This document shows positions 1-40,429 of a DNA stretch of 40,429 bases, one piece after another (position 1 is the first letter of the stretch; each line of letters begins with the position of its first letter). The position numbers and the translations under genes were made by a program. A model generated the notes under the pieces. That model had not been told where the DNA came from and did no database searches. It saw nothing but the letters and a program-made list of their open reading frames with translations. Origin of the DNA: an uncultured Clostridia bacterium (GTDB lineage Bacteria; Bacillota; Clostridia; Oscillospirales; Acutalibacteraceae); contig CANARN010000015.1 of NCBI GenBank assembly GCA_947364045.1, forward strand, positions 1-40,429, read 5' to 3'.

Positions 1-60
1 CTCGAACCGTCGACCTCTAGCGTGACAGGCTAGCGTTCTAACCAACTGAACTACCGGGCC
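1..60 (-). tRNA. tRNA-Asp (GTC), 3' part outside the window
   Basis: Read on the minus strand the 5' end lies at 60 and begins GGCCCGG. The anticodon stem CTAGC/GCTAG encloses the 7-base loop CTGTCAC, giving anticodon GTC (Asp), and GGTTCGA of the T arm is reached near the edge. The acceptor 3' strand is cut off by the window boundary. Only five bases separate it from the upstream tRNA-Val, so the two are almost certainly one transcript. Confidence 0.93.
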
Positions 61-65
61 AAAAA

Positions 66-141
66 TGGTGGGAACAACAGGGCTCGAACCTGTGACCCTC
101 TGCTTGTAAGGCAGATGCTCTCCCAGCTGAGCTATGCTCCC
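66..141 (-). tRNA. tRNA-Val (TAC)
   Basis: This is a complete 76-nt tRNA on the minus strand. The acceptor stem GGGAGCA (141 downward) pairs with TGTTCCC, and the CCA end is encoded (66-68 on the complement). Anticodon stem TCTGC/GCAGA encloses loop CTTACAA, so the anticodon is TAC. The T arm carries GGTTCGAGCC. It is the first tRNA of the minus-strand tRNA-Val/tRNA-Asp transcript. Confidence 0.96.
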
Positions 142-177
142 ACGCTTTGCTTGCTGCTGTGTTTCAGCGGCTCATAT

Positions 178-206
178 AAAATACCATACTTTTTTGCAGA
201 TGTCAA
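178..206 (-). promoter_or_regulatory. Promoter of the tRNA-Val/tRNA-Asp operon
   Basis: On the minus strand TTGACA (complement of 201-206) is followed after exactly 17 bases by TATTTT (complement of 178-183), about 36 bases upstream of tRNA-Val. The consensus -35 box and ideal spacer make a sigma-A promoter likely; the -10 box is only fair. Confidence 0.6.
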
Positions 207-334
207 CACTTTTTTTGAATTTTTTTATAATTTTCTGAAAAAATTTTAAAAGTCCCTCTCTAACTGTCATTGCGGCTTTTTTCTCGGACTTATATTTTAT
301 AAATATGCAGAAAAAATCTGCCGAAGAACCTGAA

Positions 335-616
335 TCAGCCGTTTTCATTTTTCTGTATGCGTCCGTTGTATAATTCATTCAGCTCGTTTACCTTTTCTAT
401 ACAGTCAGAGCAAATCGGTAAATCCTCGCAAATTACATTTTCATTTCCGCAGAATTTACATACCGTTCTGCCGCTTTCCAATATCATTTTGTCATCGGTT
501 ACCGTGGCACGCACAAAGCCCGCCGAAGAAAAGCCGAGCGCATCGCGGACGGGTTTCGGAATAACCACCCTCCCATTTTTGTCTATAGGTAAATAATATG
601 TAGGCAAATTCTGCAT
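335..616 (-). CDS. AbrB/SpoVT-family regulator with C-terminal zinc ribbon
   Basis: A 93-aa protein. Residues 8-50 form a SpoVT-AbrB swapped-hairpin DNA-binding domain with the family signature IDKNGRVVIPKPVRDALG. The tail holds four cysteines in two CxxC pairs (C53/C56 and C69/C72), which fits a zinc ribbon. AbrB-family proteins usually act as dimeric or tetrameric transcription regulators. I chose the ATG at 616 rather than the longer frame starting at 655, because a strong AGAGGGGA ribosome site (about 621-630) sits just before it. The gene diverges from the XRE regulator at 739, and two TGACA-type inverted repeats lie between them. No partner toxin gene overlaps it, so a MazE-like antitoxin role looks unlikely. 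Confidence 0.85.
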   Translation of the reverse strand: MQNLPTYYLPIDKNGRVVIPKPVRDALGFSSAGFVRATVTDDKMILESGRTVCKFCGNENVICEDLPICSDCIEKVNELNELYNGRIQKNENG

Positions 617-648
617 AAAAATTCCCCTCTTACATACAATATGTTCTT

Positions 649-721
649 TTGACATTCACCGAATGTCAAGCGCAATCACAGTCTATCATATAATTTAGTA
701 AATGACAAGCACTAAATGTCA
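649..721. promoter_or_regulatory. Divergent regulatory region with two TGACA inverted repeats
   Basis: The first repeat is perfect: TGACATTC (650-657), 3-base spacer, GAATGTCA (661-668). The second is TGACA (703-707) ... TGTCA (717-721), with TTTAGT/ACTAAA (694-699, 711-716) partly nested. A TATAAT box at 689-694 points toward the XRE gene, with the second repeat at the expected transcription start. The first repeat overlaps the leader of the AbrB gene. I infer that one of the two flanking regulators binds here. Confidence 0.6.
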
Positions 722-738
722 ATTTTAGGAGTATTTGT

Positions 739-978
739 ATGTTTACTAACAAATCAAAAGAGGGACTCAACAACCTTTGCGGCAGGAATATTGCAGTTTT
801 GCGGAAAAATCTTAATTTATCACAACGGCAGTTGGCGGATAAGCTGCAACTGCTCGGACTTGATGTAGACAAAAATGCCATTCAGCGAATTGAGTGCGGC
901 AAAAGGTTTGTAACAGACATTGAGCTTTCTGCATTCTCCAAAGCCTTTGACACCTCAATTGAAAATTTGATAAAATAA
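739..978 (+). CDS. Small XRE-family helix-turn-helix regulator
   Basis: A 79-aa protein that is almost entirely a Cro/C1-type HTH (about residues 15-77): NIAVLRKNLNLSQRQLADKL is helices 1-2, and KNAIQRIECGKRF is the recognition helix and following turn. It has no sensor or catalytic domain. The ATG at 739 follows AGGAG (727-731) at a good distance. It diverges from the AbrB gene, and its own start region carries an inverted repeat, which suggests autoregulation. A hairpin terminator follows directly. Confidence 0.85.
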   Translation: MFTNKSKEGLNNLCGRNIAVLRKNLNLSQRQLADKLQLLGLDVDKNAIQRIECGKRFVTDIELSAFSKAFDTSIENLIK

Positions 979-984
979 TGCACA

Positions 985-1016
985 AAACAAGCAGTCCTGA
1001 AATGGGCTGCTTGTTT
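985..1016 (+). terminator. Terminator of the XRE gene
   Basis: A 10-bp stem AAACAAGCAG/CTGCTTGTTT (985-994 with 1007-1016) starts six bases after the XRE stop codon and is followed by a T-rich run. Confidence 0.75.
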
Positions 1017-1056
1017 GTTTCGTTTTGTTGATACACCCTGCTTACCTAACTTTTTG

Positions 1057-1085
1057 TTGCTTTTCCGAGCCTTTTGCAGTATAAT
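1057..1085 (+). promoter_or_regulatory. Promoter of the small-peptide (toxin) mRNA
   Basis: TTGCTT (1057-1062), a 17-base spacer, then TATAAT (1080-1085). The predicted start near 1092 leaves a leader of about 95 bases before the 31-codon ORF, long for so small a gene and typical of type I toxin mRNAs. Confidence 0.6.
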
Positions 1086-1127
1086 CTTTTCGGGCAAGGA
1101 GTTGTCCATTTACGGTAGGCGGTTAGT

Positions 1128-1159
1128 CCCTCTTTTTTGAGAGGGTTCAAAGCCCTCTT
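1128..1159 (+). other. Alternative hairpins in the toxin mRNA leader
   Basis: AGAGGG (1140-1145) can pair upstream with CCCTCT (1128-1133), or the overlapping GAGGG (1141-1145) can pair downstream with CCCTC (1153-1157). The two are mutually exclusive. The C-rich strands could also mask the AAGGGGG ribosome site at 1174-1180. The pairing is read directly from the sequence; a switching role is inferred. Confidence 0.45.
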
Positions 1160-1188
1160 AATCTGTCAAGATAAAGGGGGTGATGCAA

Positions 1189-1284
1189 ATGCAATATGTT
1201 ACATACGAAAACCTTTTTGCTTTTTGTACTGTCATTATTAGCATTATAGGATTGTGTATATCAATCTTTAAGCATAAAAAATAA
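1189..1284 (+). CDS. 31-aa membrane peptide, putative type I (holin-like) toxin
   Basis: The peptide starts MQYVTYENLFAF, continues with one hydrophobic helix (TVIISIIGLCISI) and ends in a basic tail FKHKK. This layout (TYE motif, single TM, Lys-rich C-terminus, about 30 residues) matches the small putative holin-like toxins of Firmicutes, known in several species as type I toxins that damage the membrane. The ATG at 1189 is eight bases after AGGGGG; an in-frame ATG at 1183 is too close to the ribosome site. The locus has its own promoter, a long structured leader and a convergent antisense promoter just downstream. Family assignment is by eye; toxicity is inferred. Confidence 0.72.
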   Translation: MQYVTYENLFAFCTVIISIIGLCISIFKHKK

Positions 1285-1358
1285 CCGCCCAACCCTCACA
1301 AAGTTAGCGGTTATTGTTAACACCTGAGGCTAACCGTCTATCGGATAGCTCCTTGTTC
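1275..1358 (-). ncRNA. Putative antisense antitoxin RNA
   Basis: A strong minus-strand promoter (1365-1392) would start an RNA near 1358. The hairpin 1280-1315, followed on that strand by a run of T residues, would end it near 1275. The roughly 84-nt RNA overlaps the 3' end of the peptide ORF, including the stop codon. Its leader (near 1357-1323, read on the minus strand) resembles the toxin mRNA leader (1095-1131): both have CAAGGAG, then a GCGGTTAG/ACGGTTAG block, then CCTC. The RNA is inferred from promoter and terminator signals only. Confidence 0.6.
1280..1315 (-). terminator. Terminator hairpin of the antisense RNA
   Basis: AATAACCGC (1280-1288) pairs with GCGGTTATT (1307-1315). On the minus strand the stem runs into six T residues (1276-1281 on the complement), a good Rho-independent terminator. 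On the plus strand the T tract is poor. The left arm also complements GGCGGTTA at 1118-1125, giving a possible 5'-3' long-range pairing inside the toxin mRNA. Confidence 0.65.
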
Positions 1359-1364
1359 ATTTAT

Positions 1365-1392
1365 ATTATAGCATTTTCCAAAGAAAAGTCAA
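1365..1392 (-). promoter_or_regulatory. Promoter of the antisense RNA
   Basis: On the minus strand TTGACT (complement of 1387-1392), a 16-base spacer ending TGC, then a perfect TATAAT (complement of 1365-1370). The extended -10 and near-consensus -35 make this one of the strongest promoters in the window. It points toward the small peptide gene, not toward metG. Confidence 0.7.
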
Positions 1393-1419
1393 CAGCAATA
1401 CGATATTTTGTTAAACACC

Positions 1420-1448
1420 TTGAAATAAAAGGAAATGTTTAGTATAAT
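1420..1448 (+). promoter_or_regulatory. metG operon promoter
   Basis: TTGAAA (1420-1425), 17 bases, TATAAT (1443-1448), 64 bases upstream of the metG start. The leader is too short for a T-box or SAM riboswitch and shows no such fold. Confidence 0.7.
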
Positions 1449-1512
1449 AATTGTAAATTTGCGGTCAAAATATAATAGACCCTAATATTTATTTCAGAAA
1501 GGGGCGTTTTCT

Positions 1513-3456
1513 ATGTGTGAAAAGCCAAAGTTTTACATCACAACAGCCATCGCTTACACTTCACGTAAGCCTCACATCGGCAACAGCTACGAAATTGTGC
1601 TGACCGACGCAATTGCGAGGTACAAGCGAATGCAGGGCTTTGATGTTTTCTTTCTGACAGGTACTGACGAGCATGGTCAAAAAATTGAGGAATATGCAAA
1701 AAGCGCAGGTGTTACGCCGAAAGCGTATGTTGACAAGGTTGCAGGCGAAATTAAGGGCATTTGCGACCTGCTTAACACGACCTATGACAAATTTATCCGC
1801 ACAACCGATGACTATCACGAAAAGTGCGTTCAGAAGATTTTCAAAAAGCTTTATGAGCAGGGCGACATTTACAAAAGTGAGTATGAGGGTCTTTACTGCA
1901 CCCCATGCGAGTCTTTCTGGACCGAGAGCCAGTTAGTTGACGGCAAATGCCCCGACTGTGGCAGAGAGGTAAAGCCCGCTAAGGAAGAGGCATATTTCTT
2001 AAAGCTTTCAAAATATCAGAAACAGCTTGAGGAATACATTGAGTCAAACGACAGCTTTATTTACCCCGAAGCACGCAAAAAAGAAATGCTTAACAACTTC
2101 ATAAAGCCCGGACTTCAGGATTTATGCGTTTCGAGAACCTCTTTCAAATGGGGTATTCCCGTAACATTTGACGAAAACCACGTTATTTACGTTTGGATTG
2201 ACGCTCTTTCAAACTATATCACCGCTTTAGGATATGACCCTGACGGCAGTTCTGAACAGTACAAAAAATACTGGCCTGCCGACGTTCACATTATCGGTAA
2301 GGACATTGTAAGATTCCACACGATTTATTGGCCGATTATGCTTATGGCTCTGGGCGAGCCGCTTCCGAAGCAGGTTTACGGTCACCCGTGGCTTTTGTTC
2401 GGCGAGGACAAGATGAGCAAGTCGCGCGGAAATGTAATTTATGCCGACGAGCTTACCGAAATTTTCGGAGTTGATGCGGTAAGGTATTATCTTCTTTCCG
2501 AAATGCCCCACGCAAACGACGGTTCAATCACCTATGAAGCTATGATCGACCGCTTTAATTCCGACCTTGCAAACACGCTGGGCAACCTTGTTAACCGTAC
2601 AATTGCAATGCAGAACAAGTATTTCGACGGCGTTATTCAGCCGCCTGTTAAATCGGACGCAGTTGACGAAGAGCTTAAAGCCGCCGCAAAGAAAGCTATT
2701 GCAGACCTTGACAAAAACATTGCCGAATACAAAATCAGCGACGCAGTAGAATCCGTAATGGTATTTGCACGCCGCTGTAACAAATATATTGACGAAACAA
2801 TGCCATGGGCGCTCGCTAAAGACGAAGCGCAGAAAGAAAGGCTCGGAACGGTGCTTTACAACCTTTTGGAAAGTATTCATATTCTTTCAGCTTTGATTTC
2901 TCCGTTTATGCCCGACACAGCAGTTAAAATCAATGAACAGCTTTGTGCATCTCCTATTGAATATAATTCTATTGCAGATTACAACAGCTTGAACGCAGGC
3001 GAAAAGGTAGGCACTGCTGTTCCGCTGTTTAACAGAATAGACAGCGAAAAACTGCTTTCAGAGCTTCTCGCAAAGCAGGAAGAGAAAAAGAAATCGGCGC
3101 AGGCTGAGGAAAAGGCAGAAGGAATTGCTCAAATCGGTATAGACGATTTTATGAAGGTTGAGCTTAAAGCCGCTGAGGTTACGGCGTGCGAGCCTATCAA
3201 GAGAGCCAAAAAGCTGTTAAAGCTGACTCTTGACGACGGCTCCGGTACACCGAGGACGGTTGCAAGCGGAATTGCAAAATGGTATTCACCCGACGATTTA
3301 ATAGGCAAAAAGGTTGTGGTTGTTTCAAACCTTAAACCCGCTGTGCTTTGCGGTGTTGAAAGTAACGGTATGATTTTAGCCGCCGACTGCTCCGAAACAG
3401 ACGTTAAGGTGCTTTTCCTTGACAGTTCAATTCCCAACGGGTCAAAAATAAGATGA
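1513..3456 (+). CDS. metG: Methionine--tRNA ligase
   Basis: Class I aminoacyl-tRNA synthetase charging tRNA-Met and initiator tRNA (647 aa, normal for the long bacterial form). The catalytic core carries the HIGH-type motif as HIGN (residues 21-24) and KMSKS (300-304). A zinc knuckle uses C129, C132, C146 and C149. The anticodon-binding alpha bundle follows, and residues about 545-647 are the C-terminal EMAPII/Trbp111-like tRNA-binding domain that makes the enzyme a dimer. AGAAAGGGG (1496-1504) precedes the ATG by eight bases. The stop overlaps the start of tatD (ATGA), so the two are translationally coupled. Confidence 0.97.
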   Translation: MCEKPKFYITTAIAYTSRKPHIGNSYEIVLTDAIARYKRMQGFDVFFLTGTDEHGQKIEEYAKSAGVTPKAYVDKVAGEIKGICDLLNTTYDKFIRTTDDYHEKCVQKIFKKLYEQGDIYKSEYEGLYCTPCESFWTESQLVDGKCPDCGREVKPAKEEAYFLKLSKYQKQLEEYIESNDSFIYPEARKKEMLNNFIKPGLQDLCVSRTSFKWGIPVTFDENHVIYVWIDALSNYITALGYDPDGSSEQYKKYWPADVHIIGKDIVRFHTIYWPIMLMALGEPLPKQVYGHPWLLFGEDKMSKSRGNVIYADELTEIFGVDAVRYYLLSEMPHANDGSITYEAMIDRFNSDLANTLGNLVNRTIAMQNKYFDGVIQPPVKSDAVDEELKAAAKKAIADLDKNIAEYKISDAVESVMVFARRCNKYIDETMPWALAKDEAQKERLGTVLYNLLESIHILSALISPFMPDTAVKINEQLCASPIEYNSIADYNSLNAGEKVGTAVPLFNRIDSEKLLSELLAKQEEKKKSAQAEEKAEGIAQIGIDDFMKVELKAAEVTACEPIKRAKKLLKLTLDDGSGTPRTVASGIAKWYSPDDLIGKKVVVVSNLKPAVLCGVESNGMILAADCSETDVKVLFLDSSIPNGSKIR

Positions 3457-4223
3457 TGTATAACAATATTTTTGATACGCACGCACATTATGACGACGAA
3501 CGCTTTTCCGAGGATTCGGAAGAGCTTTTGTCATCTTTGGAGGATAAAGGCATTTCGGGCGTAATATCCTGCGGCGTTAACGCCGAAAGCTCAAAGGCGA
3601 ACATCTGTCTTGCAGAAAAATATCAGTTTTTATACGCCGCTGTGGGCTATCACGGACTTAATACCGAGGATTTGACAGACGATTACCTTTATATTCTCAG
3701 GAGTCTAATAAAGCACGAAAAGGTAGTGGCAATCGGCGAAATCGGACTCGATTACCATTACGAAAAAGAGACAAAGGATATTCAGCTTAAAATTTTCAGG
3801 GAGCAAATTGAGCTTGCCAACGAATATAATCTTCCTGTCATTGTTCATGACAGAGAAGCCCACGAGGACACGCTTAATATTCTTAAAGAATTAAAGCCGA
3901 GGGGCGTTATTCACTGCTTTACTGGTAGTGTGGAAACAGCAAAAGAAATTGTTAAACTCGGAATGTATATAGGTCTCGGCGGTGCAGTAACCTTTAAAAA
4001 CGCCATAAAGCCCGTTGAGGTTGCAAAATATGTTCCTTCTGACAGACTTCTTATTGAAACAGACTGCCCGTATATGACGCCTGTGCCGCATAGGGGCAAG
4101 CGGAACGATTCCTCGCTTATCCCCTACACCGCGGAGAAAATCGCGGAAATCCGAGGTGTAACGGCGCAGGAAATACTCGATTTAACCGCCGAAAATGCAA
4201 GAAGATTATTTAATATTAAATAA
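3453..4223 (+). CDS. tatD: TatD-family metal-dependent DNase
   Basis: 256-aa TIM-barrel amidohydrolase-type nuclease (3'-5' exonuclease/DNA repair family, TatD/YcfH/YabD). Metal ligands are all present: H10 and H12 (FDTHAHYDD), E96 (GEIGLDYH), H132 (HDREAHEDT), H154 (HCFTGS) and D204 (ETDCPYMTP). It starts inside the metG stop codon (4-base overlap). The metG-tatD pairing is a conserved arrangement in Firmicutes (metS-yabD in Bacillus). The substrate in this organism cannot be told. Confidence 0.93.
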   Translation: MMYNNIFDTHAHYDDERFSEDSEELLSSLEDKGISGVISCGVNAESSKANICLAEKYQFLYAAVGYHGLNTEDLTDDYLYILRSLIKHEKVVAIGEIGLDYHYEKETKDIQLKIFREQIELANEYNLPVIVHDREAHEDTLNILKELKPRGVIHCFTGSVETAKEIVKLGMYIGLGGAVTFKNAIKPVEVAKYVPSDRLLIETDCPYMTPVPHRGKRNDSSLIPYTAEKIAEIRGVTAQEILDLTAENARRLFNIK

Positions 4224-4240
4224 GATGCCAGAGGTAAATT

Positions 4241-4540
4241 ATGCTTAAACATATTGTAATGTGGAAATTTAAAGACGCAGAAGGCAAAACGAAAAATGAA
4301 AATGTTCAGATTGTGAAAAACGGACTCCAGAGCCTTCCTCCGAAAATTCCGCATATTAAAAAGCTGACTTTTCTCGAAAATCAGGTTGAATGTAACCGCA
4401 ATTTTGATGCGCTTTTAGTTGTTGAAACGGAAAACGAGCAGGAATTGGAGTCTTATAAAATCCACCCCGAACATCAAAAGGTTGCGGAATACGTAAAAAA
4501 GGTCACCGAAAACCGCGGCGCAGTTGATATTTGGGAATAA
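4241..4540 (+). CDS. Dabb-domain (stress-responsive alpha-beta barrel) protein
   Basis: A 99-aa protein filling one Dabb domain: the N-terminal strand MLKHIVMWKFKD, a central helix, and the family's HPEHQKVAEYV block near residues 78-88. Dabb proteins form dimeric ferredoxin-like barrels; members range from stress proteins to small oxygenase or cyclase-like enzymes. The gene lies 17 bases after tatD with an AGAGG site and closes the operon before a strong terminator. Specific function is unknown. Confidence 0.85.
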   Translation: MLKHIVMWKFKDAEGKTKNENVQIVKNGLQSLPPKIPHIKKLTFLENQVECNRNFDALLVVETENEQELESYKIHPEHQKVAEYVKKVTENRGAVDIWE

Positions 4541-4573
4541 CTAAGCACAGCATAAAAATAACATTTAGATAAG

Positions 4574-4606
4574 CAAAACGGCGGTTATATGTGAACCGCC
4601 GTTTTG
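4574..4606 (+). terminator. Terminator of the metG-tatD-Dabb operon
   Basis: A 13-bp perfect stem CAAAACGGCGGTT/AACCGCCGTTTTG with a 7-base loop. The A-rich and T-rich flanks let it act on both strands between the converging operons. Confidence 0.85.
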
Positions 4607-4696
4607 TTGTTGGATTATTTATTGCACTTCGTGCAATACGGGCAGGTGTGGAAGCCTGACCCCTGCTGTTTGATGTTGCATTTTAATTTTCTATGC

Positions 4697-4720
4697 GGAA
4701 CGCATCAATGCGTTCCCTAC
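4697..4720 (-). repeat. REP-like palindrome with GTAG tag
   Basis: Read on the minus strand: GTAG (complement of 4717-4720), then GGAACGCAT, a two-base loop, ATGCGTTCC, then G. It sits in the convergent gap between the Dabb gene and the penicillin-binding protein. The layout equals that of the palindromes at 10523-10596 and inside the transposase at 16794-16999. A separate untagged hairpin ATTGCAC/GTGCAAT is at 4621-4637. Confidence 0.7.
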
Positions 4721-4744
4721 TTTTTACTCTTGACTTTTCTTTGT

Positions 4745-6343
4745 TTATTTTTTCTCATCTATTATCTCGCAGATTTCTTCTGTCACGGTTTTGAAAATCG
4801 GGGCGCAGTCTTTAGCCCCCGAAGTGCCGTCCTCTTTGAAAATTACGACCGTGTACGTTTTTCCGTTATATGTGAAATATCCGCAGAACCATGTGTGCAG
4901 AATTTCTCTGCCGTCTTTTATCCATCCGCTTTGCGCGGTTGCGGTTTTTCCGCACCCCCTTGCTTTTTCCGTAAATCCCTGCTTTGCTGTGCCGTTTTCA
5001 ACTACTCCCCGAAGTATTTTATCAAGCTGCTGCGCTGTATCACGGCTTATGACACGTACGCCCTCATCAGGCTGTAATCTTTGAATAACCTCTCTGTTTT
5101 CGCCTAAAATTGCGCTCATTAAAACGGGAGTGTGATAAACTCCGCCGTTAGCTATTGTGGAATACGCCGCCGCCATTTGCCACGGAGTAGCTAAGAGCGT
5201 ACCCTGCCCGAATGAAAAATTTGAAAGCGCAGACGGTGAATTTAAGTCCTCCTCCGACGGCAAATTTCCTTTTTTTGAATAAATTCCGTCCTCATATTCA
5301 AAGCTTTTGCCAAGCCCCAGCCCCTCGCACAGACTAATCAGTTTTTCTGCGCCGACCTTTTGCCCAAGATTTATAAAATATGTGTTGCAGGATTTTTCCA
5401 TAGCGGTTTCAAGCGTAGTTTTACCGTGAGAAACACCGTTATTACACCGAAAAGAAGAGTTACCCACGCTAATAGACCCTTTGCAATAATGCTCTGTTTC
5501 TATTCCGTTTTCCATAGCCGCCGCGGCAACAAAGGGCTTAAAAACAGACCCAACGCTGAAGGCTGAATCCGCACGGTTAATTAACGGGGCATTTTCGTTT
5601 TTAAGATACGCCGCCACATTTTCGGGGGCAAAGGACGGCAGAGAGCAGGACGCTAAAATCTCTGAATTTGCGCTGTCCATTATAACCGCCGCACCTATTT
5701 GAATGTCAGAGTTGTTCATTATTTTTTGAAGCGCTGACTGAAAATCGCGGTCAATCGTCAATGCAATGCCGCCGGCATCCGGATAATCGGTTTCAGTAAC
5801 GCTTATCTTCTTTCCGAGCAAAATACGGTTTTGAGCGTCCGCACTCCAGGAAACAGTCACCCTTCCTCCCGTCATTTCAAGATAATTATTATAGTTCTTT
5901 TCAAGTCCTGCCGCGCCTTTCCCGTCGCCGTCAAGATAGCCTATTAAATGAGGGCAAAGATTTTCTCTGCCGTATCTTTTCAATGTTCGTACAGAAACAA
6001 TTTCATTTTCATTAAAAATATGCGGACAGTAAAGTCTTATTATTTTTCCTTCTGCCATTTTTGAATAAATATCAGCCATTTCGTCCTGCTCCGTATATTT
6101 CTCAAGTTTTTTCAAGGCCTCCGTACTCGGCAGAGCATAGCAAACATAGCTTTTTTCAGTATTTACAAGCGGATTTAAATTTCTGTCATATATTCCTCCC
6201 CTTGACACACCTGCCGTTTCGGTTTTTCTCCCGACAGTATCCGACGCCGATGTATTCTGTAAAAGCACATAAGAAAGATTTGTAATAAGCATTCCGAAAA
6301 CAACCATAAGCGCAAAAAATGAAATTGCCGTTCTTTTGTGCAT
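4745..6343 (-). CDS. Class B penicillin-binding protein (FtsI/SpoVD-like transpeptidase)
   Basis: A 532-aa peptidoglycan transpeptidase with one N-terminal membrane anchor (about residues 6-29), a non-penicillin-binding dimerisation region with RGGIYDRN (about 48-55), and the transpeptidase domain from about residue 195. The active serine is in SVFK (S266-K269) and the second motif is SCN (318-320). The third motif reads KTATAQ (466-471) instead of the usual KTGTAQ. The ATG at 6343 follows CGGGTGA; the longer GTG start at 6352 would overlap that site. It is shorter than typical SpoVD and has no PASTA repeats. The PAP2 phosphatase upstream on the same strand would suit a cell-envelope pair. 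Confidence 0.88.
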   Translation of the reverse strand: MHKRTAISFFALMVVFGMLITNLSYVLLQNTSASDTVGRKTETAGVSRGGIYDRNLNPLVNTEKSYVCYALPSTEALKKLEKYTEQDEMADIYSKMAEGKIIRLYCPHIFNENEIVSVRTLKRYGRENLCPHLIGYLDGDGKGAAGLEKNYNNYLEMTGGRVTVSWSADAQNRILLGKKISVTETDYPDAGGIALTIDRDFQSALQKIMNNSDIQIGAAVIMDSANSEILASCSLPSFAPENVAAYLKNENAPLINRADSAFSVGSVFKPFVAAAAMENGIETEHYCKGSISVGNSSFRCNNGVSHGKTTLETAMEKSCNTYFINLGQKVGAEKLISLCEGLGLGKSFEYEDGIYSKKGNLPSEEDLNSPSALSNFSFGQGTLLATPWQMAAAYSTIANGGVYHTPVLMSAILGENREVIQRLQPDEGVRVISRDTAQQLDKILRGVVENGTAKQGFTEKARGCGKTATAQSGWIKDGREILHTWFCGYFTYNGKTYTVVIFKEDGTSGAKDCAPIFKTVTEEICEIIDEKK

Positions 6344-6402
6344 AAAAATCACCCGTATCTATTATTGACACGGGCGGCTTGTTTTAATTATGTATTTTCA
6401 AA

Positions 6403-7050
6403 TTATGATTTTTTAGCAAATTTGTCGAGTAAATCAAAATCGTTGAGCTTCTTAATAAGCGGGTTTTCGGTTTCATTTGCAAATTTAAGAATTGCTCTTG
6501 CAACAAAGTAACCGAGAATACCTGCAATAATGCCGATAAAAAATCCGCCGATAACGTCTGTCGGGTAATGCACGCAAAGGTAAATCCTCGAAAGTCCCGT
6601 TCCCACAGCCATTACAAGAAAAATCCAACTGAATTTTTTGTTAAGCGTTGTAAAAAGCGCAACCGCTGTTTCAAAAGCGAGTGTTGTGTGGCCCGACGGG
6701 AAAGACTTGTCACTCTCCATATGAGAGCCTGCCTGTGCGTACCAATTCATAAACTGAGAATTTTCTTTATAATACACATACGGACGGGGTCTGCCGAAAA
6801 GCGGCTTGAAAATTCCGTTTGTCATTATTGTTCCGAAAACTATGGCAAGTAAAAGCGTACCGCCTGTTTTGCGGAGCTTTTTAGTCGATATACAAAAGAG
6901 TCCGAAAAGACCGAGCGGAATAACAAATTTGCCCTCACCGAAAAGCGTGAAAAATTCAGCTATGTAGTTCATCACTGTGCTGTGAAGAGAACCGAAAATT
7001 TCATAGATTTTCCAGTCAAAATTATCAAATACCGAAAAATCAAAATTCAT
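6403..7050 (-). CDS. PAP2-family membrane phosphatase
   Basis: A 215-aa membrane protein with about five to six TM segments and all three PAP2 motifs: the KPLFGRPRP block, SFPSGH with the catalytic His, and SRIYLCVHYPTD. Relatives remove phosphate from undecaprenyl pyrophosphate or phosphatidylglycerol phosphate at the outer face of the membrane. I chose the ATG at 7050 because AAAGGAG lies just upstream of it, not before the longer frame. It is followed by the penicillin-binding protein with a 59-base gap. The substrate is undetermined; undecaprenyl pyrophosphate recycling is a reasonable guess. Confidence 0.88.
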   Translation of the reverse strand: MNFDFSVFDNFDWKIYEIFGSLHSTVMNYIAEFFTLFGEGKFVIPLGLFGLFCISTKKLRKTGGTLLLAIVFGTIMTNGIFKPLFGRPRPYVYYKENSQFMNWYAQAGSHMESDKSFPSGHTTLAFETAVALFTTLNKKFSWIFLVMAVGTGLSRIYLCVHYPTDVIGGFFIGIIAGILGYFVARAILKFANETENPLIKKLNDFDLLDKFAKKS

Positions 7051-7132
7051 AATGATTTCTCCTTTCATATTAAGTTTTTTATGTTTTTTCTATTCTACTA
7101 TATATTTATATTTTTTTCAAGTAAATAATTCA

Positions 7133-7161
7133 TTGACTTTATGCTCAATTAGTGTTAAATT
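7133..7161 (+). promoter_or_regulatory. Promoter of the GNAT gene
   Basis: TTGACT (7133-7138), 17 bases, TAAATT (7156-7161), about 34 bases before the chosen start codon. The -10 box is only moderate. Confidence 0.5.
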
Positions 7162-7194
7162 CAATATAGAAAGAAAATGGGAAAGGAACGGAAT

Positions 7195-7740
7195 ATGGTT
7201 AGACGTTATCTGGAAGCAGACAGAAGCTCTGCCGAGCAAATCTGTATTGAAACCGCTCATAAAAATTTAAAAAACACTGCCCCAAAAAGAGAATTTCTTT
7301 TAATCCGATATTTAAATTTCTATATTGAAAACTGCCCTGACAACTGCTTTGTCGCCGAAAAAGACGGCAAAGCATCAGGATATGTTCTCTGCTGTCCCGA
7401 TTCTCGTTTTTTCAAAAAAGAGTTTCCCAAATTTTTAAAAAGACATGGTCTGAGCTTTTCTCAAAGATTTCAGTGCTTTGGCGATACGCTGATTTATCAG
7501 CCCTTCAGAAAGAAATATCCTGCTCATCTGCACATTGACATTTTGCCTGAAGCGCAGCGGCAAGGCTTCGGCAAGCTTCTTATTGAGACGCTCTGCGAAA
7601 AGCTCAAGTCACAAGGCAAAAACGGAGTAATGCTCGCCGTTTCGGCAAACAATACAAACGCATTAAAGTTTTATAAAGCGACAGGCTTTGAAAAAATATT
7701 ACGTTTACCCGGAACATATCTTTTGGGTAAGCAAATATAA
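7195..7740 (+). CDS. GNAT-family N-acetyltransferase
   Basis: A 181-aa protein with a GNAT fold. The acetyl-CoA pyrophosphate loop is seen in the block LPEAQRQGFGKLLIE (Q/R-x-x-G-x-G/A form), followed by the C-terminal motif AVSANNTNALKFYKATGFEK that is typical of the family. The substrate cannot be inferred. The ATG at 7195 follows AAAGGAACGG; the longer ORF start at 7177 would put the ribosome site inside the gene. It is followed 39 bases later by the beta-CASP nuclease gene. Confidence 0.85.
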   Translation: MVRRYLEADRSSAEQICIETAHKNLKNTAPKREFLLIRYLNFYIENCPDNCFVAEKDGKASGYVLCCPDSRFFKKEFPKFLKRHGLSFSQRFQCFGDTLIYQPFRKKYPAHLHIDILPEAQRQGFGKLLIETLCEKLKSQGKNGVMLAVSANNTNALKFYKATGFEKILRLPGTYLLGKQI

Positions 7741-7779
7741 ATAATAAATATACAATTTCATTTTGAAAGGTTTGGTGCT

Positions 7780-9381
7780 ATGAAAGTCCAATTTTTAGGC
7801 GCTGCCCACGAGGTCACAGGCTCCGCAACGCTTATAACTGTTGAAAACAAAAGAATTCTTGTTGACTACGGAATGGAACAGGGCGTTGATATTTACGCAA
7901 ACTGCGAGCTGCCCGTAGCTCCGTCCGAAATTGATTTCATCTTTTTAACTCACGCGCACATTGACCACTCGGGACTTTTGCCGAAGCTTGTTAAAAACGG
8001 TTTCACAGGTAAAATATACACAACCGCAGCCACCGAAAAGCTCTGCCGTATAATGCTTATGGATTCCGCGCATATACAGGAATTTGAAGCAGAATGGCGT
8101 AACAGAAAGGCAAAAAGGAGCGGCGACGAGGAATATGAGCCGGTTTACACACAGGATGATGTAATGAAAACAATTCCGTTATTCGTCCCCTGCCGTTACA
8201 ATCTTAACTACGAAATCTGCGACTGCATTTCGGCAAGATTTATTGATGCCGGTCATCTTTTAGGCTCTGCAAGCATTGAGCTTACTCTTACGGAGAACGG
8301 CGAAACAAAGACCGTGCTTTTTTCGGGTGATATCGGCAATATATCCCGACCGCTTATCCGCGACCCGCAAAAGCCCGAAAAAGCAGACATTGTTGTTATT
8401 GAATCCACCTACGGCGACAGACTGCACGGCGCAAGACCCGATTATATAAGTCAGCTCACAAGCATTATTCAGCGTACACTTGACCGTGGCGGCAATGTGG
8501 TTATTCCCTGCTTTGCCGTAGGCAGAACCCAGGAAATGCTTTACCTTATCCGTCAGATTAAAAATGAAAAGCTGATTAAAAATCACAACAATTTTCCCGT
8601 TTGGGTTGACAGTCCTCTTGCCGTTGAAGCGACAGGAATTTACAGCGAGGATTTAACAGAATTTTTCGACAGCGAAACGCTTGATTTACTTAATAAAGGA
8701 ATTAATCCTATTCATTTTCCGAATCTCAATCTTTCGGTTACAAGCGACGAATCAAGATTTATAAACGCAGACCCAACGCCTAAAGTAATTCTTTCAGCCT
8801 CCGGAATGTGTGAAGCAGGACGGATAAGGCACCACCTTAAGCACAATCTTTGGCGGCGTGAGAGTACCGTTCTTTTTGTAGGCTATCAATCCGAAGGAAC
8901 GCTGGGCGCAAAGCTTTTGGACGGCGCGGCTGAAATTAAACTGTTCGGCGAAACGGTTGCCGTAAATGCGGAAATTGCACAAATGGACGGTATAAGCGGA
9001 CATGCTGACAGAGATATGCTTCTCGGCTGGCTCGGGAACATTTCGCCGAAGCCGCAAAAAGTATATGTAAATCACGGCGCAGACACTGTTTGCGACAGCT
9101 TTGCATCGCTAATTACCGAAAAGCTCGGCGTTACTGCCGAAGCGCCTTACAACGAGGCGGTTTACGACCTTAAAACAGGCGAATTACTGCTCGAAGGCAA
9201 CCGTGAGCGAATTGTTAAATTCAAGCCCAAAGAAAGCCGTGCCAATACGGTATTTCGCAGACTGCTTGACGCAGGCAGACGGCTTCTCACTGTTATTGAG
9301 CATAACAGAGGCGGCGCTAACAAAGACCTTGCAAAATTTGCCGACCAAATAAACGCCCTATGCGACAAATGGGACAGATAA
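7780..9381 (+). CDS. Beta-CASP metallo-beta-lactamase-fold RNase
   Basis: A 533-aa protein of the CPSF73/YSH1-like group of MBL ribonucleases. HxHxDH is THAHIDH (H58, H60, D62, H63), with further metal ligands in DAGHLLGSAS and SGDIGN. The beta-CASP insertion follows (VIPCFAVGRTQEML, SASGMCEAGRIRHH), then GISGHADRDML closes the site. A C-terminal extension of about 60 residues has no motif I recognise. Family members are RNA endo- or 5' exonucleases. AAAGG at 7766-7770 gives the ribosome site. It ends just before a bidirectional terminator. Confidence 0.93.
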   Translation: MKVQFLGAAHEVTGSATLITVENKRILVDYGMEQGVDIYANCELPVAPSEIDFIFLTHAHIDHSGLLPKLVKNGFTGKIYTTAATEKLCRIMLMDSAHIQEFEAEWRNRKAKRSGDEEYEPVYTQDDVMKTIPLFVPCRYNLNYEICDCISARFIDAGHLLGSASIELTLTENGETKTVLFSGDIGNISRPLIRDPQKPEKADIVVIESTYGDRLHGARPDYISQLTSIIQRTLDRGGNVVIPCFAVGRTQEMLYLIRQIKNEKLIKNHNNFPVWVDSPLAVEATGIYSEDLTEFFDSETLDLLNKGINPIHFPNLNLSVTSDESRFINADPTPKVILSASGMCEAGRIRHHLKHNLWRRESTVLFVGYQSEGTLGAKLLDGAAEIKLFGETVAVNAEIAQMDGISGHADRDMLLGWLGNISPKPQKVYVNHGADTVCDSFASLITEKLGVTAEAPYNEAVYDLKTGELLLEGNRERIVKFKPKESRANTVFRRLLDAGRRLLTVIEHNRGGANKDLAKFADQINALCDKWDR

Positions 9382-9412
9382 AATAACTGTATTTTTTTAA
9401 TCGGAGCAACGC

Positions 9413-9451
9413 AAAAAGAGTACACAGCGATAAGCCGCGTACTCTTTTTTT
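9413..9451. terminator. Bidirectional terminator between MBL nuclease and iolG
   Basis: AAAAAGAGTAC (9413-9423) pairs with GTACTCTTTTT (9439-9449), an 11-bp stem with A tract on one side and T tract on the other. It can end both the plus-strand nuclease transcript and the minus-strand iol transcript. Confidence 0.85.
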
Positions 9452-9469
9452 ATATATCAGCCGTTTCGG

Positions 9470-10477
9470 TCAGTTTATCTCAGAAAGCTTAACAGGTCTG
9501 CCCTCGTTTGCCGATTTTTCAGCGGCAAGAGCAATCTTAACAGACTGCAAGCCTGCATGAATACCAACAGGAGTTTCTGTATTGTTCTCTACAGCGGCAA
9601 CAAACTGTCTTACCTCTTCAGAGAAGCTCTCCATATATCTTTCAAGGAAGAAATAGAGCGGTTTTTCGCCTGTTACACCGTCAGCCGTTGAAATAACTGC
9701 TGAAGAAAGCGTATCGTTTGACGTTGCAACCATTCCCTTTGAGCCGAAAAGCTCTGCTCTCTGGTCATAGCCGTACATTGCCTGACGTGAGTTATCAATA
9801 ACAGCAAGAGCGCCGTTTGTCATTTTAAGTGAGATAATGGCGGTGTCAAAATCGCCGTATTCACGGATTGACGGGTTAATGAGCGCGTCTGCATAAACGT
9901 AAAGCTCTTCAACATCGCTGTTTGTAAGGAAGCAAGCCATATCAAAATCATGAATTGTCATATCAAGGAAAATGCTTGCCGCGCAGTAGCCGACAGGAGG
10001 AGCCTGCGGGTCGCGGGAAGTAATTTTAAGGATTTGAGCGTCGCCGATTTTGCCTTCGTCATAAGCCTTGCGAACTGCGGCAAAGTTGTGGTCAAAGCGG
10101 CGGTTAAAGCCAACCTGAAATTTAATTTCGGGGTGAGCCTTGAGTGCGTCCGCAATTTCAAGAATTTTGTCAACGGTGTTAGCAAGAGGCTTTTCACAGA
10201 AAACGTGCTTGCCGGCATTTATAGCCTCAATTGAAATGGGAGCGTGTGTATCTGTTGAAGAGCAGACAAGAACAGCGTCAATTTCAGGGTCGTTTATAAT
10301 TTCTTTGTAGTCAGTGTAGATTTTATTTACGCCGAAGCCCTCAATGAAAGCTTTTGTTTCGTCATTCATAAAGGGGTCTGCCATTGCAACAACTTCAGCA
10401 CCCTTTACATGGTATGAAATAGATTCAAGATGCACCTTGCCGATACGGCCTGCACCTATAATGCCGATTTTTAACAT
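9470..10477 (-). CDS. iolG: Inositol 2-dehydrogenase (Gfo/Idh/MocA family)
   Basis: A 335-aa NAD-dependent oxidoreductase of the IolG type: myo-inositol to scyllo-inosose. The N-terminal Rossmann motif is IGIIGAGRIGKVH, the family EKP motif appears as CEKPLANT near residue 95, and the catalytic pair sits in DMTIHDFDMACFL. The ATG at 10477 follows GGAGG at the right spacing; the longer frame starting at 10540 is an artefact. It is the last gene of the iol cluster, separated from mmsA by about 240 bases of repeats. Gfo/Idh members are diverse, but the operon supports inositol. Confidence 0.9.
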   Translation of the reverse strand: MLKIGIIGAGRIGKVHLESISYHVKGAEVVAMADPFMNDETKAFIEGFGVNKIYTDYKEIINDPEIDAVLVCSSTDTHAPISIEAINAGKHVFCEKPLANTVDKILEIADALKAHPEIKFQVGFNRRFDHNFAAVRKAYDEGKIGDAQILKITSRDPQAPPVGYCAASIFLDMTIHDFDMACFLTNSDVEELYVYADALINPSIREYGDFDTAIISLKMTNGALAVIDNSRQAMYGYDQRAELFGSKGMVATSNDTLSSAVISTADGVTGEKPLYFFLERYMESFSEEVRQFVAAVENNTETPVGIHAGLQSVKIALAAEKSANEGRPVKLSEIN

Positions 10478-10522
10478 AAGTATTTCCTCCGATTTATTTA
10501 ATAATTTTAAACCTCGTTTGCA

Positions 10523-10596
10523 GTAGTGGCTGATGCCCACATCAGCCCGTGAATAATATCAAGACTTAACGGGACGATGTAGGCATCGTCCCCTAC
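10523..10596. repeat. Inverted REP pair (BIME-like) between mmsA and iolG
   Basis: The left REP reads GTAG (10523-10526), T, GGCTGATG, loop CCCA, CATCAGCC, then CG. The right REP is on the minus strand: GTAG (complement of 10593-10596), GGGACGATG, 4-base loop, CATCGTCCC, then G. Both GTAG tags face outward with 24 bases between the hairpins. Paired inverted REPs are the classic BIME layout. They lie inside the iol transcript and could act as mRNA stabilisers or attenuators. Confidence 0.72.
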
Positions 10597-10630
10597 AAAA
10601 CACAATGTAAAATTTCCGAGATTTGCGCGA

Positions 10631-10709
10631 ATTTTTTCATCAGACAAGGCTTGCGAGCGACGGCGTATGAAGATACTCCGAGCGAGCGTAACGCAGTCAG
10701 ACGGAAAAA
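10631..10709. repeat. Structured repeat family, copy A
   Basis: T-rich left arm (10631-10645) and A-rich right arm (10695-10709) are partly complementary. Between them is a core near 10654-10688 containing GGCGTATGAAGATACTCCG, with GTAT/ATAC forming a small hairpin. Related copies lie at 17161-17213, 28948-29020 and 40171-40229. Confidence 0.6.
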
Positions 10710-10718
10710 CAGCCAAAA

Positions 10719-12227
10719 TCAGATTGTGCCGTCCCATGTGGAAACATTAGTTGATGTGGCTTCTTCCTCGTCAAACCAGTGTGTTGTAACTGCCTTTGAC
10801 TCGGTGAAGAAACGGTATGCATCTTTGCCTAAGCAGTGTAAATCGCCGAAGAAGGACTGCTTGTGGCCTGAGAACGGGAAAAAGCCTACGGGTACGGGAA
10901 TACCTACGTTAATTCCGACCTGTCCGCCGTCTGTGTAGCGCGCAAACTGACGCGCAAAGTAGCCGCTCTGAGTGTAAATAACCGAACCGTTTGCATAGGG
11001 GTTATCGTTCATCATTTTAAGGCCTTCCTCAAAATTCTTGCAGCGCTTAATGCAAAGAACGGGTCCGAATACCTCATCTCTGCCGATTGTCATATCCTCT
11101 GTAACGTGATCAAAGATTGTAGGACCTACAAAATAGCCGTTTTCATAACCCTCAACAGTGCAGTTTCTGCCGTCAAGAATAAGCTCTGCGCCCTCAGCAA
11201 CGCCCTTGTCAATATCTGCAAGAACCTCTTTGTAATGCTTTTCGTATGTAATCGGACCGAGCTTTGAGGATTTATCCCAAGACGGACCTACTTTTATCTT
11301 TTCAGCCTGTTTTTTAAGCTCTGCAACGAACCTATCAGCAATTGCCTCTTCAACAACGCAAGCCGAAAGAGCCATACAACGCTGACCAGCACATCCGTAT
11401 GCTGAATTGATAACGCCTGCAACTGTTCTCTCCAATGCGCAATCAGACATAACAAGAGCGTGATTCTTTGCCTGACAAAGCGCCTGACAGCGTTTACCTG
11501 CCGCAGCAGCTCTCTGATAAATTTTAAGACCTACGGGTGTTGAGCCTACGAATGTAATACCCTTAACGTCAGGATGGTCAAGAATTGTGTTGATTTCGTT
11601 TCTTGAGCAGGTAACAATGTTGATAACACCGTCGGGAACGCCTGCTTCCTTGTAAATTTTTGCAAACATCATAGCTGTTTTCGGTGTAAGCGAAGCTGCT
11701 TTAAGCACCATTGTATTACCGCAGGCAATGCAGGTGGGAGCCATCCAGCCGAAAGGAATCATTGCAGGGAAGTTAACGGGAACAATACCTGCAAAAACAC
11801 CGAGAGGCTCACGGTATTTAACAGTGTCATAGCCGTTTGATGCGTCCATAATGCTCTCGCCCATCATAAGCGACGGAACCTGTGTTGCAAGCTCCGTACC
11901 CTCTTTAGCCTTGAGTACATCGCCCTCTGCTTCGCCCCAAACCTTGCCGTTTTCTTTGGCAACGCACATTGTAAGCTCTTCCATATTTTCAATGATAAGG
12001 TCACGGATTTTGTAAAGAATCTGCGCGCGCTTGATTGCGGGAACTGCTCTCCAACCCGGATACGCCGCTTTCGCCGCCGCAATAGCTTCGAGTACCTCAT
12101 CATTTGTGCAACAGGGCGCCTGACCTGTTACTTCACCTGTTGAAGGGTTGTGAAGGTCATACCAAGTGTCTGTTTTTGAGTCGCGGAATTCACCGTTGAC
12201 AAAATACTGTAATTTTTCAACTGCCAT
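10719..12227 (-). CDS. mmsA: Methylmalonate/malonate-semialdehyde dehydrogenase (acylating)
   Basis: A 502-aa CoA-acylating aldehyde dehydrogenase (IolA/MmsA), converting malonate semialdehyde from inositol breakdown to acetyl-CoA and CO2 with NAD and CoA. The nucleophile Cys is in GCAGQRCMALS, the NAD-binding block is FVGSTPVGLKIY, and EVFGPVLC closes the active site. One stretch normally written GGAKNH in the family reads CQAKNH here. The ATG follows AAAGGAG. It lies 30 bases downstream of iolE in the iol operon, which fixes the role better than similarity alone. Confidence 0.92.
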   Translation of the reverse strand: MAVEKLQYFVNGEFRDSKTDTWYDLHNPSTGEVTGQAPCCTNDEVLEAIAAAKAAYPGWRAVPAIKRAQILYKIRDLIIENMEELTMCVAKENGKVWGEAEGDVLKAKEGTELATQVPSLMMGESIMDASNGYDTVKYREPLGVFAGIVPVNFPAMIPFGWMAPTCIACGNTMVLKAASLTPKTAMMFAKIYKEAGVPDGVINIVTCSRNEINTILDHPDVKGITFVGSTPVGLKIYQRAAAAGKRCQALCQAKNHALVMSDCALERTVAGVINSAYGCAGQRCMALSACVVEEAIADRFVAELKKQAEKIKVGPSWDKSSKLGPITYEKHYKEVLADIDKGVAEGAELILDGRNCTVEGYENGYFVGPTIFDHVTEDMTIGRDEVFGPVLCIKRCKNFEEGLKMMNDNPYANGSVIYTQSGYFARQFARYTDGGQVGINVGIPVPVGFFPFSGHKQSFFGDLHCLGKDAYRFFTESKAVTTHWFDEEEATSTNVSTWDGTI

Positions 12228-12257
12228 TGTATTTTCTCCTTTTGGTCTGATTATTTA

Positions 12258-13154
12258 TTAAAGTCCTGAAACTTCGCTTATATATTTTCTTGCCTTGATT
12301 GCGTACTCAAGCGGATTTGCAATTGCAGGGTCTTGCTCTGCTTCTACCAAAACATAGCCCTCATACCCTGTTTCCTCTAAAACATCAAAAATCGGCTTAA
12401 AGTCAATTGCGCCGTCGCCGGGTACTGTAAAGGTGCCAAGCCTTACGCCCTGTAAAAAGCTCAAATGCTCGTCGCGAACTTTTTTGACCATTTCAGGACG
12501 GATATCCTTAAGGTGAACATGGTAAATTCTGTCGGCATACTTTTTAAGAACGGACATATAATCCTCACCGCAGTATGCAAGGTGACCTGAGTCGAAAAGA
12601 AGACCGAAAACCTCGGGGTCTGTGTTTGCCATAAGCCTGTCAATTTCAGCCTCAGTCTGAACAACAGTGCCCATATGGTGATGAAGGCAAAGCTTAATGC
12701 CCATATCCTTTGCAACCTTTCCGAGCTTATTGATGCCCGTGCAAAGCATATCCCACTCTTCGTCGTTCATTATGTACTTTTCTTCAAAAATTGACTTGTC
12801 AGTGCCCTGAATTGAATGGCCCTGCTCGGAAATTCCGACAACCTTTGCGCCCATCTCTTTAAGAAATGTAATATGCTCGATAAAATCCTTTTCAACCTCT
12901 TCATAAGGCTTTGTAATAAGAAATGATGAGAACCACGCATTGCAAATCTGCATATTGCGAAGGCTGAGTGCTTTTTTTAGCGCAGGAATGTCATTTCTCG
13001 GGTACTTGTTACCTACCTCACAGCCCGTGAAGCCTGCAAGAGCCATTTCGGAAATGCACTGCTCAAAGGTGTTTTCTGCGCCCAAATCGGGCATATCGTC
13101 ATTTGTCCATGCTATCGGCGCAATGCCGAGTTTAACTTTGTTTTTGTCTAACAT
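12258..13154 (-). CDS. iolE: Myo-inosose-2 dehydratase
   Basis: A 298-aa TIM-barrel protein of the AP-endonuclease-2/xylose-isomerase-like superfamily, the IolE type. It dehydrates scyllo-inosose to 3D-trihydroxycyclohexane-1,2-dione using a divalent metal. Visible blocks include [14 protein letters not shown] at the N-terminus, [34 protein letters not shown] and the C-terminal [10 protein letters not shown]. The length is normal. It begins one base after the iolD stop, so translation is coupled, and mmsA follows. Confidence 0.93.
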
Positions 13155-13155
13155 A

Positions 13156-15072
13156 TCAATATTTTCTCGCTTTCTCCTGATTTTCTTTTTTATTCAAATA
13201 AGCCTTTCTGACGGCTTCATTTTGCGATGTGCTTGCAACGCCTACGTTCCACCAAGCGCCGTAGCCGTCTGTCATCGATTTGGGCAGAACCTTAATGTCA
13301 ATAAGCGTTGAAACTGTCTGCTTCTGAGAATCAATAAGCGCCGCCTCAAGCTCTTCCATTGTTCTGGCAGTGTAGGTTTTAACGCCGTAACCGCTCGCCG
13401 CTTTTGCAAAATCAATGGGAACAAGGTCGCCCAAAAGATTGCCGTTTTCGTCACGGAAACGGAATTCTGTTGCAAGATTACCTATGCCGTTTGACATTTC
13501 AAGGTTGTTGATACAGCCAAAGCCGCTGTTGTCGAAGAGAAGAACATTGATTTTCTTCTTTTCCTGAATTGAAGTAATAAGCTCAGAGTGGAGCATTAAG
13601 TAGCTTCCGTCGCCGCACATTGCATACACTTCTTTTGAAGGGTCGGCAAGCTTTGAGCCGAATGCGCCTGCAATTTCATAGCCCATACAGGAGTAACCGT
13701 ATTCCATATTGTATGAATAAAGGCTGTCTGACGTCCACATTCTCTGTAAATCACCGGGGAGCGAGCCTGCCGCGCCGACACAAATTGCATCTTCCGGGAT
13801 AAGCTCACGAACCTTAGCCACAGCCGCAGTCTGAGTAATTGTACCCATTTTCTCGGCAAATTCGGGAATCGTTCTCTCATCTCTCGCTTTTATGAGCGGT
13901 TCAAAGTTTTCGTCATATTTATATTCAGCAAGACGTTTATATTCGTCTGCCCATTCCTTGCGTGCAGTTGCAATTTCAACCGTGTAGGCCGACTGGTATC
14001 CGTTCGCTCTGAGAATTTCGCCGAGAGCTAAAATACCGAGCTTTGCATCGCTGACTAATTTCACTGCGCCAAGCTTATATGCGTCAAAGCGCGATGTGTT
14101 AATTGTAAGCACCTTTGCATCTTTTCTGAACAGAGATTTTGAACCTGTTGTGAAATCGGAAAATCTTGTGCCGACGCCGAGAATGACATCCGCCTCTTTC
14201 GCAATTGCGTTGCCCGCGCTGTTACCTGTAACGCCGAGTCCGCCGAGGTTATATTCATTGCTTGAATGACACGCGGTTTTGCCCGACTGTGTTTCCGCAA
14301 ACGGAATATTAAATTCCTTGCAAAAAGCTTCAAGAGCCTCGCCTGCTTCGGAATATCTTACGCCGCCGCCGCAAATAACGAGCGGTTTTTTCGCTGTAAG
14401 AAGAATTTCCGCAATATCCTTAATCTCTTCGGGCGAAGGCGCAATTCTTGTAATTCTATGTACTCTTTTCTGTAAAAATTCATCGGGAAAATCATAGCTT
14501 TCGCCCTCAACGTCCTGCGGCATTGAAATGCACACGGCGCCTGTTTCGGCAGTGTCGGTAAGCACACGCATTGCATTAATCATAGCAGACATTAACTGTT
14601 CGGGACGGGATATTCTGTCCCAATATCTTGTGACTGCTTTATAAGCGTCATTGGTAGTTGTTGCAAGCGAATTTATCTGTTCAAACTGCTGAAGAACAGG
14701 GTCGGGCTGACGGGTCGAAAACGCATCCGCAGGAATAAGCAAAAGCGGAACATGGTTAACCGTTGCCGTTGCGGCGGCAGTTATCATATTTGCAGCTCCC
14801 GGTCCTATTGAAGAAGAGCAGGCAATAATCTTTCTGCGGTTATTCTGCTTTGCAAAGGATGCGGCGGCATGCGCCATACCCTGTTCGTTTTTACCCTGAT
14901 AAACAGTAAGACCGCCCCTTTCAGAGTCAAGCGCTTCGCCGAGACCGCAAACAATTCCGTGACCGAATATTGTGAAAATACCGTCAACGAATTTTGTTTC
15001 CTTACCGTCAAAGGACACATACTGATTGTCAAGAAATTTAACAAGAGCCTGTGCCGTTGTCATTATAGCCAT
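13156..15072 (-). CDS. iolD: 3D-(3,5/4)-trihydroxycyclohexane-1,2-dione hydrolase
   Basis: A 638-aa thiamine-diphosphate enzyme (acetolactate-synthase fold) that opens the inositol-derived ring to 5-deoxy-glucuronate. The N-terminal PYR domain contains the ThDP glutamate region ([17 protein letters not shown]). The central domain holds [10 protein letters not shown], and the C-terminal PP domain carries the GDG...N motif as MCGDGSYLM...LLFDNSG. The ATG follows GGAGG. It sits between iolB and iolE with 12- and 1-base gaps. Confidence 0.95.
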
Positions 15073-15084
15073 AAAAAAACCTCC

Positions 15085-15855
15085 TTATTTCTCGTCTAAA
15101 AGCCATTTATGCTCAGGCGCGTCAATACGGGTTTTAATCCACGGGTCGCCGTCTAAATGACGAATCATCCAGACATAACACATTTTATACCCGGGTGCCG
15201 CCGCCTGCTGATGAGTGTGCATAGGCGTAATGCAAAGGCATCCGCCGTCCCCTACCTTGTAGCAGTCGTCGCCGTTAAAGCCAACACCGAAGCCCTGCGG
15301 CTTTTCAAATTCATAATAATAAACCTCAGGCTGAGGGTGAAAATGCGGCGGATAACTGGTCCAGCAGCCCGGTTTATGAAAAACCTCGCCCAAAACCAAA
15401 TTTGAATAAGGCGCATTTTCATAATCAAAAACCGTTAAAACCTGCCTGTCAGCCGTGCCGTCCCATTGGTCTGCGCCGAAATGCTGAACGGTCATATCCT
15501 CGCCCTTATAGTAATGAACGCCGAACTCGTTATTGTTATCGGTCTGTTCAATTACAATTCTTGATTCTGCATTTGCTTTTACGGAAACCGTGTTTCCCTT
15601 TGCAAAGTGAATGGCAGTCGCTGTATCCTCAAAAGGACTGCGGCGCTTTGCATTTTCGGTTTTTCCGTCAAACATAAAGTCAACATCGCCCGCCATTAAA
15701 AGAATTGCGGTTTCATTTTCGCTTTCACAAAAGCTGATTTCTTCGCCCGCTTTCAGTATTTTAACCTTTATGTCCATTAACATATCGGCATTTTTACCGT
15801 TTCTTTCGCAAAGAATTTTCTCGTTGCTTTCATTGAAATTAGGATTATCATACAT
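15085..15855 (-). CDS. iolB: 5-deoxy-glucuronate isomerase
   Basis: A 256-aa bicupin (KduI/IolB family) that isomerises 5-deoxy-D-glucuronate to 2-deoxy-5-keto-D-gluconate. The C-terminal cupin shows the metal-binding cluster WTSYPPHFHPQPEVYYYEF and a later MHTHQQAAAPGYKMCYVW. The ATG at 15855 is preceded by AAGGTGATAAAT; the GTG of the longer frame at 15864 overlaps that site. It is followed by iolD and lies downstream of the SanA-like and RAYT genes, which separate it from iolC. Confidence 0.93.
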   Translation of the reverse strand: MYDNPNFNESNEKILCERNGKNADMLMDIKVKILKAGEEISFCESENETAILLMAGDVDFMFDGKTENAKRRSPFEDTATAIHFAKGNTVSVKANAESRIVIEQTDNNNEFGVHYYKGEDMTVQHFGADQWDGTADRQVLTVFDYENAPYSNLVLGEVFHKPGCWTSYPPHFHPQPEVYYYEFEKPQGFGVGFNGDDCYKVGDGGCLCITPMHTHQQAAAPGYKMCYVWMIRHLDGDPWIKTRIDAPEHKWLLDEK

Positions 15856-15896
15856 ATTTATCACCTTAAAATATTAAGTTTCAAATGGATTTACAA

Positions 15897-16586
15897 TTAA
15901 ACTTTTATTTTATCGTCAGTCACCGTTGCGTTTGCCGTTTTAATGGGAATTTCTTCTCCGAGATATGTGGGCTTCGGCTCTGCCATACACCAAAAGAAAT
16001 CCTTTACCCTTGCCGCCGCCTCACGAATATCATTTTTTACCGAGTACACTTTTTCCTCTCTGTCATATCCGTAAGCGTCAATTCCCAGCTTACGCGCATT
16101 ATAAACAGCGCGGTACAAATGATACTTTTGAGTTACAATAAGCGTTTTTTCTACCTTAAAAGCATCACGCGCCCGGTACATTGTTTCATAAGTGGAAAAG
16201 CCTGCATGGTCAAGAAAAACGCTGTCTTTATCTACGCCTTTTTGCGTTATATAATCCTTCATTGCATTGACCTCATCGTAATCCTTACGTCCGTGGTCGC
16301 CTGACATTAAAAATTTTGTACTGCACCCTGCTTCATACGCTTCAAGGGCAAAATCCAATCGCTCTTTGAGCATAGGCGACGGTTCGCCGTCCCAAAGACC
16401 CGCGCCGAGAACCGTTATACAGTCAAAGCTGTAATTTTCCAAATCGTCCGCCTCAATAAGATAATCGCTGACATAAGAAATCATATAAGCGTTTATGCCT
16501 ATTACAGCTCCTGCGCACAAAAAACCTACACAAAGAACAAAAATTACAAATATTTTAAATATTTTGTTTTTAAACAGTTTTTTCAT
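15897..16586 (-). CDS. SanA/YdcF-like DUF218 membrane protein
   Basis: A 229-aa protein with one N-terminal TM anchor (about residues 10-33) and an extracytoplasmic DUF218 domain: ITVLGAGLWDGEPSPMLKERLDFALE, MSGDHGRKDYDEVNAM, STYETMYRARDAF and VTQKYHLYRAVYNARKLG. Relatives (SanA, YdcF, ElyC) influence envelope integrity or carry undecaprenyl-related functions, but no reaction is proven for this group. AGCGGAG-type spacing is weak but CGGAG precedes the ATG. It lies within the iol cluster yet has no known link to inositol; with the RAYT upstream it looks like an insertion. Confidence 0.85.
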   Translation of the reverse strand: MKKLFKNKIFKIFVIFVLCVGFLCAGAVIGINAYMISYVSDYLIEADDLENYSFDCITVLGAGLWDGEPSPMLKERLDFALEAYEAGCSTKFLMSGDHGRKDYDEVNAMKDYITQKGVDKDSVFLDHAGFSTYETMYRARDAFKVEKTLIVTQKYHLYRAVYNARKLGIDAYGYDREEKVYSVKNDIREAAARVKDFFWCMAEPKPTYLGEEIPIKTANATVTDDKIKV

Positions 16587-16597
16587 AGTGTCTCCGA

Positions 16598-17131
16598 TTA
16601 TTTATAATATTCGTCATTTTGCCATTTACGTAAATTTTCGTCAATGTATCGCCAAACCTCTATATATCCCTCTTCATTTGTTATAACTCTGTCATAAAAT
16701 GAATTTTGAAATATCTGCCTACCTGTACATTTTGTGATTATATTACAGCTTCGTGTGGTTAAAGATTTATACGCGCAAATTATATCCGACAGAGTAGGGC
16801 GGGGGCTTGCTCCCGCCGAGCTGTCCAAAATAATTATTGCGTGAATATGATTCGGCATTATTACGAATTTATCAATTTTTACAAAATCATATCGCTTTTC
16901 CAACGCAAACAACTGATCTTCTGCAATTTGACCGTAAACAGAAAGAGATAATACGGAATCTTGATATTGTCTCTCGGCGGGAGCAAGCCCCCGCCCTACA
17001 TTATGAGTGATATTCCCGAAAAAGCATTGCATATTTTTACAGCACAGCGTAACAAAATAATAGCCGTTTGAACTGTAATCAAAATTTTTTAATCTCGGAT
17101 GCCTTCGCTTTGGCAATTCATTATTTTTCAT
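16598..17131 (-). CDS. REP-associated tyrosine transposase (RAYT, Y1_Tnp)
   Basis: A 177-aa single-strand transposase of the IS200/IS605 Y1 type, RAYT branch. The N-terminal block RRHPRLKNFDYSSNGYYFVT is typical. The HUH motif is H95-I-H97 in VIMPNHIHAIII, and the conserved C-terminal blocks are FYDRVI and WRYIDENLRKW. RAYTs nick and rejoin DNA at REP palindromes and are usually not self-mobile. Two perfect inverted copies of a GTAG-tagged REP lie inside the reading frame, encoding GRGLAPA (about residues 46-52) and AGASPRPT (about 106-113) as loops on either side of the HUH motif. Its ribosome site is weak. It has no transposon ends that I can define. Confidence 0.88.
   Translation of the reverse strand: MKNNELPKRRHPRLKNFDYSSNGYYFVTLCCKNMQCFFGNITHNVGRGLAPAERQYQDSVLSLSVYGQIAEDQLFALEKRYDFVKIDKFVIMPNHIHAIIILDSSAGASPRPTLSDIICAYKSLTTRSCNIITKCTGRQIFQNSFYDRVITNEEGYIEVWRYIDENLRKWQNDEYYK
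16794..16820 (+). repeat. REP inside the RAYT gene, copy 1
   Basis: GTAG (16794-16797) followed by GGCGGG, loop region, CCCGCC (16812-16817) and GAG. It is an exact inverted copy of 16973-16999 over 27 bases. Translated on the minus strand it gives part of AGASPRPT, directly after the HUH strand. Confidence 0.85.
16973..16999 (-). repeat. REP inside the RAYT gene, copy 2
   Basis: On the minus strand this is GTAG (complement of 16996-16999), then the same GGCGGG...CCCGCC palindrome and GAG, identical to copy 1. It encodes the N-terminal loop GRGLAPAE. The two tags face outward, as in the pair at 10523-10596. Confidence 0.85.
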
Positions 17132-17160
17132 ATTTATAATTGTTGATGTTTCCGCAGTGT

Positions 17161-17213
17161 GCGTTTTCTCGCTATTCGAAGTGTATGCAGATTCACAAGT
17201 GACGGCAAAAAAC
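17161..17213. repeat. Structured repeat family, copy D
   Basis: GCGTTTTCTCGC at the left and GCAAAAAACG at the right are partly complementary. The core CGAAGTGTATGCAGATTCAC aligns with copy C (40171-40229) across most of its length. It fills the gap between iolC and the RAYT gene. Confidence 0.5.
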
Positions 17214-17237
17214 GTGCAATACGCGTGCTGAATGAAA

Positions 17238-18254
17238 TTATTCCCTTGCTATCATTTCGCCGTATTCTGCCTTTTCGTCTGCAATGAACTTTTTAACAGC
17301 TTCCGCTGAAGGCATATCCTGCGAGCAAGCGTGAGAAGCAACAAGCATTGCGGCTGAAGCAGAGCCGAATTCAAGCGCGTCAATAATTTCAAAGCCCTCA
17401 AAAAGACCGTAAAGGAAAGCGCTGGCGTAGCCGTCACCGCCGCCGAAGGATTTAAGCAGCTTTACGGGGAACGGCTTAATGTTATAGCTTTCACCGTCAT
17501 TTGTGTAAGCGGTTGAGCCTTCCTTGCCGTGCTTGATAACTACGATTTTTGCATTCTGCGAATGCCAATAGGCAGCAGTTTCCTTATCGCTCATACCCGG
17601 CTTTATAAGCTTTTCGGTAAGGTCATATTCCTCACGTGAGCCGAGAATAATGTCAGCCTCTCTTGCCACATAAGAATAATAAATCGAAATTTCATCATCA
17701 TTTTTCCAGTTATATGCACGGTAGTCAATGTCAAAAATAACGGGAATATTATTGCGTTTTGCGAGCATTACAGCCTTGAGAGCTGCCTCTCTTGACGGAC
17801 TTTCGCAAAGAGCAGTACCCGAAATGAGAATTGCCTTGCCCCTCTTAATGTACTCCTCGTCAACATCAGAAACCTCTAATTTCAGGTCTGCTGCTTCGTT
17901 ACGGTACATTACAATTGAGCTTTCTGTTTCGGATTTAATTTCGGTAAATGTAAGACCGATTTTTTCACCATTTTCGCATTTTTTGATGTTTGAGATGTCA
18001 ATGCCCTCATTCTCAAAGAAATCGGTTACGAATTTACCGAGCTGGTCGTCTGAAACACGGGCAATAAAGCCGACTTTTTTACCGAGTCTTGCAAGACCCA
18101 CCGCAATATTAGCGGGCGAGCCGCCAAGGTATCTTTTAAAGGTTGTGCTCTCATTCAGCGGGCAGTAGTAATCAACAGGGTTAAGGTCAACCGCAACCCT
18201 GCCCAAAAGTATTAAATCAAACTCCTTTGAATTGTCAAATTCAATGTATTTCAT
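17238..18254 (-). CDS. iolC: 5-dehydro-2-deoxygluconokinase
   Basis: A 338-aa PfkB/ribokinase-family sugar kinase phosphorylating 2-deoxy-5-keto-gluconate at C6. The N-terminal signature is GGSPANIAVGLARLGKKVGFI near residue 40, and the catalytic aspartate with anion hole is in GGGDGYASAFLYGL near residue 275. The name rests on the operon: the upstream aldolase gene ends 14 bases before, and iolB, iolD, iolE and mmsA follow beyond the RAYT/SanA insertion. The start follows AAAGGAG. Confidence 0.92.
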   Translation of the reverse strand: MKYIEFDNSKEFDLILLGRVAVDLNPVDYYCPLNESTTFKRYLGGSPANIAVGLARLGKKVGFIARVSDDQLGKFVTDFFENEGIDISNIKKCENGEKIGLTFTEIKSETESSIVMYRNEAADLKLEVSDVDEEYIKRGKAILISGTALCESPSREAALKAVMLAKRNNIPVIFDIDYRAYNWKNDDEISIYYSYVAREADIILGSREEYDLTEKLIKPGMSDKETAAYWHSQNAKIVVIKHGKEGSTAYTNDGESYNIKPFPVKLLKSFGGGDGYASAFLYGLFEGFEIIDALEFGSASAAMLVASHACSQDMPSAEAVKKFIADEKAEYGEMIARE

Positions 18255-18268
18255 CGGTATAATCTCCT

Positions 18269-19108
18269 TTAATCTATGAAACTGAATACTTTTATATGGC
18301 GTTTTACGTTTTCGTAAACTCCCTCAGCCTCTGCCTTGGAAAGGTCAAAATAATTTACCTGTTCGTGAGTATCACAATAGCTCTTTGCGGCATTTGCCAG
18401 ACAGTTGAATGAGGCTGTCGCAATGTTGACCTTGCGGATACCGAGCATAATAGCCTGACGGAACATTTCGTCTGTTATGCCCGAGCCGCCGTGAAGCACA
18501 AGGGGCGTGTCAACAGTCTTGTTAATATCATCAAGAACGTCAAAGCGAAGCGACGGCAAAACTGGATAATTGCCGTGTGCATTGCCGATTGCCACAGCCA
18601 AAGCGTCCACACCTGTTTCGTCGCAGAAAATTTTGGCGTCGTCAGGGTTGGTGCATAGGATTTCGTGCTGTTTACCCTCGCCCTCGTTACCGCCGACAAC
18701 ACCAAGCTCCGCCTCAGTTGTAGCGCCGTATTTTGCGGCCTCGGCACATACTCTTTTTACCTCCTGAATGTTCTTTTCAAGCGGCAGAAGAGAGCCGTCA
18801 AACATAACCGAGGTAAATCCAAGCTCAAGCGCTTTCTGCACGGTTTCAAATTTAAGTCCGTGGTCAAGATGAACGGCTATTGGCACCTTAGCATTTTTTG
18901 CGGCAGAAACCATCATGGGACCCATAAGCTCCAGCGGTGAATTTTTAAGACGAACCTCAGCAATTTGAAGAATTATAGGCGTATTAAGCTCCTCTGCGGC
19001 GGCAACCGCACCCATAATCATTTCCATATTGCCGACCGAAAAAGCGCCTATTGCAATATTCCTTTCCTCCGCTTCAGAAAGCAGAGTTTTCATCGGTACA
19101 ATCGGCAT
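18269..19108 (-). CDS. iolJ: Class II aldolase, probable 6-phospho-5-dehydro-2-deoxygluconate aldolase
   Basis: A 279-aa zinc-dependent class II aldolase (FbaA/GatY/IolJ family). Zinc and catalytic blocks are AVHLDHGLKFETVQ, FTSVMFDGS, EAELGVVGGNEGEG, NAHGNY and LVLHGGSG. Paralogues cleave fructose-1,6- or tagatose-1,6-bisphosphate, and sequence alone does not separate them reliably. Being first in the iol operon, just before iolC, argues for cleavage of the IolC product to malonate semialdehyde and DHAP. A GGGAGG site precedes the ATG by nine bases. Confidence 0.85.
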   Translation of the reverse strand: MPIVPMKTLLSEAEERNIAIGAFSVGNMEMIMGAVAAAEELNTPIILQIAEVRLKNSPLELMGPMMVSAAKNAKVPIAVHLDHGLKFETVQKALELGFTSVMFDGSLLPLEKNIQEVKRVCAEAAKYGATTEAELGVVGGNEGEGKQHEILCTNPDDAKIFCDETGVDALAVAIGNAHGNYPVLPSLRFDVLDDINKTVDTPLVLHGGSGITDEMFRQAIMLGIRKVNIATASFNCLANAAKSYCDTHEQVNYFDLSKAEAEGVYENVKRHIKVFSFID

Positions 19109-19146
19109 TGGGACATACCTCCCTCAAAATAGTTTTAATCGGAATT

Positions 19147-19175
19147 ATTTTATCACTTAATAGTAAAAAATACAA
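19147..19175 (-). promoter_or_regulatory. Candidate iol operon promoter
   Basis: On the minus strand TTGTAT (complement of 19170-19175), 17 bases, TAAAAT (complement of 19147-19152), about 40 bases before the first iol start codon. The rest of the 286-base gap up to the next plus-strand gene is AT-rich and shows no clear operator or riboswitch. Confidence 0.4.
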
Positions 19176-19394
19176 TATTTACAAATAATTTTACTGAATT
19201 TTTTTCACAAAAAAATCGCGGTAAAATGGTAATTATTAACAATCTAAATAAGAAAACTTTGGCTATTCTTCAAATAGATTTAAAATAGATATAATGTTAC
19301 TATTTATTTGTAGAAAACTATTATAAAAAGGCAAGGTGAGTCCTATGGTTTGTTAATAAAACTGTCATTATACATTACATAAGGAGTGATATTT

Positions 19395-19841
19395 ATGAAA
19401 ATAGCAAATTTTATATGCAATTTAGTTTTTTCCTTCATTTCACTGCTGTTTTTATATATAGATTCTTTCGAATTTTCATTTTTTCCGAAATTTCTTTCAT
19501 CTTTTATGGGTACAATGGCAAATAAAATATTTTCAGAATATAATATACCCGGGCTTATGTTTCTATACGCAATCTGCCTTGTGTTCATTGTCTTGACGGT
19601 AATTTTGTTTATCAGGAATTTAATTAAAAAGCAAAATGTTTTATCCTGTGTGCTGTCAATCATAAGCTTTATTTCGATGATTGTATTTTCGGTTTTACCG
19701 TTTCACTTTGAGCACAGCGTTTTAAGTAATTCCGCACTGTATAAGTTCTTCTGCATATTTAACGCAATATTTGTATTAGGGCAGTTGATTGTATCTTTAA
19801 TTGACACGGTTAAAAGCAACAGCATAGAATATTCGGAATAA
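19395..19841 (+). CDS. Small multi-pass membrane protein of unknown function
   Basis: A 148-aa protein with four hydrophobic stretches (about residues 5-20, 50-75, 82-102 and 120-140), rich in Phe, Ile and Ser, with short polar loops and an acidic C-terminus. I recognise no family. The ATG at 19395 follows AAGGAGTGA; the longer frame begins with a GTG inside that ribosome site. It stands alone on the plus strand, and a shared terminator follows it. Confidence 0.6.
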   Translation: MKIANFICNLVFSFISLLFLYIDSFEFSFFPKFLSSFMGTMANKIFSEYNIPGLMFLYAICLVFIVLTVILFIRNLIKKQNVLSCVLSIISFISMIVFSVLPFHFEHSVLSNSALYKFFCIFNAIFVLGQLIVSLIDTVKSNSIEYSE

Positions 19842-19871
19842 GCGTCAGGGAAAACGTAAATATTGAGATAA

Positions 19872-19907
19872 AAAAGTCCGCCGAGGGTTAAACCTACGGC
19901 GGATTTT
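19872..19907. terminator. Bidirectional terminator
   Basis: AAAAGTCCGCCG pairs with CGGCGGATTTT (one mismatch), with A and T tracts outside. It closes the membrane-protein gene on the plus strand and the remnant/M1-like transcript on the minus strand. Confidence 0.75.
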
Positions 19908-19912
19908 GTATG

Positions 19913-20026
19913 TTATTTTACCTCAAAAAACAGCACTGTTGCCTCTGTTCCGTCATCATGTACTCCGATTTCACCGACTGGAGCGGACAGCACCCTGCAT
20001 AAGGTCACAAAACGAAGAAACCGCAC
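19913..20026 (-). pseudogene. C-terminal remnant of an unidentified gene
   Basis: Beyond the stop of the M1-like gene, the minus strand holds 37 sense codons ending in TAA directly before the terminator. The tail reads APVGEIGVHDDGTEATVL and then FFEVK, which is protein-like in composition. There is no ATG or ribosome site; a TAG precedes it. I read it as the last exonless stub of a gene whose 5' part was deleted when the present neighbour arrived. The family is unknown. Confidence 0.45.
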
Positions 20027-20031
20027 CTATC

Positions 20032-21273
20032 TCAGATGTTTTTCTTTTTGGGAAAACGGCTGATAATATCATTAACTTCATTTTGAACAAATATAAATAC
20101 CTTTTCGTTTTCCGTTTGCTGTACGTGAGTTAAAAAAGCATCTAAACTTTTATCATTCAAGAGCGCATAACAGAGAATACATCTGCGCACCGTGTCAAGA
20201 CCGAATTCCCGATAAATTCGGTTATAAAAGCGAAAGCCTAGCATATGGCGATTAGGGATTTCAGGGTCGGTGTTATCAAATTTACGGTTGGTGCAAAGCT
20301 TTTCCCAATATTTTTCGCTGAATTTCTCATATTCTTTTCGATGCTTTTCAAAAGAATTTTTATCATGGTAAAAGCGGTAAATTTCAGCACTCCATTCTGC
20401 CCCGCCCTCATCCAAAAAGCCTTCTGCCGTAAAATTGTCACTTATATTCCATATATGACCGAGTTCATGAGGAATATAAGATTCACACACTTTCGGTAAT
20501 TTTTGAAAATTTTCGTAAACTGTAAGGCTATCGCACACATACGCATTGACATTATGCGTAAAACCGAGAGATACAAGCTGAAAATTTCCATGTGCCGGTT
20601 TATCTACGTACAGGTTACTGTTATACCAGTCAAGCACCTCATTGTTAGTTCTTACAATAGCTTGCGCATACTCATATTCGCTTTTTTTCTGCGTTATTGC
20701 ACGGAATTGACCGCATTTGGTTATATAACAACTGTCCTTTCGCAATGCGTAAATCAGACAGCGATTTGATTTAAGCGGTTGAATTATATGTGAATTGCCC
20801 TGTTTCTCTGCGAACAGGACTTCGTAACCGTCTAAGCCGTATACAGTCAACGGCTCATATCTGCACTGAATAAAATGCCTTCCGATGCGCTCTGTATCAT
20901 CAGGATAAGCAAGATAGGGATAAAAGCGAATGTAATTATCATATAAAAAAATACGCTTATCCTCAAAAAAATTATATCGGTCGCTGCTTTTTCTTTTTGA
21001 CCAGTGGCGTTTAAATTTTTTGACACTTGCAAACTCAATTTCAAATTGTTTAGTGTCAATTTCCTTTATTGCATAGCAAGATTGTTTACCGACTGTGCTT
21101 CTGTCAGGATATTTTTCAAAGCTGACATTTTTGCCGTCACCATCTGTCATTTTTGTAATGCAAAATCTATCATCCAAAATAAAAAACGGAACTGTTTTTG
21201 AATCAAGGAAATATTGAATTTTTCCGTAAAGTGTGCAATTGCTGAAATGTATTTCCATAATTGCGCGGTTCAT
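20032..21273 (-). CDS. M1-like HExxH metalloprotein (gluzincin), function unknown
   Basis: A 413-aa cytoplasmic protein (no signal peptide). The zinc motif is H269-E-L-G-H273, followed by FLDEGGAEW, where E289 is the likely third ligand. This resembles the M1 aminopeptidase pair HExxH...WLNEG, but the spacing between second His and Glu is 15 residues instead of 18. The M1 substrate signature GAMEN is not visible. The first 240 residues look like beta-rich substrate-sheath sequence of no family I can name. The ATG has an AGAGGAG site. It stands alone, with the DUF5058 pair upstream on the same strand and two peptidases nearby. Confidence 0.7.
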   Translation of the reverse strand: MNRAIMEIHFSNCTLYGKIQYFLDSKTVPFFILDDRFCITKMTDGDGKNVSFEKYPDRSTVGKQSCYAIKEIDTKQFEIEFASVKKFKRHWSKRKSSDRYNFFEDKRIFLYDNYIRFYPYLAYPDDTERIGRHFIQCRYEPLTVYGLDGYEVLFAEKQGNSHIIQPLKSNRCLIYALRKDSCYITKCGQFRAITQKKSEYEYAQAIVRTNNEVLDWYNSNLYVDKPAHGNFQLVSLGFTHNVNAYVCDSLTVYENFQKLPKVCESYIPHELGHIWNISDNFTAEGFLDEGGAEWSAEIYRFYHDKNSFEKHRKEYEKFSEKYWEKLCTNRKFDNTDPEIPNRHMLGFRFYNRIYREFGLDTVRRCILCYALLNDKSLDAFLTHVQQTENEKVFIFVQNEVNDIISRFPKKKNI

Positions 21274-21345
21274 ATTATGTACTCCTCTTTAATCTGTTTA
21301 CCAACATATCAAATTACAGTGGGAGATATCCATCACCCTACCGTA

Positions 21346-22011
21346 TTACTTTATAATTTTGGCCTTATACATTCCGAGGGCTCCGAGTATGCTTACGACA
21401 ATCGTAATAAAAATCATTGTGCCCACTGCCATTGACGGTGAGAAAATGTAGATTATAATTCCGACTGCAATCGGCAGAATTGATATTTTCCAATGCTTTG
21501 CAAAATATGACGCACCGAGCGCTCCGAAGAGAGCCGGAACAACATATTCAAAAGCAGGCTTGATTACAGAGCCTTCGGCAAGAATTTTCGGCAAAACAGG
21601 CGCAAACAAAAGCACGCCCACGGCAATTATAACCGTTGTGGTTATTGACGAAGCGGCTATGGATATTGTAGAGATTACCTCGCCCTCTTCGCTGTTTGCC
21701 CGCACATTTGCTCTTTCCATTGCATTCATTGCGCACGGGAGCTTAAGATTTGTTATGTTGCCCGACAGGAACGAAAGGTATGTTCCGCCCGCTCCGAGCA
21801 TTGGCGTGTAGGTCACAACCTCAATAATTGCGGTTGTCCAATAAACTGCTATAACGGTTGAAAGAGCTTTTAAAAGAGTTTTAATCTCAGGAAATGCGTT
21901 GTAATGAACCGAGAAAATAAACGGAACGGAAAAAAGCACTAAAAGCGCCGCAACAGACCAAACTGCACCCCAAAGGTGTATTTTTTCAGTATAAGTTCTT
22001 TCTTTTTTCAT
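21346..22011 (-). CDS. Membrane protein paired with DUF5058
   Basis: A 221-aa membrane protein with about six TM helices, starting MKKERTYTEKIHLWG. The ATG at 22011 has AGGGGGAG eight bases before it; the longer frame at 22128 merely overlaps the upstream gene. A conserved-looking loop TPMLGAGGTYLSFLSGNITN lies near residues 70-90 and is gated-carrier-like. It starts 13 bases after the DUF5058 stop, so the two are co-translated and probably form one complex. A transporter role is an inference. Confidence 0.7.
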   Translation of the reverse strand: MKKERTYTEKIHLWGAVWSVAALLVLFSVPFIFSVHYNAFPEIKTLLKALSTVIAVYWTTAIIEVVTYTPMLGAGGTYLSFLSGNITNLKLPCAMNAMERANVRANSEEGEVISTISIAASSITTTVIIAVGVLLFAPVLPKILAEGSVIKPAFEYVVPALFGALGASYFAKHWKISILPIAVGIIIYIFSPSMAVGTMIFITIVVSILGALGMYKAKIIK

Positions 22012-22024
22012 TTTTCTCTCCCCC

Positions 22025-22786
22025 TTATCTCCACGTAAATTCAGTAATGCCCGCAGGCAGTGTCTGCGTAAACAGAACGGCAATTCCCATAGCTCCAAAC
22101 ATTGCAATAGGCAGTACGAACGGCTCAAGCTTTGTAAGATTTTTCTTTCTGCATAAATAGTCGAGAGCTATTGTGAAAATCATTGCAGAAAGAAGAACCG
22201 ACACGGACATAAAGCCTGCCGACGGACCGTCTGACGGAGTACCGGCAACTGCACGTGAAATAAATGCGGCAATAATTCCTATGAACGCCGCCGCTCCCAA
22301 AATGTCTCCGAGCGCATTTGATGAACTGCTTTTTGAGGTCATTTTCTGCGTTGCTTTATGTATTTTTTTACAGAGAATAGGCAGTAAAACCAGCGGGAAG
22401 CATGAGCCTATTGTCATTGTCCACGCAATAGTCGAAAACTGCTTTACATCCTTGATTTCATTGGCAAGGGACGAGCCGAACACACCGACAGCACTTTCAG
22501 CCGCTACGGTTTCATACGCCAAGTTGCCGATAACCGAAAGGCGAATCCACGGCAAGACTATTCCGAGAGCTGACGCCAACGCAAGCACCGTTGCCAGAAT
22601 TGACACAGCAGGCGCAATTGTAAACAGCACGCTCGAAATTACAGTCTGCTTCATTTTTTCTTTTTCAATGCCGATTTCCTTGCCCCTTTTCCACGCCTTT
22701 ACCATAAAGAACACAGACTGAATAATAACAAAAATTATTACGCCGAAAGCAAGGCAATACATCAATGTTCCTGTTTTAAAATCCAT
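22025..22786 (-). CDS. DUF5058 family membrane protein
   Basis: A 253-aa protein with about seven TM helices that I recognise as DUF5058 from its opening (MDFKTGTLMYCLAFG, then a KAWKRGKEIG loop) and the FTIAPAVSILATVLALASAL block. The ATG at 22786 follows GGGGAG; the TTG at 22801 is upstream of that site. DUF5058 genes are often next to a second membrane gene, and here also near M20-type peptidases, which suggests peptide or amino-acid transport, unproven. An inverted repeat just upstream may be an operator. Confidence 0.75.
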   Translation of the reverse strand: MDFKTGTLMYCLAFGVIIFVIIQSVFFMVKAWKRGKEIGIEKEKMKQTVISSVLFTIAPAVSILATVLALASALGIVLPWIRLSVIGNLAYETVAAESAVGVFGSSLANEIKDVKQFSTIAWTMTIGSCFPLVLLPILCKKIHKATQKMTSKSSSSNALGDILGAAAFIGIIAAFISRAVAGTPSDGPSAGFMSVSVLLSAMIFTIALDYLCRKKNLTKLEPFVLPIAMFGAMGIAVLFTQTLPAGITEFTWR

Positions 22787-22804
22787 AAAACCACTCCCCA
22801 AACC

Positions 22805-22820
22805 GACTGAATAATCAGTC
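22805..22820. promoter_or_regulatory. Inverted repeat upstream of the DUF5058 gene
   Basis: GACTGA-ATAA-TCAGTC is a perfect 6+4+6 palindrome about 20 bases before the start codon. It could be an operator or an mRNA hairpin next to the ribosome site. Confidence 0.35.
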
Positions 22821-22873
22821 CCTTTATTATTTCAATATATTAAAGCATTTTTCAGCGAGAAAAGCAATACGGT

Positions 22874-22902
22874 TTGACATTTTTTGGTGCGTACTGTAAA
22901 AT
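22874..22902 (+). promoter_or_regulatory. Promoter of the HAD phosphatase gene
   Basis: A perfect TTGACA (22874-22879), 17 bases, TAAAAT (22897-22902), followed 27 bases later by the ATG with a GGGAGG site. Confidence 0.7.
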
Positions 22903-22928
22903 AAATATCAGAAATTACGGGAGGAATT

Positions 22929-23762
22929 ATGAAAACATTATATATAACAGATTTAGACGGAACGCTCTTGCACTCTGATGCCACGCTTTCCGAGTACGAA
23001 ATAGCAAAAATAAAAGAATTTTACGAAAAGGACGTGCTTTTTTCAGTTGCAACTGCGAGAAGTATGATAACGGGCGGTATTCTTTTAAAGGACATTCCTC
23101 TTTCAGCACCTGCGGTGCTTATGAACGGAGTTTTTGTATATGATTTTACGGAAAACCGAGTAATTAAATACTGTGAAATAAAAAACGTCCCTTACAAAAA
23201 TGTTCTTGACATCTTTGAAAATCACTCTCTTCATCCTAATGTATTTACGTTTGACGGCAAATTTCTTTCAATTCAGTGTACAGATATTGACACGAAAGCT
23301 ATGCAATGGTTTTTTGACACACGAAAAGAAATGCTTAACGGCAGATTTTACAAGGTAAAATCGCTTTACAAGTTACCCGAAAATCAAAATCCCGTTTATT
23401 TTAACTTCTTTGCGCCGAAAGATTTGCTTTTGCCCGTTACCGAGGAACTCAAAAATGTCAGCGGAATAAATTTTGCATTTTACCCCGACAGTTACACAAA
23501 CGGGTGGTTACTTGAGGTTTTTGCGGACACGGCGTCAAAAGCTAATGCGGTTAAATTTGTAAAAGAATACATAAACGCAGACGAAGCAGTCGCTTTCGGC
23601 GATAATCTTAACGATATACCTATGCTCCGTGTTGCCGACAGAAGCGTAGCCGTCAGCAACGGTGCCGAGGAGGTCAAAAAAATCGCCGACATAATAATCG
23701 GCGAAAACAACAGCGACAGCGTTGTGAAATTTATTGCAAACGAAAACGGAATTGAAATATAA
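22929..23762 (+). CDS. Cof-type HAD-family phosphatase
   Basis: A 277-aa HAD hydrolase of the Cof/YbiV/YkrA subclass. D8 (nucleophile) and D10 are in DLDGTLL, T43 lies in SVATARS, and the metal aspartates are in FGDNLNDIPML. The Cof cap domain fills residues about 85-190. These enzymes hydrolyse sugar phosphates, FMN or PLP with overlapping specificity, so no substrate is given. It is a single gene with its own promoter and terminator. Confidence 0.9.
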   Translation: MKTLYITDLDGTLLHSDATLSEYEIAKIKEFYEKDVLFSVATARSMITGGILLKDIPLSAPAVLMNGVFVYDFTENRVIKYCEIKNVPYKNVLDIFENHSLHPNVFTFDGKFLSIQCTDIDTKAMQWFFDTRKEMLNGRFYKVKSLYKLPENQNPVYFNFFAPKDLLLPVTEELKNVSGINFAFYPDSYTNGWLLEVFADTASKANAVKFVKEYINADEAVAFGDNLNDIPMLRVADRSVAVSNGAEEVKKIADIIIGENNSDSVVKFIANENGIEI

Positions 23763-23796
23763 GTTTAATATAATTAAAAGGTAAAATATAAAAAAC

Positions 23797-23827
23797 CGAG
23801 CAGTTTTAAATTTACTGCTCGTTTTTT
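23797..23827 (+). terminator. Terminator of the HAD gene
   Basis: CGAGCAGT (23797-23804) pairs with ACTGCTCG (23814-23821), followed by six T residues. Confidence 0.85.
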
Positions 23828-23860
23828 GTGTTATTATATTTGATTTTTGTACGGAAATAT

Positions 23861-24098
23861 GGCGGCTTGCTGCCGCCGTTATTGCTTAATTGATAATACC
23901 CCTCTGTCACTTCGTGACATCTCCCCTTTCAGGGGAGACAAGAATCTTGTAGAGTGAGATGACTTCGGCGCACCGTGGTATAATTTGATATATCTTTACT
24001 TTTCGGACAGCCGAAATTGCGGGTGTCCGGTGGACACCTTTAAATCGAAGATTTAAAAGCAACGACCGAGCCGGCAGGTGAGAAGCGGGTGTCCCTAC
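23861..24098. repeat. Intergenic repeat island with serial hairpins
   Basis: The 370-base gap before pepT holds no gene but at least six hairpins: GGCGGC/GCCGCC (23861-23877), GTCAC/GTGAC (23906-23918), CTCCCC/GGGGAG (23921-23937), TTTCGG/CCGAAA (24001-24016), GGTGTCC/GGACACC (24022-24038) and TTTAAATC/GATTTAAA (24039-24057). It ends in GGGTGTCC-CTAC (24087-24098), a GTAG-tagged arm that can pair back with 24032-24038. The GTCACTTCGTGAC/CTCCCCTTTCAGGGGAG stretch is of a kind often seen between genes in gut clostridia. Confidence 0.65.
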
Positions 24099-24132
24099 TA
24101 TAACGACGTAAGCAAACCCACACCCTGCATTT

Positions 24133-25332
24133 TCACATTTTCGCAAGCTCAATCAAAACTTCGGTCATTTTTACCATTGAGTCAACCGACACAAATTCGT
24201 GTACGCTGTGGAAATTTGCTCCGCCTGTTGAAAGGTTAGGACACGGAAGCCCCTCATAGGAGAGCCTTGCGCCGTCTGTTCCGCCTCTTATCGGAACAAT
24301 TTTCGGCGTAACTCCCACATTTTGCATTGCTTTTTCAGCGTTCTTAATAAGCTCCATATGCGGTAAAATCTTCGGCTTCATATTGTAATAGCTGTCTTTT
24401 ATCTCAACCGAAACCGTGTTCCCGCCGTAAACTGAATTTATAAAACCGACTGCATTTTCGGCAAAATTCTTCCGCTTTTCAAACTGCTCCATATCATGGT
24501 CACGGATTATCATACTCACCTTTGTTTCAGATTCATCACCCGAAATACTGCAAACGTGATAAAAGCCCTCATACTTTTCAGTGTGAGCAGGAATTTCGGC
24601 TTTCGGGAAAAGATTCATAAGCTCTAAAGCTATCAAAACAGAGTTTTTCATTTTGTTTTTTGCGTCGCCGGGATGAATATTTATTCCGTGAACGGTAAAA
24701 TTTGCAGAAGCTGCATTAAAATTCTCATATTCAATTTCACCCAACAGTCCGCCGTCAACGGTATATGCGAAACGGGCAGGAAATCTTTCCAAATCAAAGA
24801 AATCCGCCCCTCTGCCGATTTCTTCGTCAGGCGTTATGCAAACAGCTATGCCCCTATGTTTTATTTCAGGGTGATTTATTAAATATTCGCACGCAGTGAC
24901 TATCTCGGCAATTCCTGCTTTATCGTCAGCGCCGAGAAGCGTCGTTCCGTCAGTCACAATAAGCTCCTGACCGACAAAATCCTGTAAGAACGGATAAGCC
25001 GAAACGCTTATTTCACCGCATTTTTTAAGCTTAATGTCACCGCCCGTGTAAACAATGCTTTCAGGTGAAATATTTTTACCCGAAACCGACGGAGAAGTGT
25101 CCATATGAGAAATTAAACCGATTGAATTGTCCGTGCCGTCATTTGATGGCAAGAACGCATATACATAGCCGTTTTTGTCTAACCCGACATTTTCAAGTCC
25201 AATGCTTTCAAACTCATTTTTAAGGTACTCGGCAAACACCTTTTGATTTTGTGTTGACGGAACGGTTTTGCTCTCTTCACAGGAAGCCGTTTCAAATGAA
25301 ACATATTTTAAAAATCGGTCTTTAATATTCAT
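24133..25332 (-). CDS. pepT: Peptidase T (aminotripeptidase)
   Basis: A 399-aa M20B zinc peptidase cleaving the N-terminal residue of tripeptides in the cytoplasm. Dizinc ligands are visible in SHMDTSPSVSG, LLGADDKAGIAEIV, CITPDEEIGRGADFF and YTVDGG. The C-terminal block RGGTDGARLSYEGLPCPN and the final FHSVHEFV complete the site. It follows pepD with a 4-base gap and is the last gene of the dockerin protein-pepD-pepT transcript. Confidence 0.95.
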   Translation of the reverse strand: MNIKDRFLKYVSFETASCEESKTVPSTQNQKVFAEYLKNEFESIGLENVGLDKNGYVYAFLPSNDGTDNSIGLISHMDTSPSVSGKNISPESIVYTGGDIKLKKCGEISVSAYPFLQDFVGQELIVTDGTTLLGADDKAGIAEIVTACEYLINHPEIKHRGIAVCITPDEEIGRGADFFDLERFPARFAYTVDGGLLGEIEYENFNAASANFTVHGINIHPGDAKNKMKNSVLIALELMNLFPKAEIPAHTEKYEGFYHVCSISGDESETKVSMIIRDHDMEQFEKRKNFAENAVGFINSVYGGNTVSVEIKDSYYNMKPKILPHMELIKNAEKAMQNVGVTPKIVPIRGGTDGARLSYEGLPCPNLSTGGANFHSVHEFVSVDSMVKMTEVLIELAKM

Positions 25333-25336
25333 TCTT

Positions 25337-26746
25337 TTACCTCAGATTTTTCAGAATTTCGCAAAGATATTTATAGGTTCTCTGCACGGAAGAAACAGAA
25401 AGCCGTTCATTCACCGTGTGAATGTCGAATAAATCAGGTCCGAATGAAACTGCGTCAAGCCCGTCGATTTTATCGCAGAAAAGACCGCATTCAAGCCCTG
25501 CGTGAATAACATCCACCGTGGGCTTTCTGCCGTAAAGCTCTTCAAAGGTTTTAACCATTACGTCACGCAAATGCGAATTTTCTCTGTACTCCCACGCAGG
25601 ATAGTGACCGTGGTCGCTGAATTGCGCGCCAAAGCCGTCTGCAATATTTTGAAGCTGATTTAAAAGCTCATATTTTTCGCTATTTACCGAACTTCTCACC
25701 GAATATGTGCAAACAAGGCAATCCTTTTCAATTTTCAAAACTCCAAGATTTAACGAGGTCTGAACCAATCCTTCAATCTGCCCGCTCATTTTCTGCACAC
25801 CGTTAGGAAGCGTACAGATTAAATCAATAATTTTTCTTGACTCTTCTTCGCTTATAACGGGAAGAATGTCACCGTCGGTCACGGTTATTTGCAAATTCGG
25901 GTCAGCAGAATTATATTTATCTTTTATAAAAGCATCTATGATTTCCGTTAAATCGCAGTCAGTACATACAGAACATTCACACCTGTTAGGGATAACATTG
26001 TCCTTTGCTCCGCCTGAAATATCTGCCAATTTCACATTCGGTACACACCTTAAAAGCTCAAGCATAAGCTTATTTGCATTATGTCTGTTTTTGTCAATCT
26101 CTACGCCTGAATGACCGCCCTCAAGACCTGATATAACAATCTTTTTCGTTTTCTCCGATTTTTCAAATGTCAAAGCTTTTTTTATTTCGGCTCTCGCTCC
26201 GCCTGCGCACCCCGCGGTTAAAATACCTTCGTCCTCAGAGTCGATATTTAAAAGAAGCTTACCCTTTAAAAGCGAAGCGTCAAGCCCGTCGGCTCCGTAC
26301 ATTCCCGTTTCCTCGTCAGTTGTTAAAAGCACCTCAAGAGGCGGGTGAGAAAGCGTTTCATCATCAAGCACGCTGAGCGCCATAGCAACGGCAATACCGT
26401 CGTCACCGCCCAGGGTTGTGCCGCTTGCCGACACAAAATCGCCGTCTAAGCGAAGTGACAGTCCGTCCTTTAAGAAATCTATCTCAGATGAGCTGTCTTT
26501 TTCGCAGACCATATCAAGATGGCCCTGCAAAATAACGGTCGGGCTGTTTTCATAGCCCACACTTGCATTTTTTCTGATAATTACGTTATTTAAGCTGTCC
26601 TGCGTAAACATAAAACTGTGTTTCCTTGCAAAATCCACACAGTAATCGCTTATCTGTTTTGTATTACCCGAACCGTGAGGAATACAGCACAAATCCTCAA
26701 AATATTCAAATACTTTTTTGGGTTCTAAATTTTCAAGAGCTCTCAT
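25337..26746 (-). CDS. pepD: Aminoacyl-histidine dipeptidase (Xaa-His, M20C)
   Basis: A 469-aa cytosolic dipeptidase of the PepD/carnosinase type. Visible motifs are IPHGSGNTKQISDY, LQGHLDMVCEKD (zinc His/Asp), LGGDDGIAVAM (bridging Asp), TTDEETGMYGADGLD (general base and zinc Glu), IDSEDEG and the C-terminal HAGLECGLF with the last His in FDIHTVNERL. The ATG begins on the base directly after the stop codon of the dockerin gene and has only a weak ribosome site, so translational coupling is likely. Confidence 0.94.
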   Translation of the reverse strand: MRALENLEPKKVFEYFEDLCCIPHGSGNTKQISDYCVDFARKHSFMFTQDSLNNVIIRKNASVGYENSPTVILQGHLDMVCEKDSSSEIDFLKDGLSLRLDGDFVSASGTTLGGDDGIAVAMALSVLDDETLSHPPLEVLLTTDEETGMYGADGLDASLLKGKLLLNIDSEDEGILTAGCAGGARAEIKKALTFEKSEKTKKIVISGLEGGHSGVEIDKNRHNANKLMLELLRCVPNVKLADISGGAKDNVIPNRCECSVCTDCDLTEIIDAFIKDKYNSADPNLQITVTDGDILPVISEEESRKIIDLICTLPNGVQKMSGQIEGLVQTSLNLGVLKIEKDCLVCTYSVRSSVNSEKYELLNQLQNIADGFGAQFSDHGHYPAWEYRENSHLRDVMVKTFEELYGRKPTVDVIHAGLECGLFCDKIDGLDAVSFGPDLFDIHTVNERLSVSSVQRTYKYLCEILKNLR

Positions 26747-28138
26747 TTATTTCAAATCTGCCTTTCCGTGAAGATATACGTTAAGATAAATAACATCGAA
26801 AGCGTCAACTGCTCCGTCACCGTTCAAATCGGAACGGCGCAGAAAATTTTCTCCGACTCCCCTACAGTCACATTTTACTACATTTAATAAATAGATATAA
26901 TCCTCTTCGGTTATTTTTCCGTCGCCGTTAACGTCACCGTTTACGGTCGCGGTCTTATCATTTATTAAAACCTGCAAATAAATTATATCAAAGGCATCGG
27001 TTGCACCGTCCAAATTCAAATCCGCAGCCAATTCTTCATATTTCGTCATTTTTCGGGAACAGGTAACCGAAGCGCGATAAATTGCATAATCATTAGGCGT
27101 TAAAGAGCCGTCAAAATCCATATCGCCGAGCATAATATCATCTAAATCGACAAATACAAAACCGTTTTCATTCGCAAAGTTTTCGGCAAAAGAGCCGCCG
27201 AAGCCGTAAATCACCGAGCTTTTTCCGCTGAATGCGTCAATGTCAATTCTTGTAACCGACCGCGGAATATAAACATTTTTCGTTCCGATTGCGCCGCTTG
27301 AAATGAAGGTTATACCGTCACATACAATAAGCTCAGCACAATTATTTTTTGAAGCCACCGCGCGCGTGCCGATTGTCAGAAAATCGCCTTTCCAATTCTC
27401 ACGATTATTATAAATTCCCGAATTTAAAAATGCATCCCTGCAAATTCTACAGTTATCGTTAATGCTGATTTTTGTAAGTGATGCGCAATCCTTAAATGCT
27501 TCGGCGCCTACCGTAACGGTTTTTGAGGACAGTGTACATTCCTTCAGCTTATCCTGTCCGCTGAAAGCTCCGTCTGCAATGACCGTTGTACTGCTTCTTA
27601 CTGCATATGTCCCCTCAACAATACACCTGACAAGCACTGTGCCGAGGTAAAGATATTCAAGACGGGTTGCTTTAATAAATTCCCACGGGATTGTGTCCTG
27701 CCCTCCGCCTATTGTTATGCCGCCTGAACCGCCTAAATTTGCAGGTCTTATTGTCCAGTTTGATTTATTGTTGTAATAAGATGTTCCGAAAACAGCATTT
27801 TCACCGAAGTGCGTTAAAGACTCAGGCAAGCTTATTTCCGCCAAATTACTGCACGAATTAAACGCGTTATCCCTGATTTCACAAATTCCGTCTGCGACAG
27901 TTACTGAGGTAAGATATTCATTTCCGCTGAATGCTCCCTCACCTATTGCAAAAACAGGATAACCGCCCAGCGTATTCGGAACGGAAAGAGATGCCGTTTT
28001 ACCGGAATAGCCGGTTATTACAGCTTTCCCGTTCTCAATAATATATGTGTAGCTTCCGCCGGCAAAAGAAAAAGCAGGGCAAGAGCAAATGTATATAACT
28101 GCAATTACAGACAAAAATACAGAAAGTATTTTTTTCAC
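26747..28138 (-). CDS. Secreted leucine-rich-repeat protein with two tandem dockerins
   Basis: A 463-aa protein starting with GTG after AGGGGAGATAA. Residues 1-26 are a Sec signal peptide (basic start, hydrophobic core, AFSFA end). Residues about 30-315 are BspA-type leucine-rich repeats (IGEGAFSGNEYLTSVTVADG, AFNSCSNLAEISLPESL, GAEAFKDCASLTKI). The C-terminus has two type I dockerin modules, each with two calcium-loop F-hands: residues about 338-393 (GDMDFDGSLT, ADLNLDGATD) and 401-456 (GDVNGDGKIT, SDLNGDGAVD). Dockerins bind cohesins, so the protein may dock onto a cellulosome-like scaffold or surface. No cohesin gene is in the window. It directly precedes pepD. Confidence 0.9.
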   Translation of the reverse strand: MKKILSVFLSVIAVIYICSCPAFSFAGGSYTYIIENGKAVITGYSGKTASLSVPNTLGGYPVFAIGEGAFSGNEYLTSVTVADGICEIRDNAFNSCSNLAEISLPESLTHFGENAVFGTSYYNNKSNWTIRPANLGGSGGITIGGGQDTIPWEFIKATRLEYLYLGTVLVRCIVEGTYAVRSSTTVIADGAFSGQDKLKECTLSSKTVTVGAEAFKDCASLTKISINDNCRICRDAFLNSGIYNNRENWKGDFLTIGTRAVASKNNCAELIVCDGITFISSGAIGTKNVYIPRSVTRIDIDAFSGKSSVIYGFGGSFAENFANENGFVFVDLDDIMLGDMDFDGSLTPNDYAIYRASVTCSRKMTKYEELAADLNLDGATDAFDIIYLQVLINDKTATVNGDVNGDGKITEEDYIYLLNVVKCDCRGVGENFLRRSDLNGDGAVDAFDVIYLNVYLHGKADLK

Positions 28139-28182
28139 TTATCTCCCCTGCCTTTCTGAAAAAATTATGATATAAATATGAG

Positions 28183-28218
28183 AATAGAGTTATCCGCTTT
28201 TAAGATAACTCTATTTTT
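28183..28218. terminator. Terminator between kdgA and the dockerin gene
   Basis: A perfect 12-bp stem AATAGAGTTATC/GATAACTCTATT with a 9-base loop. The T tract is better on the plus strand, but the position after the kdgA stop on the minus strand suits ending the uxu/kdg transcript. Confidence 0.65.
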
Positions 28219-28238
28219 CGTATTACGCAAATTGCGGA

Positions 28239-28895
28239 TTATTTCCCTGCCATTTCGGCGCGGGCAAGCTTAATATTTTCAATAAAGCGCTTGCCTGTCT
28301 CAGTGATTTTTTTGTAATCGCCTGTCTTAGCGCCTGCCGTAAGAGATGAGCCTGCGCCGACAGCAACTGCGCCTGCTTTAATCCATTCGCCTACATTGTC
28401 GGCGTCAACGCCGCCCGTGGGCATAATTTTTGCATAAGGAATAGGTCCTCTTATATCCTTAATGATTTTCGGTCCGAAAAGGTCTGCGGGGAAAACCTTA
28501 AGTATATCCGCACCGTTTTCCATAGCGGTAAGCCCCTCGGTTACGGTCATAATACCGGGCATCATAGGCACTCTGTAACGGTTGCAAAGGTGAAGCGTGT
28601 CAAGGTCAAGCGCAGGACTTACAATGTACTCCGCGCCCGAAAGCATTGCAATTCTTGCAGTGGGAGCGTCAAGAACAGTACCGGCTCCAAGGATAATCTG
28701 CTCAGGAGTATAGCGCTTTGCAAGCTCCTCAATAACCTTGTCTGCGTGTGGTACGGTAAATGTAAGCTCAATAGCTGCAACTCCGCCCTCAATACAAGCG
28801 TCTGTAATACGTACAGCCTTGTCAACCGACTCGGCGCGTACAACAGCAACAATTCCGCAGTCCTGAATTCTGGTAATTATTTTTTCTTTATCCAT
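28239..28895 (-). CDS. kdgA: 2-keto-3-deoxy-6-phosphogluconate/KHG aldolase
   Basis: A 218-aa class I (Schiff-base) aldolase. The catalytic glutamate is E43 (AIELTF) and the Schiff-base lysine is K133 (ILKVFPAD). GAGTVLD, SPALD, MPGIMT and MPTGGVD line the barrel. It splits KDPG to pyruvate and glyceraldehyde-3-phosphate. It is the last gene of the minus-strand uxu/kdg operon, downstream of kdgK, with repeat copy B in the 130-base gap between them. Confidence 0.94.
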   Translation of the reverse strand: MDKEKIITRIQDCGIVAVVRAESVDKAVRITDACIEGGVAAIELTFTVPHADKVIEELAKRYTPEQIILGAGTVLDAPTARIAMLSGAEYIVSPALDLDTLHLCNRYRVPMMPGIMTVTEGLTAMENGADILKVFPADLFGPKIIKDIRGPIPYAKIMPTGGVDADNVGEWIKAGAVAVGAGSSLTAGAKTGDYKKITETGKRFIENIKLARAEMAGK

Positions 28896-28947
28896 TATTA
28901 AAACTCCTTATATTTGTTAGGTGAAAAAACCAAACTATATTATTTTT

Positions 28948-29020
28948 ATATTAGGCAAGGCGTGGAGGCGACGCTGTATAATGATACTTCGAGCCGAACA
29001 CAACGAAATATTTGGGAAAA
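28948..29020. repeat. Structured repeat family, copy B
   Basis: T-rich left arm (near 28940-28954) and A-rich right arm (29005-29022) flank a core GGCGACGCTGTATAATGA with TACTTCGAG after it (28967-28993), which aligns with the core of copy A at 10657-10682. It lies in the kdgK-kdgA gap on the operon transcript. Confidence 0.55.
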
Positions 29021-29025
29021 ATAAA

Positions 29026-30123
29026 CTATCTGTCAACTCTTGCGCCCGCGCCTGAAACTATCTTTTCAACTTCCTTTAAAGATGCCATTGAGGTGTCGCC
29101 GGGGGTTGTCATAGCAAGAGCGCCGTGGGCAACACCGTAATTTACTGCCTTTTGCGGATCAAGCGTCGTCATAAGACCGTAAATAAGACCTGATGCAAAC
29201 GAGTCGCCGCCGCCTACTCTGTCATAAATTTCAAGAGCGGGGAAAGAAAGTCCGTTATAAACAACTCCGTCCGCATAGCAAATTGCCGACCAATCGTTTA
29301 CAGTGGCAGTTTTAACAGTGCGAAGAGTGGTTGCAATAACCTTGAAATTGGGATACGCTTTACAAACTTCTTCAAGCATTTTGTAATAACCGTCAATATT
29401 AAGCTCTTTAAGATTTTCGTCGTTGCCTTCTATCTCAAAACCAAGACAAGCCGTAAAGTCCTCCTCGTTACCAATCATAACGTCAATATATTTTGCGATT
29501 TCCTTGTTAACCTCCTGAGCCTTTGCCTTTCCGCCTATGTCATTCCAAAGAGACGGACGGTAGTTAAGGTCATAGGAAACAATTGTACCGTATTTTTTAG
29601 CCGCTTTAACAGCTTCAATAACAACTTCTGCTGTGGTTTCGGAAAGCGCGGCAAAAATTCCGCCCGTGTGAAGCCAACGAACGCCGAGAGTACCGAAAAT
29701 GTAATCCCAGTCAATATCACCCGCTTTAAGCTGAGAAACAGCGGTATTTCCTCTGTCGGAAACGCCGACTGCCCCCCTTATTCCGTAGCCTCTTTCGGTA
29801 AAGTTAAGACCGTTTCGAACATTTCTTCCTATACCGTCATATTTTACCCATTTAATAAGAGAGGTGTCAACACCGCCCTGAAGCATAAAGTCCTCAACAA
29901 GTCTGCCGACCTCATTGTCTGCGAGAGCGGTAACTGCCGCAGTTTTAAGCCCGAAGCATCTGCGAAGTCCCCTCGCGACATTGTATTCTCCTCCGCCTTC
30001 CCAAGCCTTAAATGAGCGCGCAGTTTTAATTCTGCTGTCACCGGGGTCTAAACGGAGCATTATTTCACCAAGTGAAATCATATCAAACATACATTCTTTT
30101 TTATCTCTTAATTTCAAATCCAT
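29026..30123 (-). CDS. kdgK: 2-dehydro-3-deoxygluconokinase
   Basis: A 365-aa PfkB-family kinase phosphorylating KDG to KDPG. The N-terminus has ISLGEIMLRLDPGD and EGGGEYNVARGLRRCFGLKT, and the catalytic aspartate is in GGGDSFASGLIYGLM near residue 320. I kept the ATG at 30123 because clostridial relatives share the MDLKxRxKxE opening. However, the best ribosome site (AGGAGAGG near 30170-30177) is about 48 bases upstream, so initiation is unusual or starts at M12. It lies between the 2-TM protein and kdgA. Confidence 0.9.
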   Translation of the reverse strand: MDLKLRDKKECMFDMISLGEIMLRLDPGDSRIKTARSFKAWEGGGEYNVARGLRRCFGLKTAAVTALADNEVGRLVEDFMLQGGVDTSLIKWVKYDGIGRNVRNGLNFTERGYGIRGAVGVSDRGNTAVSQLKAGDIDWDYIFGTLGVRWLHTGGIFAALSETTAEVVIEAVKAAKKYGTIVSYDLNYRPSLWNDIGGKAKAQEVNKEIAKYIDVMIGNEEDFTACLGFEIEGNDENLKELNIDGYYKMLEEVCKAYPNFKVIATTLRTVKTATVNDWSAICYADGVVYNGLSFPALEIYDRVGGGDSFASGLIYGLMTTLDPQKAVNYGVAHGALAMTTPGDTSMASLKEVEKIVSGAGARVDR

Positions 30124-30204
30124 TGTATTTATTGCGATACACCGTACAATTTGTTTTGCGCGGACGTACCTCTCCTTTCTTTATATTTTAAACGGTATAT
30201 AATT

Positions 30205-30399
30205 TTAATGTCTGTATATAATCAAAAGAATTTGCGCTGTTATAAAAAGTAAAAATACTATTCCGAATCTGATTGCATGGGGTTTAATCGGAGGCTCGCC
30301 GTCTGACGCTTTTTTTGCCTTAATATATTTGACTGTAGAAATGATTGCAAGCACTAAACCCACAGTGTAAAATACAAGAGCCGATATTAAATATTTCAT
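30205..30399 (-). CDS. Small two-helix membrane protein in the uxu operon
   Basis: A 64-aa protein with TM helices at about residues 5-25 and 43-61, separated by a charged loop KYIKAKKASDGEPPIKP. AGGGAG precedes the ATG, and the gene sits 18 bases after uxuB, so it is probably real. No family recognised; it might assist a transporter encoded elsewhere, but nothing shows this. Confidence 0.6.
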   Translation of the reverse strand: MKYLISALVFYTVGLVLAIISTVKYIKAKKASDGEPPIKPHAIRFGIVFLLFITAQILLIIYRH

Positions 30400-30417
30400 T
30401 TATATCACAACTCCCTT

Positions 30418-31278
30418 TTACACTCCCGAATACGCCGAAAATCCGCCGTCAACGCAAATACTCGTGCCTGTAATAAAGCCCGAATATCTCTCGTCGCACA
30501 GGAAAAGAAGCGCACCTGAAAGCTCTTCTGCCTCTCCGAAACGCTTCATAGGTGTTGCAGCAAGAATTTTTCCCGTTCTGAGTGTGGGCGTTCCGTCCTC
30601 ATTCCAAAGAAGCGCTTTATTCTGATTGGTCGAGAAAAATCCCGGCGCTATTGCATTAACACGGATTCCCACCTCGGCAAAATGCACAGCCATAAACTCC
30701 GTAAAGTTTTTAACTGCCGCCTTAGCCGCTGAATACGCCGGAATTTTTGTGAGCGGGCGATACGCATTCATCGAAGTAATCATTACTATGCAAGCATTTT
30801 CCTTATTCGCCATATCCGCCGCAAAAACCTGCGTAGGAATAAGCGTGCCGAGGAAATTGAGGTTAAATACAAATGAAATTCCCTGCGGGTCAAGGTCAAA
30901 AAATGTTTTAATTCCCTCGTCCTTTTCTATAAGGTCAACTTTTTCAAGAGTTTCCTTAGTTGTTGTGCCTTTGGGATTGTTCCCACCCGCGCCGTTAAGA
31001 AGTATGTCGCAAGTGCCGAGAGCTTTGTTAACGGTTTCTCTTGCTTTTTGCATACTTTCTGTTTCAAGTACATTACAGCCGACAGCTATTGCTGTACCGC
31101 CGTCAGCGTTTATTTCATCCGCCACTTTTTTTGCCGCTTCTTCGTTTAAATCAAGGACAGCAACCTTAACTCCCTGCTTTGCAAGAGTTTTTGCAAAGCC
31201 TGCGCAAAGCACTCCGCCGCCGCCTGTTACAACAGCAACTCTGCCTTTAAGATTTTCGTGTACCATATTGTATTCCAT
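30418..31278 (-). CDS. uxuB: SDR-type D-mannonate oxidoreductase (fructuronate reductase)
   Basis: A 286-aa short-chain dehydrogenase. The NAD(P) loop is VVTGGGGVLCAGFA, the NAG-type motif appears as NGAGGNN, and the catalytic triad is S (ITSMNAY) with YSAAK. SDR proteins of this length next to uxuA are the Bacillus YjmF-type mannonate oxidoreductases, which reduce fructuronate to mannonate and are unrelated to the E. coli UxuB fold. It starts one base after the uxuA stop. Gluconate 5-dehydrogenase activity is the main alternative. Confidence 0.82.
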   Translation of the reverse strand: MEYNMVHENLKGRVAVVTGGGGVLCAGFAKTLAKQGVKVAVLDLNEEAAKKVADEINADGGTAIAVGCNVLETESMQKARETVNKALGTCDILLNGAGGNNPKGTTTKETLEKVDLIEKDEGIKTFFDLDPQGISFVFNLNFLGTLIPTQVFAADMANKENACIVMITSMNAYRPLTKIPAYSAAKAAVKNFTEFMAVHFAEVGIRVNAIAPGFFSTNQNKALLWNEDGTPTLRTGKILAATPMKRFGEAEELSGALLFLCDERYSGFITGTSICVDGGFSAYSGV

Positions 31279-31279
31279 A

Positions 31280-32350
31280 TTATTCTCTCTCTCCGTTCTT
31301 TTTTACAGCTTCCCAAAGTCCGTTAATGTAAGCTACGCCGAGCGCTCTGTCGAAAAGTCCGTAGCCGGGTCTGGCAACCTCGCCCCAAATCATTCTTCCG
31401 TGATCGGGTCTAATGTATCCGTCAAAGCCTACATCCTGAAGAGCCTTTACTATTTCATACATATCAAGAGAACCTGTGCCGCTTTCGTGCGCAGTTTCAT
31501 TGAAACGGTTGTCCACAACCTTTACATTTCTGAGATGCGCAAAGTAAATTCTGTCACCGAATTCCCTTATCATTGCGGGCAAATCGTTTTTACTGCTCGC
31601 ACCCAGTGAACCTGTGCAGAATGTAAGCCCGTTATATTTAGAGGGAACCGTTTCAAGAAGTCTTTTAAGGCTGTCCCTGTCCTTAATAATTCTCGGCAGT
31701 CCGAAAATATCCCATGGCGGATCGTCAGGGTGTATAGCCATTTTAACATCACATTCCTCGCAGACGGGCATTATGCTTTCAAGAAAATATTTAAGGTTGC
31801 TCCAAAGGTCTTCAGCCGTTACATTTTTATATTTTTCAAAAAGCTCCTTAATTTCAGGCATTCTTTCCGTTTCCCAGCCCGGCATTGCATAGCCGTTGGA
31901 ATTGTCGTCAATCTCCTTGAACATATCCTCAGGGCTTTTACCCTCAATCTGCGCGCCGTCATAGGAAAGGCAGGTAGCGCCGTCACTCATATTCATCGCA
32001 AGGTCGGTTCTTGTCCAGTCGAAAACGGGCATAAAGTTGTAGCATATTACCTTAACACCCGCTTTTGCAAGATTGCGTATGCTTGTTTTATAATTTTCAA
32101 TGTATTTTTCCCTTGTCGGCAAGCCGATTTTAATATCCTCATGGACATTGACGCTCTCAATACATTCCATTGTAAGACCTGCGTCCTCAATTTCCTTTTT
32201 CATTTTGAAAACGTCTTCCTCGCTCCAGCTCTCTCCTGCCGGAAGGTAATGCAAGGCAGGAACAACGCCCACAACATTCGGGATTTGTTTGATTTGCTCT
32301 AAGGTTACGGTATCCTTTTCAGAACCGAACCATCGAAAAGTCATTTGCAT
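31280..32350 (-). CDS. uxuA: Mannonate dehydratase
   Basis: A 356-aa metal-dependent TIM-barrel enzyme converting D-mannonate to 2-keto-3-deoxygluconate. Recognisable blocks are MTFRWFGSEKDTVTLEQIKQ, GVVPALHYLPAGE, YNFMPVFDWTRTDL, AIHPDDPPWDIFGLPRI, FCTGSLGA, IYFAHLRNVK and YIRPDHGRMIWGE. All match UxuA. It is followed at once by the SDR gene and preceded by the histidine phosphatase gene. Confidence 0.96.
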   Translation of the reverse strand: MQMTFRWFGSEKDTVTLEQIKQIPNVVGVVPALHYLPAGESWSEEDVFKMKKEIEDAGLTMECIESVNVHEDIKIGLPTREKYIENYKTSIRNLAKAGVKVICYNFMPVFDWTRTDLAMNMSDGATCLSYDGAQIEGKSPEDMFKEIDDNSNGYAMPGWETERMPEIKELFEKYKNVTAEDLWSNLKYFLESIMPVCEECDVKMAIHPDDPPWDIFGLPRIIKDRDSLKRLLETVPSKYNGLTFCTGSLGASSKNDLPAMIREFGDRIYFAHLRNVKVVDNRFNETAHESGTGSLDMYEIVKALQDVGFDGYIRPDHGRMIWGEVARPGYGLFDRALGVAYINGLWEAVKKNGERE

Positions 32351-32383
32351 TTATATTTCCTCCTTATGCTTGTTTATATTATT

Positions 32384-33109
32384 TTAATTTGCCTCATCGG
32401 GAAAATTTTCGTCATTCTCCCAATAAGCAACATCATATTCATCTTTTTCAGGGTCATAAACATCCCATAGCTCATGCTCAAATTGTTCAGGCGGAACGGG
32501 ACATTCGGAAATCGCCTCCACCTTCATACCTCTCATCCAGATTGACGGGTCAAGGCGTACCGTGTATCCGCAGCAGTTCGGAGTCATCCATTCGTGCATC
32601 GGCGCTTCGGGCAAAGCATAAGTCTGCATTATGGACATTATAACACCGCCGTGGGTAATAATTGCAACATTTTTGGCGCCCGACTGCAAAATTCCGTCAA
32701 CTATTTTTTCAAAGCAGCTGCAAACCCTGTAATTAAACCGCACCTGACTGTCACCGAAGGGAGCGGCTTTGTTAGGATTCGTGCCGGAGAGCCACTCGGC
32801 AAAGTCCTCATCCTTCTGAAGCTCTTCAGCAGTTTTATTTTCAAATTCGCCGAAATCGTATTCGGTTAAACCGTCCATTACAATCGGTTCTTTTTCGGGA
32901 TATATTTTCTTTGCCGTTTCCAAGCATCTTTTAAGAGGACTTGAAAAAACAGCGTCAACCTGCGGGTACGGTCCGAAATCATTTATAGTAGCCTCAAGCT
33001 GCTTCATTCCCTCTTCGCACACGCACTCGTCTGTATGTCCTATATATTTTCCCTCCAAATTACCTTTGGTAAAGGCATGTCTTATAAAATGTATTTGGTA
33101 TGTCTGCAT
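32384..33109 (-). CDS. Histidine phosphatase family protein
   Basis: A 241-aa phosphoglycerate-mutase-like phosphatase. The phospho-His motif reads RHAFTKGN (RHG variant RHA), with SSPLKRCLETA, EYDFGEFE and the second catalytic His in ITHGGVIM. The last 50 residues are acidic and Trp/Pro-rich (ELWDVYDPEKDEYDVAYW), outside the fold. It is the first gene of the uxu/kdg transcript, 33 bases before uxuA, so a sugar-phosphate substrate is possible, but the family also includes CobC-type enzymes. Confidence 0.85.
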   Translation of the reverse strand: MQTYQIHFIRHAFTKGNLEGKYIGHTDECVCEEGMKQLEATINDFGPYPQVDAVFSSPLKRCLETAKKIYPEKEPIVMDGLTEYDFGEFENKTAEELQKDEDFAEWLSGTNPNKAAPFGDSQVRFNYRVCSCFEKIVDGILQSGAKNVAIITHGGVIMSIMQTYALPEAPMHEWMTPNCCGYTVRLDPSIWMRGMKVEAISECPVPPEQFEHELWDVYDPEKDEYDVAYWENDENFPDEAN

Positions 33110-33217
33110 AAAAAAACTCCCGTTATTTTATTTATTAAGTCAATATACAATTTGTAGAATCGGTTTTATAATTTTATACGTTTTGTAAATTAAATTTAAT
33201 GAATTTCAGGTGGTAAA

Positions 33218-33715
33218 ATGAGTACGTCTATTTCGCAAAGACTTGTTAAATTACGTAAGGAAAAAGAGCTTAGCCAAAAGGAAGCCGCAGAAGCGCTCGG
33301 CGTTTCTCAGGCTCTTCTCTCCCATTATGAGAAAGGAATCCGTGAATGCGGACTTGACTTTCTGTGTAAAGCGTCCGTTTTTTACGACGTAAGCTCTGAT
33401 TATTTGCTTGGACTTTCGGAAACAAGGATTTCCTCCGACTCAGGCTTTGACTTTACCGATATTCCCCAGGATTACGAAATGAAAACGAATACGATTTTAC
33501 GTGCCGCCGCCGCAATTTACGAGCGTATGGGCAATGTGGGTAATGCCCACGGCGACAAATGCCGCGCAATTTACATTCTTACGGTTTACACATTGTATCT
33601 TCGCGCCGCCGCTCTCGGAATAATGCCGGCAAACGAATATGCAACTCTCGATATGGGTTCGTTTTTATCATCGGGAACTATCGACTCCATTCTTTCAACC
33701 ATAACGGTTAAATAA
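33218..33715 (+). CDS. XRE-family regulator
   Basis: A 165-aa protein with an N-terminal Cro/C1 HTH (residues 5-62: RLVKLRKEKELSQKEAAEAL, SQALLSHYEKGIREC, VSSDYLLGLSE). A helical region of about 100 residues follows with no known domain. AGGTGG precedes the ATG. It diverges from the uxu operon and could regulate it, though no operator is evident. After its TAA the same frame stays open and protein-like for 38 codons (next entry), so the present protein may be shortened. Confidence 0.85.
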   Translation: MSTSISQRLVKLRKEKELSQKEAAEALGVSQALLSHYEKGIRECGLDFLCKASVFYDVSSDYLLGLSETRISSDSGFDFTDIPQDYEMKTNTILRAAAAIYERMGNVGNAHGDKCRAIYILTVYTLYLRAAALGIMPANEYATLDMGSFLSSGTIDSILSTITVK

Positions 33716-33832
33716 GCCCAAAAGCCTAAAAAAAACGACCGTCTGCCTGTCTGCGTAGAAACAGTTTCTAAGGAAGCAACGCAAATAATTAAGCGTCAAT
33801 ACGAACGCGCATTCAAAAAATCAGAGAAGTGA
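33716..33832 (+). pseudogene. In-frame coding-like tail beyond the XRE stop codon
   Basis: Directly after TAA (33713-33715), in the same frame, 38 codons follow without a stop and end in TGA at 33830-33832. The translation includes PKKNDRLPVCVETVSKEA and TQIIKRQYERAFKKSEK, an amphipathic, natural-looking sequence. It has no start codon of its own. It is best read as the original C-terminus cut off by a nonsense mutation; stop readthrough is the alternative. Its end overlaps the 3' end of rsmI on the other strand. Confidence 0.5.
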
Positions 33833-34642
33833 TTTATAAATATCGCTTTTCTTAAAGCCTGTTTCCGAAGCAACGGTTTTAGCCGCCTCATTTACGCTCA
33901 CGCCTTTATTTAAAAGCTCCTTTGCGCTCTTCACAGCCTGTTCAAGCGTTGCAGGCTGTTTTTTTTCTTCCTTACAACCGCTGAGAATAAGAACATACTC
34001 ACCCTTGGGATTTTCCGTTTCAAAGTATTCATTTGCTTTTTCAAGACTTGTCCGAAAAACCGTTTCATGAATTTTTGTAAGCTCTTTTACTATTGCAATT
34101 TCACGGTCGCCGAAAAAAGCATATAAATCCTTAAGGGTATTACGCAGCTTATGAGGCGCTTCGTAAAAAATCATAGTCCGCTTTTCGTTTGTAAGCTCTT
34201 CCAAATGCTGTTTACGGCTCTGCTTATTGACACTCAAAAAACCTTCAAAGGAAAATCTGCCCGTATCCATTCCGCTTATTGCAAGGGCGGTGGCAAACGC
34301 CGTAGGTCCCGGAACTGACTCAACCGATATTCCAAGACTGTGGCAGTCGCGAATCAAATCTTCACCCGGGTCTGAAATGCACGGCATACCCGCGTCTGTC
34401 ACTATTGCGCAGTTTTCTCCTGACAGTATTCGGTCGGTTATAACCGCACCCTTTTCCCGCTTGTTGTGTTCATAGTAGCTTACAAGCGGTTTTTTTATGT
34501 CAAAATGATTGAGCAATTTTGCAGTAACTCTGGTGTCCTCCGCCGCAATAAAGTCGACCTCGCTGAGAGTTTTTATTCCTCTCGGCGAAATGTCCGACAA
34601 ATTGCCTATCGGTGTGCCGACAACATAAAGCTTTCCCGACAT
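33821..34642 (-). CDS. rsmI: 16S rRNA (cytidine1402-2'-O)-methyltransferase
   Basis: A 273-aa SAM-dependent tetrapyrrole-methylase-fold enzyme of the RsmI family. Blocks are LYVVGTPIGNLSDISPRG, AAEDTRVTAKLLNHF, VTDAGMPCISDPGEDLIR, PGPTAFATAL and FYEAPHKL, with a C-terminal helical domain ending NEAAKTVASETGFKKSDIY. It is the last gene of the rlmB-ATPase-mgtC-methyltransferase-rsmI string on the minus strand, 28 bases after the adjacent methyltransferase. This pair is a common neighbour arrangement in clostridia. Confidence 0.95.
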   Translation of the reverse strand: MSGKLYVVGTPIGNLSDISPRGIKTLSEVDFIAAEDTRVTAKLLNHFDIKKPLVSYYEHNKREKGAVITDRILSGENCAIVTDAGMPCISDPGEDLIRDCHSLGISVESVPGPTAFATALAISGMDTGRFSFEGFLSVNKQSRKQHLEELTNEKRTMIFYEAPHKLRNTLKDLYAFFGDREIAIVKELTKIHETVFRTSLEKANEYFETENPKGEYVLILSGCKEEKKQPATLEQAVKSAKELLNKGVSVNEAAKTVASETGFKKSDIYKSLL

Positions 34643-34670
34643 TTCCGCTGTAACGCTCCTTTCACTGTTT

Positions 34671-35426
34671 TTATATCTGATTTTTACGGTATTTCTCTGT
34701 TATTTCTAAAATTTCGTCCGTCGGTGTACCGTCCGACGTTTGCATTAAAAGCGGTTTTTCAACGATAAGTCCGGATTTTCCGCCTTTTCTTCCGTCAATA
34801 AGCACCAGCCACGGAGCCGTTTCGCCGTTCTTTTGCACAAAACGTATTTTTTTCGGCTCAATACCGTTTTTACGCATCGAATAAAGCGCGTCAAATATTC
34901 TCTCAGGGCGGTGGCAAATACACAGTCTTCCGCCGAACCGCAGAATTCTTGCGGCGCATTCTGTTATATCGTCAATATTGCAGGCAGTTTCATGACGCGC
35001 GATTTTTGCGCTTTCGCTTTCGTTTTTTATTCCCGCATTTTCCGCTTTGTACGGCGGATTCATTGTGACAACATCAAAATATTCACGCTGAGGAATTAGA
35101 TTTTTATCCTTCAAATCGCCTTCAAACAAATTTAATGACAAGTCATTATTAAGCTTCTGAGATTTTCTGAACTGCTCGCAGGCATTGCCCTGTATTTCTG
35201 CTGCGGCTCTGTACTTTTGAGCCTTGTTGTCCCGAAGCCACAAAAAAGGTATTATTCCGCAGCCCGTTCCCAAATCAATCGCCTTATCGCCTGATTTCAC
35301 ATTTGCAAAGCTGTTAAGCAGCAGCGCGTCTGTGCCGAAGGTATGTGTTTTTGAAACCAACAGACAGACGTTTTCTCCCAAATCTTCAATATGCTCGCCG
35401 TCCGAAAGTACAATATCAGTCAACAT
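34671..35426 (-). CDS. tRNA1(Val) (adenine37-N6)-methyltransferase-like protein
   Basis: A 251-aa Rossmann-fold methyltransferase of the TrmN6/YfiC type. The SAM motif is AIDLGTGCGIIPFLW near residue 40 and the amino-methyltransferase catalytic motif is NPPY (MNPPYKAENAG). I chose the ATG at 35426, with GAGG upstream, over the one at 35432. The start overlaps the end of mgtC by 11 bases, so translation is coupled. Substrate is by family; other N6-adenine targets cannot be excluded. Confidence 0.88.
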   Translation of the reverse strand: MLTDIVLSDGEHIEDLGENVCLLVSKTHTFGTDALLLNSFANVKSGDKAIDLGTGCGIIPFLWLRDNKAQKYRAAAEIQGNACEQFRKSQKLNNDLSLNLFEGDLKDKNLIPQREYFDVVTMNPPYKAENAGIKNESESAKIARHETACNIDDITECAARILRFGGRLCICHRPERIFDALYSMRKNGIEPKKIRFVQKNGETAPWLVLIDGRKGGKSGLIVEKPLLMQTSDGTPTDEILEITEKYRKNQI

Positions 35427-36153
35427 AAACATCCTCTACGCCGTCAAGCTCTTTAAGAGCAGAAATTATTTTGGAAAGGACCTTATTATTCTTCGGAAAT
35501 GCCAGAATTTTAATAACGGAATTATTTTTCTTATGCTTATATTTTTTATCAGCGCTCGTAGTATATACAATTTCCGCGGAATGTATGGGTGAATTGAATT
35601 TATCCTTTATAAGCGATGTAATTGCAGGAAGAGTCTCCTCAATACTCTCGACCTCAACGTAAATGGTTTTGCCGACAGAACCGTTGATAACAAAATGCTT
35701 AAGTGAATTCAAGGTAAAGTAAATGACTATTGTTGCGACAAGAGCACCTGTTGTATAACCGCCGCCCACAGCCGTGCCTATGCACGCAACTGCCCAAAGT
35801 GACGCCGCCGTTGTAAGACCCTTAACAGAAAAGCCCTCACGGAGAATTGTACCTGCGCCGAGAAAGCCTATGCCTGTAATAACCGCCGCGCTCATTCTTG
35901 AAACATCGAGAGACAAATTCAGCGAGGTTTCGCTCATATGCACCGCCGTAAGCATTACAAGGGTTGAGCCTATCGCTACAAGAATGTGTGTTCTGAAGCC
36001 GGCAGGTCTGTGTGAATGCTCACGTTCATAGCCGATAATTCCGCTGAGAAGAGCCGCCAGCATAATTTTAAACAAAGCGTCAACAGTTTCTCTTACGGGG
36101 TCTATTCCCCAAAGCCACAGAGCCGCGTCCTTAACCGTATTCAAAAAATCCAT
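35416..36153 (-). CDS. mgtC: MgtC/SapB-family membrane protein
   Basis: A 245-aa inner-membrane protein. The MgtC core has about four to five TM helices and the family signature GYEREHSHRPAGFRTHILVA (near residue 41), then TGIGFLGAGTILREG and VKGLTTAASLWAVACIG. The C-terminal 90 residues are a cytoplasmic ACT-like domain (TIYVEVESIEETLPAITSLI). In pathogens MgtC modulates ATP synthase and magnesium or phosphate homeostasis; in a commensal the role is open. AGGGGAG precedes the ATG. It lies between the degenerate ATPase and the methyltransferase. Confidence 0.92.
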   Translation of the reverse strand: MDFLNTVKDAALWLWGIDPVRETVDALFKIMLAALLSGIIGYEREHSHRPAGFRTHILVAIGSTLVMLTAVHMSETSLNLSLDVSRMSAAVITGIGFLGAGTILREGFSVKGLTTAASLWAVACIGTAVGGGYTTGALVATIVIYFTLNSLKHFVINGSVGKTIYVEVESIEETLPAITSLIKDKFNSPIHSAEIVYTTSADKKYKHKKNNSVIKILAFPKNNKVLSKIISALKELDGVEDVYVD

Positions 36154-36213
36154 TTTTATCTCCCCTCAAAACAATATCCGCATTTGCCGATTGTACTGCC
36201 CCGTTGATAAGCT

Positions 36214-39066
36214 TTATTTTATCCTTTTATTCGGCTTTTTGATTGCAGGAAGAAAATAAAGCACTATACCCCAAATTAACTGATAAAAAATTATCTGCCA
36301 GACTGAAATCTGACTTATTGCAGACATAAAGCTGAGCGCCGCTACAAGCAGCACGCCTATAACCGCCGCAATCTGCTGTACCGTTCTTGAAACATTTACA
36401 AACTGAGTTATTCTAAATGATAAATGCAGCGCTTTAAGCATGGTAATAACTCTGCCGTCATGAATTATGAGCGCATCGCTGCGTTCTTTTTCTTCATTTT
36501 TTATCTTAGTAAACATTTCCCCTGCAACCGGATTTATAATTTTAACTACATTTTTAGGAAGTCCGAATTCGCTTTCAAGAAAGCTTTCGGTAATATTGGC
36601 GTCTGACGTTCTGAAAAGAATGGATACTCCGTCCCTTTCAAGAGCGCGTATATAATGCGCCGTCATTTCGTCCGCCTTATAAACAACAATGAACATAGCG
36701 GCAATTTTACCCTCAATTGCAAGGTAAAGCGTGTTTTTCCCCGCTGCTTTGAATTTTTCCTCAAGACTGTCATCGGGCAATTCAACATTATGATGTCTTA
36801 AAAGCTCTTTATTGCCGACAAGCACCCTGTGATTATGAATCCAGCAGGAGCATCCGAGTTTTTCTTCATAAGCCAATGTTTCAACAGGAAGTAAAAGCTC
36901 TCTTTTTCCCTCAATTACACCGTCGAAAATTTCCGAAAGCACGCCGCCGGAAGCAATAACCACCGAAGCCGTATAAAGCAATGCCTCGTCAATTCTCATT
37001 TTGTGATAAAGCTTAATTCCCTCAATATTACAGCCGCCGCTCTTAAAGGCGTCTGCGGAATCAATGATTATTCCGTTTGAATTTACTGCATTTTCAACCG
37101 CTGAATACCCGTTAATTACCGTACCGCTGTCCCGAAGCATTTTATTGGCGCGGGAAAGGTTTGCCGCTGAAATAATTCCTGCCGCAGACGGAACAGACAT
37201 TAACAGCGCCGCCGAAAGCGAAGAAATACCTGCAAGTATATCCTTTTGTATAACAAGCGTTACAATTCCGATTATTAATGAAACCGCCGTAACGCCTAAA
37301 AGCGAATATTTTAAAATTGACGCCGTAATGTCGGCTTCCTTTGAAAGCTCAACAAAGCGTGACGGGAAGCCTATTTTTGCCGAATATTTTATTTCAGGCT
37401 CACCAAGCATCAGCCCTCTTGCAATTTCAGCCGCCTCTGCTTCATCTTCAATATTTTCAACAGTGTAATAACCGTTTTCGGAATTTGATACCGTTAAAAA
37501 ATTTTCAAGGTCGTTTCGGCAGACAATCAGCTCTCCCGCCGCCTTAAAAATCATCGGAACTACAGCCGCGGCAGTAAACAAATGCACCGACGATTCAACG
37601 GAATCCGCAAAGCCGAAAGCAAAAGCTGTCTGCAAAATTCCTGCAAGCGCGGCAATGACTACCGCGAGGTCAAGATTTAATTTGAAATTTTTAAGCGTTT
37701 CTTTAAACGATTTATAATTTATTATACAGCAGATTATAAGCAGTAAAAGCTGTATTGCAATGTAAACTCCGCTTTCGCCGCCGAAAGCGTCAAAGCTGCC
37801 TCTGCCTGACGCCGCAACCGCAGAAATAATTACCATCACAGCGCAAATAACCGACAAAACAGACAGTCTTGCTGTAATCTTACGCTTTTCGTGCAAAAAC
37901 TCATCTGTAACCGCATCTGCATCCTTCGGACCGAAAAATTCGCGTTTTATACGGTTATTTCTATGCTCATAACGGTTTTTCCGATACCCGTCCTTTTCCC
38001 TGTCGACGTCCGTTTCTTCATTATCCTGCTTAAATATTACATTGTCTACAAAATCCTTGACAACCTCTTTACGCGTTTCCAGAAGCATTGCTTCTGCCTC
38101 TTCCTCGGTTGTACTTTCAATTTTTTCTATATCCTTAAAGCCGTCAAGCATAATCTGCCCGTCTGACACCTCTTCGGAATGCGAATATATCTCGCCCTGA
38201 AGCTCAGACACGGCAGGAACTATTGTAGGTATAGGCTCGATTCCGTCGGTATTAACAGAGGCATATTTACTTTTCTTTACAATAATTCCGGGCGTTTCAA
38301 GCGTTTTCGCAGGGAGAGATGAAATTAAATCCCTGTGTTCCTGAGTTTTTTCAAGATTTTGAACGGGCTTGTTCATAAAATGCTTTCTGTATTTTTCCTC
38401 ACCCATAACAGGAGTTGAAACAGCCTCTCCCTCGCCCTTTGTTGTGCGAACTACCTTATTTCCAAGATTATGAGAAATATTCGGATTATATTCTCCGTGT
38501 ATTTTAACCTCATTGAACATTCTTGTTTTTTCTATTGAAATCTGACCGCTGACAGAAGGCGCCGACTCTTCTTTTTCTTCAACGGCTGCGGCTTCTTCGG
38601 CAGAGCTTATTTCCTCTCCGCCGACCTGCAATTCCATTTGACCGTCCGCCGCTTCGGAAACACTGACATTTTCACTGTCTTCTCCGGACAAATTTCCGCC
38701 AAAGGAATTTGACTTTTTAATTGACTCCAAAAATCCCGAAGCCCGTTTTTTACGTTTTTGAGCATACTGAGCAAACGATACCGAAAGCTCTTCTTCTGTT
38801 TCGTCAGGCTCTGATAAATCAACGGCTTTTTCTTCCTGCTCCGCCGCCTTTTCCGTTTGCTCGGGAACAATTTTCTCTGCCGAAATTTCAGGGACTTTAA
38901 CGGCTTCGCCCTGCTCTTTTTCTTCTGCAAACTCGGTTATTCCCAAAGAGAGAAGTAAATCATCGACATCATTTGCCGAAAATTCAGGAATTTTTTCATC
39001 TGATGAATATTTCTTAGTTGATTCAAGAATATCGTCAATAAGCGATTCGGGTATTCTGTCCGCCAT
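36214..39066 (-). CDS. Degenerate P-type ATPase homologue with long acidic N-terminus
   Basis: A 950-aa protein from the ATG at 39066 (the longer frame starts with TTG). Residues 1-390 are polar, Glu/Ser-rich and without a fold I recognise. From about 395 there are some eight TM helices and soluble parts laid out like a P1B-type ATPase: four helices, a shrunken A-domain region, two helices with LLMSVPSAAGI in place of CPC, then IIIDSADAF where DKTGT should be (Asp kept, KTGT lost, about residue 669). N-domain similarity remains in HNHRVLVGNKELL; SILFRTSDANITES replaces the TGDN region, and the GDGINDxP hinge is gone. TGES is absent. ATP-driven transport therefore looks impossible. It sits between rlmB and mgtC. 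Confidence 0.75.
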   Translation of the reverse strand: MADRIPESLIDDILESTKKYSSDEKIPEFSANDVDDLLLSLGITEFAEEKEQGEAVKVPEISAEKIVPEQTEKAAEQEEKAVDLSEPDETEEELSVSFAQYAQKRKKRASGFLESIKKSNSFGGNLSGEDSENVSVSEAADGQMELQVGGEEISSAEEAAAVEEKEESAPSVSGQISIEKTRMFNEVKIHGEYNPNISHNLGNKVVRTTKGEGEAVSTPVMGEEKYRKHFMNKPVQNLEKTQEHRDLISSLPAKTLETPGIIVKKSKYASVNTDGIEPIPTIVPAVSELQGEIYSHSEEVSDGQIMLDGFKDIEKIESTTEEEAEAMLLETRKEVVKDFVDNVIFKQDNEETDVDREKDGYRKNRYEHRNNRIKREFFGPKDADAVTDEFLHEKRKITARLSVLSVICAVMVIISAVAASGRGSFDAFGGESGVYIAIQLLLLIICCIINYKSFKETLKNFKLNLDLAVVIAALAGILQTAFAFGFADSVESSVHLFTAAAVVPMIFKAAGELIVCRNDLENFLTVSNSENGYYTVENIEDEAEAAEIARGLMLGEPEIKYSAKIGFPSRFVELSKEADITASILKYSLLGVTAVSLIIGIVTLVIQKDILAGISSLSAALLMSVPSAAGIISAANLSRANKMLRDSGTVINGYSAVENAVNSNGIIIDSADAFKSGGCNIEGIKLYHKMRIDEALLYTASVVIASGGVLSEIFDGVIEGKRELLLPVETLAYEEKLGCSCWIHNHRVLVGNKELLRHHNVELPDDSLEEKFKAAGKNTLYLAIEGKIAAMFIVVYKADEMTAHYIRALERDGVSILFRTSDANITESFLESEFGLPKNVVKIINPVAGEMFTKIKNEEKERSDALIIHDGRVITMLKALHLSFRITQFVNVSRTVQQIAAVIGVLLVAALSFMSAISQISVWQIIFYQLIWGIVLYFLPAIKKPNKRIK

Positions 39067-39186
39067 AATAGTCACCGTTCGATACAGCCTTCGCAAAAAG
39101 CATAACTAAATTCAGATTTGCTGTACGGTATCGTTCCTTTCTCTGTATTTTCCACACTTTTCCAAGAAAAATTAATTATTCAGCCC

Positions 39187-39954
39187 TTATCTTTTATATG
39201 CAAATTCGTACATAAGCACTCCGCCTGCTACCGAAGCGTTAAGCGAATTGATTTTGCCCTTCATTTTAAGCGATATAATAAAATCACATTTTTCACGGAC
39301 AATCCTGCTGAGTCCGTCGCCCTCCGAACCGATTACCAAAACCGCCGCGCCCGATGTGTCAACCTCTCGCGCGTCCTCTCCGTCCATATCCGCTCCGTAA
39401 ATCCAAAGCCCCTGCTTTTTCAGTTCCTCAAGCGTTGCCGCAAGATTCGGAACACGCGCCACTTTCATATATTCAAGAGCGCCTGCGCTTGTTTTGCCCA
39501 CTGTGTAATTAAGCGACGCGCTGCGCCTTTTCGGAATAATTATTCCGTGTACGCCGGCCGCCTCGGCAGTACGTATTATTGCGCCTAAATTATGCGGGTC
39601 TTCAATTCCGTCGCAAGCGACAATAAACGGAGCCTCTCCCCGTTCGCGCGCTGTTTCAAGAATTTCCTCAACCGTGGAATATTCATGCGCCGCGCAGGTT
39701 GCGGCAACTCCCTGATGATTTGCATGTCCGCACATAAAGTCCAATTTTTTACGGTCAACATCCTTTACCACTGCGCCCGTTTCTTTACATTCGGCAATAA
39801 TTTTGCCTATTATTCCGCCCGTCTCGCCCCGAACAACAAACAGAGTGTCAATTTCTCTGCCTGACTTTAAAAGCTCTGTTACTGCATTTCTGCCTATGAT
39901 TAAATCCTTCTGCCGTTCTTCAGCAAATTTGTCTGCGCGTTTTTCTTTATCCAT
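39187..39954 (-). CDS. rlmB: 23S rRNA (guanosine2251-2'-O)-methyltransferase
   Basis: A 255-aa SPOUT (TrmH-family) methyltransferase. The N-terminal substrate-binding domain starts LIIGRNAVTELLKSG, and the three SPOUT motifs are present: DPHNLGAIIRTAEAAG, VIGSEGDGLS and SLNASVAGGVLMYE. GGAG precedes the ATG. It is the first gene of the minus-strand string and has a clear promoter with a palindrome in its spacer. Confidence 0.95.
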   Translation of the reverse strand: MDKEKRADKFAEERQKDLIIGRNAVTELLKSGREIDTLFVVRGETGGIIGKIIAECKETGAVVKDVDRKKLDFMCGHANHQGVAATCAAHEYSTVEEILETARERGEAPFIVACDGIEDPHNLGAIIRTAEAAGVHGIIIPKRRSASLNYTVGKTSAGALEYMKVARVPNLAATLEELKKQGLWIYGADMDGEDAREVDTSGAAVLVIGSEGDGLSRIVREKCDFIISLKMKGKINSLNASVAGGVLMYEFAYKR

Positions 39955-39996
39955 ATCATTCTCCGAGGGGTAAATTTAACTATTATTTAACATCTT

Positions 39997-40025
39997 ATTA
40001 TATCAAACAAGCGCTTGTATTGCAA
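39997..40025 (-). promoter_or_regulatory. rlmB promoter with palindromic operator in the spacer
   Basis: On the minus strand TTGCAA (complement of 40020-40025), 17 bases, TATAAT (complement of 39997-40002). The spacer contains the perfect 12-bp palindrome ACAAGCGCTTGT (40007-40018), a LacI-type operator shape that would block polymerase. Confidence 0.6.
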
Positions 40026-40075
40026 TAGAAATTCACAATATATTGTGTTTTTTACAGACATAAATTCACAAAAAA

Positions 40076-40099
40076 GCGGGCATACCCGAGTATGCCCGC
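40076..40099. repeat. 24-bp palindrome, copy 1
   Basis: GCGGGCATAC-CCGA-GTATGCCCGC, a perfect 10-bp stem. The right half GTATGCCCGC is repeated again at 40101-40110. The whole 24 bases recur at 40362-40385. Confidence 0.8.
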
Positions 40100-40112
40100 C
40101 GTATGCCCGCCG

Positions 40113-40145
40113 CAACGTGTCGAAAAAGTATTTTCAGACACGTTG
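40113..40145. repeat. Long hairpin
   Basis: CAACGTGTCGAAAA pairs with TTTTC-A-GACACGTTG, a 14-bp stem with one bulged A and the loop AGTA. It is part of the gene-free 475-base stretch 39955-40429. Confidence 0.7.
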
Positions 40146-40170
40146 TGAGGCTACCGGGGAAAATACAAAA

Positions 40171-40229
40171 TGACGTTTTCTTCGACCCGAAGGCGTACAA
40201 AGGTACTCCGAGAGGGAGAAAAAACGTCA
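40171..40229. repeat. Structured repeat family, copy C
   Basis: The arms TGACGTTTT (40171-40179) and AAAACGTCA (40221-40229) pair perfectly, and the stem extends inward with C/G and T/A pairs. The core CGAAGGCGTACAAAGGTACT with CCGAG after it (40188-40212) has GTAC/GTAC inside and matches the cores of copies A, B and D. Confidence 0.65.
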
Positions 40230-40240
40230 AGCGCATAAGT

Positions 40241-40271
40241 TAACGGACACAGCCTTCTGCTGTGTCCGTTA
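40241..40271. terminator. Strong hairpin, probable terminator
   Basis: TAACGGACACAGC pairs with GCTGTGTCCGTTA (13 bp, loop CTTCT). The flanks are AT-rich but no long T run follows, so direction is unclear; it may end a transcript from beyond the right edge. Confidence 0.5.
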
Positions 40272-40357
40272 TATATAACAGATAATTTAAAATTCAATAA
40301 TAAACTATGCTTATATATTTTTTACTTATGCACGCTTTTGCGGTTTTACCGACAGTC

Positions 40358-40389
40358 TGAAGCGGGCATACCCGAGTATGCCCGCTTCA
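40358..40389. repeat. 24-bp palindrome, copy 2, with longer stem
   Basis: The same GCGGGCATAC-CCGA-GTATGCCCGC as copy 1, extended by TGAA/TTCA to a 14-bp perfect stem. It lies near the right edge of the window; between the copies there is no ORF with a ribosome site. Confidence 0.8.
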
Positions 40390-40429
40390 ACGCCGTAATT
40401 TGATAAAATCATTTTAAAAGCTCTTTAAT

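Follow-up and report, generated by a model that had tools for sequence, protein, structure and literature searches.

Kinases and proteases include many familiar pseudoenzymes, but we know of no earlier pseudoenzyme family among bacterial P-type ATPases. Literature searches on P-type ATPases that are pseudoenzymes or catalytically dead likewise found no bacterial family. In eukaryotes, human TMEM94 (ERMA) bound AMPPCP, with no ATPase activity detected, according to one paper (PMC12134183), while another calls the same protein an active Mg ATPase of the ER (PMC13322241), and its status is therefore disputed. For apicomplexan guanylate cyclases carrying a P4-ATPase-like domain, activity of the ATPase domain is essential according to the title of one of two papers (PMC6592433, PMC7858053).

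The window analyzed here, a 40,429-nucleotide stretch of DNA from an uncultured Clostridia bacterium, encodes a catalytically dead P1B relative whose family is maintained across almost all of an order of gut Clostridia at a nearly fixed place behind rlmB (Table 1). The frame is open over 950 codons, as read in the initial annotation, and starts at an ATG (36214-39066, minus strand); an alternative TTG start is possible 10 codons upstream. The protein has no Pfam match to P-type domains, E1-E2_ATPase (PF00122) not being among its matches up to E 1, and Pfam detects no metal-binding domain in its N-terminus; PF00122 matches one of 31 family members (E 0.0054). Scores against the NCBIfam heavy-metal ATPase model TIGR01525 (34.0 bits, curated cut-off 346.25) and the CopA-like model NF007952 (39.4 bits, cut-off 1316) remain below threshold. 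A PDB sequence search matched residues 592-856 to the copper efflux ATPase 3rfu (E 4.2e-10), and the predicted fold is P-type, with A, P and N domains on eight P1B helices, which places the protein in the P1B fold and homology family. With scores below every model cut-off and no bacterial family of this kind in the literature searches, the proposal that no described family has this layout is supported. Elsewhere in the window, a cluster at 9470-19108 (oxidoreductase, aldehyde dehydrogenase, TPP enzyme, pfkB kinase and aldolase) looks from its Pfam names like inositol catabolism, one protein at 26747-28138 combines BspA-type leucine-rich repeats with a type I dockerin, and a 413-aa ORF at 20032-21273 has no Pfam match at E 1e-5.

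Table 1. Features of the pseudo-ATPase gene and its two neighbours in the window
Feature	Positions	Strand	Residues, basis and remarks
Whole gene	36214..39066	-	950 aa; acidic disordered tail and pseudo-P1B-ATPase body
Acidic, mostly disordered N-terminal tail	37927..39066	-	residues 1-380; pLDDT, charge-hydropathy, dN/dS
Short helix with SLIDDIL	39004..39048	-	residues 7-21; FS[LIV]DDILxE in other families
Second short helix	38947..38976	-	residues 31-40; aligns with WSLxEIDALL in genus relatives
GQISIEKTRMFNEV block	38506..38547	-	residues 174-187; near-invariant in genus (20 full-length sequences)
Membrane helices MA, MB, M1, M2	37486..37890	-	about residues 393-527; structure model
Shrunken A-domain without TGES	37330..37482	-	residues 529-579; alignment and structure model
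VPS at CPC place in M4	37186..37194	-	alignment; Pro kept in 80/90
DSADA at DKTGT place	37048..37062	-	alignment; Asp at phospho position in 56/90
N-domain	36676..37023	-	residues 682-797; best conserved part of the family
TSDANIT at TGDN place	36589..36609	-	alignment; Asp822 kept in 87/90
Membrane helices M5, M6, after P-domain without GDGxND	36241..36411	-	about residues 886-942; model
rlmB, order-wide conserved upstream neighbour	39187..39954	-	
mgtC, genus-limited downstream neighbour	35416..36153	-	

The host genome has two further genes with an E1-E2 ATPase domain, one of which (L001) is a real P1B ATPase carrying CPC, TGE, DKTGT, TGDN and GDGIND, with SEHL rather than SEHP as its nucleotide motif, and served as the reference for motif comparison. 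Aligned with it, the gene under study replaces CPC by VPS, DKTGT by DSADA and TGDN by TSDA, reads LGE at the TGE place and has no GDGIND, in agreement with the initial reading that CPC, TGES, DKTGT and GDGINDxP are missing. In the alignment of 90 relatives, none has DKTGT, CPC, TGES, SEHP or GDGxND. Neither of the refuting conditions named in the initial annotation, a structure lacking the P-type fold or relatives with restored DKTGT and TGES, was borne out. The letters TGE stand somewhere in 33 of these sequences and in the aligned columns of one (L038), where Ala follows; Cys occupies the first CPC position in four. The A-domain stretch comprises 77 residues here and 136 in L001, and TGD to M5 spans 72 residues, 31 fewer than in L001 (103), so the hinge region has been deleted, not merely mutated. 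What persists includes the M4 proline (80/90), an Asp at the phospho position (56/90) and the TGD Asp, D822 (87/90, or 87/89 in the column analysis), and these two Asp residues leave room for some remaining chemistry with a ligand or Mg. L167, from a Boseongicola MAG among 45 wider loci, was removed before alignment; it carries CPC, DKTGT, SEHP and GDGIND and is a real pump.

Conservation along the protein is distributed in a manner opposite to that of a pump. Across the 31 family members compared, pairwise identity averages 0.226 in the membrane helices versus 0.433 in the N-domain; across 29 canonical P1B ATPases, the averages are 0.597 and 0.406, respectively. The canonical sequences vary less than those of the family, and regions are therefore ranked within a set, with no comparison of absolute values between sets. 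Since this ranking is inverted, constraint has moved from the transport path to the head, which favours the initially suggested sensor or scaffold, a role that we infer, over transport. Conserved head columns include G738 (89/90), G751 (90/90), Y796 (87/89) and N824 (81/89), and of the 18 columns conserved in at least 80% of relatives, the membrane helices as placed by the model hold just P626 and W932 (81/89).

These observations suggest that the body of a pump has been put to another use, probably in a protein that binds or signals while anchored in the membrane. The explanation judged best, and considered fairly likely, is a non-catalytic family of P1B relatives in which a non-transporting anchor, a binding head and, in many members, a docking tail form a membrane-tethered sensor or assembly hub. 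The eight-helix body would be an anchor that no longer transports, the rebuilt N/P-domain head would be the working part, binding a protein or a small ligand, and in the disordered tail of many members a short helical peptide of the FS[LIV]DDILxE type would dock a partner, so that the whole protein could act as a hub or sensor tethered to the membrane.

A related possibility is a nucleotide sensor, whose N-domain would still bind but not hydrolyse ATP, ADP or a dinucleotide and would pass the resulting change of shape to a partner. The residues of SEH(P) and GxG are the usual adenine contacts, and these are lost, as the SEH columns retain Glu in 2 of the 90 relatives and His in none (mostly Gly instead, 56 and 57) and the first Gly of GxG is found in just 14. 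This loss makes a nucleotide sensor unlikely, even though the N-domain is the best conserved part, 89/90 relatives retain the second Gly of GxG and all retain G751, and the P-type-like TMEM94 bound AMPPCP with ATPase activity not found, according to PMC12134183. A protein that is still a transporter or channel, its P1B membrane body providing an ion path that is passive or powered in some other way and is regulated by the head, would accord with the eight-helix topology of the model and the retained M4 proline; however, the membrane helices are the least conserved region, the reverse of real P1B ATPases, they contribute only the two columns named above, and CPC occurs in no relative, which renders continued transport rather improbable.

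The tail, on which docking by the proposed sensor or hub would depend, was measured in 85 of the 90 members, five being omitted as partial, split or masked. The length before the first helix has a median of 356 residues, exceeding 200 in 77 of the 85 and reaching at most 74 in three. In the 83 N-termini longer than 60 residues, the median D+E content is 22.5%, and 82 of these score as disordered by charge-hydropathy. In the AlphaFold full-length model, mean pLDDT is below 60 in 31 of the 38 ten-residue blocks covering residues 1-380, with short helices at 7-21, 31-40, 90-116 and 321-342. The acidic, probably disordered N-terminus predicted from the sequence is thereby corroborated by composition, pLDDT and charge-hydropathy alike. 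Considering that two members of family f10 (L062 and L068, with ORFs of approximately 545 aa) are almost tailless, the tail is not obligatory.

The motif [LIVMFY][DEN][DE][IL][LI] is present in 48 of 87 N-termini (3 of 90 left out), versus 2.2 expected from shuffles; as related genomes are not independent, no probability is attached to this count. By the authors' own count, it is found in 26 of 35 N-termini within the genus and 22 of 52 outside, and some of the 48 differ from the FSxDDIL form. With 39 of 87 N-termini lacking the motif by the pattern used and three of 85 tails being 74 aa or shorter, docking by the tail cannot be universal. Two stricter DNA patterns were searched in 14 genomes. 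The first matched eight places, seven of them in this gene (reversed pattern, one), and the second matched six, four in this gene and two inside other proteins (reversed pattern, two), together giving 11 matches in this gene, some of which coincide, and three outside it; neither pattern matched in the window's own genome. The idea of a docking peptide common to other proteins was rejected, given just three places outside this gene and the one and two matches of the reversed patterns. Within the genus, a GQISIEKTRxFNEV block of the tail is near-invariant, and the T-x-x-F of the corresponding GQISIEKTRMFNEV block could be a phospho-Thr site. Thr-x-x-Phe as a tail site for a kinase or an FHA domain was set aside; the block is conserved in the genus, and outside the genus the patterns tried match two of the members searched.

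With respect to gene order, 87 of the 90 loci allow a test, and in 82 of these rlmB is the gene immediately upstream, in the same orientation (the window being counted from its own ORFs); it is also there in three of three additional loci. The five exceptions comprise one run of N letters, one contig edge, one split gene and two real cases (L056 and L084); an apparent fusion of RlmB with the pseudo-ATPase (L007, L124) was rejected, since N letters in the sequence record produce it. The gene mgtC follows downstream in 31 of 36 loci of the genus versus 1 of 51 others. Thus, of the rlmB-ATPase-mgtC order put forward for checking, the rlmB part is conserved and the mgtC part is limited to the genus, and the suggested partnership with MgtC was abandoned.

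Outside the order, 30 rlmB loci chosen by score showed no match to the family profile within approximately 1.5 kb downstream. In 3 of 20 further hand-chosen places, partly picked for a P1B match on the same contig and all three from family f40, a fully canonical copA lies within 10 bases behind rlmB. In the order of f40, which belongs to the same class, copA directly follows rlmB in 5 of 13 loci (from 16 genomes), and all five rlmB-linked copA genes carry CPC, TGE, DKTGT, SEHP, TGDN and GDGIND. At loci L212-L214 and L232-L236, in this other order, a fully canonical copA occupies the place that its dead relative holds behind rlmB. The presence of canonical copA behind rlmB in the order of f40 suggests that the dead gene may descend from a copper pump linked to rlmB. 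In a tree built from 16 members of the family and 26 real P1B ATPases, a branch with 100/100 support sets the family apart, subject to a long-branch warning. Under the same warning, the AU test gives p 0.138 for the rlmB-linked copA of f40 as sister and 0.088 and 0.13 for two other sisters, so that the tree singles out no sister, and direct descent from the f40 copA, to which gene order points, was not adopted. The nearly constant linkage, at 82 of 87 testable loci and all three further ones, might also reflect a shared role with rlmB in translation, for example membrane tethering of ribosome maturation, but the same place is held by canonical copA in 5 of 13 loci of another order, so the pairing may be a mere inheritance with no functional significance, and L056 and L084 lie away from rlmB; a service to translation is accordingly regarded as quite doubtful.

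The family is widespread in the order, which is read as Oscillospirales from the names of relatives, the named ones being MAGs such as Candidatus Fimenecus, Ruminococcaceae UBA7217 and Oscillospiraceae. A protein search matched 95 of 98 near genomes at E 0.001, some solely through real P1B ATPases, and the gene itself is shown in 94 (90 fetched loci, three more and a truncated start in G085). Five of the 98 have no usable protein match: in G043 and G063 rlmB is near a contig end, G083 and G091 have no rlmB above the cut-off, and in G085 rlmB is followed by the start of an ORF that includes the tail motif. A wider profile search at E 1e-38 recovered 233 of 247 genomes and 130 of 134 genera of the order; nine of the 14 misses belong to families f13 and f14, whose listed matches extend to 1e-39, and G380 has neither the gene nor rlmB above the cut-off. 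Among 293 genomes of the class, with at most four candidates scored per genome, the domain is matched over much or all of its length in 14 of the 15 members of the order, and the other 278, among the matches listed, align only at about positions 188-492 (E 2.5e-35 or weaker). Two of 199 phylum genomes match, both order members (kinship being given for 22 of the 199). A phage origin was rejected, as six pattern matches in viral contigs included none encoding a relative.

Between the window gene and four relatives, dN/dS is 0.098-0.115 in the body and 0.147-0.164 in the tail (dS above 1.2, near saturation); the pair L005/L006 gives 0.096 and 0.214, and the closer pair L005/L007 (dS approximately 0.37) gives 0.082 and 0.172. 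For the neighbours, values are 0.039-0.059 (rlmB) and 0.063-0.088 (mgtC). A body dN/dS of about 0.1 and order-wide presence confirm that the gene is maintained, not decaying, and for the whole family they refute a local degenerate copy heading for loss, an extremely improbable reading despite the lost catalytic motifs and two split relatives of 90 (L042 by an in-frame stop, L082 by a frameshift). The splits, at L042 4164-6560 and L082 5221-7448, may be sequencing errors or real.

Extending the preferred sensor or hub reading, an Oscillospirales-wide, non-transporting pseudo-P-type ATPase may constitute a core membrane hub whose rebuilt nucleotide-domain head reads a cellular ligand or partner and whose acidic tail docks a partner by a conserved short helix, possibly derived from a copper pump behind rlmB; this fuller proposal is put forward tentatively. 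The family carries no annotation beyond weak CopA-like scores, and loose homology searches could mistake it for a copper exporter. It is probably an important membrane protein in a major group of the gut flora, and, as a natural experiment, can show what becomes possible for a P-type architecture that has given up its pumping role.

Compared to P1B copper ATPases such as CopA, ATP7B and HMA4, the family shares the predicted fold, the order of helices from MA, MB and M1 to M6, the A/P/N layout and detectable homology, but it lacks CPC, TGES, DKTGT and GDGxND, has shortened A- and P-domains, bears a long acidic tail with no N-terminal metal-binding domain in Pfam, and shows an inverted pattern of conservation. 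By analogy, its nearest functional likeness would be TMEM94, which, as described in PMC12134183, likewise combines a P-type A/P/N-like architecture with the absence of TGES; the likeness proposed is one of function, and TMEM94 differs in being eukaryotic, having ten helices and, according to that paper, lying nearest to SPCA. The apicomplexan guanylate cyclases, although eukaryotic, of the P4 class and fused to a cyclase (PMC6592433, PMC7858053), resemble the family in joining a P-type-like body to a signalling part.
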